Assembly (NCBI RefSeq): GCF_000092025.1
Contig: NC_003062.2
Span: 2,520,001-2,584,000 of the forward strand
Direction: 5' to 3'
Origin: Agrobacterium fabrum str. C58
Lineage (GTDB): Bacteria > Pseudomonadota > Alphaproteobacteria > Rhizobiales > Rhizobiaceae
Length of the DNA stretch: 64,000 nucleotides
The notes under the pieces are model-generated. The model did not search any database. It was not told the DNA's origin and saw only the letters and a list, made by a program, of their open reading frames with translations. Position 1 is the stretch's first letter. The number at the start of each line of letters is the position of its first letter. Of the stretch, positions 1 to 64,000 are shown one piece after another. Made by a program: the position numbers and the translations under genes.

Positions 1-161
1 CCGTTCCCAAAATTCCTGAGGATCTCGTCCTGCAGACCTCGCAGGTCTATATTGATGCTTATGAACGCATCACCGGACAGCGCTTCGTTCCCGACGATAG
101 CGGCGAGACGCCGTTGGCGAGAGTACGCCGGAATCTGGAGCCGTTCTTCCCCGGAGTCTGA
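1..161 (+). CDS. purC: SAICAR synthetase (PurC-like), C-terminal end only
   Basis: Only the last 52 codons are in the window, read in the frame starting at base 3 and ending with TGA at 159-161. The peptide contains the segment QVYIDAYERITGQRF, which resembles the C-terminal end of phosphoribosylaminoimidazole-succinocarboxamide synthases. That cytosolic enzyme joins aspartate to CAIR in purine synthesis. The catalytic part lies outside the window, so the call rests on tail similarity recalled from the family. Rhizobia can carry more than one purC-like gene, so this may be a paralogue. The TetR gene starts 3 bases after the stop. Confidence 0.55.
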   Translation, partial: VPKIPEDLVLQTSQVYIDAYERITGQRFVPDDSGETPLARVRRNLEPFFPGV

Positions 162-164
162 CCC

Positions 165-824
165 GTGAACAAAACGATTGATCAGGTGAGAAAGGGCGAC
201 AGGAAAAGTGACCTTCCCGTGCGGCGCCGGCCTCGCCGTTCCGCCGAGGAAACCCGGCGGGACATTCTTGCCAAGGCCGAAGAGCTTTTCCGCGAGCGCG
301 GTTTCAATGCGGTGGCGATTGCCGATATCGCCTCGGCACTGAACATGTCTCCCGCCAATGTCTTCAAACATTTCAGCTCGAAGAATGCGCTCGTCGATGC
401 CATCGGCTTCGGACAGATCGGCGTTTTTGAACGGCAGATCTGTCCGCTCGACAAGAGCCATGCGCCGCTTGACAGGTTGCGTCATCTTGCGCGCAACCTG
501 ATGGAGCAGCACCACCAGGATCTCAATAAAAATCCCTATGTCTTCGAGATGATCCTGATGACCGCCAAGCAGGATATGAAATGCGGCGACTATTATAAGT
601 CCGTCATCGCGAAACTCCTGGCGGAAATCATTCGGGACGGCGTCGAGGCGGGGCTCTATATCGCCACCGACATTCCCGTGCTCGCGGAAACCGTGCTCCA
701 CGCCCTGACGAGCGTCATCCATCCCGTCCTCATCGCACAGGAAGATATCGGCAATTTGGCAACACGTTGTGATCAACTCGTTGATTTAATCGATGCGGGA
801 TTACGCAATCCGCTTGCTAAGTGA
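165..824 (+). CDS. ameR: TetR/AcrR family regulator, probable repressor of the downstream RND pump
   Basis: This is a 219-residue TetR-family protein. Residues about 27-75 form the helix-turn-helix domain, with the typical run from AEELFRERGFNAVAIADIA to NMSPANVFKHFSSKNALV. The remainder is an all-helical ligand and dimer domain without an obvious specific family. The start is a GTG at 165, three bases after the purC-like stop; a slightly later start is possible. The gene lies immediately upstream of, and in the same direction as, an RND efflux operon. In Agrobacterium an AmeR repressor is known to sit next to ameABC. Repression of the pump through palindromes in the 200-base gap is inferred, and the symbol is given by synteny. 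Confidence 0.75.
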   Translation: MNKTIDQVRKGDRKSDLPVRRRPRRSAEETRRDILAKAEELFRERGFNAVAIADIASALNMSPANVFKHFSSKNALVDAIGFGQIGVFERQICPLDKSHAPLDRLRHLARNLMEQHHQDLNKNPYVFEMILMTAKQDMKCGDYYKSVIAKLLAEIIRDGVEAGLYIATDIPVLAETVLHALTSVIHPVLIAQEDIGNLATRCDQLVDLIDAGLRNPLAK

Positions 825-848
825 CGATTCCCAATTTACGTCACCTTC

Positions 849-891
849 TCGCAATTGCTTGCGAAGCGCATAAGCCTGCGCTTCTATGCGC
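849..891. promoter_or_regulatory. Two adjacent inverted repeats upstream of ameA, candidate TetR operator
   Basis: The gap between the regulator and ameA holds TCGCAA (849-854) facing TTGCGA (859-864) with a 4-base spacer. It also holds GCGCATA (866-872) facing TATGCGC (885-891) with a 12-base spacer. Both pairs match perfectly. TetR-type operators are normally short palindromes in this position. The first pair, lying 25 bases after the regulator stop, could instead be part of a weak terminator, although no T-run follows. Confidence 0.4.
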
Positions 892-1023
892 GTGGCGGTC
901 CGGACAGAATGAGCGAATCGGGTCCCTTTCAAGGCCTTCGCCTGTCGTGTCTGTCTCCGGACGCGCATCCGCCGAGCGACATTGCGCTTATAGTTGAATG
1001 CGACCGATACGCAGGGAAGAACG

Positions 1024-2226
1024 ATGAGCCGACGTATTTTACCCCTATTTGCTTCTCTGTGTGTAACCGCGGTTCTGGCGGGATGCAGCGATGGCGGCGA
1101 AAGCAGCAAGTCCGCCGGCCAGGGTGCCGAGCGTCCGCCGTCTCCGGTCAGCGTCATCGTTATGAAGACCAGCGAATATCCTTTGACCACCGTTCTTCCC
1201 GGCCGCGCCAGCGCGTTCCAGACGGCGGAAATCCGCCCGCGTGTGACCGGTATCATCCGCGAAATTCCCTTCAAGGAAGGCAGCGAAGTCAAGCAGGGCG
1301 ACGTTCTCTACCAGATCGAGGACAACACCTATCTGGCGGAAGTGGCACAGGCCAAGGCAAGCGTGGCGAAGGCGGAAGCCAGCGTTCCGAGCGCCCAGGC
1401 AAACCTTGCGCGCTACGAGCGGCTGGTCAACAGCGGTGCGACGCAGATCGAATATGAAAACGCCAAGGTGACGCTGCTGCAGGCGCAAGCCGATGTGGCC
1501 CAGACCAAGGCGGCGCTGGAAACGGCGGAAATCAACCTCGATCTCACTAAAGTCCGCGCGCCTTTCGACGGCATTACCAGCGCAACCGCCTTCAGCATCG
1601 GCAACGTGGTGACGGCAAACCAGACCACGGCCTTGACGACGCTGCGCCGCATCGATCCGATCTATATCGACCTGATGGAATCCAGCACCAATCTTCTGCG
1701 TCTTAAAAAGGCAATCTCCTCTGGTCAGCTCGGTGGCGACACGAAGGAGACCGGCATCCATCTGACGCTGGAAGACGGCACTGAATATAAGCATGACGGC
1801 AAGATCGACATGTCCGACATGGCGGTGAGCGAAACCACGGGCACCTTCTCCATCCGTGCCCTGTTCGAAAACCCTGATGATCTTCTGCTTCCCGGCACCT
1901 ATGTCCGTGCCACGCTGACCATCGGCAAGGAAAAGGGCTTCCGCATTCCGCAACGCGCCGCGAGCCGCAACGCCAGCGGCGAACTGACCGCGAAATTCGT
2001 GACGGCGGAAAACAAGGTGGAAACCCGCACCTTCCCGTCCAGCCAGCAATCGGGCAATGCCTGGCTGGTGACGGAAAACGTCAAGGATGGCGACAAGCTC
2101 ATCGTCGACGGCTTCCAGTGGATTGCCGAAGGCGCCACTGTCGCACCGGTTGAAGTGACCATCGACGATCGCGGTATCGTCGTTCTGCCGCAGCAAGCTC
2201 CGCCTGCCGCCGCCCCCACGAAATAA
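1024..2226 (+). CDS. ameA: RND efflux periplasmic adaptor (membrane fusion protein)
   Basis: The 400-residue protein has the plan of an AcrA/MexA-type adaptor: lipoprotein signal, paired biotinyl-lipoyl halves around a long helical hairpin, and a beta-barrel domain. The chosen start at 1024 follows a GGGA-type ribosome site. It gives a short signal peptide ending in the lipobox LAGC with Cys21 as the predicted lipidated residue; an upstream ATG at 994 would add ten residues that do not fit. Residues about 95-165 are Ala/Gln/Glu-rich coiled-coil helices. The protein would be anchored in the inner membrane and bridge the pump encoded 53 bases downstream to the outer-membrane channel. Confidence 0.9.
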   Translation: MSRRILPLFASLCVTAVLAGCSDGGESSKSAGQGAERPPSPVSVIVMKTSEYPLTTVLPGRASAFQTAEIRPRVTGIIREIPFKEGSEVKQGDVLYQIEDNTYLAEVAQAKASVAKAEASVPSAQANLARYERLVNSGATQIEYENAKVTLLQAQADVAQTKAALETAEINLDLTKVRAPFDGITSATAFSIGNVVTANQTTALTTLRRIDPIYIDLMESSTNLLRLKKAISSGQLGGDTKETGIHLTLEDGTEYKHDGKIDMSDMAVSETTGTFSIRALFENPDDLLLPGTYVRATLTIGKEKGFRIPQRAASRNASGELTAKFVTAENKVETRTFPSSQQSGNAWLVTENVKDGDKLIVDGFQWIAEGATVAPVEVTIDDRGIVVLPQQAPPAAAPTK

Positions 2227-2279
2227 GCATGAGCACGAAACCCTCGGTCGAAGCTCGTAAAAGGTAAGGCAGGACTGCC

Positions 2280-5200
2280 ATGGCCCATTTCTTCATCCGG
2301 CGCCCCGTTTTTGCATGGGTTATCGCCATCGTCATCATGCTGGGCGGCGTCCTTGCGATCTGGACGCTGTCGATTTCGCAATACCCTGATATCGCGCCAA
2401 CGACGGTGCGCGTCAGCGCTACCTATAATGGTGCCAGTGCCGAAACCGTCGAAAAATCGGTGACGACCATCATCGAGGATGGCATGACCGGCCTCGACGA
2501 CCTCACCTATATGACCTCGTCATCCTCGACAGGTAGCGCCGAAGTGACATTGACCTTCGGTAACAGCATCCTGCCTGATATCGCGCAGGTTCAGGTGCAG
2601 AACAAGCTGCAGCTCGTCCAGTCACAATTGCCCGATACCGTGCAGCAGCAGGGTCTGCAGGTCAGCCGCTCGACATCGAGCATTCTGATGGTCGGCGCGT
2701 TGATCTCCACCGACGGCAAGCGCAACTCGGCCGATCTCGGCGACGTGTTCTCCTCGCGTGTCGAAGACCAGATCAAGCGTCTCGAAGGCGTGGGCAGCAT
2801 CAACGTCTTTGGTTCCGAATATGCGATGCGCATCTGGCTGGATCCGTTCAAGCTCAACAAATACCAGCTGACCACGGCCGACGTTACCGGCGCCATTCAA
2901 AGCCAGAACACCCAGGTTTCGGTCGGCTCGCTCGGCGCCGTACCGGCCGTCAAGGGCCAGCAGCTCAACGTGACGGTAACGGCGCAGAGCCAGCTCACCA
3001 CTGTCGCAGATTTCGAGAAGGTCATCCTCAAAGTCGAAAAGGACGGCGCAACGGTCCGCCTCAGCGACGTTGCCCGCATCGAGATCGGCCAGGAAACCTA
3101 TGGCGGCGATTCCCGCTCCAACGGCCGCCCTTCGGCCGGTTTCGCGGTCAACCTCGCCACCGGTGCGAACGCGCTCGACACGGCAGCGCGCGTGAAAGCG
3201 GCTCTGACCAATGTCGAAGGCTCGCTGCCGGAAGGCGTTTCGATCGAATATCCCTACGACACGACGCCCTTCGTAAAGCTGTCGATCGAGAAAGTGGTGC
3301 ATACGCTGATCGAGGCGATCATCCTCGTCTTCGTCGTGCTTCTGGTGTTCCTGCAAAACCTCAGGGCCACATTCATTCCGATGATCGCCGTGCCGGTGGT
3401 TCTGTTGGGAACATTCGGCGTGCTGGCATTGACAGGCTACTCGATCAATACGCTAACCATGTTCGCCATGGTTCTTGCGATCGGCCTTCTCGTCGATGAC
3501 GCCATCGTCGTCGTTGAAAACGTCGAGCGCATCATGTCGGAAGAGGGCCTGTCACCGGTCGAGGCGACCGAAAAATCGATGGGCGAGATCACCGGTGCGA
3601 TCATCGGCATCGCGCTCGTCCTGACCGCCGTGTTCATTCCGATGGCTTTCTTCGGTGGATCAACCGGCATCATCTATCGCCAGTTCTCGATCACCATCGT
3701 GTCGGCCATGCTGCTGTCCGCCGTGGTCGCCATCGTTCTGACGCCGGCGCTTTGCGCCACCATGCTAAAGCCGATCGACCACCATAAGAAAAAGCGTGGA
3801 CCGGGCGCATGGTTCAACCGCGGCTTTGGCAAAACGACGGACGGTTATGTGTCGTCCATCGGGTATCTGCTCAAGCGTCCGCTGCGCGTGATGATCATTT
3901 TCGCGGTCGTCATCGGTGGCTGCGTCTGGTTCTTCAGCAAGCTGCCGAGCTCGTTCCTGCCGCAGGAAGACCAGGGCGTGCTTCTGACGATCATCCAGAC
4001 GCCGACCGGCTCCAACATCGAACGCACCAACGAGGTGGTCAAGCAGGTCGAAAACTACTTCCGCGAAAAAGAAGCTGCCAATGTCGAATCGGTTTTCGGC
4101 GTGCTGGGTTTCAGCTTCAGCGGTTCCGGCCAGAACAACGCCATCGTCTTCACCAAACTCAAGGATTTCGCTGAACGAACCGCGCCCGATCAACATGCCG
4201 GTGCCATTGTGCAGCGCGCCATGGGCACCTTCTTCGGTTTCCGCGATGCGCAGGTGTTCCCGCTTCTGCCACCGGCCATTCAGGGCATGGGCACCTCGAG
4301 CGGTTTCTCGATGTATCTCGTGGATAGCGGCCGCAACGGCACCGATGCCCTGACCGCCTCATCGAAGGAACTGATCGCGCTTGCGACAGGCAATCCGAAG
4401 ATCAGCTCGCTTCGAAGCGACAGCCAGGACAATGAAACCCAGATGAAGATCGTTCTCGATCAGGAGAAGATGGGAGCCATGGGCGTCGATCTGTCCTCCG
4501 TGAACCTCATGCTGTCGACGATCTTTGCCGGCCGGGATGTCAATGACTTCACCCTGAACGGCGAACTCAAGCCCGTCTATGTCCAGGGTGACGCGCCCTA
4601 TCGCATGCAGCCGGACGACCTGAAATATTGGTATGCCCGCAATACCACCGGCGAGATGGTGCCATTCTCCTCCTTCAGCGAGGTGAAGTGGGTCAACGCG
4701 CCGCCGTCTCTCGCCCGCTTCAACGGTACAGGCGCGATCTCGCTGGAAGGTACCGCGGGCACGGGCGTGGCCTCCGGTGAAGCCATGGACGAGATGGAAC
4801 GTCTGACGGCAAGCCTGCCGGGCGGTTACACCGTGGCGTGGCAGGGCATTTCCTATCAGGAGCGACTTTCCGGTTCACAGGCGCCGATGCTCTACGCGCT
4901 GTCGGTTCTCATCGTGTTCCTTTGCCTTGCTGCCCTCTATGAAAGCTGGTCGATCCCCTTCTCGGTCATCCTGGCCGTCCCGGTGGGCGTCCTCGGTGCC
5001 TTGACTGCGGCCCATTTCTTCGGCCAGACGAACGACGTCTACTTCAAGGTTGGCCTGCTGACGACCATCGGCCTTGCTGCGAAAAACGCGATCCTCATCG
5101 TCGAATTCGCCAAGGAGAGGCAGGAGCATGGGTTAAGTCTGGTGGAAGCGGCGCTGGAGGCAGCGAAGCTGCGCCTGCGCCCGATCATCATGACGTCGCT

Positions 5201-5369
5201 TGCCTTCATCCTCGGCGTTGTGCCTCTCGCAATCGCAACCGGAGCGGGTTCCGCCGCACAAAATGCAATCGGTATTGGGGTTCTGGGTGGTATGCTTTCT
5301 GCAACACTGCTCGGAATTTTCTTCGTTCCGTCCTTTTTCGTCATCATTCGCCGCCTTTCAAGGCGTTAA
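2280..5369 (+). CDS. ameB: RND multidrug efflux pump, inner-membrane subunit (HAE1 family)
   Basis: The 1029-residue length and sequence are typical of AcrB/MexB proton-driven drug pumps. The N-terminus MAHFFIRRPVFAWVIAI is the first membrane helix. Two large periplasmic loops separate two bundles of six helices. TM4 carries the paired aspartates in GLLVDDAIVVVENVER that relay protons. The family exports dyes, antibiotics, detergents and plant compounds through a rotating trimer. AmeABC of Agrobacterium has been linked to beta-lactam tolerance; substrates here are inferred only. The gene is co-directional with the adaptor and channel genes, but 149 bases with strong secondary-structure potential separate it from the channel gene. 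Confidence 0.93.
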   Translation: MAHFFIRRPVFAWVIAIVIMLGGVLAIWTLSISQYPDIAPTTVRVSATYNGASAETVEKSVTTIIEDGMTGLDDLTYMTSSSSTGSAEVTLTFGNSILPDIAQVQVQNKLQLVQSQLPDTVQQQGLQVSRSTSSILMVGALISTDGKRNSADLGDVFSSRVEDQIKRLEGVGSINVFGSEYAMRIWLDPFKLNKYQLTTADVTGAIQSQNTQVSVGSLGAVPAVKGQQLNVTVTAQSQLTTVADFEKVILKVEKDGATVRLSDVARIEIGQETYGGDSRSNGRPSAGFAVNLATGANALDTAARVKAALTNVEGSLPEGVSIEYPYDTTPFVKLSIEKVVHTLIEAIILVFVVLLVFLQNLRATFIPMIAVPVVLLGTFGVLALTGYSINTLTMFAMVLAIGLLVDDAIVVVENVERIMSEEGLSPVEATEKSMGEITGAIIGIALVLTAVFIPMAFFGGSTGIIYRQFSITIVSAMLLSAVVAIVLTPALCATMLKPIDHHKKKRGPGAWFNRGFGKTTDGYVSSIGYLLKRPLRVMIIFAVVIGGCVWFFSKLPSSFLPQEDQGVLLTIIQTPTGSNIERTNEVVKQVENYFREKEAANVESVFGVLGFSFSGSGQNNAIVFTKLKDFAERTAPDQHAGAIVQRAMGTFFGFRDAQVFPLLPPAIQGMGTSSGFSMYLVDSGRNGTDALTASSKELIALATGNPKISSLRSDSQDNETQMKIVLDQEKMGAMGVDLSSVNLMLSTIFAGRDVNDFTLNGELKPVYVQGDAPYRMQPDDLKYWYARNTTGEMVPFSSFSEVKWVNAPPSLARFNGTGAISLEGTAGTGVASGEAMDEMERLTASLPGGYTVAWQGISYQERLSGSQAPMLYALSVLIVFLCLAALYESWSIPFSVILAVPVGVLGALTAAHFFGQTNDVYFKVGLLTTIGLAAKNAILIVEFAKERQEHGLSLVEAALEAAKLRLRPIIMTSLAFILGVVPLAIATGAGSAAQNAIGIGVLGGMLSATLLGIFFVPSFFVIIRRLSRR

Positions 5370-5375
5370 CAAAAC

Positions 5376-5472
5376 AAAAATGGGCTGTGCCAACCGTTAA
5401 TACGCTGCTAGAAATGTAGCCGATTTGGCTAATGCACGTTTCTAGGGCATATCGACCGCGCAGCCCATTTTT
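5376..5472. repeat. Nested three-level inverted repeat between ameB and ameC
   Basis: Three perfect inverted repeats sit inside one another. The outer arms are AAAAATGGGCTG (5376-5387) and CAGCCCATTTTT (5461-5472). The middle arms are CTAGAAA (5408-5414) and TTTCTAG (5439-5445). The inner arms are TAGCC (5417-5421) and GGCTA (5427-5431). Transcribed RNA could fold into one long interrupted hairpin whose right arm ends in five U residues. It fills most of the gap before the channel gene. It may act as a partial terminator or mRNA processing element, or be a copy of a small repeat family. Confidence 0.6.
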
Positions 5473-5518
5473 CAGCAAGCCGCGCTCGGTAAGCCAACCT
5501 AAGAATTGGGAAAATTAC

Positions 5519-6973
5519 ATGCTGTCTATTCGCGCCACTCTTCCCCTGACAATGCTGCTGCTTTCAGGCTGTGTTGTCGGGCCAGACCACCAGACGCCGG
5601 AAATTCAATTGCCGGGCAAGTTTGCGGAAGCCGGAAAAACCAGTAATGGCGACATCAGCACCGTGGCATGGTGGAATGCATTCAACGACAGCCGCCTCAA
5701 TGGTTACGTTTCCACCGGCCTCACGCAGAACCTGACGGTTCTGCAGGCGATCGAGCGCATCAATCAGGCTCAATCCAACATTACCGTGGCTGGCGCGGGC
5801 TCTCTACCGAGCCTGACCTCCACATTCCGTCACCAGACCCAGGGCAGCGGCGGAAGCCTGCCTTCCACGAACGATAACGTCACCAACACGACGAGCAATG
5901 CTTTCAACGTCGGCTGGTTGCTGGACCTGTTCGGCCAATACCGTCGCGCTCAGGAAAGCGCGGGCGCATCGCTCGATGCCGCCTATGCAACGGCCAACGT
6001 TCAGCGCCTGACCTTGATCTCCGCTGTTACGTCCGCCTACATCGACGTGCGCTATTATCAGGAGCGTCTGGCGATCGCCCGTCAGAACCTCGGTTCTCGT
6101 CGCGAGACACTCAGCCTGACGAAGTTGCAGCTGGACGCCGGTGCGGCTTCCCGCCTGGACGTCGTTCAGTCCGAAGGTCTCGTGAATTCCACGCTTGCTC
6201 AAATGCCGGCGCTGGAAACGAATTTCCGTCGCGCAGCACACCGCATCGCGACCCTGCTCGGCATGCCAGCCGACTCGCTTGTGATGGAGCTTCAAAGAGG
6301 CGCGCGCCAGCCTGTTGCCCGCACCATTCCGCGTACTGGTATTCCGGCCGACCTTATTCGCAACAGACCGGATATCCGCGTTGCTGAACGCCAGCTCGCG
6401 GCTGCGGTGGCGGATATTGGCGTTGCAGAGGCGCAGCTCTATCCAAGCATCACGCTGAGCGGTTCGATTACACCGAGCTTCACCAAAATCAGCAATGGTG
6501 CGAGCGGCACGTCCAATGGCTGGGGCTTTGGCCCTTCGATCACGCTGCCGATCCTTGATGGCGGAAGACTGCGCGCTGGCGTTGACATCCAGAAGTCCGT
6601 TGCCCGTGAACAGTACCTTGCCTGGAAGGCGACCGTTCTGAATGCGGTGGAAGAAGTCGAAAACGCCCTGACTGCGCTTAATCGCGATCAGCAGACGGTC
6701 AGTGCGTATCGCAGAACCGTTTCCTCCTATCAGGAGGCGCTCTCGCTGGCGACCGCCAGCTATCGCGATGGCGCGTCCTCGCTCCTTGATGTTCTCGACG
6801 CCCAGCGTAACGTCTCCGACGCCCAGTCACAGCTTGCAACGGCCATCCAGCAGGCGGCGCAGGATTACGTAGCATTGAGCGTTGCACTCGGCGGCGGTTA
6901 CGCCGTTGGCCAGACGGCCACATCGAAGGGTGGTCCGACGATCGCCGCTGCTGTTGCTGCCAAGCGTATGTAA
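5519..6973 (+). CDS. ameC: RND efflux outer-membrane channel lipoprotein (TolC/OprM type)
   Basis: The 484-residue protein matches NodT/OprM-family outer-membrane factors. The start at 5519 gives a lipoprotein signal ending LLSGC, with Cys18 as the lipidation site and VGPDHQTPEI immediately after it, a common opening in this family. Two repeated halves of the OEP domain follow; features include SLDAAYATANVQRL and RNRPDIRVAERQLAAA, the latter a family hallmark. The trimer would form the exit duct for the AmeAB pump. An earlier in-frame ATG at 5432 lies inside the nested repeat and would spoil the lipoprotein signal. A clear terminator follows the stop. Confidence 0.88.
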   Translation: MLSIRATLPLTMLLLSGCVVGPDHQTPEIQLPGKFAEAGKTSNGDISTVAWWNAFNDSRLNGYVSTGLTQNLTVLQAIERINQAQSNITVAGAGSLPSLTSTFRHQTQGSGGSLPSTNDNVTNTTSNAFNVGWLLDLFGQYRRAQESAGASLDAAYATANVQRLTLISAVTSAYIDVRYYQERLAIARQNLGSRRETLSLTKLQLDAGAASRLDVVQSEGLVNSTLAQMPALETNFRRAAHRIATLLGMPADSLVMELQRGARQPVARTIPRTGIPADLIRNRPDIRVAERQLAAAVADIGVAEAQLYPSITLSGSITPSFTKISNGASGTSNGWGFGPSITLPILDGGRLRAGVDIQKSVAREQYLAWKATVLNAVEEVENALTALNRDQQTVSAYRRTVSSYQEALSLATASYRDGASSLLDVLDAQRNVSDAQSQLATAIQQAAQDYVALSVALGGGYAVGQTATSKGGPTIAAAVAAKRM

Positions 6974-6998
6974 CCAGCGCCAAAAAAGACAAACAAAG

Positions 6999-7025
6999 AG
7001 CCCGCGTTTCGACGCGGGCTTTTTG
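6999..7025 (+). terminator. Rho-independent terminator of the efflux operon
   Basis: A perfect 8-bp stem, AGCCCGCG (6999-7006) with CGCGGGCT (7013-7020), closes a six-base loop and runs into TTTTTGTT. It lies 26 bases after the ameC stop. Confidence 0.9.
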
Positions 7026-7040
7026 TTATTTCACGTCACA

Positions 7041-7070
7041 AAATAAAAAAAGCACCGGTCGCCCGGTGCT
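7041..7070 (-). terminator. Rho-independent terminator of efp
   Basis: On the minus strand the stem AGCACCGG (7070-7063) pairs with CCGGTGCT (7058-7051) around a 4-base loop and is followed by a T-rich tail, complementary to AAATAAAAAA at 7041-7050. It lies just downstream of the efp stop and faces the ameC terminator. Confidence 0.88.
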
Positions 7071-7093
7071 TTGTGCTTACCCAGCCTTCAGGC

Positions 7094-7663
7094 TCAGTTC
7101 TTGGCGCGCTCGACGTAGGAATTGTCTTCCGTTGCGATGACCACGCGGATGCCGGCATCGATATGCGGCGGAACCATCGTGCGGATGCCATTGGAGAGAA
7201 TTGCCGGCTTGTAGGAAGAAGAAGCCGTCTGGCCCTTCACAACCGGTTCCGTTTCCACGATTTCCAGCGTGACATGACGCGGCAGTTCGACAGCCAGCGG
7301 ATTGCCTTCGTGAATGGAAAGAACGCAGGTCATGCCTTCCTGCAGATAGGCCTTCTGGTCACCCATCGTCTCGACATCGACCACGACCTGATCGTAGTTC
7401 TCAGGGTTCATGAAGTGGAAGCCTTCGCCATCTTCATAAAGGAACTGGAAGTTCAGGTCCTCGACGAAAGCCCGCTCGACCTGCTCGGTGGTGCGCCAGC
7501 GCTCGGAGACCTTCGTGCCATCAACGATGCGGCGCATGTCCACCTGCGTGACCGGCGTACCCTTGCCCGGGTGGAAGTTCTGCGCGGTGAGAACGACGTA
7601 AAGCTTGCCGTCCACGTCGAGAACATTGCCCTTGCGGACAGATGAGGCGATAACCTTGACCAT
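7094..7663 (-). CDS. efp: Translation elongation factor P
   Basis: The 189-residue protein has the standard EF-P length and three-domain beta-barrel plan. EF-P enters ribosomes stalled on consecutive prolines and stimulates peptide-bond formation. The modification loop HPGKG places Lys34 at the position that EpmA beta-lysylates in enterobacteria. The genes for EpmA and EpmB lie divergently next door, which supports lysyl-type modification rather than the rhamnosyl-arginine type. The start codon ATG at 7663 begins the canonical [15 protein letters not shown]. The gene has its own terminator and is probably monocistronic. Confidence 0.96.
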
Positions 7664-7769
7664 ATGACTTCCTTGTAACTCGATGAAATGCGTCGTAAAG
7701 GACTGCGCGGCAGCACCGGCCCCGGCAGACGTTTTGTCTTTTTTCTGGGGCGCAACTACCTTAAATCCG

Positions 7770-7801
7770 CGCGAATTGCCAGCCTTCTACAGCAATTCGC
7801 G
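7770..7801. promoter_or_regulatory. Perfect 10-bp inverted repeat in the efp/epmA divergent region
   Basis: CGCGAATTGC (7770-7779) faces GCAATTCGCG (7792-7801) with a 12-base spacer. A third GAATTGC copy lies at about 7828-7834. The element sits in the 251-base region between two divergent starts and could be a shared operator or a stem in the efp 5' leader. No regulator can be named. Confidence 0.4.
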
Positions 7802-7914
7802 GAGGAGTGCCTAGCGGTTTTCCGCCCGGAATTGCTTTAAATGATGCATTCAGGCGTTTTGCGGACTGTTTCCCCGCAATCGGGCGCCGCAGAGAAGACA
7901 GAAAAGAACAGACG

Positions 7915-8979
7915 ATGCGCGCAAGCAACGAGACAATGTCGCCCTGGTGGACACCTGATGTCCACGCCGATCGCCGCGCTTTTCTCCTTGGCCGCAACGC
8001 GATCCAGTCGGCCTTCCGCGGCTATTTCGCCCGTGCCGATTTTCTGGAAGTCGATACCGCGACCCTGCAGGTTTCCCCCGGCAATGAAGCGCATCTGCAC
8101 GCCTTTGCCACCGACGGCCTGACGCCGGGCGGCGAGGCCGTGCCGCTCTATCTCCATACCTCGCCGGAATTCGCCTGCAAAAAGCTGCTCGCCGCCGGTG
8201 AAAAACGCATTTCCTGTTTCGCTCATGTTTACAGGAACCGGGAAAGGGGCCCCCTGCACCACCCGGAATTCACCATGCTGGAATGGTATAGGGTCGGCGA
8301 AACCTATGAGAGCCTGATGAAGGACAGCGCCAATCTTCTGGCGCTTGCGGCCGAAACAACCGGGACGAAACATTTCACCTATCGCGGCCGCAGTGTCGAT
8401 CCCTTCCTCGAGCCGGAACGTCTGAGCGTTGCCGAGGCCTTCGAACGTTATGCCGGTATCGATCTTCTGGCGACCATCGGCCGCAATGGCGAAACGGATG
8501 AACGGCACCTCGCCGCAAGCCTCACCAATGCCGGCATTCGTGTGGCCGATGACGATACCTGGGCGGATATGTTCAGCCGCGTCATCGTCGAGCGCGTGGA
8601 GCCGGAACTCGGTTTCGGCCGCGCAACCATTCTTGATGAATATCCCACCAGCGAAGCGGCCCTTGCCCGCAAATCGCCTGGCGATGCCCGAGTGGCGGAA
8701 CGCTTCGAGCTTTATGCCTGCGGCGTGGAACTTGCCAATGCCTTCGGTGAATTGACCGATGCTGCCGAACAGAGACGCCGTTTCGAAATGGAGATGGCCG
8801 AGAAACTGCGGGTTTATGGAGAGACCTATCCACTGGACGAGGATTTTCTGGCCGCACTTGCGATCATGCCCCCGGCAAGCGGCATAGCGCTCGGTTTCGA
8901 CCGGCTGGTGATGTTGGCAACCGGCGCACCCCGCATCGATCTCGTCATGTGGGCGCCCGTCGCGGAATATGGACGATGA
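7915..8979 (+). CDS. epmA: EF-P--(R)-beta-lysine ligase (EpmA/GenX/PoxA)
   Basis: The 354-residue protein is a stand-alone class II lysyl-tRNA-synthetase catalytic core without an anticodon-binding domain. It activates (R)-beta-lysine with ATP and transfers it to EF-P Lys34. Motif 2 appears in AHVYRNRERGPLHHPEFTML, and motif 3 as ASGIALGFDRLVML near the C-terminus. The ATG at 7915 follows a purine-rich stretch and gives MRASNETMSPWW, near the usual length; an upstream in-frame start at 7807 would overlap the palindrome region. Its stop overlaps the epmB start as ATGA, so the two enzymes are translationally coupled. efp is divergent. Confidence 0.93.
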   Translation: MRASNETMSPWWTPDVHADRRAFLLGRNAIQSAFRGYFARADFLEVDTATLQVSPGNEAHLHAFATDGLTPGGEAVPLYLHTSPEFACKKLLAAGEKRISCFAHVYRNRERGPLHHPEFTMLEWYRVGETYESLMKDSANLLALAAETTGTKHFTYRGRSVDPFLEPERLSVAEAFERYAGIDLLATIGRNGETDERHLAASLTNAGIRVADDDTWADMFSRVIVERVEPELGFGRATILDEYPTSEAALARKSPGDARVAERFELYACGVELANAFGELTDAAEQRRRFEMEMAEKLRVYGETYPLDEDFLAALAIMPPASGIALGFDRLVMLATGAPRIDLVMWAPVAEYGR

Positions 8980-10040
8980 CAAGGTTTGAAACCATCAAGA
9001 CACCGGAAGCGCTGCTCGAAGCGGGGCTGATCGAAGCAGAGGCGCTTGAGGGTCTGCGCGCGGTGACGCAGCGTTATGCGCTCGCCATCACGCCAGCGGT
9101 TACCGGGCTGATGGATAGTCACGATCCGCAGGATCCGATCGCCCGGCAATTTGTGCCTGACCTCGCCGAACTCGTCCATCTTCCCGAAGAACGCGACGAT
9201 CCGATCGGCGACGACGCCCATAGCCCCGTCCACGGCATCGTTCACCGTTATCCCGACCGCGTGCTTTTGAAGGCGGTGCATGTTTGCCCGGTCTATTGCC
9301 GTTTCTGTTTCCGCCGCGAAATGGTCGGCCCGCAGGGCAACGGGATGATGAGCCCGGAAGAGCTGGACGCTGCATTCGCCTATATAAAAGAGAACCCGGC
9401 TATCTGGGAGGTCATCCTCACCGGTGGCGATCCTCTGGTGCTCTCGCCACGACGATTGTCAGACCTGATGAAACGGCTAAGGGACATACCGCACGTCAAG
9501 ATCGTCCGTTTCCATACCCGCGTGCCGGTTGTCGATCCCGACCGCATTGACGCGCCACTGATCGAAGCATTGAAGGCGAGCGGCAAAACCACCTATGTCG
9601 CCCTGCATGCCAATCACGCCCGCGAACTCGGCGATGCTGCCAGAAACGCCTGCGCACGGTTGATCGATGCCGGCATAGCCATGGTCAGCCAGACCGTTCT
9701 TTTGAAGGGCATCAACGATGATCCGGCGGTTCTGGCCGACCTGATGCGCAGCTTCGTCGAAAACCGTATCAAGCCCTATTATCTGCACCATCCCGATCTT
9801 GCCCCGGGCACAAGCCATTTCCGGTTGACGATCGAAGAGGGGCAGCGAATCGTTTCCGCCTTGCGCGGGCATGTCTCCGGTCTTTGCCAGCCGACCTATG
9901 TTCTCGACATCCCCGGCGGTCACGGCAAGGCCATGATCGGCCGAAATGCGGCCGAAAAAACCCGCGATGGCTGTTACTCCGTCTCCGACTTCAACGGAAA
10001 CGATCATATTTACCCGCCGGCGACATCCGGCAGCTATTAA
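8976..10040 (+). CDS. epmB: Lysine 2,3-aminomutase (EpmB/YjeK), EF-P modification
   Basis: The 354-residue protein is a radical-SAM enzyme that converts (S)-lysine to the (R)-beta-lysine used by EpmA. The cluster-binding motif CX3CX2C is visible as CPVYCRFC at about residues 107-114. The C-terminal GGHGK holds the lysine expected to bind pyridoxal phosphate. The ATG at 8976 overlaps the epmA stop; an in-frame ATG at 8949 lies inside epmA and is less likely. The short C-terminal tail fits EpmB rather than the longer clostridial aminomutases. A hairpin with a T-run follows the stop. Confidence 0.93.
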   Translation: MTRFETIKTPEALLEAGLIEAEALEGLRAVTQRYALAITPAVTGLMDSHDPQDPIARQFVPDLAELVHLPEERDDPIGDDAHSPVHGIVHRYPDRVLLKAVHVCPVYCRFCFRREMVGPQGNGMMSPEELDAAFAYIKENPAIWEVILTGGDPLVLSPRRLSDLMKRLRDIPHVKIVRFHTRVPVVDPDRIDAPLIEALKASGKTTYVALHANHARELGDAARNACARLIDAGIAMVSQTVLLKGINDDPAVLADLMRSFVENRIKPYYLHHPDLAPGTSHFRLTIEEGQRIVSALRGHVSGLCQPTYVLDIPGGHGKAMIGRNAAEKTRDGCYSVSDFNGNDHIYPPATSGSY

Positions 10041-10051
10041 AAAAAAGCATA

Positions 10052-10075
10052 AAAAGCTCGCCACGCCGGGCTTTT
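10052..10075 (+). terminator. Probable terminator of epmAB
   Basis: AAAAGCTCG (10052-10060) pairs with CGGGCTTTT (10067-10075) with one G-U wobble; the right arm ends in four T residues. It lies 12 bases after the epmB stop. Confidence 0.7.
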
Positions 10076-10253
10076 CGCGGCGGCTTCCCACGAAAACAAA
10101 AATTTCACATTTCCGCCCCTCTCCTGTCATCATAAAGAAAAATATTCTACCTATAACAATCAGCATTGATTTTAGTGCTGGTCTGGATTATCAGTGTGGA
10201 ACTGGAGAACGAGTCTCCTGATTCTGGGCCAACACCAATACAGGGAGTGTGTC

Positions 10254-10346
10254 ATGTCAAAACATATCAACATCAACGCAATCCTTGGTCTTGTGTCCTG
10301 GAATGCTGGATTTAAATCCACGTGTTCCCGCTGCTGTCGAATGTGA
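10254..10346 (+). CDS. Candidate 30-residue ORF ending in a cysteine cluster
   Basis: An ATG at 10254 preceded by AGGGAG at a suitable distance opens a 30-codon frame ending with TGA at 10344-10346. The peptide begins MSKHININAILGLV and ends STCSRCCRM, with three cysteines in the last seven residues. No protein family is recognised. It lies 73 bases before the 62-residue ORF, which could make it a leader peptide, but the intervening palindrome ATTTTC-T-GAAAAT (about 10359-10371) has no clear terminator form. It may also be chance in a region carrying a small RNA. Confidence 0.35.
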   Translation: MSKHININAILGLVSWNAGFKSTCSRCCRM

Positions 10347-10419
10347 CCTGACGGTCTCAATTTTCTGAAAATCAGTTCGACAACATGCTGTGTTAATGAG
10401 CCACAGCGGGAGTATACCT

Positions 10420-10608
10420 ATGCAAAAGCAAGTTATTGAATTCGCTGGCGAACCCGTCGGCATCGTCATACCGGACAACGACCGGCTGAAGTTCATCGCG
10501 GTGAAGTTCCACGTTCACGACCTGGACGAACAGAAGTTCGACAGCGCCGACGACGTGCGCATCGCGATCCGCGATCTGGTGCGCAGCCGGAATCTGGCCG
10601 CGGCCTGA
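10420..10608 (+). CDS. Conserved-looking 62-residue hypothetical protein
   Basis: The ATG at 10420 follows GCGGGAG at a good distance and gives MQKQVIEFAGEPVG. The protein is soluble and mixed alpha/beta. It has the strand-like segments EPVGIVIP and LKFIAVKFHVHDL followed by a charged helix ADDVRIAIRDLVRSRN. There is no signal or membrane segment. I do not recognise a domain. It has its own ribosome site and a downstream terminator, which argues that it is a real monocistronic gene. An upstream in-frame ATG at 10390 is less well placed. Confidence 0.65.
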   Translation: MQKQVIEFAGEPVGIVIPDNDRLKFIAVKFHVHDLDEQKFDSADDVRIAIRDLVRSRNLAAA

Positions 10609-10654
10609 TGCGGGAAACCCGTTACGCAATCGCTGCCACGTCCCCGTCAAAACC

Positions 10655-10704
10655 AAAGCGCGCCCGATATCGTATCCCGAACACGGGGTCGATGGCGCGC
10701 TTTT
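10655..10704 (+). terminator. Probable terminator after the 62-residue ORF
   Basis: AAAGCGCGCC (10655-10664) pairs with GGCGCGCTTT (10694-10703), and the right arm runs into TTTT. The inside of the stem-loop holds further partial pairing (CGAT/ATCG). Confidence 0.75.
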
Positions 10705-10959
10705 AGTGTATCAATTCGTCTGAGCGGCTGACCACAAGCCATTCGCGACGTCTCAAAAGTTCTGATGCAGTGAGCTGAAAAAGTACCTGTAAATCAGGAT
10801 TGGAGCCAAGGGCTGTGTATACGGCCTTCCTGACGCTCCAAATTCTTCCCTCATTCCTGTTGCCCGCAACAAGCCTTAAGGCTGCCACTCGCCACCAAGT
10901 CTTTACGCTGAAAAGGCTTTCCCTCCACGCGGATGTCCTGTCAAAGGATCGGAATAGAG
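10705..10959. other. Gene-poor stretch with no supported feature
   Basis: This 255-base stretch separates the terminator from the stop of the Lrp/AsnC-like gene. A 61-codon minus-strand frame (10703-10888) is open, but it lacks a clear ribosome site, ends inside the terminator stem and matches nothing I know. Base composition is less GC-rich than in the flanking genes. I see no convincing RNA gene or repeat. Confidence 0.5.
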
Positions 10960-11196
10960 TCAGAACGCGGTGAAGGTCAGCGTCGTCAGCGAACGGACGA
11001 TGCCGGGAATATTGACGATATGCTGATTGATGAATTTGCCGATATCTTCCTCCTGCGGAAGATAGATTTTCAGCATCAGATCATATTCGCCGCTGGTGGA
11101 ATAAAGCTCGGAAACGAGTTCTGTTTTATAAATGGCATCGGCGACATCATAGGTCTTGCCGGGCTCGCATTGAAGCTGAACAAAAATGGGCTTCAT
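10960..11196 (-). CDS. Stand-alone Lrp/AsnC ligand-binding (RAM) domain protein
   Basis: The 78-residue protein matches the C-terminal effector and oligomerisation domain of Lrp/AsnC regulators but has no helix-turn-helix. The pattern MKPIFVQLQCEPGKTYDVA, then TSGEYDLMLKIYL, then VRSLTTLTF is the alpha/beta sandwich typical of that domain. The start at 11196 follows GGGAGGTG on the minus strand; an upstream ATG at 11250 adds an unlike extension. Stand-alone RAM proteins may sense amino acids or mix with full-length Lrp-type regulators. Nothing beside it shows a target. Confidence 0.85.
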   Translation of the reverse strand: MKPIFVQLQCEPGKTYDVADAIYKTELVSELYSTSGEYDLMLKIYLPQEEDIGKFINQHIVNIPGIVRSLTTLTFTAF

Positions 11197-11298
11197 GGAC
11201 ACCTCCCGTATTGGAATTTGCGGTGCGTGGCGCCGTCCGCCACACGTCATGGCGCACTATTGGCTTAGCCGCGGCGCTCTTGCAAGACCGTCCCCGAT

Positions 11299-12225
11299 TT
11301 ACGCCGAAAAGTCTTCGCCGGCGACATCCCTGCCGATTGCGGCCTGATAAACGATCCAGCGCCGGAAACTTTCAAGGGGCGGATAGGTCGCGCGGTCCGG
11401 CATGCATGCAAGATAATAGGCCTCTTCGCTTTCCACTTCCCCCGCAACGGCTGAGACCAGACGTCCGCTTCGCAATTCCTCCTCGATCATGAAGGACGGC
11501 ACAAGCGAAGCCCCGACGCCAGCGCTCGACGCCTCGGCAATCGTCGTGAACTGATCGAACAGCATGCCGTGCACATTGTCGAAACGCACATCATGGCTGC
11601 GAAACCATTGTTCCCAGGCGTCCGGCCGGGTTGTCATGTGCAGGAGTGGTACATGCAGCAGATCATCCGGCCGAGAAAGCCCGTAAAGTTCCTTGAAAGC
11701 CGGGCTACACACCGGAATGACCTTTTCATGCATCAGGAAAGCCAGTTCGGTGCCCGGCCAATGCGGCAAACCGAAATGGATCGCCGCATCGACGGTATCG
11801 GTGCGGAAATCGAACAGCGACGACCGCGTCAGAAGATTGACCGAAATGCCGGGATGCCGGGCGATGAAATCCGGAAGGCGGGGCACCAGCCAGCGTGTGC
11901 CGAAGCTGGGCAGCACGCCGAGATTGAGCGTGCCACCATCCGGATTGGCGCGCAGATTGAGGGACGCCGTCGAAATACGCCGCAAAGCCTCGCGGATTTC
12001 CCGCGCGTAACCTTCCCCCGCCCGGGTCAAGCGGATGGTCTGCCGTTCACGCAGGAACAGTGCCACACCAAGCTGCTCTTCAAGCGCCAGAATCTGCCGG
12101 CTGACCGCACCCTGTGTCAGGCCGAGCTCCCTTGCCGCTGCGGTAACGCTGCCGGTGCGCGATGCAGCCTCGAAAGCCGCCAGCAGCGAAAGCGACGGCA
12201 GAAAACGGCGCGGCGGCAGAACCAT
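11299..12225 (-). CDS. LysR-family regulator (GcvA-like subgroup)
   Basis: The 308-residue protein has an N-terminal winged helix-turn-helix, with SLLAAFEAASRTGSVTAAARELGLTQGAVSRQI at residues about 12-44, followed by a periplasmic-binding-protein-like effector domain. The opening PSLSLLAAFEAAARTGS style is usual in GcvA-type regulators. It is divergent from the FAD oxidoreductase with 130 bases between the starts, the normal arrangement for a LysR regulator and its target. The inducer is unknown; an amine or amino acid is inferred from the neighbour. Confidence 0.88.
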   Translation of the reverse strand: MVLPPRRFLPSLSLLAAFEAASRTGSVTAAARELGLTQGAVSRQILALEEQLGVALFLRERQTIRLTRAGEGYAREIREALRRISTASLNLRANPDGGTLNLGVLPSFGTRWLVPRLPDFIARHPGISVNLLTRSSLFDFRTDTVDAAIHFGLPHWPGTELAFLMHEKVIPVCSPAFKELYGLSRPDDLLHVPLLHMTTRPDAWEQWFRSHDVRFDNVHGMLFDQFTTIAEASSAGVGASLVPSFMIEEELRSGRLVSAVAGEVESEEAYYLACMPDRATYPPLESFRRWIVYQAAIGRDVAGEDFSA

Positions 12226-12355
12226 ATTCCCTCACGGAATGAACTCTTGACGATATGTCGATATTCAACAGACAGACTGGCTTGTAAAGTCTCATAAACA
12301 AGGGCTTGTCACTCATACGCAAATCAAATGAACTCGCCCGCACTATGGTGGAACG

Positions 12356-13639
12356 ATGTATAACGACCCGCGCTCGCATGGCCTCTGGGAAAAGACCGCG
12401 CCGCAGCCGCCCGTGACACCGGCGCTGCAAGGGGATGCGGTTGCCGACGTCGTGGTCGTTGGTGGTGGTTTCACCGGGCAATCTGCCGCGTTGCATCTTG
12501 CCGAAGGCGGTCTCGACGTCATCCTGCTGGAAGCGAAAGAGATCGGTTTCGGCGGCGCGGGGCGCAATGTCGGCCTCATCAATGGCGGCATGTGGGTCAT
12601 GCCCAAAGAGCTTCCAGATGTATTGGGCGAGACCTACGGAGAGCGGCTGCTCGATCTTCTGGGCGACGCTCCGGTTCTCGTCCGCGAACTCGTGGAAAAA
12701 CACGGCATTCCCTGCGAGATCGAGAAAAATGGGACTTTGCATTGCGCCGTCGGCGAAAAAGGACTCGCCGAAATCCGCGAGCGTTGCGAACAATGGTCGG
12801 CGAGAGGCGCGCCGGTTCGAGTTCTCGATGCTGACGAGACAGCGAGCTATATCGGCAGCACCGCCTATTCCGGTGCGCTTCTCGACAGCCGCGCCGGCAC
12901 GATCCAGCCACTGGCCTATGTTCGTGGCCTTGCCGGCGCAGCACTAAAGGCGGGCGTCCGGCTGCATACGGCAAGCCCGGTCAACGAAACCGGCCGCAAC
13001 GGCGCAAAATGGGTGGTGAAAACGCCGGAAGGATCGGTAACGGCAAAATGGATTGTCGTCGCAACCGAGGCCTACAGCACCGGCCCCTGGCAGATTATCC
13101 GCGAGGAACAGGTTTACTTGCCCTATTTCAATTTCGCGACCAGGCCGCTCAGCGACAACCTTCAGAAAAGCATCCTGCCCGGTCGGCAGGGCTGCTGGGA
13201 TACGAAGGAAATCCTGTCATCCTTCCGTATGGACAAGGCCGGTCGGCTCGTCTTCGGCAGTGTCGGTGCACTGCGTGGCACCGGCACCGCCATTCATCGT
13301 GCCTGGGCGAAACGCTCGCTGAAGCGGCTTTTCCCGCAGCTGGGTGACACGGAATTCGAATGTGAATGGTATGGCCAGATCGGCATGACGGACAATGCCG
13401 TGCCACGCTTCCACAAATTCGCGGAAAATGTCATCGGCTTCTCGGGTTACAACGGCCGCGGCATCGCCCCGGGGACGGCCTTCGGCAAGGTGATTGCCCA
13501 GCATATTCTCGGCGAGATCGCCGAAGCCGATCTTCCCTTGCCGGTGACGGAGCCGAAAGCGCAGGCTTTCCGCGCCGTGAAGGAAGCCTATTACGAGGCG
13601 GGCGCGCAGATCGCCCATTTCGCCGGCGAGCGTTTTTGA
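12356..13639 (+). CDS. FAD-dependent amine/amino-acid oxidoreductase (DAO family, PuuB-like)
   Basis: The 427-residue protein has an N-terminal FAD-binding Rossmann motif, VVVGGGFTGQSAALHLAEGG, at residues about 30-50 and the matching C-terminal GFSGYNGRGIAPGTAFGK typical of the DadA/PuuB/sarcosine-oxidase superfamily. These enzymes oxidise C-N bonds of amino acids or polyamine conjugates; gamma-glutamylputrescine oxidase is the closest class I can suggest. The start MYNDPRSHGLW is usual for that subgroup. It is probably controlled by the divergent LysR gene. Substrate specificity cannot be read from the sequence. Confidence 0.82.
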   Translation: MYNDPRSHGLWEKTAPQPPVTPALQGDAVADVVVVGGGFTGQSAALHLAEGGLDVILLEAKEIGFGGAGRNVGLINGGMWVMPKELPDVLGETYGERLLDLLGDAPVLVRELVEKHGIPCEIEKNGTLHCAVGEKGLAEIRERCEQWSARGAPVRVLDADETASYIGSTAYSGALLDSRAGTIQPLAYVRGLAGAALKAGVRLHTASPVNETGRNGAKWVVKTPEGSVTAKWIVVATEAYSTGPWQIIREEQVYLPYFNFATRPLSDNLQKSILPGRQGCWDTKEILSSFRMDKAGRLVFGSVGALRGTGTAIHRAWAKRSLKRLFPQLGDTEFECEWYGQIGMTDNAVPRFHKFAENVIGFSGYNGRGIAPGTAFGKVIAQHILGEIAEADLPLPVTEPKAQAFRAVKEAYYEAGAQIAHFAGERF

Positions 13640-13788
13640 CAGCGAGAGCCGGTGACGGCAGCTTGAAAGTCGCATGAAACCGACAGGTTGCAGATGCTCG
13701 GGGCAGGCCCAAGCATGATGGCGTCAGGGTTTTCAGCCTCAACCATCTCCTCGCAGAGATATCAGTAACCGCCTCTTTTACTCACCCT

Positions 13789-13816
13789 ATCGATATATCC
13801 TTGAAAATATAATGAT
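13789..13816. promoter_or_regulatory. Mo-box, candidate ModE operator upstream of modA
   Basis: ATCGATATATC (13789-13799) and AATATAATGAT (13806-13816) form imperfect 11-base arms around a 6-base spacer. This is the layout I recall for ModE sites (ATCGNTATATA-N6-TATATNNCGAT). It lies 56 bases before the modA start. A further half-site ATCGTTATAT lies at 13831-13840. A ModE-like gene sits at the far end of the mod operon. Confidence 0.7.
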
Positions 13817-13872
13817 TGCCCTATAGGCCTATCGTTATATTCATCGGAATACATCTGACCCTGGGGGACATC

Positions 13873-14664
13873 ATGAGACTTATGCGCCGCAGCTTCTTCA
13901 AAACCATTGCCGCCGCCACATCCTTCTGGATGGCGGCCTCCTTTGTGGCTGTTCCGGCCCATGCCGCCGAGAAGGTTACGGTTTTTGCCGCCGCGAGCAT
14001 GAAAAACGCGCTCGACGCCATCAATGCGGAATGGGCCAAGGAAAGCGGCAACGAAGCGACGGTTTCTTATGCCGCAAGCTCAGCGCTCGCCAAGCAGATC
14101 GAACAGGGCGCGCCTGCGGATATTTTCATCTCTGCCGACCTCGCATGGATGGACTATGTCGTCGACAAGAAGCTGATCAATGGCGACAGCCGCTCCAATC
14201 TTCTCGGCAACCGCATCGTTCTCGTCGCGCCCGCAGACAAGGCAAAACCGGTCGATATCAAGCAGGGCTTTGATCTTGCGGCTCTGGTTGGCGATGGTCG
14301 CCTCGCCATGGGTGCAGTCGATTCCGTTCCTGCTGGTAAATACGGCAAGGCCGCGCTGGAAAAACTCGGCGTCTGGTCCTCGGTCGAAAAGAAAGTCGCC
14401 GGCGCAGAGAGCGTGCGCGCAGCACTACTACTCGTCTCGCGCGGCGAAGCCCCCTATGGCATCGTCTACCAGACCGACGCCGCCGCCGATCCCGGCGTGA
14501 AAATCGTCGGCACCTTCCCGGAAGACAGCCATCCGCCGATCATCTACCCGGTTGCCATTCTCTCGGAAGCAAAATCTCCGGCAGCGAAGTCCTATCTGGA
14601 TTTCCTAAAGTCCGCGAAGGCGACGCCTTTCTTCGAAAAGCAAGGCTTTACCGTTTTGAAATAA
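13873..14664 (+). CDS. modA: Molybdate ABC transporter, periplasmic binding protein
   Basis: The 263-residue protein is a molybdate/tungstate-binding protein. The start at 13873 follows GGGGGA and gives a signal peptide, with RRSFFKTIAAATSFWMAASF ending at AHAAEK (cleavage at about residue 33). The mature protein opens with VTVFAAASMKNALDAI, the family motif whose serines contact the oxyanion. Other family segments are YAASSALAKQIEQGAPADIFISAD and VPAGKYGKAAL. It delivers molybdate to ModBC for molybdenum cofactor enzymes. Expression is likely repressed by Mo-loaded ModE through the Mo-box upstream. Confidence 0.95.
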   Translation: MRLMRRSFFKTIAAATSFWMAASFVAVPAHAAEKVTVFAAASMKNALDAINAEWAKESGNEATVSYAASSALAKQIEQGAPADIFISADLAWMDYVVDKKLINGDSRSNLLGNRIVLVAPADKAKPVDIKQGFDLAALVGDGRLAMGAVDSVPAGKYGKAALEKLGVWSSVEKKVAGAESVRAALLLVSRGEAPYGIVYQTDAAADPGVKIVGTFPEDSHPPIIYPVAILSEAKSPAAKSYLDFLKSAKATPFFEKQGFTVLK

Positions 14665-14674
14665 GCTTGCTTCA

Positions 14675-14694
14675 GGCCCGCTTTCCGGCGGGCC
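14675..14694. other. GC-rich hairpin between modA and modB
   Basis: GGCCCGC (14675-14681) and GCGGGCC (14688-14694) form a perfect 7-bp stem with a 6-base loop and no T-run. This position, between a binding-protein gene and its permease gene, is where mRNA-protecting hairpins commonly raise binding-protein yield relative to the membrane parts. Confidence 0.5.
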
Positions 14695-14717
14695 ATGAAA
14701 CATGACGATTGCAGGAT

Positions 14718-15425
14718 ATGGCATTGCATTGGTGGACACTCAGCCCTGAAGAATGGACGGCAATCAGGCTCAGCCTGTGGGTGTCCTCCATCGCCATGCT
14801 GGCCAGCCTGCCCTTCGGCATCGCTGTGGCCGTGGCGCTGGCGCGCGGCCGCTTCTGGGGCAAATCGCTGCTCAACGGCATCGTCCACTTGCCCCTCATT
14901 CTGCCACCCGTCGTCACCGGTTTTCTGCTGCTGGTCCTCTTCGGCCGCAGAGGCGCAATCGGCCAATTTCTCGATAGCTGGTTCGGCATAGTCTTTTCCT
15001 TTCGCTGGACAGGTGCGGCACTTGCCTGCGCCGTCATGGCCTTTCCGCTGATGGTGCGCTCCATCCGTCTCTCCATCGAAGCGGTGGACCGCAAGCTGGA
15101 AGAGGCGGCGGGAACATTGGGGGCAAGCCCGCTCTGGGTGTTCCTTACCGTCACCCTGCCACTGACGCTGCCCGGCATCATCGCCGGCATGATCCTCGCT
15201 TTCGCCAAGGCCATGGGCGAATTCGGTGCGACCATCACCTTCGTGTCCAATATTCCGGGCGAGACCCAGACGCTGTCCGCCGCCATCTACACCTTCACGC
15301 AGGTTCCGGGCGGCGATGCCGGCGCATTGCGCCTCACCATCGTTTCGGTCGTGATTTCCATACTGGCGCTGCTCGTCTCGGAGCTTCTGGCCCGTATCAT
15401 CGGCAAACGGGTGAGCATGGAATGA
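14718..15425 (+). CDS. modB: Molybdate ABC transporter, permease
   Basis: The 235-residue inner-membrane protein opens with [24 protein letters not shown], characteristic of ModB, and has about five membrane helices. The EAA loop that docks the ATPase is seen in [22 protein letters not shown]. The ATG at 14718 is preferred over an in-frame TTG at 14709. The stop overlaps modC as ATGA, so the two are translationally coupled. It forms the molybdate channel as a homodimer with ModC. Confidence 0.93.
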
Positions 15426-16498
15426 CGCTTTCAGTCTCCGCCCGTCACCGCCTCGGCACCTTTGAACTCGACGCCTCCTTCACTTCCGAAGGCGGAGTGA
15501 CCGCCCTTTTCGGGCGTTCCGGCTCCGGCAAGACATCGATGATCCGCATCATCGCCGGTCTGCTGCGGCCGGATGAAGGACAGATTTCGCTGGATGGCGA
15601 AGTGCTGGCCGATAGTGGAAAGCGCCTGTTTCTGCCGGCCCATAAGCGCCGCTTCGGTTATGTCTTTCAGGAGGCGCGACTCTTCCCGCATCTCAGCGTC
15701 GCACAAAACCTGCGATACGGCAGATGGTTCACCACGGGCAAAGACACAAATGCGAATGACGACCGCATCATCGACATGCTCGGCATCAGCCATCTTCTGC
15801 AGCGTCGCCCTAACAGGCTCTCGGGCGGGGAAAAACAGCGTGTCGCCATCGGTCGCGCACTACTCTCATCGCCAAGACTGCTGCTGATGGACGAACCGCT
15901 CGCCTCGCTGGACGAGCAGCGCAAGGCCGAGATCATTCCCTATCTCGAGCGGCTGCGCGACGAGACAAAAATCCCGATCGTTTATGTCAGCCATTCCATC
16001 CAGGAAGTCGCCCGCCTCGCAGACCGCGTCGTGGTGATGAAAGACGGCAAGGTGGAGGCTGAAGGAAAAGCGGCCGAGGTGCTGTCGAGACCCGATTTCA
16101 GCACCTATCTCGAGCGCCGGGAAGCAGGCAGCATCCTTTCGGGAAATATCGAAAGCTTCGATGAAAGACACGGGCTTGCCGCCGTCAGGCTCAATGCGGC
16201 GCTCCTGCAGGTTCCGGCAAAAAAGGCAACAGCCGGCACCCCTGCACGGGTGCTGATACCTGCACGTGATGTCATGCTGGCTCTGGTAAAACCCGAGGGT
16301 CTCAGCGCGCTCAACATTCTCGAGGGCCATGTCACTGGTATCTCGGAGAGCGAAGACGGAATGGTGACGATACAGATGGATTGCGGCGGCGATATTATCC
16401 AGTCGCGCATCACCGACCTCTCCCGCGAGCGGCTGCATCTGGAACCCGGCAAACCGGTTCATGCGATTATAAAGTCGGCGGCTCTCGATCCCTATTGA
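15422..16498 (+). CDS. modC: Molybdate ABC transporter, ATP-binding protein
   Basis: The 358-residue ATPase has Walker [11 protein letters not shown] at residues about 31-40, signature [16 protein letters not shown], and Walker [13 protein letters not shown]. Residues from about 290 form the C-terminal Mop-like (TOBE) domain that senses bound molybdate in ModC proteins. It drives transport through ModB. The last 32 bases overlap the convergent modE-like gene, so simultaneous transcription of the two could interfere. Confidence 0.94.
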
Positions 16499-16862
16499 GC
16501 GCATCTTGCGGGTTGCGGTTGGCCTCCAGCCAGTCGATATCCTCGCGCAGGGCCTCGTTCATCCGCTCTTCCATGCCACGATAACGTTCCAGCAATTCGG
16601 CGCCGAAGACAGTCAGTGCTGCGCCGCCACCCTGCTTGCCCCCACGCTGGGAACAGATCACCGGCTGCCTGAACATGTGGTTCAGCGCATCTACCAGCAG
16701 CCATGCGCGTCGATAGGACATGTCCATTGCCCGACCGGCGGCGGAGATCGATCCGGTCTCGGCAATCAATTGCATCAACTCGACCTTGCCGTGCCCCAGA
16801 CGCTCTCCGGGTGGAAAATCGATGCGGAGAACGGGTTTCAGTGGCAGGCGTTTCTCGCTCAT
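16467..16862 (-). CDS. modE: ModE-like regulator lacking the molybdate-binding domains
   Basis: The 131-residue protein equals the N-terminal winged helix-turn-helix half of ModE. The segment [38 protein letters not shown] (residues about 24-61) holds the DNA-binding motif. The molybdate-binding Mop domains of E. coli ModE (262 residues) are absent, as in many rhizobial and archaeal homologues. It may sense molybdate by another route or work with ModC. It is convergent with modC and overlaps its end. It starts 3 bases after the stop of the P1 peptidase gene, so it may be transcribed with it. Confidence 0.85.
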
Positions 16863-16865
16863 GGT

Positions 16866-17870
16866 TCAAAAACCCCGGCCATGAATGTCACGATAGGCCC
16901 TCTGCGCCCCATCCACAGGTAACGCCGTCGCCTCATAGACGCCGCGCGCCACCGCCCGCGCCATCACTATTGTCGCGAGATAGCAAAGCTCGGCAAAATG
17001 AGCGCCGCCCTCCTGAGGTTTGTCACCAGTCGCGGCCGCGAACATGGTGTCGCCATCGCTCGGCAGATGGGCGGGCAGAACCGCACGCGCAAGCCCGTCA
17101 TGCGCCATGATGGAGAGGCGATGGGCCTGCGCCTTGGTGAGCACCGCATCGGTTACCACGGCGCCGATGGTCGTCGCGGTGAGATTGACGCCCTTGAGGC
17201 GAAGCGCCGTATCATCCGCTGTAAAACGAGCGGGAAAACCGTGATCGCCGAATTCGCCATGCACTTCAAAAGGTGCTGACCAGAAATGGCGGCTCGTGCC
17301 GACGGTTGCGGAACCAAGGGCATTGACGGCAACGATTGCCGCAACCTTGTATCCGCCAGAACTGATGGCGCTTGCCGAACCGAGCCCGCCCTTGAAAGTC
17401 GCGGTCGTCGCGCCCGTTCCTGCACCCGCCGTTCCAAGTTCGAAAGGGTCACGGCCCGCCGCCTTGAAAGCCGCATATCCCATCTCACGATAGGGCGAAT
17501 GCAGCCCCCAATCCTTATTCCCGCCATTCAACATATCCATGAGGATCGCCTGCGGCACGATGGGCACACGGGTGGAGCCCACCTGCAAGCCACGACCGAT
17601 CTCACGTAATCCGGCCTGAACACCGCCCGCCGCATCCAGCCCAAAGGCGGAGCCACCGGAAAGTACCAGTGCATCCACCGTTTCAACCGTCATGGACGGG
17701 TCCAGCAGGCCGGTATCGCGCCCGCCGGGCGCACCGCCGAGAACCGAACCGGAAGCAACGGCAGGCTTTTCGAAAACAATCGCCGTAACGCCGGAGCCGA
17801 GGGAGAGATCGGTGACATTGCCGACCAGAATACCGTCGATATCCGTGAGAAGATTGTTGTGTGCCGCCAT
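16866..17870 (-). CDS. P1-family (DmpA-type) N-terminal nucleophile peptidase
   Basis: The 334-residue protein resembles DmpA/BapA aminopeptidases, which cleave themselves to expose a catalytic serine and remove N-terminal or beta-amino residues. Family segments visible are LTDIDGILVGNVTD near the start, VLGGAPGGRDTGLLDP, and the Gly-rich LSGGSAFGLDAAGGVQAGL. The start at 17870 follows GGGGAA on the minus strand; a further upstream ATG at 17933 is less likely. It lies 88 bases after thiG and just before modE, co-directional with both. A physiological substrate cannot be named. Confidence 0.85.
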   Translation of the reverse strand: MAAHNNLLTDIDGILVGNVTDLSLGSGVTAIVFEKPAVASGSVLGGAPGGRDTGLLDPSMTVETVDALVLSGGSAFGLDAAGGVQAGLREIGRGLQVGSTRVPIVPQAILMDMLNGGNKDWGLHSPYREMGYAAFKAAGRDPFELGTAGAGTGATTATFKGGLGSASAISSGGYKVAAIVAVNALGSATVGTSRHFWSAPFEVHGEFGDHGFPARFTADDTALRLKGVNLTATTIGAVVTDAVLTKAQAHRLSIMAHDGLARAVLPAHLPSDGDTMFAAATGDKPQEGGAHFAELCYLATIVMARAVARGVYEATALPVDGAQRAYRDIHGRGF

Positions 17871-17958
17871 GCTGTTCCCCTTTACTCCCGGTATCCCGCC
17901 GCCACGGGACACTGTCAACGCAAAAGGTGACATGCCCGACCTTGGCGGAAAGCGGCGA

Positions 17959-18732
17959 TCAGGAGAAAACCGCCGTCCCGATAACAGGGGTCGAAGGAAC
18001 GGCCATGTCTCGTGGCTCCAGCGGCCCCGAAAGATACGCCTGATGGCCTGCCTCTATGGCGCGGGCAAAAGCCTCCGCCATGCCGACTGGGTCGCCCGCA
18101 CCCGCAACCGCCGTGTTGAGGAGAACGGCATCGTAACCAAGCTCCATCACGGTCACCGCATGGGAGGGCCGGCCGATACCGGCATCCACGATCAGTGGTA
18201 CTTCGGGAAACCGCGCCCGCATCGATTTCAGCGCCGTCAGATTGAGCGGCCCCATGGCGCTGCCGATCGGCGCGCACCAGGGCATCAGCACCCTGCAACC
18301 AGCCTCCAGCAGTTTCTCGGCCACGACCAAATCGTCCGTCGTATAGGGAAAGACTTCGAAACCCTCGTCACACAGGATTTTTGCCGCCTCGACAAGCGCA
18401 AAGACATCGGGCTGCAACGTATCGTGATGGCCAATGACCTCCAGCTTGATCCAGTCCGTACGGAATACCTCGCGGGCCATCTTCGCCGTCAGCACCGCTT
18501 CCTTGGCGGTGTGGCAACCAGCCGTATTGGGCAGGATATGGCGATCCAGCTCGCGGATCAGCTCGAAAAACTGACCGCCCTTCTTGGCCCCTGCCATTTC
18601 CCGTCGCAACGAAATCGTCAGAATATCCGTATTGCTGGCCCGCACCGCATCCGCAAGCACAGCGGGAGACGGATAACGCGCCGTGCCGAGCAGAAGGCGG
18701 GACGAGACCTCGCGGCCATAAAGCGTCAGCAT
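17959..18732 (-). CDS. thiG: Thiazole synthase
   Basis: The 257-residue TIM-barrel enzyme builds the thiazole ring of thiamine from DXP, dehydroglycine and ThiS-thiocarboxylate. [22 protein letters not shown] opens the protein and the lysine in DWIKLEVIG is the expected Schiff-base residue. [28 protein letters not shown] is the conserved phosphate-binding end of the barrel. The start at 18732 lies 4 bases after thiS, whose final codons supply the GGAGG ribosome site. It is the last thi gene of the operon here; thiE, which follows in some rhizobia, is not present. Confidence 0.95.
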
Positions 18733-18736
18733 GGTC

Positions 18737-18934
18737 TCAACCTCCCTGCATCGGCGAAAGGATTTCGACACGGTCGAACGCCTTCAGCACGTAACCGGCG
18801 CGTTCCTCCGAATGCACGAGATCGCCATTGACCGCTGTCGCCAGCCACTCGCCTTCGTAGTCGAGACTGGCGAGCAGACCGGCCAGCGTCTCGGCAGCGA
18901 GATCAAGCTCGTCGCCATTGACAAGAAGTTTCAT
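18737..18934 (-). CDS. thiS: Thiamine biosynthesis sulfur carrier protein
   Basis: The 65-residue beta-grasp protein begins [21 protein letters not shown] and ends in the diagnostic Gly-Gly, the carboxyl end that is adenylated and converted to a thiocarboxylate. It carries sulfur to ThiG. Its ATG overlaps the thiO stop by 4 bases, so it is translationally coupled, and thiG follows after 4 bases. The adenylating enzyme (ThiF-type) is not in the window. Confidence 0.95.
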
Positions 18935-19905
18935 GATCCTGTTCCTTTCGAGAGAGTTTGGCAGGCGATGCCGGCCGCCTTTCGCGCCATCGCCGGCGAG
19001 AGCAGAAAGCCATGCCGGTACGCGCCGTTGATGAAGATCGTCCGCCCGTCCTCGGTGACGTCGGGCAGATTATCGGGATAGGCGGGACGCACGCCCGTGC
19101 CGGTCTCGATGATCTCCGCTTCCGCGAAGGCCGGGTGCACGGCATAGGCGGCATTGAGGAATTCCATCATCGAACGGGCGGAAATTGCCCCCGCGTCCTC
19201 CGTCTCGATCATCGTCGCGCCCACCATGAAACGGCCGGGCTCGCGCGGCACGACGTAGAGCGGAATGCGCGGATGCAGCAGCCGGACGGGACGGGAGAGA
19301 GAAACCTCCGACGTGGCGAGATAGAGCATCTCTCCCCGCACACCACGAAGGCGGGGAATCTTGCCCACTGCCGCAGGCCCGGTGCAATCCACCACCCGGT
19401 CGAACGGCCGTTCATCCACGGGTACACCCATATGAAACCGCACACCCATGCTGCAAAGCCGTTGATACAGCGATGCAAGCGCAAGGCGCGGATCGAGATG
19501 CCCCTCATCCGGAAAATAAAGCCCGGACCGGAAGCGGCCTGCAAGATCGGGCTCCAGATCGGCGATTTCGGCCTCGTCCACCCAGCGATAGCCGCTGGTC
19601 CGCGATGCGAAACGCAAAAGCTCCGCTTTGTCACGGGCGGGCGCGACCACCAGCGTGCCGTTGCGGACCACAAGGTCGGGCGTCGCTTCATCCCACCAGT
19701 CAAGCGCCGCCTGGCCGAGTGTCAGAACCGCCTCTTCCGCGCTTTCACGCTCACACCAGGGCGCCAGCATGCCGCCTGCAAAAAAGGACGCGCCGCGGGA
19801 CGGTTTGGCATGGCACTCCGAAACCTCCACGGTGACGCCACTCCGTACCAGTTCGAAGGCCGCCGTCAAACCGGCGACCCCCGTTCCCTTGACGAGAACA
19901 CGCAT
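18931..19905 (-). CDS. thiO: Glycine oxidase, thiamine pathway
   Basis: The 324-residue flavoprotein oxidises glycine to dehydroglycine, the imine used by ThiG. The FAD-binding Rossmann motif is GTGVAGLTAAFELVRSGVTV, starting at residue 8. VGATMIETEDAGAISARS and GVRPAYPDNLPDV are segments shared with DAO-family glycine oxidases. The start at 19905 lies one base after the thiC stop; longer upstream frames run inside thiC and are rejected. Use of ThiO rather than ThiH suits an aerobic bacterium. Confidence 0.93.
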   Translation of the reverse strand: MRVLVKGTGVAGLTAAFELVRSGVTVEVSECHAKPSRGASFFAGGMLAPWCERESAEEAVLTLGQAALDWWDEATPDLVVRNGTLVVAPARDKAELLRFASRTSGYRWVDEAEIADLEPDLAGRFRSGLYFPDEGHLDPRLALASLYQRLCSMGVRFHMGVPVDERPFDRVVDCTGPAAVGKIPRLRGVRGEMLYLATSEVSLSRPVRLLHPRIPLYVVPREPGRFMVGATMIETEDAGAISARSMMEFLNAAYAVHPAFAEAEIIETGTGVRPAYPDNLPDVTEDGRTIFINGAYRHGFLLSPAMARKAAGIACQTLSKGTGS

Positions 19906-19906
19906 T

Positions 19907-21930
<2,024 letters not shown>

Positions 21931-22119
21931 GAATGGCCACAGCAAAAGACACTGCCCGCCTTTTGTCAAGGCCGCTCATCAACGCTTGGCAAAGGTGCGG
22001 GAATGACGCATGCTGCCGTTAGTTGTAATTAACCTAACGGTTTAGGTGAATATTATCGTTTGCGGCATAACGATAAGCACAAACCTTCCTAATGTTGATT
22101 TCATTGGAGATACGTCGGA

Positions 22120-22371
22120 ATGAATGCGACTATTCGTGAAATACTGGCAAAATTCGGCCAGCTTCCCACCCCCGTCGATACGATTGCAGATGAAGCAGAT
22201 CTTTATGCGGCAGGCCTCTCTTCCTTCGCATCCGTACAACTGATGTTGGGTATCGAAGAAGCATTCGATATCGAATTCCCCGATAACCTGTTGAACCGCA
22301 AGTCTTTCGCCAGCATCAAGGCCATTGAAGACACCGTTAAGCTCATTCTGGATGGTAAAGAGGCTGCCTGA
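22120..22371 (+). CDS. Acyl carrier protein dedicated to an aminoacyl-ACP ligase
   Basis: The 83-residue protein is a small acidic four-helix carrier. The segment DLYAAGLSSFASVQLMLGIEEAFDIEF aligns with the ACP helix-2 region and makes Ser35 the likely phosphopantetheine site. Homologues in Agrobacterium and Bradyrhizobium are known to be charged with glycine or alanine by class-II-synthetase-like ligases, one of which is encoded two genes downstream. The stop overlaps the next start as TGATG. It is the first gene of a five-gene operon. A housekeeping fatty-acid ACP would carry the DSL motif, which is missing here. Confidence 0.88.
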   Translation: MNATIREILAKFGQLPTPVDTIADEADLYAAGLSSFASVQLMLGIEEAFDIEFPDNLLNRKSFASIKAIEDTVKLILDGKEAA

Positions 22372-23552
22372 TGAACGTGACCGTAGCGCCGCAGGATGAA
22401 ACGCTGTCCGCGCGCGCGGGCCGTGTCGCGACCATTGCCGCAAAGCATGCGGATGACGTGGATGTCACCGGCCGCTTCCCGCAGGAAGCCGTCGATGCCT
22501 TGCGCCGCGAACGTCTCCTCGGCATTCAGGTGCCCTCCTCACTCGGCGGCGAAGGCGCCTCCATTCAAGAGATCGCCGATATCTGCGCCCGGCTCGGCCA
22601 GGCCTGTTCGGCAACCGCAATGATTTTCGCCATGCACCACATCAAGCTGTCCAGCCTGGTGGAACATGGGGTCGACAGCACCTGGCATCCGGGTTTTATG
22701 CGCCGCGTTGCCGGCGAACAGCTACTGCTCGGCTCCGCGACCACCGAAGGCGGCATTGGCGGCAATCTGCGCAACTCTATCTGCGCGATCGAGGTCGAAG
22801 GAGACAGCTGTCGGCTGGAAAAGGATGCCACCGTCATTTCCTACGGCAGCAATGCCGATGCGATCCTCATCACCTCACGCGCCCACAAGGATGCCGCACC
22901 CGCCGATCAGGTGATGACCGTCTTCCTGAAAAATCAGTACACGCTTGAAAAGACCCATGTCTGGGATACGCTCGGCATGCGTGGCACCTGTTCGGACGGT
23001 TTCCTGTTTCGCGGCGAAGCGCCGGCGGCACAGATTTTCCCGAAGCCTTTCGCGGAAATCGCCGCGCAATCCATGCTTGCAAGCTCGCATCTCCTGTGGA
23101 GCGCCGTCTGGTATGGCATCGCCTCGGACGCCGTGCTGCGCGCGCAATCCTTTGTCAGAGCCGCGGCGCGCAAATCGCCCGGCACCGCCCCTCCCGGCGC
23201 AATCCGCCTTGCCGAGGTTTCCACCAAACTGCAGGTGGTCAAATCCAACATCATCGCCGGCATCAAGGCCTACGAGGACACCAAGAGCGATCCCGAAAAG
23301 CTGATGTCCATGGCCTTCGCGGTGGCGATGAACAATGTGAAAATCTGCTCTTCGGAAACCATTCTTGAGATCATCGATCACGCCATGCTGGTCTGCGGCA
23401 TCATGGGCTACAAGAACGGCACGCCCTATAGTCTCGGCCGGCATCTGCGCGACGCGCATTCCGCCCGGCTAATGATTTCCAATGACCGTATTCTCGGCAA
23501 TTCCGCCAATCTCCTGCTGGTTCACAGGCAGGACACCAGCCTCTTGGGATAA
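22371..23552 (+). CDS. Acyl-CoA-dehydrogenase-like flavoprotein, probably acting on carrier-bound aminoacyl groups
   Basis: The 393-residue protein has the three-part acyl-CoA dehydrogenase fold: helical N-domain (1-120), beta-domain including [14 protein letters not shown] (about 125-140), and helical C-domain with [22 protein letters not shown]. The position after RDA where medium-chain dehydrogenases carry the catalytic glutamate (IYEGT) reads [10 protein letters not shown], so classical beta-oxidation chemistry is doubtful. It lies between a carrier protein and an aminoacyl-carrier ligase and is translationally coupled to the carrier. Prolyl-carrier oxidases of pyrrole pathways (PltE type) are members of this superfamily, so a carrier-bound amino acid is the substrate I infer. 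Confidence 0.75.
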
Positions 23553-23556
23553 GACC

Positions 23557-24465
23557 ATGGACATGCAAACATCGTTCCTCGATCGACTGTTCGAAGAAGG
23601 CCTGCTGATTGAAACGGGTGTGGACGGTCTTTATGGACGCAGCGGCCAGTTCGAGGACGTCATTGCCGCATTCGAGCGGCTGATCGACCGCACGGGTGGC
23701 GCCGATGGCGCTGAAGCGATCCGTTTTCCGCCGGGCATCAACCGCGCCTATTTCGAAAAGAGCGGTTACATGAAGAGCTTTCCGCAGCTCGCCGGCACGG
23801 TCCATTCCTTCTGCGGCTGCGAACTCGACCATGTCAGCCTGCTGAAATCAATGGATGAGGGTGGCGACTGGACCAAGGACCAGAAAGCCACCGACATCGT
23901 GTTGACGCCGGCGGCCTGCTACCCGCTATATCCGACGATCGCCAAACGTGGTGCCCTTCCCGCCGGCGGCGGTCTCTATGACATCCAGTCTTATTGCTTC
24001 CGCCATGAACCCTCCAAGGATCCCGCCCGCCAGCAGCTTTTCCGCATGCGCGAATATGTCTGCATGGGCACTGAGTCCGACGTCACCGAATTCCGCCAGA
24101 CCTGGATGGATCGTGGCGTGGAGATGATGAAGGCAGTCGGCCTCGACGTCACCATCGATATTGCCAACGATCCTTTCTTTGGCCGCGCCGGCAAGATGCT
24201 GGCCAACAACCAGCGCGACCAGAACCTGAAATTCGAGCTACTGATCCCGGTCACGTCAGCAACCAACCCGACGGCCTGCATGAGCTTCAATTACCATCAG
24301 GATGCCTTCGGCCAGAAATGGGGCCTGAACCTCGAAAATGGCGATGTCGCCCACACCGCCTGCGTCGGGTTCGGGCTGGAGCGCATCGCGCTGGCGCTGT
24401 TTGCGCATCACGGTCTCGACGTGAAGAAATGGCCTGCAAAGGTCGTGGAAACCCTCTGGGGCTGA
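23557..24465 (+). CDS. Amino acid--[acyl-carrier-protein] ligase (class II synthetase-like)
   Basis: The 302-residue protein is a seryl-tRNA-synthetase-like catalytic core without any tRNA-binding arm. Motif 2 is [18 protein letters not shown] and motif 3 is GFGLERIAL. Cys121, Glu166 and Cys269 have exactly the 45- and 148-residue spacings of the zinc ligands Cys131/Glu176/Cys279 as I recall them for the characterised Bradyrhizobium enzyme. Such ligases activate glycine or alanine and load it on the carrier's phosphopantetheine, not on tRNA. The start at 23557, 5 bases after the flavoprotein stop, gives [12 protein letters not shown]. The product's downstream fate is not established for any species I know. 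Confidence 0.92.
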
Positions 24466-24471
24466 TTATCC

Positions 24472-25455
24472 ATGCGGCAGATTTTTCCGGGCCTCGATCC
24501 CAACACCTATGTGCAGCATCCGCTTCATTCCTCCGAAAGAATGTGGCCGGAGACCAATTGCTACATCGATTTATGGATCGAAGTGCTGGCCTCGAAAGGC
24601 TTATCCCCGGAAGCCATGTTCGGTTTCACCCTTACGCAGGATTTCGAAGGCGACCAGTTCACCTTTTTCAAGGTGCCGCTGGAAGATCTCGAAGCCCTTT
24701 ATGGCGTTCGCGCCACGGAACTCGCGATCTTCGACAAAGTGGAAGACCACATCGCGACGCAGTTGGAGCGCGGCCGCATCTGCCTGATCGAGATGGACAG
24801 CTTCTATATGCCCGACACCCATGGGGTCGGCTATCAGAAGGAGCACGGCAAGACTACCGTCGCCATCAACCGGCTCGATCTCGAAAAGCGGGAACTGGAC
24901 TATTTCCACAATGCCGGCTTTTTTCATCTCTCCGGCGAGGATTTTGACGGGCTCTTCCAGCATCATCTGGCCGAGACCGACCCGCCGTTTCTGCCCTATA
25001 CCGAATTTGCCAAATTCGCAGACAGCAATCCTTCACCGGCGCATATTCGCAAGACGGCCGAACGGCTCTTGAAGTTTCATTTTTCCAGGCGCCCTTCCGC
25101 CAACCCGGTCCGGGCTTTTGCAAAAGTGTTTCCGGCCCAGGTGGAAAAGGTTGCCGACAGGCCCTTCGGCTTCTTCCACAAATACGCCTTCAACACGCTG
25201 CGGCAGCTCGGCGCCAATTTCGAACTGGCGGCAAGCCACCTCGAATGGCTGGACAAGCAAGGTTTTTCTGACGCGAGAGACCACGCGCTCAAGATCTCGG
25301 AGGTCGCTAAAACCGTGCAATTCCAGCTTGCCCGCGCCGTCACGCGTCGTAAGTTCGATGCGCTGGCCACCGTGCTCGATCCGGCCGCCGATGCATGGGA
25401 TGGTTTAATGGAAAGCCTTGGCGAAAAACTATCTGATGCCAGCGAGGCGGCGTGA
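24472..25455 (+). CDS. DUF1839 protein, possible BtrH-like acyltransferase from the carrier
   Basis: The 327-residue cytosolic protein belongs to DUF1839, usually found beside aminoacyl-ACP ligases. It has ETNCYIDLWIEVLASKG near the start, then CLIEMDSFYMPDTHGVGYQKEH and TTVAINRLDL. Cys30, His125 and Asp136 stand where the N-terminal BtrH family (papain-like transferases that move an acyl group from a carrier to an aminoglycoside amine) has its Cys, its D-x-Y-x-LP...H block and its final Asp. I therefore infer a thioester-using acyltransferase that unloads the aminoacyl carrier. The C-terminal 150 residues are helical and unassigned. The stop overlaps the next gene's GTG start. Confidence 0.75.
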   Translation: MRQIFPGLDPNTYVQHPLHSSERMWPETNCYIDLWIEVLASKGLSPEAMFGFTLTQDFEGDQFTFFKVPLEDLEALYGVRATELAIFDKVEDHIATQLERGRICLIEMDSFYMPDTHGVGYQKEHGKTTVAINRLDLEKRELDYFHNAGFFHLSGEDFDGLFQHHLAETDPPFLPYTEFAKFADSNPSPAHIRKTAERLLKFHFSRRPSANPVRAFAKVFPAQVEKVADRPFGFFHKYAFNTLRQLGANFELAASHLEWLDKQGFSDARDHALKISEVAKTVQFQLARAVTRRKFDALATVLDPAADAWDGLMESLGEKLSDASEAA

Positions 25456-27908
25456 GGACCTATCTTCCCGGCGAAAGCGAAGAAGTGTTGAGTGAAGGCT
25501 GGACGCTGACACTAACGCCCGCCGATGCCTGCGAGACCCCGTCCGATATTCCGGCATCGCTCGAAAGCCTTCATGTCTCCGTTCCCGGCACCGTGGGGCA
25601 AGCGTTGGAAGCGGCCGGGAAATTCGATCGCCTTGCCCCCGTCGCCCTAAATGACAGGGACGCCTGGTATCGGCTGACGATGATCTCAGACGCCCGGGAA
25701 CGGGCCATCCTGCGCTTCGATGGTCTTTCCACCATTGCCGAGATCTTCTTCAACGGTGAGCTGATTGCCGCGAGCCAAAGCATGTTCGAAAGGCTGGAAG
25801 TGCCGGTCCAGATGACGGGCGCAGACGAGCTTTCGATCTGCTTCCGGGCGCTGGCACCCCGGCTTGAAAAACCCGGTCCCCGCGCTCGCTGGCGGCCGCA
25901 GATGATGAATACGCAGGGGCTGCGGCTGATCCGTACCACGGCGCTTGGCTATATGCCCGGCTGGTGCCCGGAAATCCATTCCGCAGGCCCGTGGCGACCT
26001 ATCAGCCTCATCAAACAGGACGGCGTGCTGTGCACCCTACGGTCTTCGCTTGACGATACCGGCACGGGAAAGGTCAGCATCGTTCTTCAAGCGAACCGCG
26101 ATATACAGTCCGCACGGCTGATTTGTGCTGGTTACAGCATCAATCTTTCGAAGGCTGAAGACGGCAAACTCCTCGGCGAACTCATCATTCCCGGCGTCGA
26201 AATCTGGTGGCCGCACACTCATGGCAGGCCCGCGCTGCACGAGGTCGTTCTGGAGTTGGACGGCAACCAACACAGGCTCGGACGCACCGGCTTCCGCCAG
26301 GTGGAGATCGATCACGGCGAAGACGGCAATGGTTTCGGCCTCAAGGTAAACGGTCAGCCGGTCTTCTGCCGCGGTGCGGTCTGGACGACGGCCGATATTG
26401 TGCGCCTGCCGGGAACACGGCCGGACTACGAGCCATGGCTAAAAAAAGCCGCCGAAGCCGGTATGAACATGATCCGCGTGGGCGGCACCATGGCCTATGA
26501 GACGCCGGAATTCTTCGCGCTTTGCGACGAACTTGGCATCATGGTCTGGCAGGATGCCATGCTTGCCAATTTCGATTACCCGGCGAAGGACGATGGCCTT
26601 CGTCAGCATATCGTTATGGAAATCGAGCAACTCCTCGAATCGACGGCACTTTCTCCATCGTTTGCCATTTTCTGCGGCGGCAGTGAAATGTACCAGCAGG
26701 GCGCGATGCTCGGCTTGCCGGAACAGATATGGAAGGGCACACTGACCGAAGAAATCCTGCCGGAACTGGTCGCCGAAAAGCGGCCGGATGCGGCCTATGT
26801 TGCCAATTCCCCTTCCGGCGGCGCTTTGCCCTTCTTCCCCAATGCCGGCGTGGGCCACTATTACGGCGTTGGTGCCTATTGCCGGCCATTGGAAGATGCC
26901 CGCCGCGCCGATCTGCGTTTCGCCGCCGAATGTCTCGCCTTCGCCAATATTCCGGAACAGGAGACGCTGGACAGATATCTTCCCGGCGTGGCCGTTCACG
27001 ATCCGCGCTGGAAAGCGCGAACACCGCGTGACCGCGGCGCTTCCTGGGATTTCGAGGATGTCCGCGATCATTATCTGAAGCTGCTTTACGAGGCGGAACC
27101 GGATGTGCTGCGGCGGGAAGACGGCGCCCTTTATCTCGACATGTCGCGCGCCGCGACGGCCGAGGTGATGGAGGCGACGTTCGCCGAATGGCGGCGCAGC
27201 GGCTCTTCCTGTCAGGGCGCTTTGGTCTGGACGCTGCAGGATCTTGTTCCAGGTGCAGGCTGGGGTATCATCGACGCCGCCGGCCGGCCCAAATCCGTCT
27301 GGCATGCGCTGAAAAGAGCGTTCCGCCCCGTTCAGGTCAGCCTTTCCGACGAAGGTACCAACGGGCTCGACATTCACATCCTCAACGATACCGGCGACAG
27401 CCTGAATACCATGCTGGAGCTGACCTGCCTGCGCGAAGGTTTACAGCCCGTCGTTCATGCCAAACGGCCCCTCGCACTGTTGCCGCGAGAGAGCCAGACG
27501 ATTGCCGCAACCGACCTGTTCGGCGCTTTTTTCGATACGACCTATGCCTACCGCTTCGGCCCGCCATCCCACGATGTGACAATCGCTCGCCTTCGGGATA
27601 TTGCAACCGGGCATGTCATCGCCGACGCCTTCCATTTTCCGCTCGGCCGGAAAAAGGCGCTGCATGCCGCAAACCTTCAGGTCGCAATCAGCGAAACAAA
27701 CGGCCACTGGTCCCTCGAAATCGGCACGGACCGGCTGGCGCAATCTGTCCATATCACGGCAGAGGGCTACCGCGCCTGCGAAAGCTGGTTCCATCTCGGC
27801 CCTGGCGAGGCCAGAAAAATCGGCCTTTTACCGGAGACCGCCACAACCGAAGCCCCTCCCTCCGGAGAGGTCGTGTCACTGGGCTCCAGCCGGCGGTTTT
27901 CGTTCTAG
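25452..27908 (+). CDS. Glycoside hydrolase family 2 protein, beta-mannosidase-like
   Basis: The 818-residue protein has a jelly-roll sugar-binding domain (about 1-190), an immunoglobulin-like domain, a TIM barrel (about 290-620) and C-terminal beta domains. In the barrel, Glu412 in FCGGSEM corresponds to the acid/base of GH2 mannosidases, and Glu493 in RFAAECLAF corresponds to the nucleophile, so it looks catalytically intact. No signal peptide is seen, implying cytosolic action on an imported or internal glycoside. The GTG start overlaps the DUF1839 stop, tying it to the aminoacyl-carrier operon. It ends overlapping the convergent hydrolase gene by 33 bases. Beta-mannosidase is the nearest class; the true sugar is unknown. 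Confidence 0.82.
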   Translation: MRTYLPGESEEVLSEGWTLTLTPADACETPSDIPASLESLHVSVPGTVGQALEAAGKFDRLAPVALNDRDAWYRLTMISDARERAILRFDGLSTIAEIFFNGELIAASQSMFERLEVPVQMTGADELSICFRALAPRLEKPGPRARWRPQMMNTQGLRLIRTTALGYMPGWCPEIHSAGPWRPISLIKQDGVLCTLRSSLDDTGTGKVSIVLQANRDIQSARLICAGYSINLSKAEDGKLLGELIIPGVEIWWPHTHGRPALHEVVLELDGNQHRLGRTGFRQVEIDHGEDGNGFGLKVNGQPVFCRGAVWTTADIVRLPGTRPDYEPWLKKAAEAGMNMIRVGGTMAYETPEFFALCDELGIMVWQDAMLANFDYPAKDDGLRQHIVMEIEQLLESTALSPSFAIFCGGSEMYQQGAMLGLPEQIWKGTLTEEILPELVAEKRPDAAYVANSPSGGALPFFPNAGVGHYYGVGAYCRPLEDARRADLRFAAECLAFANIPEQETLDRYLPGVAVHDPRWKARTPRDRGASWDFEDVRDHYLKLLYEAEPDVLRREDGALYLDMSRAATAEVMEATFAEWRRSGSSCQGALVWTLQDLVPGAGWGIIDAAGRPKSVWHALKRAFRPVQVSLSDEGTNGLDIHILNDTGDSLNTMLELTCLREGLQPVVHAKRPLALLPRESQTIAATDLFGAFFDTTYAYRFGPPSHDVTIARLRDIATGHVIADAFHFPLGRKKALHAANLQVAISETNGHWSLEIGTDRLAQSVHITAEGYRACESWFHLGPGEARKIGLLPETATTEAPPSGEVVSLGSSRRFSF

Positions 27909-29735
27909 AGCCAGCCGCTTCACCGTTTCGATATAGATTGTCTTCGCTTCCGGTGTTGAGAGATTGTGATCGGCATCGGGAATGATGGTCAGCGATACGT
28001 TGCGATAGGCCGCCAGCCCGTCACCGTCGGCATCGAAATAATACTGGAAATGCTCGAGGCCATCGTCGTTGTCGCTATAGAGCAGATGGACGGCGGTATT
28101 CTTCGCCTTCAGCCTGTCGAAAGCGCCGAAGACGGCCCGCCCTTCCTCGCTGCCCCTGCGAAACAACCTTGCCGTTTTTGTCGAAAGCCGCTTCATCGTC
28201 GCCTTGAGGATGTTTAGCCCGGCGCTTGCCACATCGACATCGCCGCTGATGAGACGCTTGAATGTCGCACCCTGGCGAAAACGCTGGCTGTATTCCCCGA
28301 AGGAACGCGGCCGTTTATGCAGCGCCTCGTCCACCGAAAGCCCTTTGCGCCAGTGGAAAACAACTGGATTGACCGCGATCACGGCACCGATCCGGTCATC
28401 GGCGAGCGCGCCATTAAAAGCGAGATAGGCGCCGCTGCACCGGCCCGCCGCGATGAAAGGCCCCTTGCCGCGCGTGCCGAGAAAATCGAGCGCGGCGGCC
28501 ACGTCGTCATTCTGCGCGGCATCGTAAAGAACCTGATCGGGTGCGTTTTTGACGGGCGGACTATCGGCAATATTTGCAGCGTCGAAGCGCAATGAGGCAA
28601 CGCCTTCGCGCGCCAAAGTACGTGCCATCTGCACGGAAAGCCTGCCCCAGCCCGCATGCCGGTCGTAAGCGGCGCCAAGCAGGAGAACCGAAGACACTGC
28701 CTCTCGGTCATGCGGCCGACAGAAGACACCGAAGAGCCGCCCGCCATCGCCAAACTGCACCGACTGCTCGATGAAACCACGGCCGCGCTGCGGGGCATTG
28801 AGGATGATATCCTCCCCGGTATTGGCGGGGCTTTCGGCATGGGTTTGAGACAGAACCCAATCCACCAGCCGGTTCACCACATCACCTGAAATTTTCGAGA
28901 GTGTGGGGCTGGAAACGAGATCGTCATAGCCGGAAAACGCTGCCTCCTCCACCTCACAGCCGATTGCAGCGAGATGTTTGGCGAAATCGGCATCGGTCAC
29001 GCGACCGGGTCGCGACAGGACCAGAATGGTGTGCGCCGGAGCGGCCGCGAGATTGGCAAGATTGGTCTTCTTTACCGCATCCGCAACACCTTCAGGCATG
29101 GTCATGCCCGCAATCGCTCCCGCCTCCGCGAGACGTTGACCGGGCCGGAGGCCAAGGCCGTCATCGATCATGGATGACCACATCGCCAGTTCGCGCAGAT
29201 AGGCACGGCCGGAAACGACAGGCGCCAGAAACGCCATGGAACCGGCACCCACTGCATCGGTAAGGGCCTGCGCCGCGATCAGGCAGCCGAGCCCCTGCGC
29301 AACGACCATCACCTCCGCGCATCCGGAAAGACGCTTCAGATAAGCGAATGCAGCACGCGTGTCGGAAAGCCAGTCCGCTACACGACCCGCATCTTCAGGA
29401 TCGAAGGCATCACCCGCGCCGAGATAGTCAAATCGCAGGCTCGCAACGCCGCGAGCCGCCAACCTCTCGGCCAGAACCCGCTGAAACTTGCGGCTGCACA
29501 GCTCCTCCATGCCCCAGGGACTGACGAAAAGAACGGCATGGGCCTGCCTCACATCCCTGCGTGCGGGATGGAAAATTCCAGCTAGCCCGTCAAAAGAGAC
29601 GGGATGTGCAATCGCCCCATCCAGGCCGATGCCGGAAAGCGACAATGCATCAAGAGATGGATCGCTGCCTGTACGCTCTGAGATATCTATCGCCATCGAC
29701 CTTGCCATCATTGCGCCAGTATCCGGCTCAACCAT
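27876..29735 (-). CDS. Two-domain alpha/beta hydrolase with altered nucleophile motifs
   Basis: The 619-residue protein contains two alpha/beta-hydrolase folds in tandem, residues about 45-300 and 325-610 (numbering from ATG 29735; ATGs at 29711 and 29696 are alternatives). Each has the LRFDxxGxGD-type strand: SLRFDYLGAGD and SLRFDAANIAD. The nucleophile elbow of domain 1 reads AQGLG with Gly148 in place of serine, so it is probably inactive. Domain 2 reads GRCSG with Cys433 as the nucleophile, as in exosortase-A-associated hydrolases. Late residues YSDNDDGLEHF and DADHNLS would supply the acid and histidine. It converges on the GH2 gene. An acyl transfer or thioesterase role is inferred. Confidence 0.75.
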   Translation of the reverse strand: MVEPDTGAMMARSMAIDISERTGSDPSLDALSLSGIGLDGAIAHPVSFDGLAGIFHPARRDVRQAHAVLFVSPWGMEELCSRKFQRVLAERLAARGVASLRFDYLGAGDAFDPEDAGRVADWLSDTRAAFAYLKRLSGCAEVMVVAQGLGCLIAAQALTDAVGAGSMAFLAPVVSGRAYLRELAMWSSMIDDGLGLRPGQRLAEAGAIAGMTMPEGVADAVKKTNLANLAAAPAHTILVLSRPGRVTDADFAKHLAAIGCEVEEAAFSGYDDLVSSPTLSKISGDVVNRLVDWVLSQTHAESPANTGEDIILNAPQRGRGFIEQSVQFGDGGRLFGVFCRPHDREAVSSVLLLGAAYDRHAGWGRLSVQMARTLAREGVASLRFDAANIADSPPVKNAPDQVLYDAAQNDDVAAALDFLGTRGKGPFIAAGRCSGAYLAFNGALADDRIGAVIAVNPVVFHWRKGLSVDEALHKRPRSFGEYSQRFRQGATFKRLISGDVDVASAGLNILKATMKRLSTKTARLFRRGSEEGRAVFGAFDRLKAKNTAVHLLYSDNDDGLEHFQYYFDADGDGLAAYRNVSLTIIPDADHNLSTPEAKTIYIETVKRLALERKPPAGAQ

Positions 29736-30039
29736 TACGGGATCATTATATCGAAGCGTCTTAACGCCTGTTCTACAATAAAAACAACAATATTAGAGAA
29801 CTCTAAAAATATAGTCGTATTTATATCGCCAGCCACCCACACGTTGCAAAACAATCGCCGGGGTAACGGACAAGTCTCGACAGGCCCGCTATTTTGCTCG
29901 AAACCGCTTGAATATACTGATAAATAGCGAGTCCCACATTTATTTGCAGGAGGAGGTTGCGCCACCCGGCCACCGGATTGTCTAGACACCGCGCAAACCA
30001 ACACGCCGGGCCTCGCCCGCCAGGTCATAGAAGTTTTAT
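29736..30039. promoter_or_regulatory. Divergent intergenic region with a 14-base palindrome
   Basis: This 304-base, AT-richer stretch separates the divergent hydrolase and ABC-like genes and must hold both promoters. It contains the perfect palindrome TTAGAG-AA-CTCTAA at 29793-29806, 58 bases before the hydrolase start, which is a candidate operator. A strong Shine-Dalgarno-like AGGAGGAGG at about 29950 has no suitable start codon after it. No RNA gene is evident. Confidence 0.4.
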
Positions 30040-32757
30040 ATGGAACAAAGCCTTACGCGTTATATCTGGTCGCACACGAGGCGGCAGCAGCTTTTCATTC
30101 TGCTGATCGTGGCCCTGTCCATGATCCCCTATTTTCTCGCCTTCGATCTGCCCAAACAGATCGTCAATGGGCCTATCCAAGGGGACGGCTTCGAAGGGGC
30201 GAACGCAACGCAGCTCTTCATGCATCTCACGGTCGATATTCCCTATTGGGGCACCGTGACGCTCTTCCCCGGGATCGAACTCAACCGCATGTCGATGCTG
30301 ATGGGGCTCAGCCTGACATTCCTTGCACTCGTCATCATCAACGGGCTCTTCAAATATTACATCAACACCTACAAGGGCCGCCTTGGCGAGCGGCTTCTCA
30401 GGCGTATACGTTTCGAACTTATTGACCGGATTTTGCGTTTCCCGCCCACGCATTTCAAGCGGGTAAAAGGCGCTGAAATCTCCAGTATGGTGAAGGACGA
30501 GGTGGAACCGCTCGGCGGCTTTACCGGCGATGCCTTCGTACAGCCGGCGCTTCTCGGCGGCCAGGCACTCTCCGCGCTCTTCTTCATTCTCGTGCAGAAT
30601 TTATGGCTCGGTCTGATCGCGGCTTTCATGGCCGCCATACAGGTCGGCATCATCCCCAAAATGCGCCGCCGCCTCATCGAACTTGGCCGCCAGCGGCAGT
30701 TGAGCGCGCGCCAGCTTGCCGGACGTATCGGCGAGATGGTCGATGGTATCGGCACCATCCACGCCTATGACACATCTAATTTCGAGCGCGCCGATGCCTC
30801 ACACCGGCTCGGCGACATCTTCAAGATCCGTTACGATCTCTACCAGTGGAAGTTTCTGGTCAAGTTTATCAATAACTTCCTCGCGCAGCTCACGCCCTTC
30901 TTCTTTTATGCGCTCGGTGGTTATCTGACCCTTAAGGGCAGCCTTGATGTCGGCCAGCTTGTCGCCGTCATCAACGCCTATAAGGAACTGCCGGGACCGC
31001 TGAAGGAACTGATCGACTGGGATCAGGCGCGACAGGATGTCCAGGTAAAATACGAGCAGGTCTTCGAACAGTTCAATACGCCGAACATGATCGACGACAA
31101 GGTGCAGAAACTGTCCCCGGGAACCGTCGCGGCAATCACCGCGCCGCTCGTCATCGCCAATCTGACGCTCGAGGATGATAGCGGCAGCCGGCTTCTGGAG
31201 CAGGCGTCGCTCAAGATCGAGCCGGGCGAGGTGATCGCCATCGTCGGCGGCTCGGGAGCCGAGGCGCTGGCGGATGCGATCGGCCGCACACTCTGGCCGA
31301 CCTCAGGCAAGGTCAGCATCAACGATGTCGACATATTGGAACTGCCGGAGTCGCTCACCGGGCGGCGAATTTCCTATGTCTCGTCGGACAGTTATTTTTT
31401 CCACGCCAGCCTGAAGGACAATCTTCTTTACGGCCTCAAACATGCGCCGCTTGCGGAAAAGAACTACGAAGGCGCTGCGCTGGAGCATCGCAAGTGGGAA
31501 ATCCGCGAAGCCAAGATGGCGGGCAATCCGCTGATCGACATCAACAGCGAATGGATCGACTACGCCTCGAGCCCGGCCGGCGACGGCAAGCCGGAGAACC
31601 TCATCCAGGCCGTTCTGGCCGTGCTCGACAGCGTGGAATTGTCACAGGATATTCTGGAATTTGCCCTGCGCTCGTCGATCGATCCTCTGACCGATCTGCA
31701 TCTTGCCGCCCGCATCGTGGAACTGCGGCATGTGCTGCGCGCCGAACTTGAAAAGGAAAATCTGAGCGGCCTCATCGCGCCCTTCGAACTGGAGAGCTAC
31801 AATAGCGAAGCGACAGTCGGTGAAAACCTGTTGTTCGGCACCATGCGGGATTCTTCCCAGACGATCAGGACCGTCATCGAGAGCGACTATTTCCGATCGC
31901 TGATGCGCGAAACCGGCCTCGTCAAAACCCTGTTCGAAATGGGATACACGATTGCCGAAAACATCGTGGAAATCTTTGCCGACCTGCCGGGAGACCACCC
32001 CTTCTTCCAGCAGCTCACCTTCATGACGCCCGATGACATTCCAGTCTATCAGCAGATGATGCAACGGCTTCAGGGAAAGAGTTTCGACGAGGCCAATGAA
32101 AGCGAAAAGCGCGCGATGCTGCGGCTGAGCTTCTTCTACATAGAACCTCGCCAGCGTTTCGGCCTGCTGTCACCGGAAATCATGAACCGGATCGTCGAAG
32201 TTCGGCACATGTTCCACGAAAACCTGCCCGACAGCCTGAAAAACGTGATCGAAATCTACGATCCGACCAAATACATGAGCGCCACCAGCCTTCTGGATAA
32301 TATTCTCTTCGGCAAGGTGAGCCATCGTTATACCGACGCCTCGCGGCGCATTACCCGAATTGTCGCGGATGTCATGCGCAAGCAGGGCGTCTATGAGCGC
32401 GTGTTGGCGGTGGGGCTGGATTTCAACCTGGGTGCCGGCGGCAAGCGGCTTGGACCGCTTCAGCGCCAGAAGCTCAATCTCGCGCGGGCGCTGATCCGCA
32501 AATCCGATTATTATGTCTTCAACCGCCCCCTTCCCGGTCTTGATCCCCGACAGCAGGAGGAAATTGTCGAACGGGTCATCACACTCCTGAAACAGAATAA
32601 CAATAACCCCTCGATCGTGTGGGTTCTGTCGAATGCGCACCTCTCACGCATGTTCGAGCGGGTGATCGTCGTTCATCAGGGCCTGATCACGGCTGACGGA
32701 AGTTACGAGACTCTCGCCGAGGAAAACGGTACATTCAAGGACATGGTCGCGACATAA
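30040..32757 (+). CDS. ABC-exporter-like membrane protein with degenerate, expanded nucleotide-binding domain
   Basis: The 905-residue protein starts with an exporter-type six-helix membrane domain (residues about 20-320). The ATPase part is abnormal. Walker A reads GGSGAEALA (403-411) with Ala409 instead of lysine. The signature is LGPLQ (804-808) instead of LSGGQ. Walker B reads YYVFNRP with Asn828 and Arg829 replacing the Asp-Glu pair. About 270 extra residues lie between Walker A and signature, and contain a repeat beginning RIVELRH (558) and RIVEVRH (717), each followed by ENLLFG- or DNILFG-like segments. ATP hydrolysis is therefore unlikely. It heads a co-directional set with a cyclic-nucleotide-binding protein 10-43 bases downstream, suggesting a gated or sensory role. 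Confidence 0.85.
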   Translation: MEQSLTRYIWSHTRRQQLFILLIVALSMIPYFLAFDLPKQIVNGPIQGDGFEGANATQLFMHLTVDIPYWGTVTLFPGIELNRMSMLMGLSLTFLALVIINGLFKYYINTYKGRLGERLLRRIRFELIDRILRFPPTHFKRVKGAEISSMVKDEVEPLGGFTGDAFVQPALLGGQALSALFFILVQNLWLGLIAAFMAAIQVGIIPKMRRRLIELGRQRQLSARQLAGRIGEMVDGIGTIHAYDTSNFERADASHRLGDIFKIRYDLYQWKFLVKFINNFLAQLTPFFFYALGGYLTLKGSLDVGQLVAVINAYKELPGPLKELIDWDQARQDVQVKYEQVFEQFNTPNMIDDKVQKLSPGTVAAITAPLVIANLTLEDDSGSRLLEQASLKIEPGEVIAIVGGSGAEALADAIGRTLWPTSGKVSINDVDILELPESLTGRRISYVSSDSYFFHASLKDNLLYGLKHAPLAEKNYEGAALEHRKWEIREAKMAGNPLIDINSEWIDYASSPAGDGKPENLIQAVLAVLDSVELSQDILEFALRSSIDPLTDLHLAARIVELRHVLRAELEKENLSGLIAPFELESYNSEATVGENLLFGTMRDSSQTIRTVIESDYFRSLMRETGLVKTLFEMGYTIAENIVEIFADLPGDHPFFQQLTFMTPDDIPVYQQMMQRLQGKSFDEANESEKRAMLRLSFFYIEPRQRFGLLSPEIMNRIVEVRHMFHENLPDSLKNVIEIYDPTKYMSATSLLDNILFGKVSHRYTDASRRITRIVADVMRKQGVYERVLAVGLDFNLGAGGKRLGPLQRQKLNLARALIRKSDYYVFNRPLPGLDPRQQEEIVERVITLLKQNNNNPSIVWVLSNAHLSRMFERVIVVHQGLITADGSYETLAEENGTFKDMVAT

Positions 32758-32800
32758 ATCCAAGAATGTGACCGAGGTGGAACAAGAACAGGGTAAGGCA

Positions 32801-33256
32801 ATGCTGTTTAAAGACGAAATTCAGATGTTGAAAAGGGTTCCGTTTTTCTCGGAAATGGAACCATCCAAACTCAAGCTGCTCGCATTCGCATCCGACCGGG
32901 TGTCCTATCATGCTGGCGATACACTTTTTCGGCAGGGAGATGTCGGCGATGCGGCCTATGTTCTCCTGACTGGAAAAGTGGATGTTCTGGTCGATTCCCC
33001 ATCGGGCACGCTGAAAGTGGCGGAAATGACCGGCAACGCCATCGTCGGTGAAATCGCCATTCTCTGTGACAGCGTCAGAACCGCGACCATTCGTGCCTCC
33101 ACCAATGTGGAAGCCCTGCGCATCGGCAAGGAACAGTTCTTCAAGCTCATGTCCGATTTCCCCGACATTACCATAAAGGTCATGCGCGTTCTCGCCGAAC
33201 GCCTTACCCAGACGACGGCGGAACTGAGCAAAGCGCGCGCAGGCGCCAAGACATAA
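32801..33256 (+). CDS. Cyclic-nucleotide-binding domain protein (single CNB domain)
   Basis: The 151-residue soluble protein is a lone Crp-type effector domain without DNA-binding helix. The phosphate-binding cassette is VGEIAILCDSVRTATIRAST, with the Gly-Glu and Arg expected to hold the cyclic phosphate and ribose. The barrel strands VSYHAGDTLFRQGDVGDAAY precede it, and a C-terminal helix VMRVLAERLTQTTAELSKA may give dimerisation. The ATG at 32801 is preceded by AGGGTAAGG; an in-frame GTG at 32768 would add 11 residues. It lies directly behind the degenerate ABC protein and ahead of MBL-fold and cyclase genes, so it is the probable receptor for the cyclase product. Confidence 0.88.
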   Translation: MLFKDEIQMLKRVPFFSEMEPSKLKLLAFASDRVSYHAGDTLFRQGDVGDAAYVLLTGKVDVLVDSPSGTLKVAEMTGNAIVGEIAILCDSVRTATIRASTNVEALRIGKEQFFKLMSDFPDITIKVMRVLAERLTQTTAELSKARAGAKT

Positions 33257-33447
33257 ACGACAATTCCTTGCTACCTTGAATGGCGATATTGGAAAAATAA
33301 ATGTCGTACTATTGCAATATAAATGAAATGCTGACTGAATAAGGGGTAAAGGGGCCCGCCAGAAATGTGCGGATATAAGAATCTATAGAAACAACGGGCT
33401 TTCATGGGAGGAAAGCGTGCAAGATTCCGTTGTTATTGGGGTGTGCC

Positions 33448-34308
33448 ATGGCGTTCGATTCCGACACGAGAAGTCGGGAAAGTAATAGAAATTTTCGGGT
33501 AAAGATCTGGGGTGCGCGGGGAACGCTTCCCGTTTCAGGTGAAAACTTCCGAAAATACGGCGGGAATACCATCTGCATCGAGGTGAGATGCGGTGATCAC
33601 GTTCTTTTGTTCGATGCCGGTTCCGGCCTGCATCCCGCTGGTCTTGCCCTGCGGGCGGAAGGCATTACCGACGTCAACCTGTTCTTCTCGCACTGTCACT
33701 ACGACCACATCGTCGGCTTTCCCTATTTCAAGCCCTTTTATAACAGCTCCAACGATGTCGCCATCTGGTCGGGCCATCTGGCCGGAAGCATGACCACCCG
33801 GGAAATGCTCAAGGATTTCATGAGCCCTCCCTGGTTCCCCGTGCCCTTGGAGATTTGCTGCGCAAAGATCGCCACCCGTGACTTCAAGGCGGGCGACGTG
33901 CTCGATGTCCACCCCGGCCTGTCGATCAGAACCGGAATGCTCAACCATCCCGGCAATGCCATCGGATACCGGCTGGACTGGGAAGGTAAGTCGCTGGCCA
34001 TCATCACCGACACCGAACATGAGCCCTCCAGCATCGACGAAACCGTTCTTGATCTCATCAGGGATGTCGATCTCTTCCTCTATGACGCCATGTTCACCGA
34101 TGAGGAAATGGGCCTTTACCGCGGTTATGGCCATTCCTCCTGGCAACAGGCAATCCGCCTTGCCAAACTTGCCGACGCAAAAAATGTTGGCTTCATCCAC
34201 CACGCTCCAAGCCGCAGCGACGAGGAGTTGGACGATATCGAAAAGCAGGCGAAAGCTGAATTTAACGGCGCATTCGCGGCGATGGACGGTCAGGTCATAG
34301 AAATCTGA
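33448..34308 (+). CDS. Metallo-beta-lactamase-fold hydrolase, possible cyclic-nucleotide phosphodiesterase
   Basis: The 286-residue protein has the MBL fold of the ribonuclease Z/PhnP branch. The opening KIWGARGTLPVSG with KYGGNTICIEV is typical of that branch. The metal motif HxHxDH appears as SHCHYDHIVG, later ligands are the histidine in MLNHPGNAIGY and aspartate in AIITDTEHEP, and a final HH pair occurs in GFIHHAPSR. Such enzymes cut phosphodiesters, and class II cAMP phosphodiesterases share the fold. Its position between a cNMP receptor and an adenylate cyclase suggests cAMP turnover, which is inferred. ATG 33448 follows GGGGTG; an in-frame TTG at 33430 is less likely. Confidence 0.8.
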   Translation: MAFDSDTRSRESNRNFRVKIWGARGTLPVSGENFRKYGGNTICIEVRCGDHVLLFDAGSGLHPAGLALRAEGITDVNLFFSHCHYDHIVGFPYFKPFYNSSNDVAIWSGHLAGSMTTREMLKDFMSPPWFPVPLEICCAKIATRDFKAGDVLDVHPGLSIRTGMLNHPGNAIGYRLDWEGKSLAIITDTEHEPSSIDETVLDLIRDVDLFLYDAMFTDEEMGLYRGYGHSSWQQAIRLAKLADAKNVGFIHHAPSRSDEELDDIEKQAKAEFNGAFAAMDGQVIEI

Positions 34309-34397
34309 TCCTCATCAGACCTCGGTGTGGAGCGGCCTTCGACCGTTTTTCGATCTGGCGGTGGACGTTCCTCACCACGCTTGTATGCGAACACGCA

Positions 34398-34421
34398 CAA
34401 TTGACCGCTGCCGATCAATTG
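34398..34421. promoter_or_regulatory. Inverted repeat upstream of the adenylate cyclase gene
   Basis: CAATTGA (34398-34404) faces TCAATTG (34415-34421) with a 10-base spacer, about 155 bases before the cyclase start, inside a 267-base gap that probably holds a separate promoter. It is a candidate operator; no regulator is known. Confidence 0.3.
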
Positions 34422-34575
34422 CTTCACGATATTGCCACGAGCGGGACTGCATCTAGGGTATTTGCAGGAGACGCATATCCCGTTTTCCGCGTGGAAATTC
34501 GGCGAGACGACCTAAGATTAAGCCACCCGTATTGCATGATGATTCTATTCCGAACGGCCATTTGATGGGATTTGC

Positions 34576-36270
34576 ATGATCCGTTTCTTTTCGGAAACCA
34601 ATTTAAGACGCGCCCGGATCGCATCCGGTCTCATCCTATTTGCTTTCGTTTTTTCCCACCTCTCCAATCATTCCCTTGCACTCATCTCCATCGACACGGC
34701 TGAACGGGCGCGGAAATGGTTCAGCTTGATTTGGCTTAATCCTGTCAGCAGCCTGCTTTTTTACGGGTCGGTCGTGGTGCATGTCTGCCTTGTACTGCGC
34801 TCGCTTTATCTGCGCAGGACATTGCGCATGCCGCTGCGCGAGGCGCTTCAGGTCATATTCGGACTGTCGATCCCGTTTCTGATCATCGGCCATGCGGTCA
34901 ATATCCGCGCCTCACATATGCTTTATGGCATCGACGTCGGTTATTATTCCGTCATCCGGAGGCTGTGGATAAACAATCCGGTCAGCGGAGCGTGGCAGAG
35001 CCTCGCGTTGATTGTCATCTGGACCCATGGATGCATCGGCCTCTATTTCTGGCTGCGTTATCGCGACTGGTATCCAAAAATCGCCGGGCTGTTCATGACG
35101 GTGGCTGTGATGCTGCCGCTTCTGGCCTTGCTGGGCTTCAGCGATGCGGGCCGCTGGCTGGAAGAGGTAGATCGGAAATATGCACTTCCTCCGGGGCTTA
35201 CGGATAACACTATCCAGAGAGACGAACTGCCGCTGCAAAGGGAGATGGAAACGCGGATCCGGTTCATCACAGGTGCGACCGAGGCAATTTTCGCCGGCGC
35301 GGTGATGCTGGTCTTCGTTTTGCGTGGTGTGCGAAGCTTCCGGCAAAGGCTGACCGCGATTGAAATCCACTATGAACAGGGCGTGCAGGCGCGTATTCCG
35401 GCCGGCTTCAGTATTCTGGAAGCCAGCAGGCTCGCGGGCATCCCGCATTACTCGGTCTGTGGCGGCAAGGGGCGCTGCTCGACCTGTCGCGTCAAGGTTC
35501 TGAACAGCAAGGGCCCGCTTCCGCCACCCGGAGATATCGAGCAGACCACGCTCCGGCGTATCCACGCCGATTCGGACGTGCGGCTCGGTTGTCAGTTGCG
35601 CCCCACCAGCGATCTCGACATCGCGCTTCTCGTTTCACCGCCCCAGCAAAGCGATCTGCCCGCGGATGCGCAGTCGGCCCGCCCCGGTCGGGAAGAGGAA
35701 ATCGCCATTCTCTTCTGCGATCTGCGCAATTTCACCACGCTGTCGGAAGCGAAGCTGCCCTATGATGTGGTCTTCCTTTTGAACCGCTACTTCACCATCG
35801 TCGGCCAGGCCGTCGAACAGGCCGATGGTCATCTCGACAAATTCATCGGCGATGGCGCCATGGCCCTTTTTGGACTTGGCGAGGATACGGACCGGGCCTG
35901 CCGCAACGCCATGAAGGCAGCCGCAACCATATTGCGGGATATCGCCATCCTGAACGAAGGGTTGGAGAAACAATTCGCCGTCCGCCTGGAAGTGGTGGTT
36001 GGCATTCACTCCGGCCCGAGCATCGTCGGCGTGATGGGATATGGCGCGGCAAAAACCCTGACAGCCATAGGCGATACCGTGAATGTGGCAAGCCGGCTCG
36101 AATCCAAGGCCAAGGAATTCGGCGCCGCCATCGTCGTTTCCGAACCGGCCATCATCCAGGCAGGACAGGATATTGCCGATCTCAGAAGCGAAAACATCGC
36201 CATTCGCGGACGAAACTCGCAGATGAAAGTGTATCTGCTCTCAAGAGAAGAGAGCGAGCGTTATCTATGA
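34576..36270 (+). CDS. Membrane adenylate cyclase with 2Fe-2S ferredoxin domain
   Basis: The 564-residue protein has three parts. Residues about 10-250 are a membrane domain of about six helices with several histidines (FSHLSNHS, VVVHVC, IIGHAV). Residues about 262-350 are a 2Fe-2S ferredoxin with Cys295, Cys301, Cys304 and Cys339, the CX5CX2C...C spacing of adrenodoxin types. Residues about 368-560 are a class III cyclase: metal ligands Asp382 and Asp426, adenine-selecting Lys422 and Asp500, transition-state Asn503 and Arg507. All catalytic positions look intact, so cAMP production is predicted. Redox control by the iron-sulfur cluster or by the membrane part is inferred. It closes the block with the cNMP-binding and MBL genes. 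Confidence 0.9.
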   Translation: MIRFFSETNLRRARIASGLILFAFVFSHLSNHSLALISIDTAERARKWFSLIWLNPVSSLLFYGSVVVHVCLVLRSLYLRRTLRMPLREALQVIFGLSIPFLIIGHAVNIRASHMLYGIDVGYYSVIRRLWINNPVSGAWQSLALIVIWTHGCIGLYFWLRYRDWYPKIAGLFMTVAVMLPLLALLGFSDAGRWLEEVDRKYALPPGLTDNTIQRDELPLQREMETRIRFITGATEAIFAGAVMLVFVLRGVRSFRQRLTAIEIHYEQGVQARIPAGFSILEASRLAGIPHYSVCGGKGRCSTCRVKVLNSKGPLPPPGDIEQTTLRRIHADSDVRLGCQLRPTSDLDIALLVSPPQQSDLPADAQSARPGREEEIAILFCDLRNFTTLSEAKLPYDVVFLLNRYFTIVGQAVEQADGHLDKFIGDGAMALFGLGEDTDRACRNAMKAAATILRDIAILNEGLEKQFAVRLEVVVGIHSGPSIVGVMGYGAAKTLTAIGDTVNVASRLESKAKEFGAAIVVSEPAIIQAGQDIADLRSENIAIRGRNSQMKVYLLSREESERYL

Positions 36271-36307
36271 GACAGTCACGGCGCTTTTGTCGTCGGGCGG
36301 TCCACCG

Positions 36308-36790
36308 TCAAATCTTGCGATAGAGAAAATAGCGATCCGTCGGCACGCTTTCCGGCACCGGCAGCGGTTTCAGCATGGCATGGTCGAGCGGCAGACCGCT
36401 GATGGCGATACCGCCTTTTGCCAGCATGCCCGCGGCAAGATCGGGCAACCATGTGAGCGTAACCGCGTCCTTTTCCGGATAACCCGTGCCGATATCGGCA
36501 TGCACCATCGCCGCGTCCGTGCCGATGAAGGCCGGAGCGGTTTGCGAGATTTCACCGATCACGAGATCCTCTACCGCCGGAACGGAAGAGGCATGAGCAC
36601 CCATGGCCCTGTCAAAAGCGATGATACGGCGGTTGGGAAACAGTTCCCGCAGGTGATTGAAAGTGCGCCCGTTTCCAAGCCCGATTTCCATGAGCGCGCC
36701 CTGATCGGGCAGATCGAGATCGGCCTCGACATGGTTGAGGATATCGCGCTGTGCGCTCAAACGGCGAATGAAACTGTCCAGTCTGCTCAT
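36308..36790 (-). CDS. Class I SAM-dependent methyltransferase-like protein
   Basis: The 160-residue protein carries the SAM-binding loop LMEIGLGNGRTFNHLRELFP at residues about 33-52 and a following acidic strand end IIAFDRAMGAH. It is short for the family, with little beyond the core fold, and has no signal peptide. The start at 36790 is 4 bases after the UDP-sugar dehydrogenase stop, so the two are one transcript. Modification of a sugar or related small molecule is suggested by the context; the substrate cannot be read. It ends 37 bases from the convergent cyclase gene. Confidence 0.75.
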   Translation of the reverse strand: MSRLDSFIRRLSAQRDILNHVEADLDLPDQGALMEIGLGNGRTFNHLRELFPNRRIIAFDRAMGAHASSVPAVEDLVIGEISQTAPAFIGTDAAMVHADIGTGYPEKDAVTLTWLPDLAAGMLAKGGIAISGLPLDHAMLKPLPVPESVPTDRYFLYRKI

Positions 36791-36794
36791 AATA

Positions 36795-38135
36795 TCAGGC
36801 CTTGATGATGTGTTTTGCGGCGATATCCCGGCGCGCGAAGACATTTCGTGTATCGATGATCAGCGGCGCCCAGTCGCTAAGCGCGGCATAGTCGACATTG
36901 TCGTGATCCGTCGCGACAAGAACGGCATCGAAGCTGCCGATGGTCTCCCTGTCCCAGGATATGGATTTCATGCCCATAAGGTGGCTATATTCCCGGGTTT
37001 TCGGGATTTCCGCCACATAGGGATCGAAATAGGCCGCATCGCCACCGCGCTCCTGAATAAGCTCCAAGAGCTTCAGCGACGGACTTTCGCGAATGTCGGG
37101 CACGTTTTTCTTGTAAGCGAGACCGACGACCAGCACTTTCGAGCGGCTGAGCGCCTTCCCCGAATGGATATCCAGCGCTTCAGCAACCCGCCCGACGACA
37201 TGGCGCGGCATGCCGGTATTGATTTCGCCGGCAAGCTCGATGAACCGCGTCGGCAATTCATATTCGCGCGATTTCCAGGTGAGGTAGAAAGGGTCGATCG
37301 GTATGCAATGACCGCCGAGACCGGGACCGGGATAAAACGGCATGAAACCGAACGGCTTGGTTTTTGCCGCGTCGATCACTTCCCATATGTCGATGCCCAT
37401 CGCCTCGTAGACGACCTTGAGTTCGTTGACGAGCGCGATATTGACGGCACGGAAGACGTTTTCGGTGATTTTCACCGCCTCGGCCGTGGCATTGGTCGAA
37501 ACCGGAACGATCTTCTTCACCACTGAGCCGTAGAAGGCGGCCATCAGCTTTCCGGCAGCCTCGCCGTCACCGGCGACAACCTTCGGAATGGTCGAGGTCT
37601 CGAAATCGCGATTGCCCGGATCTTCCCGCTCGGGCGAAAAGCCGATGAAGAAATCGACGCCAGAGACGAGGCCGGTGCTCTCCAGAATGGTCTTCACCAC
37701 CCCGTCGGTCGTGCCAGGATAGGTGGTCGATTCCAGCACCACGAGCTGCCCCTTGCGCAGATGTGCGGCAATATCCCGGCAGGTCTTTTCGACATAAGAA
37801 AGGTCCGGCTCGCGATATTTCGTCAGCGGCGTCGGCACGCAAATGGCGATCACATCGCATTCGGCCAGCCTCAAAAAATCGCTGGTGGCAACGAAACCGT
37901 CATCCTGCCGCACACTTGCCAGCACCTCATCGGAAACCGCCTCGATATAGCTGCGGCCCGCTTCGATCGCGGTAATTTTACCGGGGTCGATGTCGAAACC
38001 GACGACCTTGAAACCGGCCTTAGCGACCGTCATGGCAAGCGGCAGGCCGACATAGCCGAGGCCGATCACCCCCGCTTTGGCGCTTTTGTTTTCGATGCTG
38101 GAAAGCAGGGTCCGGGAAATGTCTGGGGAAGTCAA
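36795..38135 (-). CDS. UDP-sugar 6-dehydrogenase (UDP-GlcNAc/UDP-glucose/GDP-mannose family)
   Basis: The 446-residue enzyme oxidises C6 of a nucleotide sugar to a uronate in two NAD steps. The N-terminal Rossmann motif is GVIGLGYVGLPLAMTVAKAG. The central part has ESTTYPGTTDGVV and FSPEREDPGN, segments typical of the WbpA-type UDP-N-acetylhexosamine branch. The catalytic cysteine lies in GPGLGGHCIPIDPFYL. The C-terminal UDP-binding domain includes VLVVGLAYKKNVPDIRESP. It supplies a charged sugar for surface glycans. It is divergent from the glycosyltransferase operon and co-transcribed with the small methyltransferase. Confidence 0.9.
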   Translation of the reverse strand: MTSPDISRTLLSSIENKSAKAGVIGLGYVGLPLAMTVAKAGFKVVGFDIDPGKITAIEAGRSYIEAVSDEVLASVRQDDGFVATSDFLRLAECDVIAICVPTPLTKYREPDLSYVEKTCRDIAAHLRKGQLVVLESTTYPGTTDGVVKTILESTGLVSGVDFFIGFSPEREDPGNRDFETSTIPKVVAGDGEAAGKLMAAFYGSVVKKIVPVSTNATAEAVKITENVFRAVNIALVNELKVVYEAMGIDIWEVIDAAKTKPFGFMPFYPGPGLGGHCIPIDPFYLTWKSREYELPTRFIELAGEINTGMPRHVVGRVAEALDIHSGKALSRSKVLVVGLAYKKNVPDIRESPSLKLLELIQERGGDAAYFDPYVAEIPKTREYSHLMGMKSISWDRETIGSFDAVLVATDHDNVDYAALSDWAPLIIDTRNVFARRDIAAKHIIKA

Positions 38136-38262
38136 AGCGTGTCACGCTCCGCGCATGTGCAAAAGATGCCTTTCAGTTGGGCAAGAATGACCGACCTGTC
38201 AAGGCTCGGCCCTTTCAAATTCCGGTTGACGCCCAAGCCGCAGGCGACGCACAACCATCCGC

Positions 38263-39360
38263 ATGAAGATCGCCTTTTATTCGCCGCTCAAGTCACCCTA
38301 CCATCCCGTTCCCTCCGGCGACCGGCTGATGGCCCGACTTTTGATGAAAGCGATGACGATGGCTGGCCATGAGGTTTTCGTCGCCTCGGAACTGCGCAGC
38401 TTTCTGAAACAGCCGGACGATCCGGCGCGGCCAGCGCTGATCGATGAGGCGGGACGCGAAATCGAAGCGATAGCGGAGCGCTGGCGGCAGGAGGGCGCAC
38501 CGGACCTCTGGTTTTGTTATCACCCCTATTACAAGGCTCCGGATTTGCTCGGCCCGGAACTCGTGCACCGTTTCGGCATCGCATATGTGACTGCAGAGGC
38601 ATCCTATTCGCCGAAACGCAACGGCATGGGCTGGCAGGCGATTCAGGACGGGTTGCTCGCCGCATTGAACGGGGCCGCGGTCAATATCTGCTTCACCGCG
38701 CGGGACCGTGAAGGGCTTGTGCGCGCTTCCCCCACCCTGCAATGGGCGATATTGCCACCATTCATCGACGCCGGGGCATTTCTCAGCAACATACCCCGGC
38801 CGGAGCCCGCAAGGCTGATCACCGTCGCCATGATGCGGGCGGGCGACAAGCTCTCGAGCTATCGTACCCTGTCCGAAGCGCTGGCTTTACTGCCTGAGAC
38901 TCTCGACTGGACGCTGGATATCATCGGCGACGGCCCGGAACGCGCGGCCGTGGAGACGATGTTCAGCGCGTTTCCCGATCATCGCCTTGGCTGGCACGGG
39001 GAAAAAAGCCCGACAGAAATCGCGACACTTCTTTCAAAAGCTTCCCTTTATGTCTGGCCGGGTCATGGCGAGGCCTATGGTCTCGCCTATCTCGAAGCGC
39101 AGGCCGCCGGTCTGCCTGTCGTGGCCGAAAAAGTCGCCGGCGTTCCCGAGGTGGTAAAATCCGGCACGACAGGATTACTGACACCGGAAAATGATACAGC
39201 CGCTTACGCCGAGGCAATCAGGACCCTGCTCGGCGATGACAGACAGCGTGAGGAGCTGGCAAAAGCGGCCCGCCAGTTCGTCATCAATGAACGATCTCTG
39301 GAAAACGCCGCAACGACGCTGAACCAAATTCTTTTGCAGGCAAAGGCACGAAGATCATGA
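38263..39360 (+). CDS. Glycosyltransferase family 4
   Basis: The 365-residue cytosolic GT-B enzyme begins MKIAFYSPLKSPYHPVPSGDRLMARLL. Its C-terminal half has the retaining GT4 donor-binding region: KASLYVWPGHGEAYGLAYLEAQAAGLPVV, with the E-x7-E pattern, and then GVPEVVKSGTTGLL. No membrane helix is present. It uses a nucleotide sugar to extend a glycan or lipid-linked intermediate. Its stop overlaps the deacetylase start as ATGA, so the two steps are coupled. Donor and acceptor are unknown. Confidence 0.88.
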   Translation: MKIAFYSPLKSPYHPVPSGDRLMARLLMKAMTMAGHEVFVASELRSFLKQPDDPARPALIDEAGREIEAIAERWRQEGAPDLWFCYHPYYKAPDLLGPELVHRFGIAYVTAEASYSPKRNGMGWQAIQDGLLAALNGAAVNICFTARDREGLVRASPTLQWAILPPFIDAGAFLSNIPRPEPARLITVAMMRAGDKLSSYRTLSEALALLPETLDWTLDIIGDGPERAAVETMFSAFPDHRLGWHGEKSPTEIATLLSKASLYVWPGHGEAYGLAYLEAQAAGLPVVAEKVAGVPEVVKSGTTGLLTPENDTAAYAEAIRTLLGDDRQREELAKAARQFVINERSLENAATTLNQILLQAKARRS

Positions 39361-40100
39361 GTCTGAAAAAACTCACCGCGGCACTGGATGAATGCAGTCG
39401 GCGCGGCATAAAGGCCGATCTCTGGCTGCGGGACGACGATGCGGTGGAACCGACGCTCGCTCTCGACATACTGCTTGATCTTTGCGGTAGCTTTTCCGTC
39501 CCTGTTACGCTCGCGGTCATTCCCGAGATGACGACGGATAAGCTTGCGACACATCTGGATGCCTCGGATATTGCTGACGTCGCCGTCCATGGCTGGTCAC
39601 ATGTGAATTACGCCGGGGACAAGGAAAAGAAACAGGAACTCGGGCCGCATCGCGACCCGGCCATCGTGCTTGATGAATTGCAATCCGGACTGGATAAGCT
39701 CCACGACCTGCATGGCAGGCGTCTTGTGCCGATGCTGGTGCCGCCGTGGAATCGTGTCGATGCCGGTATCGTGACGAGTTTGGCGGATATCGGATATCGC
39801 GCTTTATCCGTCTTCGGCCCCGAGAAAAACACCGTGCCGCCGTGCCTGAACACCCATGTCGATGTCATCGACTGGCACGGCAGCCGCGGCGGCCGTGACA
39901 ATGATATCCTGTTTTCCGAGACCGCAGCCCGCATACTGCGCACCGCCGAAGAGGGCGGCACGACCGGTATCCTCACCCATCATCTTGTGCATGACGATAC
40001 TGTCTGGCGCTTCCTGCGGCAGCTTTTCGAGGTGACGACAGGGCATCCCGCCGCCCGCTGGCGTTCCTCGAACGATCTCGTCAACGAGATATCACCATGA
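39357..40100 (+). CDS. Polysaccharide deacetylase-like (NodB fold) protein
   Basis: The 247-residue protein shows a NodB-type metal site: the aspartates of WLRDDDA (residues about 23-29), a HxxxH pair in VAVHGWSHVN, and the later PPWNRVD and LTHHLVHDD blocks. These enzymes remove N-acetyl groups from glycans, leaving free amines. It lacks a signal peptide, so it would act on a cytosolic precursor. The coupled GT4 gene upstream suggests that the freshly added amino sugar is the substrate. Its end overlaps the convergent GT32 gene by 9 bases. Confidence 0.83.
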   Translation: MSLKKLTAALDECSRRGIKADLWLRDDDAVEPTLALDILLDLCGSFSVPVTLAVIPEMTTDKLATHLDASDIADVAVHGWSHVNYAGDKEKKQELGPHRDPAIVLDELQSGLDKLHDLHGRRLVPMLVPPWNRVDAGIVTSLADIGYRALSVFGPEKNTVPPCLNTHVDVIDWHGSRGGRDNDILFSETAARILRTAEEGGTTGILTHHLVHDDTVWRFLRQLFEVTTGHPAARWRSSNDLVNEISP

Positions 40101-41054
40101 CTTCCAGGCGATCAGCATCCCGCTGTCCTGCGTGGCAAGTTCCCGCCTGATCGCCTCCACCTCCTCCAGCGGTGCGCGGTCGGCAAGGGTCACGGCGACA
40201 AACGACGCCGGCGCAAGGCTGATACTGCCCGCCCGGGCGATGACGGTGAAGATCAGCGGACCGGTCGACCACCAGGCCGGCGCACGCGGCATTTCCTCGA
40301 TGATCCCTGGAAAGGAATCGAGCATCTTGCGAAAGACCGGATGTCCGGCTGGGGCAGCAATGAAGGAATTGGCAAGCAGCATGCTCCCCTGCCCCGTATC
40401 GCGCGGCGTTTTTTCGTCAAACGCCGTCAGCCCTGCCAGAGGCACGAAAGCATCGAAACTCCTATCGTCGCGCGCCGGATACCAGTCGCAGTCGAGATAG
40501 ATACCGCCAAAACGCTCCAGCAGGATGTAACGCGCCACGTCCACCGCGCCGGGATAATCGCCCTCACTGAGCATCCTGTTAAAGATGGCATTCGAAAACA
40601 CACCCTCCCGCTCAAGATCTGCCTCCCGCCAGAGTCGATAGTCGTAACCATGCCGCGCGGCATGGGCGGCCCAGGCTTTGACCGATATCGGCGGCGCTTT
40701 TTCCCCGATCCATATCTGGTGAATGAGCCGCGGCACATCCTCCCGGCTTTTGCGATTAATCATGCGCCGGTCTTCGGCGGAAAACTGCGTATATTTTGCC
40801 AGCATATCCGGCGGCGGAACCAGCGTATATTGATAACCGATCCTGGCAACCAGATCGCCTTCGGCCTTGGCGAGGCGCAGCCGCGCGGCATGCAGTCGGC
40901 GCGGCAGGCCCAGCACAGTTCGCTCGCCCATCAGATGCGCGTCCTTTGCTGCAACCAACGATAAGAGAAGCGCGTCTGCTTCCGCATATTGCCCTTCATT
41001 TTGCAACTGCCGGGCCTTATCGAACTGAGCGTCGTAATATTTCTTGTCGGACAT
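40092..41054 (-). CDS. Glycosyltransferase family 32-like (DXD sugar-binding) protein
   Basis: The 320-residue protein has a helical N-terminal region (about 1-60, TPR-like spacing in KARQLQNEGQYAEADALLLSLV) followed by a GT-A domain. RLIHQIWIGEKAPP and the DXD motif in GGIYLDCDWYPARDD are diagnostic of the OCH1/GT32 group, and DVARYILLERFGGIY precedes the DXD. It would transfer a hexose to a surface or storage glycan. It is convergent with the deacetylase and divergent from the ABC transporter genes. Confidence 0.85.
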   Translation of the reverse strand: MSDKKYYDAQFDKARQLQNEGQYAEADALLLSLVAAKDAHLMGERTVLGLPRRLHAARLRLAKAEGDLVARIGYQYTLVPPPDMLAKYTQFSAEDRRMINRKSREDVPRLIHQIWIGEKAPPISVKAWAAHAARHGYDYRLWREADLEREGVFSNAIFNRMLSEGDYPGAVDVARYILLERFGGIYLDCDWYPARDDRSFDAFVPLAGLTAFDEKTPRDTGQGSMLLANSFIAAPAGHPVFRKMLDSFPGIIEEMPRAPAWWSTGPLIFTVIARAGSISLAPASFVAVTLADRAPLEEVEAIRRELATQDSGMLIAWKSW

Positions 41055-41263
41055 GGATCCTCATTCAAAAGCGCCCGTTAACATAGCACCAAACATGCAC
41101 GGTCGGGCAAGCCGCCACATTTCGGAAGCCGGCTTTGAATTTGCTAAACAATTCAATGTTTCAGAGGCATAGACAGACAACAAACCCTGCGATAACGTGA
41201 GTTTAAGCCCTCCTGAACAATTGTCACAAGGCAAGATAAAGAGACGGCAAGGAACCTTTTGGC

Positions 41264-43156
41264 ATGAGCGCTGGCGCAGATTTGCTCCGTATTGAAAATC
41301 TGCGGGTCTCTTTTTCTCTCATGGGCGGCACCATTGATGCCGTCAGGGATACCAGCCTGCGCATTCTCCCGGGAAAAGTGACGGCTCTTGTCGGCGAATC
41401 CGGCTCGGGAAAGTCCGTCATCGGCCAGACCATCATGGGCATCCATCCCAAAACGGCGCGGGTGAACGGCCGCGTGCTGTTTACCGACCCTGAAAACGCC
41501 GCCGCCGGCCCCATCGATCTGCTGCAATTGCCGAAGGACGGCCGGGAAATCCGCTCGATCCGTGGCAATCGCATCGGTCTGATTTTTCAGGAGCCCATGA
41601 CCTCCTTTTCGCCGCTGCACACCATCGGCAACCAGATCGATGAAGCGCTCAGAATCCACAGCATCCTGTCGCCGGCAGAGCGCGCGGAAAAAATGTATGA
41701 AACACTCGATCTCGTAGGGTTTTCCAAACCCAAGAAGGTCGTGAACATGTATCCCTTCGAACTGTCGGGCGGCATGCGCCAGCGTGCCATGATCGCCATG
41801 GCACTCATCTGTCGGCCTGCACTTTTGATTGCGGATGAGCCGACAACCGCGCTGGATGTGACGATACAGGCACAAATCCTCAAGCTGCTGCGCGATCTCC
41901 AGAGCAGGCTGAATATGAGCATGCTGCTCATCACCCACGATCTCGGTGTTGTCGCTAACATCGCCGACGAAGTGGCCGTGATCTATCAGGGCGAGATCAT
42001 GGAAGCCGGCACGGTCGATGACATTTTCAAGGCGCCGGGCCATCCATATCTCAAGGGCCTGATGGCCGCCGTACCGCATTTCGACATGAAGCCCGGCGAA
42101 AGGCTGAAGGCGCTGCGCGAAATCAAGGTGGACCACGAAAGCCTCGTCGGCAAAAAGACCGCCGCGGTCAACAAAACCCCCGGCCCGCTTCTGACCGTCG
42201 ACAACATCAGCAAGACCTTCACGACCCGCAAATCCAGCTGGTTCCGCAAAAGCGACGCCAATGCCACGAAGGCGGTCAACAGCGTCAGTTTTGAAATCTG
42301 TCGCGGCGAATGCCTCGGGCTGGTCGGCGAAAGCGGCAGCGGCAAGACCACCGTCAGTAAAATCCTCATGCGCGCCGTCCGGCCGGATGAGGGTTCGATA
42401 ACCTTTCACCGGCCGGAAGGCGATATCGACGTCCTCAATGCGAAGGACGGTGATCTCAAAGAGCTGCGGTCGAAGATACAGATGGTCTTCCAGGACCCGA
42501 TTTCATCGCTGTCTCCCCGCATGACCGTCGGCAATATCCTGAGCGAGCCGCTCGAAATCCACGGGCGGGGCGATGCGAAATACCGCGCGGAAAAAGTCCG
42601 TGGTCTCGTCAGGGCGATCGGCCTCGGCGAAAGCGCGCTGAACCGCTATCCCCATAGTTTCTCTGGCGGCCAGAGGCAGCGTATCGGCATTGCCCGCGCC
42701 CTGGCGCTCGGTCCCGAATTGCTGATCTGCGATGAACCCGTCTCCGCTCTCGATGTCTCGGTGCAGGCGCAGATCCTCAATCTGCTGAAGGATTTGCAGC
42801 AGGATCTCGGGCTCACCTATCTCTTCATCTCGCATAATCTCGCGGTGGTGGACTATATGGCAGACCGCGTGGCCGTGATGTGCGAGGGCCGTATCGTGGA
42901 ACTGGCACCGCGGGAAATCCTGATGCGCTCCCCGATTCACCCCTATACGAAATCTCTGCTGGCCGCCGTGCCTTTCCCCGATCTCGATCGTCCGCTCGAT
43001 TTCCGCACCATCGGCAAGATCAGCGCGACAGGCAAATTCGACTGGGGTAAGCAGTTCCGGGACGAGGGTGATTGCGAGATGATATCAGCCGATCTCGGCG
43101 AAGGCCATTTCGTCCTTGCCAACGGCAATGCCGATATCAGGGAGCTTCGCCCTTGA
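41264..43156 (+). CDS. Peptide-type ABC importer, fused double ATPase (YejF/DppDF-like)
   Basis: The 630-residue protein joins two oligopeptide-type ATPase domains. The first has GESGSGKSVIGQ, signature LSGGMRQRAMIAMAL and Walker B LLIADEPTTALD. The second (from about residue 305) has GESGSGKTTVSK, FSGGQRQRIGIARAL and LLICDEPVSALD. Both active sites look intact. Such fusions power importers of peptides, microcin-like molecules or oligosaccharides together with two permeases. The next gene starts on a TTG overlapping its stop, giving the unusual order ATPase, binding protein, permease, permease. Confidence 0.93.
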   Translation: MSAGADLLRIENLRVSFSLMGGTIDAVRDTSLRILPGKVTALVGESGSGKSVIGQTIMGIHPKTARVNGRVLFTDPENAAAGPIDLLQLPKDGREIRSIRGNRIGLIFQEPMTSFSPLHTIGNQIDEALRIHSILSPAERAEKMYETLDLVGFSKPKKVVNMYPFELSGGMRQRAMIAMALICRPALLIADEPTTALDVTIQAQILKLLRDLQSRLNMSMLLITHDLGVVANIADEVAVIYQGEIMEAGTVDDIFKAPGHPYLKGLMAAVPHFDMKPGERLKALREIKVDHESLVGKKTAAVNKTPGPLLTVDNISKTFTTRKSSWFRKSDANATKAVNSVSFEICRGECLGLVGESGSGKTTVSKILMRAVRPDEGSITFHRPEGDIDVLNAKDGDLKELRSKIQMVFQDPISSLSPRMTVGNILSEPLEIHGRGDAKYRAEKVRGLVRAIGLGESALNRYPHSFSGGQRQRIGIARALALGPELLICDEPVSALDVSVQAQILNLLKDLQQDLGLTYLFISHNLAVVDYMADRVAVMCEGRIVELAPREILMRSPIHPYTKSLLAAVPFPDLDRPLDFRTIGKISATGKFDWGKQFRDEGDCEMISADLGEGHFVLANGNADIRELRP

Positions 43157-45054
43157 TCACGCGCCGCACCACGCTCGCCTTGCTGGCCTCCGTCTTCCTG
43201 CCGGCCTATGCGCGCGCCGCCTATGTCGACCCGGCCTATTTCAAGGACAAACGCGAAAAGGGCGAATTGCCCGACGTGGCCGAGCGCCTGCCGAAAAACC
43301 CGCGCGTCATCGACATGAAAGCGCTTGGCCGCGAACCGGGAAAACATGGCGGCTCGGTGCGCATGCTCATTGGCGGACAGCGTGACATCCGGCTCATGCC
43401 GATCAGCAACTATGCCCGCCTTGTCGGTTATGACGAAAAATTCGAACTGCATCCGGACATCCTCGAAAGCTACGAGGTTCAGGAAGAGCGCATCTTCACC
43501 TTCAAGCTGCGCGAGGGCCACAAATGGTCCGATGGCAGCGACTTCACTTCCGAGGATTTCCGGTATTTCTGGGAGGATGTCGCCCTCAACAAGGAAATTC
43601 ACAAGGGCGGTCCACCGATCGAACTTCTGGTCAACAATAATCCACCGCTGATCGAAGTCGTCGACCGGCTGACGGTGCGTTACACTTGGGAAGGCCCGAA
43701 CCCGGATTTCCTGGCAAAGCTCGCGGCGGCCTCGCCTGCGCGGCTGTTCCTTCCCGCCGCTTACATGAAGCAGTTCCACGTCAAATATCAGACCGCGGAA
43801 AATCTCGCCAAGCTTATCAAGAAGAACAAGGCGGATGACTGGAGCGGGCTGCATATCAAGATGTCACGGCAGGTCCGGCCGGAGAACCCCGCTTTGCCGA
43901 CTCTCGACGCATGGCGAAACACGACCTCGCCGCCGGCCGAGCAATTCGTGTTCGAGCGCAACCCCTATTATCACCGCGTCGACGAAAACGGCCTGCAACT
44001 GCCTTATCTCGACCGTTTCCTGCTGAACGTCACCTCCTCCGATATCATCTCGGCCAAAACGGCATCGGGCGATAGCGACCTGCAATATTTCGGCCTCGAT
44101 TTCGCCGATTACACTTTCCTGAAGGATGCGGAAAAGCGTTTCCCCCTGAAGGTCAATCTCTACAAACGCTCTCAAGGCTCGCGCATCGCGCTGCTGCCCA
44201 ATCTCAATTGCGCCGATCCGGTCTGGCGCACCGCTTTCCAGGACGTGCGCGTGCGCCGCGCCCTGTCGCTCGCGATCAACCGGCATGAAATCAACATGGT
44301 CTGCTTTTACGGATTGGCCAAGGAAAGCGCCGACACCGTGCTCCCGGAAAGTCCGCTTTACCGGCAGGAATTTGCGGACGCCTGGAGCGCTTTCGATCGT
44401 GCGGCGGCCAACAGGCTGCTCGATGAAGCGGGTTTCGACAAGCGCGACAATGCCGGCCTTCGGCTCCTGCCGGATGGTCGACCCGCCTATATCATCGTCG
44501 AAACGACAGGCGAAAGCACACTCGAAACCGATGTCATGGAACTGGTGACGGATCACTGGCGACATATCGGCATTGCGGTTTCGGTGCGCCCCACCCAGCG
44601 CGACGTCTTCCGCAAGCGCGCGATGGGCGGCGAGGTGCTGATGTCGGTATGGATGGGCATGGACAATGGCGTGCCCACACCTGACATGCTGCCTTCCGGT
44701 CTCGCGCCCACTGGCGACGATCAGCTGCAATGGCCGGTCTGGGGCATTCATTATCTGTCCGGCGGCCGCGAGGGCAAGGAGCCCGACCTGCCGGAGGCGG
44801 CGCATCTTCTCAATCTCCTCAAAAAATGGCGCAGAAGCGTCACCGAGGAAGAACGGGAGGCGATCTGGCTGGAAATGCTCGGTATTTATACCCAGCAGGT
44901 GTTTTCGATCGGCATCGTCAACGGCGCGCTGCAACCCGTCGTCCATGTCAAACGCATGCGAAATGTGCCGGACAAGGCGCTTTTCGGTTATGAGCCCACA
45001 TCCTATCTCGGCGTCTATATGCCGGATGCCTTCTGGTATGACGGAGACGCCTGA
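43153..45054 (+). CDS. Family 5 solute-binding protein of the peptide-type ABC importer
   Basis: The 633-residue periplasmic protein belongs to the oligopeptide/oligosaccharide-binding family 5. The probable TTG start at 43153, overlapping the ATPase stop, gives a signal peptide ITRRTTLALLASVFLPAYARAA with a twin-arginine-like TRRTTL, which suggests Tat export. The family pattern FKLREGHKWSDGSDFTSEDF appears at about residues 115-135 and DVRVRRALSLAINRHEIN at about 360-378. An internal ATG at 43072 lies within the ATPase gene and would destroy the signal. The ligand is unknown; position among glycan genes makes an oligosaccharide or muropeptide as likely as a peptide. Confidence 0.88.
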   Translation: MITRRTTLALLASVFLPAYARAAYVDPAYFKDKREKGELPDVAERLPKNPRVIDMKALGREPGKHGGSVRMLIGGQRDIRLMPISNYARLVGYDEKFELHPDILESYEVQEERIFTFKLREGHKWSDGSDFTSEDFRYFWEDVALNKEIHKGGPPIELLVNNNPPLIEVVDRLTVRYTWEGPNPDFLAKLAAASPARLFLPAAYMKQFHVKYQTAENLAKLIKKNKADDWSGLHIKMSRQVRPENPALPTLDAWRNTTSPPAEQFVFERNPYYHRVDENGLQLPYLDRFLLNVTSSDIISAKTASGDSDLQYFGLDFADYTFLKDAEKRFPLKVNLYKRSQGSRIALLPNLNCADPVWRTAFQDVRVRRALSLAINRHEINMVCFYGLAKESADTVLPESPLYRQEFADAWSAFDRAAANRLLDEAGFDKRDNAGLRLLPDGRPAYIIVETTGESTLETDVMELVTDHWRHIGIAVSVRPTQRDVFRKRAMGGEVLMSVWMGMDNGVPTPDMLPSGLAPTGDDQLQWPVWGIHYLSGGREGKEPDLPEAAHLLNLLKKWRRSVTEEEREAIWLEMLGIYTQQVFSIGIVNGALQPVVHVKRMRNVPDKALFGYEPTSYLGVYMPDAFWYDGDA

Positions 45055-45055
45055 T

Positions 45056-46054
45056 ATGCTGCGGTATATAATCAAGCGCATCCTCGTCATGATCCCCACG
45101 CTGATCCTGATCTCGATGCTGGTCTTCACCATCATCGAACTGCCGCCGGGCGATTATTTCGAAAGCTACGTCGCCGAGCTGCGCGCGATGGGCGAGACGG
45201 CAAACCTTGCCGAAATCGAGGAATTGCGCACCCGTTACGGTTTCGATCAGCCGGCACCGATCCGCTATTTCCGCTGGGCGACCGGCATGCTGGTCGGCGA
45301 TTTCGGTTATTCCTTCGAATATCAGCTGCCGGTCAGCGATGTGGTGGGAGACCGCCTCTGGCTGACGGTTCTGGTCTCCTTCGTCACCATCATCGTCACC
45401 TGGATTCTTGCCTTTCCAATCGGCATCTATTCCGCCACGCATAAATACAGCTGGGGCGATTACGGGCTCACCTTCCTCGGCCTGCTCGGCATCGCCATTC
45501 CCAACTTCATGCTGGCACTGATCCTGATGTATTTCGCCAATATCTGGTTCGGCATCTCCATCGGCCATCTGATGGACCGGGAATATCTGAACCAGGCGAT
45601 GAGCTGGGCGAAGTTCAAATCGATCCTCGAACATATCTGGATCCCCGTCCTCATCATCGGAACGGCAGGCACTGCCGGCATGATCCGCCGCCTGCGCGCC
45701 AATCTGCTGGACGAGTTGCAGAAACAATATGTGGTGACAGCCCGCGCCAAGGGGCTGCACCCCTTTAAGGTGCTGATCAAATATCCGCTGCGCATGGCGC
45801 TGAATTTCTTCATTTCGGATATCGGCTCGATCCTGCCCGCCATCATCTCAGGCGCTGAAATCACCGCCGTCGTTCTGTCGCTCGAAACCACTGGCCCCAT
45901 GCTCATCCGGGCTTTGCAAAGCCAGGATATGTATCTTGCCGGCTCGTTCCTGATGTTCCTGGCTTTCCTGACGGTGATCGGCGTTCTGGTGTCGGATATC
46001 GCCCTTGCCATACTCGACCCGCGCATCCGCTTCGGAGGTGGTAACGTCAAATGA
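45056..46054 (+). CDS. Peptide-type ABC importer, permease 1 (DppB/YejB-like)
   Basis: The 332-residue inner-membrane protein begins MLRYIIKRILVMIPTLILIS, the usual first helix of DppB-type permeases, and has about six helices. The ATPase-docking loop is in ARAKGLHPFKVLIKYPLRMAL. A periplasmic loop ELRAMGETANLAEIEELRTRYG follows helix 1, as in YejB. The ATG at 45056 follows the binding-protein stop by one base and its stop overlaps the next permease as ATGA. Confidence 0.93.
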   Translation: MLRYIIKRILVMIPTLILISMLVFTIIELPPGDYFESYVAELRAMGETANLAEIEELRTRYGFDQPAPIRYFRWATGMLVGDFGYSFEYQLPVSDVVGDRLWLTVLVSFVTIIVTWILAFPIGIYSATHKYSWGDYGLTFLGLLGIAIPNFMLALILMYFANIWFGISIGHLMDREYLNQAMSWAKFKSILEHIWIPVLIIGTAGTAGMIRRLRANLLDELQKQYVVTARAKGLHPFKVLIKYPLRMALNFFISDIGSILPAIISGAEITAVVLSLETTGPMLIRALQSQDMYLAGSFLMFLAFLTVIGVLVSDIALAILDPRIRFGGGNVK

Positions 46055-47226
46055 CTTCATCCATTCCGAAATCAGGCGAAGCGCTGCCCCATTACGTCTC
46101 GACGGCACCCTTCGACCCGTCGCTCATCGAACCCAACACCTCTGGAATGGCGGCCTTCAGCAAGGCATCACAGCTGAAGCTGATGTGGTGGCAATTCCGC
46201 CAGCACAAGATCGCTGTGTGGTCCGGCGCGTTTCTGGCGCTGATCTATCTTTCGATCCTGATCAGCGAGTTCCTCGCCCCTTACAATCTTCATACCCGCA
46301 ATATCGAGCATATCTACGCGCCGCCGCAGGCTATCCACCTCTTCGACGACGGAAAATTTGTCGGTCCCTTCGTTTATGGCCGGGAAATGACGCTCGACAT
46401 GGACAATCTGAGGCGCGTCTACCGGGATGTGCCGACGGATATCCAGCCGCTGCGCTTCTTTTGCAAGGGCGATACCTATCGCTTCTGGGGCATGTTTGAG
46501 GGCAGAACCCACTTTGTATGCCCGGCCGAAGGCGGTGAAATGTTCCTGCTCGGCACTGACAGGCTGGGGCGCGATGTGCTGTCGCGGATTATCTACGGCG
46601 CGCGCATCTCGCTGACCATCGGTCTTCTCGGTGTTGCCATGAGCTTCGTTCTCGGCATTGTGATCGGCGGTCTGGCGGGCTATCGCGGCGGCACCTTTGA
46701 CCTGATTGTCCAGCGCATCATCGAGGTGCTGCAATCCATCCCCAGCATTCCTCTCTGGCTGGCGCTGGCGGCCATCATGCCGGTGACCTGGAGTCCGATC
46801 CTCGTCTATCTCGGCATCACCATCATTCTCGGCATGCTGGACTGGACGGGCCTTGCGCGCGCCGTGCGCTCGAAGCTTCTGGCGCTTCGCGAGGAAGACT
46901 ATGTTTTATCTGCGCAATTGATGGGTGCCGGCACACCGCGCATCATCGGCAGACACCTTATCCCCGGCTTCATGTCGCATCTCATCGCTTCGGCCACCCT
47001 GACGATACCCGGCATGATTCTCGGCGAGACCGCCCTGAGCTTCCTCGGCCTGGGTCTCAGGCCACCGATCACAAGTTGGGGAATTCTGCTCACGGAGGCG
47101 CGCAGCGTCAGCGTCATTGCGCTATATCCGTGGCTTCTCATCCCGACGATCCCGGTCGTTCTCGTCATTCTGGCCTTTAATTTCTTCGGCGACGGACTAC
47201 GTGATGCTGCGGACCCCTTCAGATAA
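46051..47226 (+). CDS. Peptide-type ABC importer, permease 2 (DppC/YejE-like)
   Basis: The 391-residue protein has an N-terminal cytoplasmic tail (about 1-50), one helix, an extended periplasmic insert of about 110 residues (NLHTRNIEHIYAPP to EGGEMFLLGTDRLG) and five more helices. GTDRLGRDVLSRIIYGARISL is diagnostic of DppC-type permeases, and the EAA loop is in QLMGAGTPRIIGRHLIPG. The long insert is shared with YejE-like proteins. It pairs with permease 1 and the fused ATPase. Confidence 0.93.
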   Translation: MTSSIPKSGEALPHYVSTAPFDPSLIEPNTSGMAAFSKASQLKLMWWQFRQHKIAVWSGAFLALIYLSILISEFLAPYNLHTRNIEHIYAPPQAIHLFDDGKFVGPFVYGREMTLDMDNLRRVYRDVPTDIQPLRFFCKGDTYRFWGMFEGRTHFVCPAEGGEMFLLGTDRLGRDVLSRIIYGARISLTIGLLGVAMSFVLGIVIGGLAGYRGGTFDLIVQRIIEVLQSIPSIPLWLALAAIMPVTWSPILVYLGITIILGMLDWTGLARAVRSKLLALREEDYVLSAQLMGAGTPRIIGRHLIPGFMSHLIASATLTIPGMILGETALSFLGLGLRPPITSWGILLTEARSVSVIALYPWLLIPTIPVVLVILAFNFFGDGLRDAADPFR

Positions 47227-47298
47227 AATGGAATACACCTTGATCTATTGCCCTTCAGCCATCGCCTTTTTTGTGGAAGGCAAAAAGAGGTGTGGCCC

Positions 47299-48507
47299 AT
47301 GAGCCCTCGTTTGAACGACGCGCGCATTCTCATGTACAGCCATGATTCCTTCGGGCTCGGCCATCTGCGACGGTGTCGCACCATCGCGCATGCGCTGGTG
47401 GAGGATTATCGTGGCCTCAACGTCCTCATCATATCGGGCGCGACCATTGCCGGTGCATTCGATTATCGCGCCCGCGTCGATTTCGTGAAAATCCCGAGCG
47501 TCATCAAGCTGCGCAACGGCGAATACACCTCGATGGACAGGCATATCGATCTCCAGGAAACGCTGAAGATGCGCCGATCCATCATTTATCACACCGCCGA
47601 GAGCTTCCAGCCTGACATCTTCATCGTCGACAAGGAGCCCATGGGCCTGCGCGGCGAGGTGGAGGAAACGCTTGCCTATCTCAAGGGACAGGGCACCAAG
47701 CTCGTCATTGGCCTGCGCGACGTCATGGATGCCCCGCAACTGCTCGAGGCCGAGTGGAAGCGCAACAACGTCATGACCAAGATCGGCCAGTTCTATGACC
47801 ATGTCTGGGTCTACGGCCCGCCGGATTTCCACGACCCGCTGACAGGGCTCGACGTTCCGCAGACCGTGCGCGACAAGATGGATTTCGTCGGTTTCCTGCA
47901 ACGATCCAAAACCCAGGCCGAAACCGTGGCACACCGGCCGGAAGGCGATTATCTTCTCATCACCACCGGCGGCGGCGGCGATGGCAGTGAACTGATAGAT
48001 GACGTCATCAACGCCTATCACCATGACCCGGAACTGACGCATAAAGCGCTTGTCGTGCTCGGCCCCTATATGCCCGCGGATCAGCGCCAGCGCTTCATGA
48101 GCAGCGTTGCCGATATCCCGCATATCGAGATCATCGAATTCGACAACCGCATGGAAGACCTCGTCGCCGGGGCCCAGGCCGTTGTCTCGATGGGCGGCTA
48201 CAACACCGTCTGCGAAATATTGTCCTTCGACAAACCCGCTCTCGTCGTGCCCCGCACGGTGCCGCGGGAAGAGCAGCTCATCCGCGCCACCCGCGCATCG
48301 GAGCTTGGCCTTTTCGACATGCTTTTGCCGGAAGACGCAGAGAACCCCGCAAAAATGGCAGAGGCTCTCAAAGCCCTGCCCAACCGCGCGCCTCCTTCCG
48401 TCAACTCCCAGAATCTGAAGCTCGACGGTCTGGAAAACATATCGCGTCGGATTGCGGAATGGCTGCCGCACGAGAGCGAGAAGGCACCGATTACGCTCAC
48501 CGCGTGA
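47299..48507 (+). CDS. MurG-like (GT28-type) glycosyltransferase
   Basis: The 402-residue GT-B protein starts ILMYSHDSFGLGHLRRCRTIAHAL, the glycine- and histidine-rich acceptor loop of MurG-like enzymes. The donor site region has DYLLITTGGGGDGSELID and later the VSMGGYNTVCEILSFDKPALVVPR block with PREEQLIRA, typical of GT28. The ATG at 47299 follows AGAGGTG; an upstream ATG at 47248 is less likely. It heads a run of three glycosyltransferases, 72 bases after the transporter permease. The acceptor is unknown. Confidence 0.85.
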   Translation: MSPRLNDARILMYSHDSFGLGHLRRCRTIAHALVEDYRGLNVLIISGATIAGAFDYRARVDFVKIPSVIKLRNGEYTSMDRHIDLQETLKMRRSIIYHTAESFQPDIFIVDKEPMGLRGEVEETLAYLKGQGTKLVIGLRDVMDAPQLLEAEWKRNNVMTKIGQFYDHVWVYGPPDFHDPLTGLDVPQTVRDKMDFVGFLQRSKTQAETVAHRPEGDYLLITTGGGGDGSELIDDVINAYHHDPELTHKALVVLGPYMPADQRQRFMSSVADIPHIEIIEFDNRMEDLVAGAQAVVSMGGYNTVCEILSFDKPALVVPRTVPREEQLIRATRASELGLFDMLLPEDAENPAKMAEALKALPNRAPPSVNSQNLKLDGLENISRRIAEWLPHESEKAPITLTA

Positions 48508-48550
48508 TCGGCTTCCCAACCAACACTGCTTCAAAAGAGACACGCGCAAC

Positions 48551-49798
48551 GTGACCGATACAAAAAAAATCGTGGTTCTCCTCAAGGGCTATCCGCGCCT
48601 GTCCGAGACTTTCATCGCCCAGGAGCTTCTGGGGCTCGAAAAGGCCGGGCTGGAACTCGAACTCATGTCCATGCGCCGTCCGACGGACAAGAAGCGCCAC
48701 CCCGTTCACGATGAAATCCGCGCGCCCGTCACATATCTGCCGGAATATCTGCATGAGGAGCCCCTGCGGGTTCTGAAGGCGCTATGGGCCTGCCGTAAAA
48801 AGCCGGGCTTTACCAAGGCACTTCGCCGGTTTTTCAGCGACCTGCCGCATGATCTCAGCCGCAACCGCTTTCGCCGTTTCGGGCAGGCCGCGGTACTGGC
48901 TCATGAATGGCCTGTGGATGCCGAATGGCTGCATGTTCACTTCATCCACACGCCCGCCTCCGTCGCCGCCTATACCCATCTCATAACAGGCACGCCCTGG
49001 ACGATTTCCGCCCATGCCAAGGACATCTGGACCTCAAGCGACCGTGACCTCGCAGCCAAGCTGCAAAGCGCCCGCTGGGCCGTGACCTGCACTGCCGGCG
49101 GTTTCCAGCACCTGCAGAAGCTCTCCGGCGCAAAGCAGAATGTGCATCTCAGCTATCACGGGCTCGATCTCACCCGTTTTCCACATTTCGATGGACCTCG
49201 CCCCGAAAGGGATGGGTCAACCGCTGATGATCCGGTCAGGATTTTAAGCGTCGGTCGTGCGGTCAAGAAAAAAGGCATCGATATTCTGTTGCGGGCGCTC
49301 GCCTCGCTTCCCCAGACAATCCATTGGCGCTTCACCCATATCGGCGGTGGCGATGAACTCTCCGCGCTGAAAAAACTGGCCGGTGAACTCGGCATTGCCG
49401 ACAGGATCGTCTGGACCGGCGCCATGGACCAGAAGCAGGTGCTGGAAAATTACCGCGAGGCGGACCTCTTCGCGCTTGCCTGCCGCATTACCAGCGATGG
49501 CGACCGCGACGGCCTTCCCAATGTGCTGGTGGAGGCCGCGAGCCAGGCGCTGACCTGCATTTCCACCAATATATCGGGCATCCCGGAATTCTTCGTGAAT
49601 GGCGAAAACGGCCTGCTGACGGAACCGGAAAATCCGGTAGCCTTCGCAGAAGCGCTGCGCACCGCCATCACCGATCCGCAATTGCGTCAGCGTCTGGGCG
49701 CTGCCGCCGAAAACCGTGTACGAACGGCGTTCGACCATCGCACTAGCATTGCCGAGTTAAAGGCTCTGTTCGAGACCGAGTGGGAAAAGACACCATGA
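48551..49798 (+). CDS. Glycosyltransferase family 4 (exopolysaccharide-type)
   Basis: The 415-residue GT-B protein begins TDTKKIVVLLKGYPRLSETFIAQELLGLEKAG, the classic opening of AmsK/colanic-type transferases. The donor-binding half has ILSVGRAVKKKGIDILLRAL and DGDRDGLPNVLVEAASQALTCISTNISGIPEF. The most plausible start is GTG at 48551; the frame is open further upstream without a good start. Its stop overlaps the next transferase as ATGA. It would add a sugar to a lipid-linked glycan. Confidence 0.88.
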   Translation: MTDTKKIVVLLKGYPRLSETFIAQELLGLEKAGLELELMSMRRPTDKKRHPVHDEIRAPVTYLPEYLHEEPLRVLKALWACRKKPGFTKALRRFFSDLPHDLSRNRFRRFGQAAVLAHEWPVDAEWLHVHFIHTPASVAAYTHLITGTPWTISAHAKDIWTSSDRDLAAKLQSARWAVTCTAGGFQHLQKLSGAKQNVHLSYHGLDLTRFPHFDGPRPERDGSTADDPVRILSVGRAVKKKGIDILLRALASLPQTIHWRFTHIGGGDELSALKKLAGELGIADRIVWTGAMDQKQVLENYREADLFALACRITSDGDRDGLPNVLVEAASQALTCISTNISGIPEFFVNGENGLLTEPENPVAFAEALRTAITDPQLRQRLGAAAENRVRTAFDHRTSIAELKALFETEWEKTP

Positions 49799-50946
49799 CC
49801 GAGATGGAAAAGCGTCCTTCCGTTTTCTTTTACGTGCAGCATCTCCTCGGCATCGGCCACATCGCCCGCGCCAGCCGCGTTGCCAATGCGCTGCAGGCGG
49901 ATGGTTTCGATGTCGTTCTGGTCACCGGCGGCACCCCGGTTCCGGGTTTTCCGGGTGAGGGCATCCGCCATGTCGAACTACCACCGATCGCCGTCAGCGA
50001 TAGCAGCTTTTCCGGTCTGGTCGACAGTTCCGGCAAGCCTGTGGACGAGGCCTTCAAGAACCTCAGGACCGACATGCTGATCGGCGCCTATCACGGCGCA
50101 AAGCCCGATATCGTCATCATCGAGGCTTTCCCTTTCGGCCGCAGGCAGGTGCGCTTCGAATTGCTGCCACTGCTGGACGAGATCGAGGACAGCGAACCAC
50201 GCCCGCTCGTCATGACATCGCTGCGCGATATTCTGCAGGAAAAGACCAAGCCGGGCCGGGACGAAGAGACCGTATCCCTGGTGAAGAAACATTTCGACGC
50301 GGTGCTCGTGCACGGCGATCCCGATTTCGCCCGGTTGGAAGATACTTTTCCCCTCGCCGGCGAGATCAGCCAGCGCATTGTCTATACCGGGCTCGTCGCC
50401 CCGCTGCCACCGCCGGAGCCGGCGGAAAAATTCGATATTGTCGTTTCCGCAGGCGGCGGTGCCGTCGGTGCAGCCCTCATCCGGGCAGCCCTTGAAGCGG
50501 CCCCGCTGCTCGCTGGCATCAAAAGCTGGTGCCTTGTCACCGGTCCCAACATGCCGCAGGCGGATTTCGATGCGATCTCCGCCGAAGCGCCGGACAATGT
50601 CTCCGTCTTCCGCTTCCGCAAGGATTTCGCCAGCCTGCTTGCCGGTGCACGGCTTTCGGTCTCACAGGCGGGTTACAATACGGTGTGCGATATTCTCCAG
50701 GCGAAATGCCGCTCGCTCCTGATCCCATTCGCGGCCGGTGGCGAAACGGAGCAAAGCGCCCGCGCGGAACGACTGGCGCGACTAGGGCTCGCACAGGTGC
50801 TTGAGGAAAAACACATCTCCGCGCAATCCATGGCCGATGCCATCAAGGCGGCATTGGCGCTGCCGGAACCGGACAAGATCCACCTCGATCTCGATGGGGC
50901 GGCCGGCACTGCTAGAGCGTTGCACCGCCTTTATGATGAGCGCTGA
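49795..50946 (+). CDS. Second MurG-like (GT28-type) glycosyltransferase
   Basis: The 383-residue GT-B protein opens with VFFYVQHLLGIGHIARASRVANALQ, parallel to the MurG-like protein two genes upstream. It has DIVVSAGGGAVGAALIRAAL and LSVSQAGYNTVCDILQAKCRSLLIPF with GGETEQSARAERL at the donor site. The two proteins look like paralogues flanking a GT4 gene. The ATG at 49795 overlaps the GT4 stop; its own end overlaps convergent cutC by 35 bases. Substrates are unknown. Confidence 0.85.
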   Translation: MTEMEKRPSVFFYVQHLLGIGHIARASRVANALQADGFDVVLVTGGTPVPGFPGEGIRHVELPPIAVSDSSFSGLVDSSGKPVDEAFKNLRTDMLIGAYHGAKPDIVIIEAFPFGRRQVRFELLPLLDEIEDSEPRPLVMTSLRDILQEKTKPGRDEETVSLVKKHFDAVLVHGDPDFARLEDTFPLAGEISQRIVYTGLVAPLPPPEPAEKFDIVVSAGGGAVGAALIRAALEAAPLLAGIKSWCLVTGPNMPQADFDAISAEAPDNVSVFRFRKDFASLLAGARLSVSQAGYNTVCDILQAKCRSLLIPFAAGGETEQSARAERLARLGLAQVLEEKHISAQSMADAIKAALALPEPDKIHLDLDGAAGTARALHRLYDER

Positions 50947-51652
50947 GGATCGTCTTTAGTTCGCGCACGGCGGCCTCATCCGTCGCCTTGCGCCCAGCGC
51001 CGGTGAAACCGAGCTTAGCCACCCTGCTTTCCGGATCATAAAGCGGAACTGCGGAACAGGAGGCATGGATTTCCGTAATCGGAAAGCTATCCAGCAAAGC
51101 CTGAACGCTTTGCGGACGCACACCCGCTCCGGGCATGATGACGATCCGGCCTTTGGCAAGCTCCGATAGGCGCGCCAGCGTCTTTACGCCCTCTAGCGCC
51201 GAACGCGCGCCGCCGGAGGTCAGGATGCGTGGAAAGCCAAGCGAAATGGCAGCCTCCAGGGCCTCTTCCATATCCGGCGCGACATCAAACGCCCGGTGCA
51301 GCGTCGCATCCATTCCGTCGGCGTGACGGCGCAAGTCTTCAAGCAAAGCCATATCAAGCGAGCCATCGCCACGCGATGCGCCGAGTACAACGCCGGAAAG
51401 CCCCGCCGCGCGCGCCGCATCGATATCGCGTTTCATCACATCGGCCTCGTCGTGCGTGAACACGAAATCCCCGGCGCGCGGCCTGATCATGACACTCACC
51501 GGCAATCCATAGGTCGCAGCCCGCTGCATGAACCCCGCCGATGGCGTCACGCCGCCGCCGGACAGCGCCGCACAAAGCTCGATCCGGTCGGCCCCGCCCC
51601 TGACAGCCGCTTCCAGACCGGCCACATCGTCCACGCAAATTTCGAGAATCAT
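50912..51652 (-). CDS. cutC: CutC family TIM-barrel protein
   Basis: The 246-residue protein matches CutC: MILEICVDDVAGLEAAVRGGADRIELCAALSGGGVTPS is the hallmark opening, and LTSGGARSALEGVKTL and IMPGAGVRPQSVQALL are conserved barrel segments. CutC was named for copper tolerance in E. coli, but its enzymatic role is uncertain and it often sits among sugar genes, as here. The start at 51652 follows AAGAGGTACC on the minus strand; an ATG at 51667 is the alternative. It lies downstream of the MFS gene and may be the last gene of that catabolic run. Confidence 0.9.
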   Translation of the reverse strand: MILEICVDDVAGLEAAVRGGADRIELCAALSGGGVTPSAGFMQRAATYGLPVSVMIRPRAGDFVFTHDEADVMKRDIDAARAAGLSGVVLGASRGDGSLDMALLEDLRRHADGMDATLHRAFDVAPDMEEALEAAISLGFPRILTSGGARSALEGVKTLARLSELAKGRIVIMPGAGVRPQSVQALLDSFPITEIHASCSAVPLYDPESRVAKLGFTGAGRKATDEAAVRELKTILSAHHKGGATL

Positions 51653-51678
51653 TGGTACCTCTTTCATCAGGGTGGCCG

Positions 51679-52884
51679 TTACCTGCGGCGGCCGGTCCCA
51701 TCAAGCGTGTAGAGCATGTAAACACCGCCCAGACCGACGATCGCACCCAGTATCGACGTTCCCGAATAGCTGGAGACCAAGGTTCCGACGGCAAAAATCA
51801 GCGCCCCGAGACCAGCGCCGAGGAAGATATTGACCGCGATCAGCGAGCTTCCGAGCCCCGGGCGATCGGCGATCAATTCCTGCAGGTAGGTGATGGGAAT
51901 GCTGATGATGGCGGCGGCACCGAGCGCGCTGATGACGGTCTGTGCGTAGATGTGCCACGGCGCGGAAGCGAGCCCCTGCAGGATGAGATAGATGGCGTAA
52001 AGCACCGCACCCGCCGCCAGCGTCAGCGTCTGCGGCACCTTCTTTTCGATCCAGCCCCAGAGGAGAATGAAGACAATTTCCAGCGCGGCGACGATACCCG
52101 CGACGATACCGATATCCGCAACCGTACCCTTTGCCTGTCCGGTGATGATGAGCGAGCGGATGGAATCATTCAGATGCAGCATGGAGCAGATCAGGGCGAT
52201 GGCGATGATCCGCAAAAGCACCCGCCGCGATCCGATTTCCGCAAGCGAAGCCATGAGGCCGAAGCGCGCTTCGTTATTGACGACCGCCGGCGTGGCCGCG
52301 CGTGGCAGACAGAAAGCAACCAGCAGGAAACAGATGAGCGCGCAGACACCCGAAAACAGGAACGCCAGAAGCATATTGCCGGAATTCACCAGAAAAATGC
52401 CAACAATGCCGGGCACCAGTACCCAGGACAGCGAGATGGTGGCCCTCATGATCGAATTCACGGCGATCATGTCGCCCGTCGAAAGATTGCGGGCATCGGC
52501 GCGCACATGCGCGAAGATCAGCGAGTTCATCGCCCCGAAAATCGGCAGCAGAATAAGCTTGGCACTGACGAAAGCCGTGGCGTTGCCGACCAGATAAACC
52601 AGCATATAACCGCTGACGCCGAAGAGCGCGATGAGCAGCATGGGCTTGCGGTATTCGCCCAGCCTGTCGGCGACGATGCCCATCAGCACGCTGGCGCTGA
52701 CATTGATGACGGCGGCAAACAGCATCAGCAACGAATAGACGCTGTTGCTCAGCCCGATTTCACGAATACCGATGACCGCCTGATAGGGCGCGGTCGCCGC
52801 ATTCGAAAAGCCGAAAAACAGGATGGCGAGCGCCCCGATGCGGATCGACGGATTGTTGATGACGATGGAAAGAGCCGACGGCAT
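51679..52884 (-). CDS. MFS transporter, sugar efflux (SetA-like) subgroup
   Basis: The 401-residue protein has about twelve membrane helices and the MFS loop signature after helix 2, GIVADRLGEYRKPMLL. Segments ILFFGFSNAATAPYQAVIGI and QELIADRPGLGSSLIAVN recall the SetA/SotB sugar-exporter group. It could release excess sugar or take up a mono- or disaccharide freed by the hexosaminidase encoded two genes upstream. It is co-directional with the M81 and GH20 genes, and two tandem hairpins precede it. Confidence 0.82.
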   Translation of the reverse strand: MPSALSIVINNPSIRIGALAILFFGFSNAATAPYQAVIGIREIGLSNSVYSLLMLFAAVINVSASVLMGIVADRLGEYRKPMLLIALFGVSGYMLVYLVGNATAFVSAKLILLPIFGAMNSLIFAHVRADARNLSTGDMIAVNSIMRATISLSWVLVPGIVGIFLVNSGNMLLAFLFSGVCALICFLLVAFCLPRAATPAVVNNEARFGLMASLAEIGSRRVLLRIIAIALICSMLHLNDSIRSLIITGQAKGTVADIGIVAGIVAALEIVFILLWGWIEKKVPQTLTLAAGAVLYAIYLILQGLASAPWHIYAQTVISALGAAAIISIPITYLQELIADRPGLGSSLIAVNIFLGAGLGALIFAVGTLVSSYSGTSILGAIVGLGGVYMLYTLDGTGRRR

Positions 52885-52901
52885 GGATATTCGCCTGAGA
52901 T

Positions 52902-52963
52902 GATCCGGCCCCGCCGGATCGCTGGGGTAAAAGCTACCGGCCCGCTGTCATTGCCAGCGGGCC
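52902..52963 (-). other. Two tandem perfect hairpins between the M81 gene and the MFS gene
   Basis: GATCCGGC (52902-52909) pairs with GCCGGATC (52913-52920) over a 3-base loop. GGCCCGCTG (52939-52947) pairs with CAGCGGGCC (52955-52963) over 7 bases and covers the M81 stop codon. No T-run follows either on the minus strand, so they look like mRNA stability or processing signals rather than simple terminators. The first lies 18 bases before the MFS start codon. Confidence 0.5.
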
Positions 52964-54381
52964 GAAATGATGGGTTCGGGTGTATAGTCGAAATCCGGCT
53001 TCCAAGGGTAAAAATCGCCGGACCGGCGGTGATTGGGAAGGTTTTCGATATCCTGATTGATAACCCCTTCCGTCAATGCCATGAGGTTGGGGTTGGCGAT
53101 GGGCGCGAGCTCCGGCGAAAGATAACCTGACTTGACGACCAGCAGCCTGACCTCTTTTGGATCGAAGCCCAGACGGGTGAAATCCGAAATCATGTGATAG
53201 GGCCGGCGTCGCGCCGCCAGAATGACCGTGATATCACCGATCTTGACCACCGCTTGCCGTTGATCGGCAGCACCGGGATCGTCCAGTTTCAGAACCTGGG
53301 CTTCGACGGTGACAGACGGGCTTTGCGGATCGAGACTGCCGCCTATCTTCAGGGAAAGGCATGCGCCCTCGCCTGCCGCAAAGCAGGCCTCGACAGCAGG
53401 CCGATCGGTGATGCCGCCCAGAAGAGCGCCCTGCCAGTTACGCTCAATCAGCGCCGAAAGAACATCGGCGCGGTCACCCACCCCTCCGCCGGTCGGGTTG
53501 TCTCCAGAGTCGGCGAGAATGATCGGCCGGCTGGTCGTTTTCTCCGCAATATCCATGATGGCGTCGAGCGGCTCCGTCACAGGCCCGAAACGAAAATCCT
53601 GCCGGGCGCTCCAGTAGGATTGCGCGATCTCGTTGGCAACCGCTTTCGCGGCGGCTTTGTCGGTTCCCGTCACCACCGCACAAGCGGTTGCCCGAGGTTC
53701 ATCGGCCCAGACGTAACCGATCATGAAATTTGCATCCCATATGCCGGGCCGCGCATCGTGATCCGGCAGAATAGCATAGAGGCTTTTGGCAGGCTCGTCT
53801 TCCGTGGAGGTCTTTTCACCCGGCAGCAGAACGGGAATTTTCGCCCAGGCCACGCCGGGCTTTTCTCCCGTTTTTAAGGCCTTCAGCAACATCGTCCAAG
53901 CCCGCACCATCGTCTCGCGCACATCGATATGCGGCGCAGTTCGGTAGCCGGCAAATATATCCAACTGGTCGATGATGGTCTGGCTGACATTACCGTGCAG
54001 GTCGTAGCTCGCAGAGACCACGACATCCGGCCCGACCACGGAACGGGCACTGGAAATCCAGTCGCCTTCCGCATCGTCCATGCCTTCGACATTCATCGCA
54101 CCATGCATGGCGAGATAAAGCCCGTCCAGCGGCAACGAGGCCTTCAGGCGTTCGAGGAACTCCTGCTTGAATGCGTCATAGGCCCCGCGCGAGACCGGGC
54201 CACCCGGCACAGCACGGGCGTGCAGAAGCGGCAATACCTCCGCTCCGCCTTCCCCGAGGAAATTGAAATATTCGGCCTCCAGAAGCACCGCGCCCCGAAA
54301 CACGCGAAAATCCTCCTGCCCCATCAGAACAGGGGAATAGGTGCTGCATTCGGTATGGATTCCACCAACGGCAATACGCAT
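52948..54381 (-). CDS. M81 family metallopeptidase (MlrC-like)
   Basis: The 477-residue protein begins MRIAVGGIHTECSTYSPV, the motif of MlrC, the enzyme that finishes microcystin breakdown in Sphingomonas. Conserved blocks YLAMHGAMNVEGMDDAEGD, SYDLHGNVS, YRTAPHIDVRET and LADSGDNPTGGGVGDRADVL contain the Asp and His residues expected to bind metal. Relatives are widespread in rhizobia, often beside sugar or peptide transporters, with unknown substrates. Here it follows GH20 by 12 bases and shares its transcript. It probably hydrolyses an amide or peptide bond of a compound handled by the hexosaminidase. Confidence 0.88.
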   Translation of the reverse strand: MRIAVGGIHTECSTYSPVLMGQEDFRVFRGAVLLEAEYFNFLGEGGAEVLPLLHARAVPGGPVSRGAYDAFKQEFLERLKASLPLDGLYLAMHGAMNVEGMDDAEGDWISSARSVVGPDVVVSASYDLHGNVSQTIIDQLDIFAGYRTAPHIDVRETMVRAWTMLLKALKTGEKPGVAWAKIPVLLPGEKTSTEDEPAKSLYAILPDHDARPGIWDANFMIGYVWADEPRATACAVVTGTDKAAAKAVANEIAQSYWSARQDFRFGPVTEPLDAIMDIAEKTTSRPIILADSGDNPTGGGVGDRADVLSALIERNWQGALLGGITDRPAVEACFAAGEGACLSLKIGGSLDPQSPSVTVEAQVLKLDDPGAADQRQAVVKIGDITVILAARRRPYHMISDFTRLGFDPKEVRLLVVKSGYLSPELAPIANPNLMALTEGVINQDIENLPNHRRSGDFYPWKPDFDYTPEPIISARWQ

Positions 54382-54393
54382 CTCGCCTTCCCC

Positions 54394-56313
54394 TCAATAA
54401 ACCGGGTTCAAGGGAACGATGGCGGAAAACCGCAGCCAGTCCTTCTGCGCCTTTGGCGTCCATGCCGCCTCGGCAATGGCCGGCAGCCTTGGGAAAACCA
54501 GATGGTTGAAATAGGCACGGTTGAGAAAATGTTCGGACCAGATGCAGGCCTGAACACCCTTCATCCGCTCCTTCAATTCGTCAGGGAAATCGCCGACCGC
54601 CTCATAAGCATAGGTATGCGACGGCGGAACCGTGCCGGCCCAGCTTGCGCCGGGCTCCTGCCAGGCTTCGTCCTGCACCATGTCGAGATAATAGGCCTGA
54701 CCCGGCGTCATCACCACGTCATAACCCTGCCTTGCAAGCTCAAGCCCGACTTCTGGCTTCTGCCATGCCATCAGCAATGTTCCAGCGGGATCGACGCCGC
54801 CGCCATGGGAAACCTCGTCCCAGCCGGCAAGCTGGCGACCGCGCTCATGCAGCATCCCCTGAATGCGTTTCATGAAATAAGACTGGATGCCGAAGGTGCC
54901 GTCCAGCCCCTCCTTGTCCATCAGCGCCTTGGCCAGTGGCGAAGCGAGCCACGAGCCATCCGCAACCTCGTCGCCGCCGATATGGATGAGCCGCGATGGG
55001 AACAGCTCCACCATCTCGTCGAAAATCTTGCCGAGGAACTCATAGGTCGGCTCGATGGCCGGGTTGAGCGCGTTATTGGGATATCCCTGCACCGAGCGAT
55101 AGCTGTCCGGCGCTTCCTGCCCGTCCGTCAGCTCCGGATAGGCAACAAGAGCCGCGGTGCTGTGACCGGGAATATCCACCTCCGGCACGATTTCGACATT
55201 CAGTGCCGCCGCATGCGCCACAACCAGGCGCACATTATCCTGCGTGTAATAGCCGGAAACCGGTTCCGCGCCATTGCCGAGCTGCGGCAGAAGCGGCCCA
55301 TCCGGACCGCGCGTCGCGCCGACGGTGGTCAACAAGGGATAAGCCTTGATTTCGAGACGCCACGCCTCGTCATCCGTCAGGTGCCAATGGAAGCGGTTCA
55401 TGCGCAGCCATGCGAGAATATCGATCAGCCGCAGCACATCATCGGTCGGATAAAATTGCCGCGAGACATCCAGATGGCAGCCGCGCCAGCTGTAACGCGG
55501 CGCATCGCTGATGGTGCCGGAGGCCGGGAAACGGAACTTCGGATCAATGCGCGCGCCATGCAGCAGCTGCGCCAGAACCGTCAGGCCATATTGCAGGCCG
55601 GCAGCGGCGGAATATTCCACGGTGACGGCTTCGTTGGAAAAAGCGATGCGGTAACCTTCCGCTTCGAGCCCGCTATGCTGCTTGAAACGCAGCGGTTTTC
55701 CCTCATGCACCGGCGCAAGGCTGAAAGGCACATGCCCGACGGCAAAGAGCCTGCGGAACAGCGACAGCACGGTTTCCACCGCAAGCGCTTCCTCCGCCCT
55801 GGCGTCCTCCATCGGGAAAAGTGCTACGGGAAAGCCTTCACCCGGTTCGGCATCGATTTCAGCTGGCCAGGGCTGGATGGCGAAGGGCAGATCGAGCTTG
55901 CCTTCGGGAAGCAGCACCGGCGCCGGCTCGCTGTGGCGCCCATCCAGCATCAGGTCACCCACATCCACGGCGCGATGTGTGCCATCGGCAAGGCTGACAT
56001 AGGCGGATTTTGCACCATCCGTGCGATGCCGGGCAGGTCTCAACAGGCCATCGACGGTGAAGCGCCAGGATTTGCCCGGCTCCAGCACGAAACCGGATGG
56101 GGGTGCAAATTCATGGAAATTGGCGTTGCGACGCAGATAGATGGCGTTGCCGCACACCGGCTTGTCCACTGTGCGCGTGAGCGACGTATAAACGATGCGA
56201 AAATCCTTCAGTGGTTCGTGGGATAGATTGACCAGCGTGAAGGTGAAACCGCCGGATGCCGACTCAGCGAGCGGATGCCATGAATTTTCGAGACGATACT
56301 GTGCGAGCGCCAT
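54394..56313 (-). CDS. Beta-N-acetylhexosaminidase, GH20
   Basis: The 639-residue enzyme has an N-terminal region, a GH20b-type alpha/beta domain and a TIM barrel from about residue 270 (YSWRGCHLDVSRQFYPTDDVLRLIDILAW). The catalytic Asp448-Glu449 pair lies in LIHIGGDEVADGSW; the aspartate positions the substrate acetamido group and the glutamate is the acid. HWHLTDDEAWRLEIKAYP is another family block. No signal peptide is seen, so it would cleave imported oligosaccharides in the cytoplasm. It releases terminal GlcNAc or GalNAc. The SDR gene lies 45 bases upstream and the M81 gene 12 bases downstream. Confidence 0.93.
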   Translation of the reverse strand: MALAQYRLENSWHPLAESASGGFTFTLVNLSHEPLKDFRIVYTSLTRTVDKPVCGNAIYLRRNANFHEFAPPSGFVLEPGKSWRFTVDGLLRPARHRTDGAKSAYVSLADGTHRAVDVGDLMLDGRHSEPAPVLLPEGKLDLPFAIQPWPAEIDAEPGEGFPVALFPMEDARAEEALAVETVLSLFRRLFAVGHVPFSLAPVHEGKPLRFKQHSGLEAEGYRIAFSNEAVTVEYSAAAGLQYGLTVLAQLLHGARIDPKFRFPASGTISDAPRYSWRGCHLDVSRQFYPTDDVLRLIDILAWLRMNRFHWHLTDDEAWRLEIKAYPLLTTVGATRGPDGPLLPQLGNGAEPVSGYYTQDNVRLVVAHAAALNVEIVPEVDIPGHSTAALVAYPELTDGQEAPDSYRSVQGYPNNALNPAIEPTYEFLGKIFDEMVELFPSRLIHIGGDEVADGSWLASPLAKALMDKEGLDGTFGIQSYFMKRIQGMLHERGRQLAGWDEVSHGGGVDPAGTLLMAWQKPEVGLELARQGYDVVMTPGQAYYLDMVQDEAWQEPGASWAGTVPPSHTYAYEAVGDFPDELKERMKGVQACIWSEHFLNRAYFNHLVFPRLPAIAEAAWTPKAQKDWLRFSAIVPLNPVY

Positions 56314-56357
56314 GATGCTCCCCTTTATTGCGCATTGAACCCGTCAGAGGGTTTCGG

Positions 56358-57143
56358 TCAGTAGTGTTCGGATTGCGAAAATGTCCGGGCGAGTGGCGCT
56401 TGGCCTGCCGTCAGCCCACAATCGACCGGCAGGCACACGCCGCTGATGGCGGCAGCCTGCGGGCCAGCGAGAAAAGCAACCGCATTGGCCACATCCTCGG
56501 GTCTGACGATCCGCTGCAGCGGATACCAGTGCTTGGCTTCCTCGAAGACCTGGGGATTGGTGGCAGCGCGCGCCTCCCATGCCTGCGTGCGGACGGTGCC
56601 CGGCGCGACTGCGTTAGCGCGGATGCCGAATTTGCCGTATTCGACGGCGATCAGCTTGGTCAGATGGATCAACCCGGCCTTTGCCGCGCTATAGGCCGGA
56701 TGGCCGAACACAGCCATGCCATTGACGGATGTGATATTGATGACAGAGCCCTGGGTGCGCTTCAACGCCTCCTCGAAAGCCCTGAAGCAGAGAAACGGCG
56801 CTTCCAGATTGAGCGCATTGTCCTTGCGCCAGATTTCAGCCGTTGTGTCGTGCAGGCTGACGGCCCGTGCCGCACCGGCATTATTGACGAGGGTGGCGAC
56901 TTCGCCAAACTCCGCGACCTCGGCGGCCAGCCGCGCAAGATCCTGCGGATCAGTGACATCACAGGTCTTGGCAACGAAGCCCGGACCGGAAAGCTTGTAA
57001 AGCGCATCGGACAGGGCGTCGGCATCGATATCGACCAGCACCACCTTTTTATGGCTTTCAGAAAGTGCCGCAGCAATCGCCCGGCCAATATCCCCTGCCG
57101 CACCGGTTACGATGGCGAGCTGGTCTTTCCTGTCGTTCATCAC
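56358..57143 (-). CDS. Short-chain dehydrogenase/reductase
   Basis: The 261-residue protein is a classical SDR. TGAAGDIGRAIAAAL at residues about 12-26 is the cofactor-binding TGxxxGxG, DVTDPQDLARL holds the adenine contact, LVNNAG is the structural motif, and SVNGMAVFGHPAYSAAKAGL supplies the catalytic Ser, Tyr and Lys. The end LPVDCGLTAGQ is usual. It probably oxidises a sugar or sugar-derived alcohol released in this catabolic unit. It lies 74 bases after the RpiR regulator, co-directional. Confidence 0.88.
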   Translation of the reverse strand: MMNDRKDQLAIVTGAAGDIGRAIAAALSESHKKVVLVDIDADALSDALYKLSGPGFVAKTCDVTDPQDLARLAAEVAEFGEVATLVNNAGAARAVSLHDTTAEIWRKDNALNLEAPFLCFRAFEEALKRTQGSVINITSVNGMAVFGHPAYSAAKAGLIHLTKLIAVEYGKFGIRANAVAPGTVRTQAWEARAATNPQVFEEAKHWYPLQRIVRPEDVANAVAFLAGPQAAAISGVCLPVDCGLTAGQAPLARTFSQSEHY

Positions 57144-57217
57144 CTTTACAACTCCCTTAAAACTTTCCGACCCACCACAGGGGCCTCAGGCGAAACCGCC
57201 TGTATTTTTTCTCGCCC

Positions 57218-58105
57218 TCAGTCACCGAGCAATTGCTTGTCGTCCGGGTCACGATGCTCCACCAGCTGCTGCTTGATGTGACGCAGCGTCACCATCGATC
57301 TCTGCCGCTGCTGATAGGCAGCGAGCGTCGCAAGAATATCGACGGCGGCCAGATAGGCGTAACGTGATGAGGTAGGGCGGAAGATATTGTTCCCTTCGGG
57401 CACATTAACGGCCACCACCATATCGGCCGCGGCAGCGACAGGCGTGTCGCTCTGGGTAAGCGCGATGGTGGTGACCCCCATTTCCCGCGCCAGCCTGAAA
57501 CACTTCACCAGTTCCATGTTGCGACCGGAAAAAGACGAACCGATAATCACGTCTTCCTTGCGCGCCGCTGCCGTCATCATCAGCTGCATGCTGTGATCGG
57601 CGCTGGTCGAAACACGCAAACCCAGCCGAAACAGCCGGTTCTGGATTTCCGAAGCGATCATCGAGGAATTGCCGCCGGCGCCGAAGGCATAGATCATGCC
57701 GCTATTGGCAATCTTGACCGCCGCTTCATCAGCGAGCGCGGGATCGAGTGTTTTGTGCAGCAGGAACAGCGCTTCCTGCGCCTTTGCCAGCACCTCTTCC
57801 GCGACATCGGAAGGGCCGGTGCTGGAAGGTTCTGATGTGAGATACCGGACACCTACATAGGCCGTCTTGGCAAGGCTGACCTTGAAGTCCGAAAAGCTCT
57901 GGCAACCGAGACGACGGCAGAACCGCGTCACCGTCGGCGGCGAGACTTCTGCGCGGGCTGCAAGCTCGATAATAGACGCATTGACGGCGAATTCGAAGTC
58001 CGAAACCAGAATATCGGCAATCCGCCGTTCTGACTGCGAGAACTGCCCCTTGTCGTCCTGTATCCTTGCAAAAATATCCATGCTCACCGGTCTCCGTTCC
58101 GCCAA
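57218..58105 (-). CDS. RpiR/MurR-type regulator with SIS domain
   Basis: The 295-residue protein has an RpiR helix-turn-helix domain (about 10-85: KGQFSQSERRIADILVSDFEFAVNASIIELAARAEVSPPTVTRFCRRLG) and a SIS phosphosugar-binding domain (about 125-265, including IYAFGAGGNSSMIASEIQNRLFRLG and VIIGSSFSGRNMELV). Such proteins respond to phosphorylated sugars such as GlcNAc-6-P or MurNAc-6-P. It is divergent from the NTF2-like gene over a 219-base region containing two palindromes. It probably represses the adjacent catabolic and transport genes. Confidence 0.9.
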   Translation of the reverse strand: MAERRPVSMDIFARIQDDKGQFSQSERRIADILVSDFEFAVNASIIELAARAEVSPPTVTRFCRRLGCQSFSDFKVSLAKTAYVGVRYLTSEPSSTGPSDVAEEVLAKAQEALFLLHKTLDPALADEAAVKIANSGMIYAFGAGGNSSMIASEIQNRLFRLGLRVSTSADHSMQLMMTAAARKEDVIIGSSFSGRNMELVKCFRLAREMGVTTIALTQSDTPVAAAADMVVAVNVPEGNNIFRPTSSRYAYLAAVDILATLAAYQQRQRSMVTLRHIKQQLVEHRDPDDKQLLGD

Positions 58106-58222
58106 AACTTAATGCTTGGCCCCTTTGCCGATGCACCCTAATAAAGCGCGCCCGTCAACCGCATAGACCCACGAATCGATCATGTTTCGTCCCCTCGACG
58201 ACATGACGGATGCCTTTGATTT

Positions 58223-58309
58223 GAAAATCATTTTCTCTGTTAATTGCGAGATGAGCATATGCCAACAATATTCACCAGAGAAATCTCCAAATCTTGAAAA
58301 TAATTTCAA
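58223..58309. promoter_or_regulatory. Two palindromes, candidate RpiR operators
   Basis: GAAAAT-C-ATTTTC (58223-58235) and TTGAAA-ATAA-TTTCAA (58294-58309) share the core TTGAAAAT and lie about 72 bases apart in the region between rpiR and the divergent NTF2-like gene. AT-rich palindromes of this form are typical of RpiR-family binding sites in rhizobia. The second lies 15 bases before the NTF2-like start codon, well placed for repression. Confidence 0.55.
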
Positions 58310-58324
58310 CAACGGACCCAGGCC

Positions 58325-58810
58325 ATGCGTGATCCATTCAAAAACCCCTTTACCGAAACCGACACCGCCCGCCATTCCATCTGGGAGATGCTGGTGACGC
58401 GCGATATCGATGCCTTCCTCGCTGCCGACTGGTCGAAGGTCGCGGATGATTTCGTCGAGGACGGTTTCCTCGGTATCAATGCCAATCGCGATGCAAACCC
58501 GGACAACTGGCGCCTGTCCTTCCCCTCGCTCGCCGCCTATCGCGACGAATGGCTGAAACAGGCGAAGGATTTCCAGACCCAGCAATTTTCCGAAGACCCG
58601 CGCCATGCGATCTTCACCACCACCACGCTGGAAGAAATCGAACTGGAAGGTGAGACCGCGCTGGTTCGCAAGAAGTTCGACGGCGGGCTTCGCAAGGCCG
58701 ACGGCAGCTTCGACGCCATGAAATGGCAAACACTCTATTATTGCCGGCTGCATCAGGGCCGCTGGAAGATCAGCGGCTTTACCGGCTACATGCCCAACCC
58801 CATGCCGTGA
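58325..58810 (+). CDS. Small NTF2/SnoaL-like protein of the sugar regulon
   Basis: The 161-residue cytosolic protein appears to have a cone-shaped NTF2-like fold. WEMLVTRDIDAFLAADWSKVADDFVED forms the opening helices and AIFTTTTLEEIELEGETALVRKKFDGG and WQTLYYCRLHQGRWKISGFTGYMP the curved sheet. No specific enzyme family is recognised; relatives act as small isomerases, dehydratases or binding proteins. It is the only plus-strand gene in this part, divergent from rpiR with a palindrome just before its start, and it has its own terminator. Confidence 0.7.
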   Translation: MRDPFKNPFTETDTARHSIWEMLVTRDIDAFLAADWSKVADDFVEDGFLGINANRDANPDNWRLSFPSLAAYRDEWLKQAKDFQTQQFSEDPRHAIFTTTTLEEIELEGETALVRKKFDGGLRKADGSFDAMKWQTLYYCRLHQGRWKISGFTGYMPNPMP

Positions 58811-58838
58811 TCGAGCCGGCACGCAAGAGAACCTTGAA

Positions 58839-58869
58839 CGCCGGGCCAAAAGCCCGGCGTTGTCTTTTC
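58839..58869 (+). terminator. Terminator of the NTF2-like gene
   Basis: A perfect 8-bp stem, CGCCGGGC (58839-58846) with GCCCGGCG (58852-58859), has a 5-base loop and is followed by TTGTCTTTT. Confidence 0.85.
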
Positions 58870-58960
58870 GCCTCGGGACGACAGACGAAAAGCGCCGAAA
58901 ACGGATCGCATCAGGAAAAGCCGGGCATAAAACGACAGAATGCATGGCCCGGCTCCGTTC

Positions 58961-60073
58961 CTATTGAATCAGCTTGAGGACTGACAGGTCGACTCGACGA
59001 TCGAGAGCAATGCCGCTTTCATCGAACAGATGGCAATCCGAAGCCTTGATGCCGGTGACGATCGGCTCATCCACGACGACAGGCGCGGAGCCGGGAAGCA
59101 GAGCGCAATAATTCTCACCCGTCGGGGCGACCCCATAAGCAATGGTATTCACCCCAAGGCGCTCGATAACGCTCGGCGCGACCTTGATGTTGAGATCGGC
59201 TGCTTCGAGACCGGTATGTTCCGGACGAATGCCGAGCGTCAGCTGCTTGCCCTCAAGACCGGCACGAGGCTCCACCGGCACGGTGATCGTCTGGCCCTCA
59301 TAGGCCACCGTCACACCCTCGGCGCTGACCGATTTGCAGGTGACCTTCAGAAAATTCATTTTCGGATTGCCGATGAAGCCCGCCACGAACAGGTTCGCTG
59401 GCTTGTGGTAAAGCTCGAGCGGCGCGCCGACCTGGGCGATTTCACCGGCATTCAACACCACGATACGGTCGGCCATGGTCATGGCTTCCACCTGATCATG
59501 GGTGACATAGATCATCGTCGCCTTCAGCGTCTTGTGAAGATTGGTCAATTCGATGCGCATATCGGCGCGAAGCGCCGCATCGAGGTTCGAAAGCGGCTCG
59601 TCGAACAGGAATATCTTCGGCTCGCGAACGATGGCCCGGCCGATCGCCACGCGCTGGCGCTGGCCGCCGGACAAATTGCCGGGGCGCTGCTGCAGACGCT
59701 GGTCGAGCTGGAGAATCTTCGCGACACCCTCGACCTTCTGCTTGATCTTTTCCTCCGCCATCTTCTCGACACGCAGGGGAAATGCGATGTTTTCAAAAAC
59801 CGTCATATGCGGATAAAGCGCATAGGACTGGAACACCATGGCGATACCGCGCTTGACCGGCGGCAACTCATTGACCTTCACGCCGTTTATGACGACGTCA
59901 CCGGCGGAAATCTCCTCAAGGCCGGCGATCATGCGCAGCAATGTGGATTTGCCGCATCCCGAAGGGCCGACAAAAACGACGAACTCGCCATCCCTGATGT
60001 CGAGCTGAACGCCCTTGATGACTTCGAAATGTCCATAGTTCTTGCGGACGTTGTTGAGATAAAGCTGACCCAA
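58961..60073 (-). CDS. Carbohydrate ABC importer ATPase (UgpC/MalK/MsmX type)
   Basis: The 370-residue ATPase has Walker [11 protein letters not shown] at about residues 35-44, signature [16 protein letters not shown], Walker [13 protein letters not shown] and the H-loop [17 protein letters not shown]. Residues from about 235 form the MalK-type regulatory (TOBE) domain with [10 protein letters not shown]. It energises the CUT1 permeases encoded upstream. The start codon is TTG at 60073, after GGGAGAGG; no closer ATG fits [15 protein letters not shown] strong hairpin separates it from the binding-protein gene. Confidence 0.92.
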
Positions 60074-60218
60074 GACTTGCCTCTCCCGTCAGTGGCCGAC
60101 ATCCGGCCACGTTCAGAGATGGTCCGAAACAGGTACAAAACCACACCGGATCGGAACCGTTGAAAGACACGGGAGGGAGCGCCAGAAAGAGCGCAGGAAT
60201 TCCCGCGGCGAAATTGAC

Positions 60219-60248
60219 CGGATGCGGGCGGCCTTGCGCCCGCATCCG
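60219..60248. other. 12-bp perfect hairpin between binding-protein and ATPase genes
   Basis: CGGATGCGGGCG (60219-60230) pairs with CGCCCGCATCCG (60237-60248) over a 6-base loop, 13 bases after the binding-protein stop and without a T-run. It resembles the mRNA-stabilising hairpins that raise expression of binding-protein cistrons. Confidence 0.6.
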
Positions 60249-60261
60249 TATTCATGAGGAA

Positions 60262-61494
60262 TTATTTGTACTGCTCGAGAGCGGCGGATGCCTTCTTTGC
60301 CGCATCTTCCGGTGTTGCCTTGCCGGTCACGACAGACTGCACCATCTCGATCATCACGTCCTGGAAGCCCTTGTAGTCGGTGAAGAGCGGCTCGGGACCA
60401 CCGTAGGCGATACCGTCGATCAGCGGCTTCCAGAAGGGATCCTTGGCGATGAACTCATCAACCTTCGGCGACGGACGAAGCGGGGTGAGACCAGCGCCGC
60501 CCTGCAACTCGTATTCGCCCTGCGGGCCGGGAGAGGTGATGAACTTGGCGAATTCGGTCGCCTTTTCTTCCACGCCGGTTCCCTTGAAGATGGCGAGGCT
60601 GTCGGTGATGAGCAGCGTGCCGGGACCCTTGGCTTCAGGGCCAAGCGGCAGGGTTGCGATGCCCCAGTTGATCTTCGTTGCCTGCAGACGGGTTGCAGCA
60701 CCCGAACCGGCCTGGATCATGCCGACCTTGCCATCGAGGAAGATGGCGCGGATTTCATTCTGCTCATAGGCCGTCGGACCTTCAACGGAGTAAGGCGTGA
60801 TGTCCTTGTATGCCTTCAGGGCTGCAAGAACCTGCGGGCTGTCGACGGTGATCTTGTCGCCATCGATGACCTTGCCGTTATTGGTGTAAACCCAGTGCAT
60901 GAACTGGTGCATGGTGTTGTCGAAGGTCTTGGCGGGCAGGCCGTAACCGGCGATACCGGTCTTTTCCTTGATCTGCTTGGCAAAGGCGATCTCTTCAGCC
61001 CAGGTCTTCGGCGGCGTTTCCGGATCGAGACCGGCCTGCTTGAACAGGTCCTTGTTCCAGTAGAGCGCCTTGGTCGAGAAAGCGACCGGCACACCCCATT
61101 GCGTGTCCTCGAAGGTGACCGTGTCGACGATGTTGGGGTAATAGGTTTTCTTTTCGTCTTCGGTCATCGGCACCGGAACGATCAGATCGTTCTGCGCGAA
61201 CTGCTTCAGCGTGCGCGAACCGACATAGGCCATGGAAACCGGCGTGCCGGCGGCTGCAAGCGTGGTGGCCTTGTCCTGGCATTGCTCCCAGCCGACAACC
61301 TCAGGCACGACTTTCCAGCCTGCGTTCTTGCCTTCCCATTCCTTGATGTATTTTTCATGGATGGGGTCCATCTTGTCGCCGCAATAGATCCAGCTGATCT
61401 CCTTGTCGGCGGCATGTGCCACCACCGTGCCAAGGGCGGTGGAACCGGCAAATGCGAAAGCGCAGAGCGCCAATCCGTAATGTTTCAGTGCCAT
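60262..61494 (-). CDS. Carbohydrate ABC importer, substrate-binding protein (family 1)
   Basis: The 410-residue periplasmic protein has a signal peptide, LALCAFAFAGSTALGTVVAHAADKE, cut at about residue 29. The mature part has the CUT1 pattern: WEGKNAGWKVVPEVVGWEQCQDKATTLAAAGTPVSMAYVG and later MIQAGSGAATRL and DSLAIFKGTGVEEKATEFAKFI. Long upstream in-frame extension runs into the permease and is rejected. The ligand is not readable; the GH20 and RpiR neighbours make an amino-sugar oligosaccharide plausible. Confidence 0.92.
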   Translation of the reverse strand: MALKHYGLALCAFAFAGSTALGTVVAHAADKEISWIYCGDKMDPIHEKYIKEWEGKNAGWKVVPEVVGWEQCQDKATTLAAAGTPVSMAYVGSRTLKQFAQNDLIVPVPMTEDEKKTYYPNIVDTVTFEDTQWGVPVAFSTKALYWNKDLFKQAGLDPETPPKTWAEEIAFAKQIKEKTGIAGYGLPAKTFDNTMHQFMHWVYTNNGKVIDGDKITVDSPQVLAALKAYKDITPYSVEGPTAYEQNEIRAIFLDGKVGMIQAGSGAATRLQATKINWGIATLPLGPEAKGPGTLLITDSLAIFKGTGVEEKATEFAKFITSPGPQGEYELQGGAGLTPLRPSPKVDEFIAKDPFWKPLIDGIAYGGPEPLFTDYKGFQDVMIEMVQSVVTGKATPEDAAKKASAALEQYK

Positions 61495-61532
61495 ATTTAG
61501 TCTCCCGTTTTGGTAGTCGTTCCGGTTATTGC

Positions 61533-62390
61533 TTATTTCACCGCGCCGGCGGTCAGCCCGCCGACGAGATATCGTTGCATCAGGAAGATCGCGATCATCG
61601 CCGGTGCGATGCCCACGAAGCTCGCCGCCATCAGTTCGTTCCAGACGACCTCCTGCCGGCCGAAATAGGCAAAGAGCCCCACCGGCAGTGGCATGTATTC
61701 CGTCTTTGAGTTGAAGGTCAGCGCGTAGATGAATTGCTGCGCATAGGCCTCGATGAAGGAGGAGATCGCGACAACGGCAATGCCCGGGGTTGCGATCGGC
61801 AAAACTACCCTGCGAAGCGTATAGAGCCTGCTCGCCCCATCCACATAGGCCGCTTCCTCCAACTCCCGCGGGATACGGCGCATATAGGTCACGAGAAGCA
61901 GGATGCCTGTGGGGATGATGAAAGCGACACCGGGAATGATCATCGCGAAATAGGTGTTCAGCACCCCGATGGACCGCATCAACCGAAACAGCGGGATGAG
62001 CAGCACCGCGCCGGAGAACATCTTCACCGCAAGGAATATTCCGAGCAACAGGCCGGCTCCCCTGAACTCGAAACGCGCGAAGGCATAGGAGGCGGGAATG
62101 ACGAGCACAAGCACGATCAGGGTGATCGAACCCGCAATGAAGAACGAATTGAAAATATAAAGCGCGAAACCCGGCACGCTCACCCACATCGTCCGGTAGG
62201 CCTCGAAGGAACCGTTCTCCGGCCAGAACCTGTAGGGTGAAGAAAACAGCAGGCTGAGCGGCTTCAGCGACACCAGAAAGCCTTCGACGAAGGGCGCCAG
62301 CACGAAGGCCAGGAACACGGCGATACCGCAATAGATTCCGACCATTTCATACCAGGTGTAGCGGTTGATCCTCGCATGTCTGTCGGTCAT
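61533..62390 (-). CDS. Carbohydrate ABC importer permease (MalG/UgpE type)
   Basis: The 285-residue inner-membrane protein has six helices and the EAA docking loop in ELEEAAYVDGASRLYTLRRVVLPIATPGI. ARINRYTWYEMVGIYCGIAV is the first helix. Its start overlaps the stop of the partner permease by 4 bases. It forms the CUT1 channel with the next gene upstream. Confidence 0.93.
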   Translation of the reverse strand: MTDRHARINRYTWYEMVGIYCGIAVFLAFVLAPFVEGFLVSLKPLSLLFSSPYRFWPENGSFEAYRTMWVSVPGFALYIFNSFFIAGSITLIVLVLVIPASYAFARFEFRGAGLLLGIFLAVKMFSGAVLLIPLFRLMRSIGVLNTYFAMIIPGVAFIIPTGILLLVTYMRRIPRELEEAAYVDGASRLYTLRRVVLPIATPGIAVVAISSFIEAYAQQFIYALTFNSKTEYMPLPVGLFAYFGRQEVVWNELMAASFVGIAPAMIAIFLMQRYLVGGLTAGAVK

Positions 62391-63271
62391 CGCGTGGCCT
62401 CCTGCGAGAAACGGCGGGTGATGCGGAAATAGAAGAAGGTGAAGATCGACAGGAAGATGCAGATGAGCACCGCGCGCGCTGCACCTTCACCATATTTATA
62501 AGCGCCTATCGCCGTCTTGTAGGTGTCGATGATCATCGTTGTGGTTTCGCCGTTCGGACCACCACGCGTGAGGATCCAGATGATATCGAAGGAATTGAAC
62601 GTCGAAATCAGTGACAGGACCGACATGGTGATCATGGCCGGCAGCATCAGCGGCAGCGTGATACGACGGAAGCGATAGGAGCGGCTGGCACCGTCCGTCC
62701 ACGCTGCCTCGTAGAGATCCTGCGGAATGGACTGGATTGCGGCCAAAAGATAAAGCGTCACCATCGGCACGCCGATCCACACATCGGTGACGATCGTCGC
62801 CCAGAAGGCGGTCCTGCCATAGGCAAGAAAAGCAACCGGGCCGTCCACCAGGCCGAGATTCTGCAGCACCCCGGAAATCATGCCGAACTGGCCGTTATAC
62901 ATCCAGCCCCACATGAAGATGCCGATAGCCATCGGCACGATCCATGGCGGCATGGTCAGGATGCGAAACAGCGCACGGCCGGGAACGGCGGAGTTCAACA
63001 GCACTGCACCAAATGTGCCGATGATCATCTTTATCGAGACGGAAAAGAACGTCCAGACAAAGGTCCGCGTGATGACATCGGCAAAAGTCGCGTTGAAGAT
63101 TTTCTCGTAATTGATGAAGCCGACCCAATTCGTCACTTTTTTAAGCGACGCATCGGTGAAAGACAGGATGAATGTGTCGACGAGCGGATAGGCGACGATC
63201 AGTGTGATGTAGAAAAGCGCCGGTAGAAGAAGAAACCAGGCGAAGATGACTGCGCTGCGTTTTGCATCCAT
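62387..63271 (-). CDS. Carbohydrate ABC importer permease (MalF/UgpA type)
   Basis: The 294-residue protein has six helices and the docking loop in DLYEAAWTDGASRSYRFRRITLPLMLPA. It opens MDAKRSAVIFAWFLLLPALFYIT, usual for UgpA-type subunits without the extra MalF loop. It lies 13 bases after the Gfo/Idh gene and overlaps the partner permease, so all five genes form one minus-strand operon. Confidence 0.93.
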   Translation of the reverse strand: MDAKRSAVIFAWFLLLPALFYITLIVAYPLVDTFILSFTDASLKKVTNWVGFINYEKIFNATFADVITRTFVWTFFSVSIKMIIGTFGAVLLNSAVPGRALFRILTMPPWIVPMAIGIFMWGWMYNGQFGMISGVLQNLGLVDGPVAFLAYGRTAFWATIVTDVWIGVPMVTLYLLAAIQSIPQDLYEAAWTDGASRSYRFRRITLPLMLPAMITMSVLSLISTFNSFDIIWILTRGGPNGETTTMIIDTYKTAIGAYKYGEGAARAVLICIFLSIFTFFYFRITRRFSQEATR

Positions 63272-63284
63272 TACGCAGCCCTCC

Positions 63285-64000
63285 TCAAGCCGATTTCACG
63301 GCGGGGGATTTAGGCTGACCGTGCAGCGCAAGATCGTACTCCTCCCACACCGGTTTGAGATCGACCACCTTGCGGCCATGGCGGGCTTCATCCATGGCAA
63401 GCGCCAGAATGCCGGCCTCGATCGCGTCGAGCGCGGAAACTGGCAAGGGCGCAGCCCTGACGATATGGGCGATCACATCCTCGGCCATCTGCTCATCCGC
63501 GCCATAATGCTGCGAGAGCGTGGTTGCCGCAGAATAGGTCTTGGCGACGGTTTTTTCATTGGTGCGGGCATTGTGAACGTTCAGGAAGCCGCGCACGAAA
63601 TCGCCCTCGGCCATGCCCTTTGCACCGATGACGCAGAAACGGCGGAAATCGTCGGGAACGTTGAGATTGGTATGGAAGGCGAGCGACGCGCCATTTTCAT
63701 ATTCGACGATTGCCGTCTGGTAATCGATGATGTCACCATCGCTGTCGAAGACCTTGTCGGAGCCCATCCAGCCGCTCGGCTTGCGATGGTAGACCTCCAT
63801 GTCGTTGATGCCGTCATTCTGCGGCGCGTTCGCCGGCGTGAAGCTCTTGCGCCCGCCGAAGCTCGACACGAAACGCGGCCGGGCACCAACCACGCCATTA
63901 TAGAGATCGAGATCGTGGCAGCATTTTTCCAGCATGAAGGAGCCGGAATAATTCTCGTAACGCCGCCAGTCACGCATGAAGAATGCGCCATGATAGGGCG
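63285..64000 (-). CDS. Gfo/Idh/MocA-type oxidoreductase, N-terminus outside window
   Basis: The frame stays open to the window edge: the codons before the ATG at 63977 read PYHGAFF, in frame with a family-like MRDWRRYENYSGSFMLEKCCHDLDLYNGVVGARP. About 239 C-terminal residues are present. The EKCCHDLDLYNGVVG block is the usual active-site helix with the catalytic histidine, and the beta-sheet dimer domain follows. The NAD-binding part lies outside. These enzymes oxidise or epimerise sugars, consistent with its place at the head of the sugar ABC operon. Confidence 0.88.
   Translation of the reverse strand, partial: PYHGAFFMRDWRRYENYSGSFMLEKCCHDLDLYNGVVGARPRFVSSFGGRKSFTPANAPQNDGINDMEVYHRKPSGWMGSDKVFDSDGDIIDYQTAIVEYENGASLAFHTNLNVPDDFRRFCVIGAKGMAEGDFVRGFLNVHNARTNEKTVAKTYSAATTLSQHYGADEQMAEDVIAHIVRAAPLPVSALDAIEAGILALAMDEARHGRKVVDLKPVWEEYDLALHGQPKSPAVKSA

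What the first reader, a model, noticed from the sequence alone, without database searches (positions are those of the whole stretch)
22120..27908. Five-gene aminoacyl-carrier-protein operon with a complete load, modify, transfer logic
Carrier protein, ACAD-like flavoprotein, aminoacyl-ACP ligase, DUF1839 and GH2 are packed with overlaps of 1-4 bases or gaps of 4-6 bases. The ligase type is known biochemically (amino acid transfer to a carrier rather than to tRNA), but no product or pathway is established that I know of. The neighbours suggest one: load an amino acid, oxidise it, move it to an acceptor, and process a glycoside. This is the strongest candidate in the window for an undescribed pathway.
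Basis: partly seen in the sequence, partly recalled or inferred. Interest (0 to 1): 0.88.

Follow-up and report, generated by a model that had tools for sequence, protein, structure and literature searches.

The report
Amino-acid decoration operon for exopolysaccharide
A block of five (probably six) bacterial genes appears to load an amino acid onto a small carrier protein, alter it and attach it to a slime sugar polymer; the product is still unknown, and a closely similar idea was put in print as a prediction in 2010.

Summary
In detail: carrier protein, ACAD-like flavoprotein, amino acid:carrier-protein ligase, DUF1839 and GH2 lie head to tail at 22120-27908. The order holds in 16 of 16 DUF1839-bearing genomes of a 398-genome phylum sample and in 78 of the 80 nearest named loci; it recurs in Azospirillum, Mycetohabitans, Caballeronia and Cupriavidus.

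(2) A likely sixth partner, a tandem alpha/beta-hydrolase with a GxCxG elbow, fused to a flippase in 23 of 80 loci. (3) DUF1839 Cys30 behaves like an active site: lost about four times; all 40 Cys- copies read in multi-copy genomes have a Cys+ sibling; the one lone Cys- copy is in a genome without the ligase, whose hydrolase also lost its Cys. (4) The flavoprotein lacks both ACAD catalytic acids. (5) Five Rhizobium plasmids carry it directly after nif genes. Product and acceptor remain unproven.

The parts
22120..22371 (+). carrier protein (83 aa), phosphopantetheine site Ser35
   Evidence: PP-binding, NF005480 above cut-off; Ser35 conserved in 19 of 19 copies that aligned (15 with DUF1839, 4 of the 12 loci without)
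22371..23552 (+). ACAD-fold flavoprotein (393 aa) without the canonical catalytic Glu; proposed to modify the aminoacyl group on the carrier
   Evidence: Pfam ACAD domains; no NCBIfam model over its cut-off; Ser239 and Ile369 at the two catalytic-acid positions, 0 of 27 acidic; PDB neighbours are ACADs and sugar nitrososynthases at similar scores
23557..24465 (+). amino acid:[carrier protein] ligase (302 aa), SerRS-like
   Evidence: NF005479 513.6 vs 357 bits; PDB Bll0957-type ligase entries E=9.7e-95 and 6.6e-100
24472..25455 (+). DUF1839 (327 aa), proposed papain-like acyl transferase, Cys30-Thr128-His146
   Evidence: Pfam 440.6 bits; published fold modelling (PMC10318531, passages); Cys30 distribution
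25452..27908 (+). GH2 beta-mannosidase-like glycosidase (818 aa, GTG start); no N-terminal hydrophobic segment seen by eye, so read as cytosolic
   Evidence: beta-mannosidases are the best PDB matches; Glu412 and Glu493 in 15 of 15
27876..29735 (-). tandem alpha/beta-hydrolase (619 aa), convergent, overlapping GH2 by 33 bases; proposed sixth partner; GRCSG elbow, Cys433
   Evidence: hydr1_PEP/hydr2_PEP relatives below cut-off; elbow Cys in 70 of 71 aligned copies; sixth gene in Azospirillum and Mycetohabitans; in one open frame with a flippase in 23 of 80 loci

Best explanation
It is a cytosolic pathway that decorates an exopolysaccharide repeat unit with a modified amino acid. Step 1 (reported in print for orthologues, seen second-hand; not tested here): the SerRS-like ligase adenylates a small amino acid and loads it on the carrier's phosphopantetheine. 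Step 2 (inferred): the ACAD-fold flavoprotein oxidises the carrier-bound aminoacyl group, most likely at the amine or the N-C-alpha bond and not by classical alpha,beta-dehydrogenation. Step 3 (inferred): DUF1839 uses Cys30-Thr128-His146 to take the acyl group as a thioester and hand it to an amine or hydroxyl of a lipid-linked sugar. Step 4 (inferred): the GH2 trims or recycles mannoside-like intermediates, and the Cys-type alpha/beta-hydrolase, in part of the rhizobia fused to a flippase, does a second acyl transfer or proofreading step coupled to export.
For: Loading: NF005479 and Bll0957-type matches; a review's table records aa:CP ligases adding Gly, Ala and Ser (PMC9437257, passages). 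Co-inheritance: 16 of 16 DUF1839 genomes also have an over-cut-off ligase (28 of 398 overall) in the same gene order. EPS link: alpha/beta-hydrolase and flippase in one open frame in 23 of 80 loci, side by side or near in 10 more; sugar-1-phosphate transferase within 10 kb of a DUF1839 in 11 of 13 genomes vs 0.18 expected; GMP/PMI, Wzc, Wza and WcaJ-type genes around the operon; C. metallidurans CH34 has all of it in about 24 kb. Catalysis: both copies were read in 42 of 47 multi-copy genomes: 40 have a Cys- copy and a Cys+ copy, 2 have both Cys+, none has both Cys-. G486, the one single-copy Cys- case among 31 single-copy genomes read, has no ligase match, no GH2 match beside it, and its hydrolase lost its elbow Cys.
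Against: No product, acceptor or acyl-enzyme has been observed. Neighbours are suggestive, not proof: in Mycetohabitans G436 the nearest sugar-1-P transferase is 475 kb away, and Azospirillum and the Caballeronia M1242 operon locus show no annotated EPS gene in the 15-16 kb on each side (that gene table is incomplete). In the window itself the nearest glycan genes (UDP-sugar dehydrogenase, GT) start about 9-10 kb downstream. 12 of 28 ligase genomes have no DUF1839 and no GH2 match, so the core serves another end there. Three genomes keep a Cys+ DUF1839 without a ligase (G608, G631, G540); I read their neighbourhoods as remnants. No alpha/beta-hydrolase match in 26 of 80 loci and no flippase match in 47 of 80. 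The fold of DUF1839 could not be tested (predictor busy in every attempt).
Confidence: 0.5

Rival explanations
1. The pathway makes a diffusible small molecule (modified amino acid, signal or antimetabolite): ligase and carrier load the amino acid, the flavoprotein converts it, and DUF1839 or the hydrolase releases it or joins it to a sugar; EPS neighbours are incidental.
For: ACAD plus ligase (with a carrier in most) occur without DUF1839 and GH2 in 12 genomes, in some beside metabolic genes such as homoserine O-succinyltransferase and a Cys/Met-type PLP enzyme. Azospirillum, Mycetohabitans and Caballeronia operon loci lack close annotated EPS genes. Some plasmid copies stand among mobile genes.
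Against: Flippase fusion and repeated EPS-cluster placement in two classes of bacteria. Exporters of small molecules were not searched for systematically.
Confidence: 0.22
2. The target is LPS or another surface glycolipid rather than EPS, as in the 2010 prediction of amide ligation to a cell-surface sugar derivative.
For: PMC2922099 reports liposaccharide-biosynthesis neighbours; Mycetohabitans has an Ara4N-transferase gene about 8 kb before the operon; the Agrobacterium window has glycosyltransferases and a UDP-sugar dehydrogenase downstream.
Against: Wza, Wzc and PMI-GMP genes next to the operon are of the polymer-export type.
Confidence: 0.2
3. The flavoprotein is an ordinary dehydrogenase that uses an unrecognised base, giving a dehydroamino-acyl carrier like the prolyl-carrier dehydrogenases of pyrrole antibiotics. 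(This concerns step 2 only and can be true together with any of the others.)
For: Weak match to L-prolyl-[PCP] dehydrogenase RedW (26.6 bits, far below its cut-off 650) and to many ACADs.
Against: Both known catalytic-acid positions (recalled) are non-acidic in 27 of 27 copies, and glycine, loaded by some relatives according to a review table, has no beta carbon.
Confidence: 0.3

Closest known systems
Amino acid:[carrier protein] ligases of Mocibob and colleagues 2010/2013 (Bll0957; others recalled: Bll6282, Atu2573)
   Same: Same ligase family and carrier; Atu2573 would be, from recalled locus order, the A. tumefaciens orthologue of this ligase; Bll0957-type structures match
   Different: As far as I know second-hand, that work ends at aminoacyl-carrier; the fate of the amino acid is what the rest of the operon addresses
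Prediction of Iyer and Aravind 2010 (PMC2922099, note in proof, passages read)
   Same: Same neighbourhood, Atu2574 as amide ligase, redox enzyme as modifier, glycosidase and saccharide genes
   Different: In the passages read there is no flippase fusion, no active-site test, no alpha/beta-hydrolase partner for this system and no nif linkage; its supplement was not seen
Butirosin side-chain transfer BtrH (ACP:aminoglycoside acyltransferase)
   Same: Works alike: papain-like cysteine enzyme moves an aminoacyl group from a carrier to a sugar amine
   Different: No significant sequence match: BtrH_N reached only E=0.13 in 1 of 18 DUF1839 members
Dlt D-alanylation (DltA/DltC/DltB/DltD) and AlmEFG (recalled)
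   Same: Works alike: amino acid loaded on a carrier and put on a cell-surface polymer or lipid
   Different: Different loader (SerRS-like, not an A-domain), no MBOAT among the operon genes, extra flavoprotein and GH2
Exosortase-A-associated hydrolases 1 and 2 (TIGR03100, TIGR03101)
   Same: Tandem relatives make up the sixth gene
   Different: All five hydrolases tested (window, L052, L055, L061, L276) score below both curated cut-offs; no search for an exosortase was made

Membership tests
amino acid--[acyl-carrier-protein] ligase (NF005479) | score over curated cut-off | tested here: met
   513.6 vs 357 bits
amino acid--[acyl-carrier-protein] ligase (NF005479) | loads amino acid on carrier, not tRNA | not testable with these tools
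   reported for relatives; seen second-hand in PMC2922099 and PMC9437257
PP-binding carrier protein | phosphopantetheine-accepting Ser | tested here: met
   Ser35 in 19 of 19 aligned copies
classical acyl-CoA dehydrogenase | catalytic Glu at the MCAD Glu376 or IVD Glu254 position (positions recalled; the first placed by ungapped extension of the printed alignments) | tested here: not met
   Ile369 in 27 of 27; position 239 is Ser, Ala, Cys or Thr in 27 of 27
nitrososynthase / class D flavin mono-oxygenase | closer to these than to ACADs, with N-oxygenation | tested here: inconclusive
   with one sequence the top five PDB matches include DnmZ, a nitrososynthase and two entries that I recall as KijD3; with a profile they are mixed with ACADs; chemistry untested
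DUF1839 (PF08893) | Pfam gathering score | tested here: met
   440.6 vs 22.5 bits
papain-like cysteine enzyme | C(T/S)H triad as published for DUF1839 | tested here: met
   Cys30, Thr128 and His146 in the window; Thr128 and His146 in 64 of 64 Cys+ sequences. Which Thr and His the paper means is my assignment
papain-like cysteine enzyme | papain-like fold | not tested
   structure predictor busy in all attempts; published modelling only
BtrH | sequence membership in BtrH_N | tested here: not met
   best E=0.13, 1 of 18 members
GH2 beta-mannosidase type | acid/base and nucleophile Glu | tested here: met
   Glu412 and Glu493 in 15 of 15, in the motifs that align with beta-mannosidases (roles of the two Glu recalled)
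Dlt D-alanylation | A-domain DltA and MBOAT DltB | tested here: not met
   no such domain among the five genes and the next four genes
exosortase-A hydrolase 1 / 2 | score over curated cut-offs | tested here: not met
   82.5 vs 168.45 and 66.4 vs 202.75 bits for the window

The most novel reading that the evidence does not exclude
The operon puts an N-oxygenated amino acid (for example N-hydroxy- or oximino-alanyl) on exopolysaccharide. Transfer is done by a DUF1839 pair in which one subunit has lost its cysteine and serves as a non-catalytic partner. In some Rhizobium symbionts the module has been captured behind the nitrogenase operon, so that the coat is altered inside nodules.
Probability: 0.12. 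Interest if true: 0.88.

Novelty: new variant of a known kind. Interest (0 to 1): 0.64.

Why it matters
A family of carrier-loading enzymes descended from tRNA synthetases has been known since 2010, and I found no product named for it in the listings and passages seen. Placing it in exopolysaccharide clusters, naming a likely sixth gene, and showing a cysteine that was found lost only beside an intact sibling or together with the ligase gives a direct test: look for an amino-acid substituent on the EPS of mutants. If confirmed it would be a new route for amino-acid decoration of bacterial surface polymers, in plant and fungal symbionts among others.

Tried and rejected
Rejected: (1) NRPS-like peptide synthesis: no condensation domain among the operon genes. 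(2) Classical dehydrogenase reading of the ACAD gene. (3) DUF1839 as BtrH family member: no significant match. (4) DUF1839 relation to TniQ: E 0.42-0.57, chance. (5) Substrate beta-lysine from the neighbouring EF-P genes: the linkage is seen in some Rhizobiaceae loci and not in the annotated Azospirillum, Mycetohabitans and Caballeronia stretches. (6) A C-terminal ACAD fragment against the PDB: no hit. (7) Literature: searches; in the listings and passages that I saw no product is named for this operon. The library holds open-licence papers only and the key 2010 and 2013 ligase papers were not read, so absence there is not absence in print.

Led nowhere: structure prediction (13 attempts with A2; one with A3; all 'busy'), so no fold search was made. 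The plasmid table has no gene names for C. metallidurans, so I used tblastn.

Limits: the 80 genome-contig loci are the nearest of at least 562 relatives. The 13 genomes of the EPS-proximity count were partly chosen by me (two-copy, single-copy and decayed cases) and are related, so the tail probability printed is not used. The 87 DUF1839 proteins of A2 are the window's and 86 of 240 returned. The 105 DUF1839 sequences were chosen to include second copies, so their Cys- share is not a frequency. 'Flippase' beyond L052 (Pfam) means a tblastn match to that domain.
Full report
OBSERVATION. The five genes are present at the stated coordinates, on one strand, with overlaps of 1 and 4 bases and gaps of 4 and 6. 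The operon is preceded by the divergent thiC with a TPP riboswitch and followed by a convergent alpha/beta-hydrolase gene that overlaps the GH2 end by 33 bases.

CO-OCCURRENCE. In one even sample of 398 genomes of the phylum, a ligase match at E<=1e-10 was found in 44, over the family cut-off in 28, and DUF1839 in 16; all 16 are among the 28. I fetched 11-20 kb around the loci of the 27 other genomes with an over-cut-off ligase. In the 15 with DUF1839 the order is carrier, ACAD, ligase, DUF1839, GH2 in all 15. In the 12 without DUF1839, ACAD and ligase are side by side in 12 of 12; a carrier was matched in 8 of 12 (10 of 12 with the clustering), on the strand opposite to the ACAD gene; no GH2 match was found in any. 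So carrier-ACAD-ligase looks like the core, and DUF1839 with GH2 an added branch. Six divergent loci below the cut-off (L078-L083) showed no carrier or ACAD match. Among named genome contigs, 78 of the 80 closest loci have all five genes. In plasmid and chromid records DUF1839 is in 59 of 72,556: Rhizobium 18, Azospirillum 11, Mycetohabitans 9, Caballeronia 7, Cupriavidus 4, Burkholderia 4, Shinella 3, Methylobacterium 2, Phyllobacterium 1.

A SIXTH PARTNER. In Azospirillum and Mycetohabitans the alpha/beta-hydrolase is the sixth gene, overlapping GH2 by 4 bases. In Rhizobium locus L052 it is one 1108-residue ORF with an N-terminal polysaccharide flippase domain and two hydrolase domains. In the 80 named loci a hydrolase match occurs in 54 and a flippase match in 33; in 23 of the 33 the two are in one open frame, in 10 they are separate. 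The hydrolase has two halves. In the C-terminal half the nucleophile elbow is GxCxG in 70 of 71 aligned copies; in the N-terminal half Ser or Cys is missing at that place except in two copies with GQSLG (some genomes were fetched twice). A cysteine elbow is what one expects of an acyl transferase working on thioesters, as in PHA synthase (recalled). Its relation to exosortase hydrolases 1 and 2 is below their cut-offs in the five proteins tested.

LINK TO EXOPOLYSACCHARIDE. In Burkholderiaceae-type genomes the operon or a second DUF1839 sits among WcaJ-type sugar transferase, GMP/PMI, Wzc, Wza and glycosyltransferase genes. For 13 genomes I located every PF02397 sugar-1-phosphate transferase: 11 of 13 have one within 10 kb of a DUF1839, against 0.18 expected if placed at random. 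The misses are G436 (Mycetohabitans, 475 kb away) and G249 (none on the contig of its DUF1839, but Wza and Wzc matches directly downstream). The clearest named case is the C. metallidurans CH34 megaplasmid: WcaJ, carrier, ACAD, ligase, DUF1839, GH2, then a second DUF1839, GMP/PMI, Wzc and the hydrolase, with Wza and another Wzc, in about 24 kb. In the window itself the link is weaker: a UDP-sugar dehydrogenase and glycosyltransferases begin 9-10 kb downstream. Azospirillum and the Caballeronia M1242 operon locus show no annotated EPS gene nearby, though M1242's second DUF1839, on another replicon, is beside a WcaJ-type gene (L269).

DUF1839 CYSTEINE. A 2023 survey modelled DUF1839 as papain-like with a C(T/S)H triad (PMC10318531, passages read). 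In my 18-sequence alignment Cys30 is present in 16; in the 87 sequences of A2 it is present in 72. Where it is missing is informative. In 249 genomes of family f66, 111 have DUF1839 and, by my count of the table, 47 have more than one match. I read both kinds of copy in 42 of the 47: in 40 there is a copy with Cys and a copy with Arg, Gln, Ala, Gly or Ser; in 2 (G511, G492) both have Cys; in none do both lack it (for 21 of the 40 the Cys+ copy rests on the motif pattern lying inside the DUF1839 match). Five multi-match genomes were not fully read. Of 64 single-copy genomes I read 31: 30 have Cys, 1 (G486) has Ala. A tree of 105 sequences needs four Cys changes by parsimony: one clade of 18, one of 21 and two single sequences. 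Asp33, Glu37, Asp61, Asp109, His146 and Asn249 are kept in all 40 of these Cys- copies, so they look like conserved proteins, not debris; Thr128 is kept in one Cys- group and changed in the other. Which copy lacks Cys differs: the operon copy in G255, G328 and CH34, the stand-alone copy beside a WcaJ-type gene in G609, G469 and G459; G614 fits neither plan exactly.

A NATURAL KNOCK-OUT. G486, the only lone Cys- copy read, has no ligase match in the genome, no GH2 match beside it, and its alpha/beta-hydrolase is the one of 71 that lost the elbow Cys (GIGTG). Its carrier and ACAD matches remain. This is a single genome, but it ties the ligase, DUF1839 and hydrolase together. Three other genomes have Cys+ DUF1839 and no ligase match (G540, G608, G631); their neighbourhoods hold partial operons. 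That is against a strict rule, and I read it as recent decay.

FLAVOPROTEIN. The two places where acyl-CoA dehydrogenases keep their catalytic acid (recalled positions) are Ser/Ala/Cys/Thr239 and Ile369 in 27 of 27 copies, in both branches of the family, while His240, Asn371 and Arg373 are invariant. With a single sequence, the five best PDB matches are one short-chain dehydrogenase, DnmZ, a nitrososynthase and two 'FAD-dependent oxidoreductase' entries that I recall as KijD3; with a profile they are mixed with dehydrogenases. So it is probably not a classical dehydrogenase; mono-oxygenation is the best guess, as Iyer and Aravind also wrote, but unproven.

GH2. Best PDB matches are beta-mannosidases (152 bits); both catalytic Glu are conserved in 15 of 15. 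I saw no signal-peptide-like start; no predictor was run.

NIF LINK. Of 11 Rhizobium plasmid records that I opened (of 18), five have the module directly after a nif gene run that includes nifN and nifX (R. gallicum M101, IE4872, R602sp; R. acidisoli FH23; Rhizobium sp. C104). An annotated exopolysaccharide-production repressor gene lies between in four of them (a hypothetical protein in IE4872), and it overlaps the carrier gene by 4 bases in FH23 and C104. An ACC deaminase gene follows in three (IE4872, C104, R602sp). The other six show no nif gene in the 9-12 kb on each side. One literature search was made for this; the single paper listed, a review of EPS regulation, was not opened.

PRIOR ART. 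Citing papers found by the phrase search were seen as a listing, apart from passages of PMC2922099 and PMC9437257. PMC10888616 lists bll0957 and the acyl-CoA dehydrogenase gene bll0958 in a table of proteins changed in a phaR mutant (passage read). PMC11941606 names Atu2573 as a co-expression hub gene (passage read). PMC12930378 was seen in passages only and bears on other ligases.

VERDICT. Real, conserved and a good target. Product and acceptor remain unknown.

Noticed in passing
window 21826-21937 (-): TPP riboswitch (RF00059, 75.1 bits) ahead of thiC, divergent from the operon.
   Followed up: no
window 7094-10040; L173, L051, L052, L057, L059: Radical-SAM lysine-aminomutase-like gene at 8973-10037 with efp/epmA-like ORFs beside it (read by eye) lies about 12 kb upstream in the window; efp, epmA and a lysine-2,3-aminomutase-like gene are directly upstream of the carrier gene in Rhizobium sp. 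NLR16a, and related genes in similar loci.
   Followed up: partly
L166, L169, L172, L174, L285: On five Rhizobium plasmids (nodule or Phaseolus isolates) the module follows nif genes, in four with an annotated EPS-production repressor between.
   Followed up: partly
window 34576-36270: Class III adenylate/guanylate cyclase domain with a 2Fe-2S ferredoxin domain in one protein.
   Followed up: no
window 30040-34308: 905-residue ABC transporter followed by cyclic-nucleotide-binding and metallo-beta-lactamase-fold genes; the transporter is matched beside the operon in 18 of 80 loci.
   Followed up: no
L009 (G197): The ligase match in G197 is reported with one TAA inside, while an open 302-residue ORF is also found there.
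   Followed up: no
L066-L077: Twelve loci with ACAD and ligase but no DUF1839 lie, in those looked at, beside PNP_UDP_1 phosphorylase and IF-2B family genes, or homoserine-succinyltransferase and PLP-enzyme genes: a different use of the same core.
   Followed up: partly
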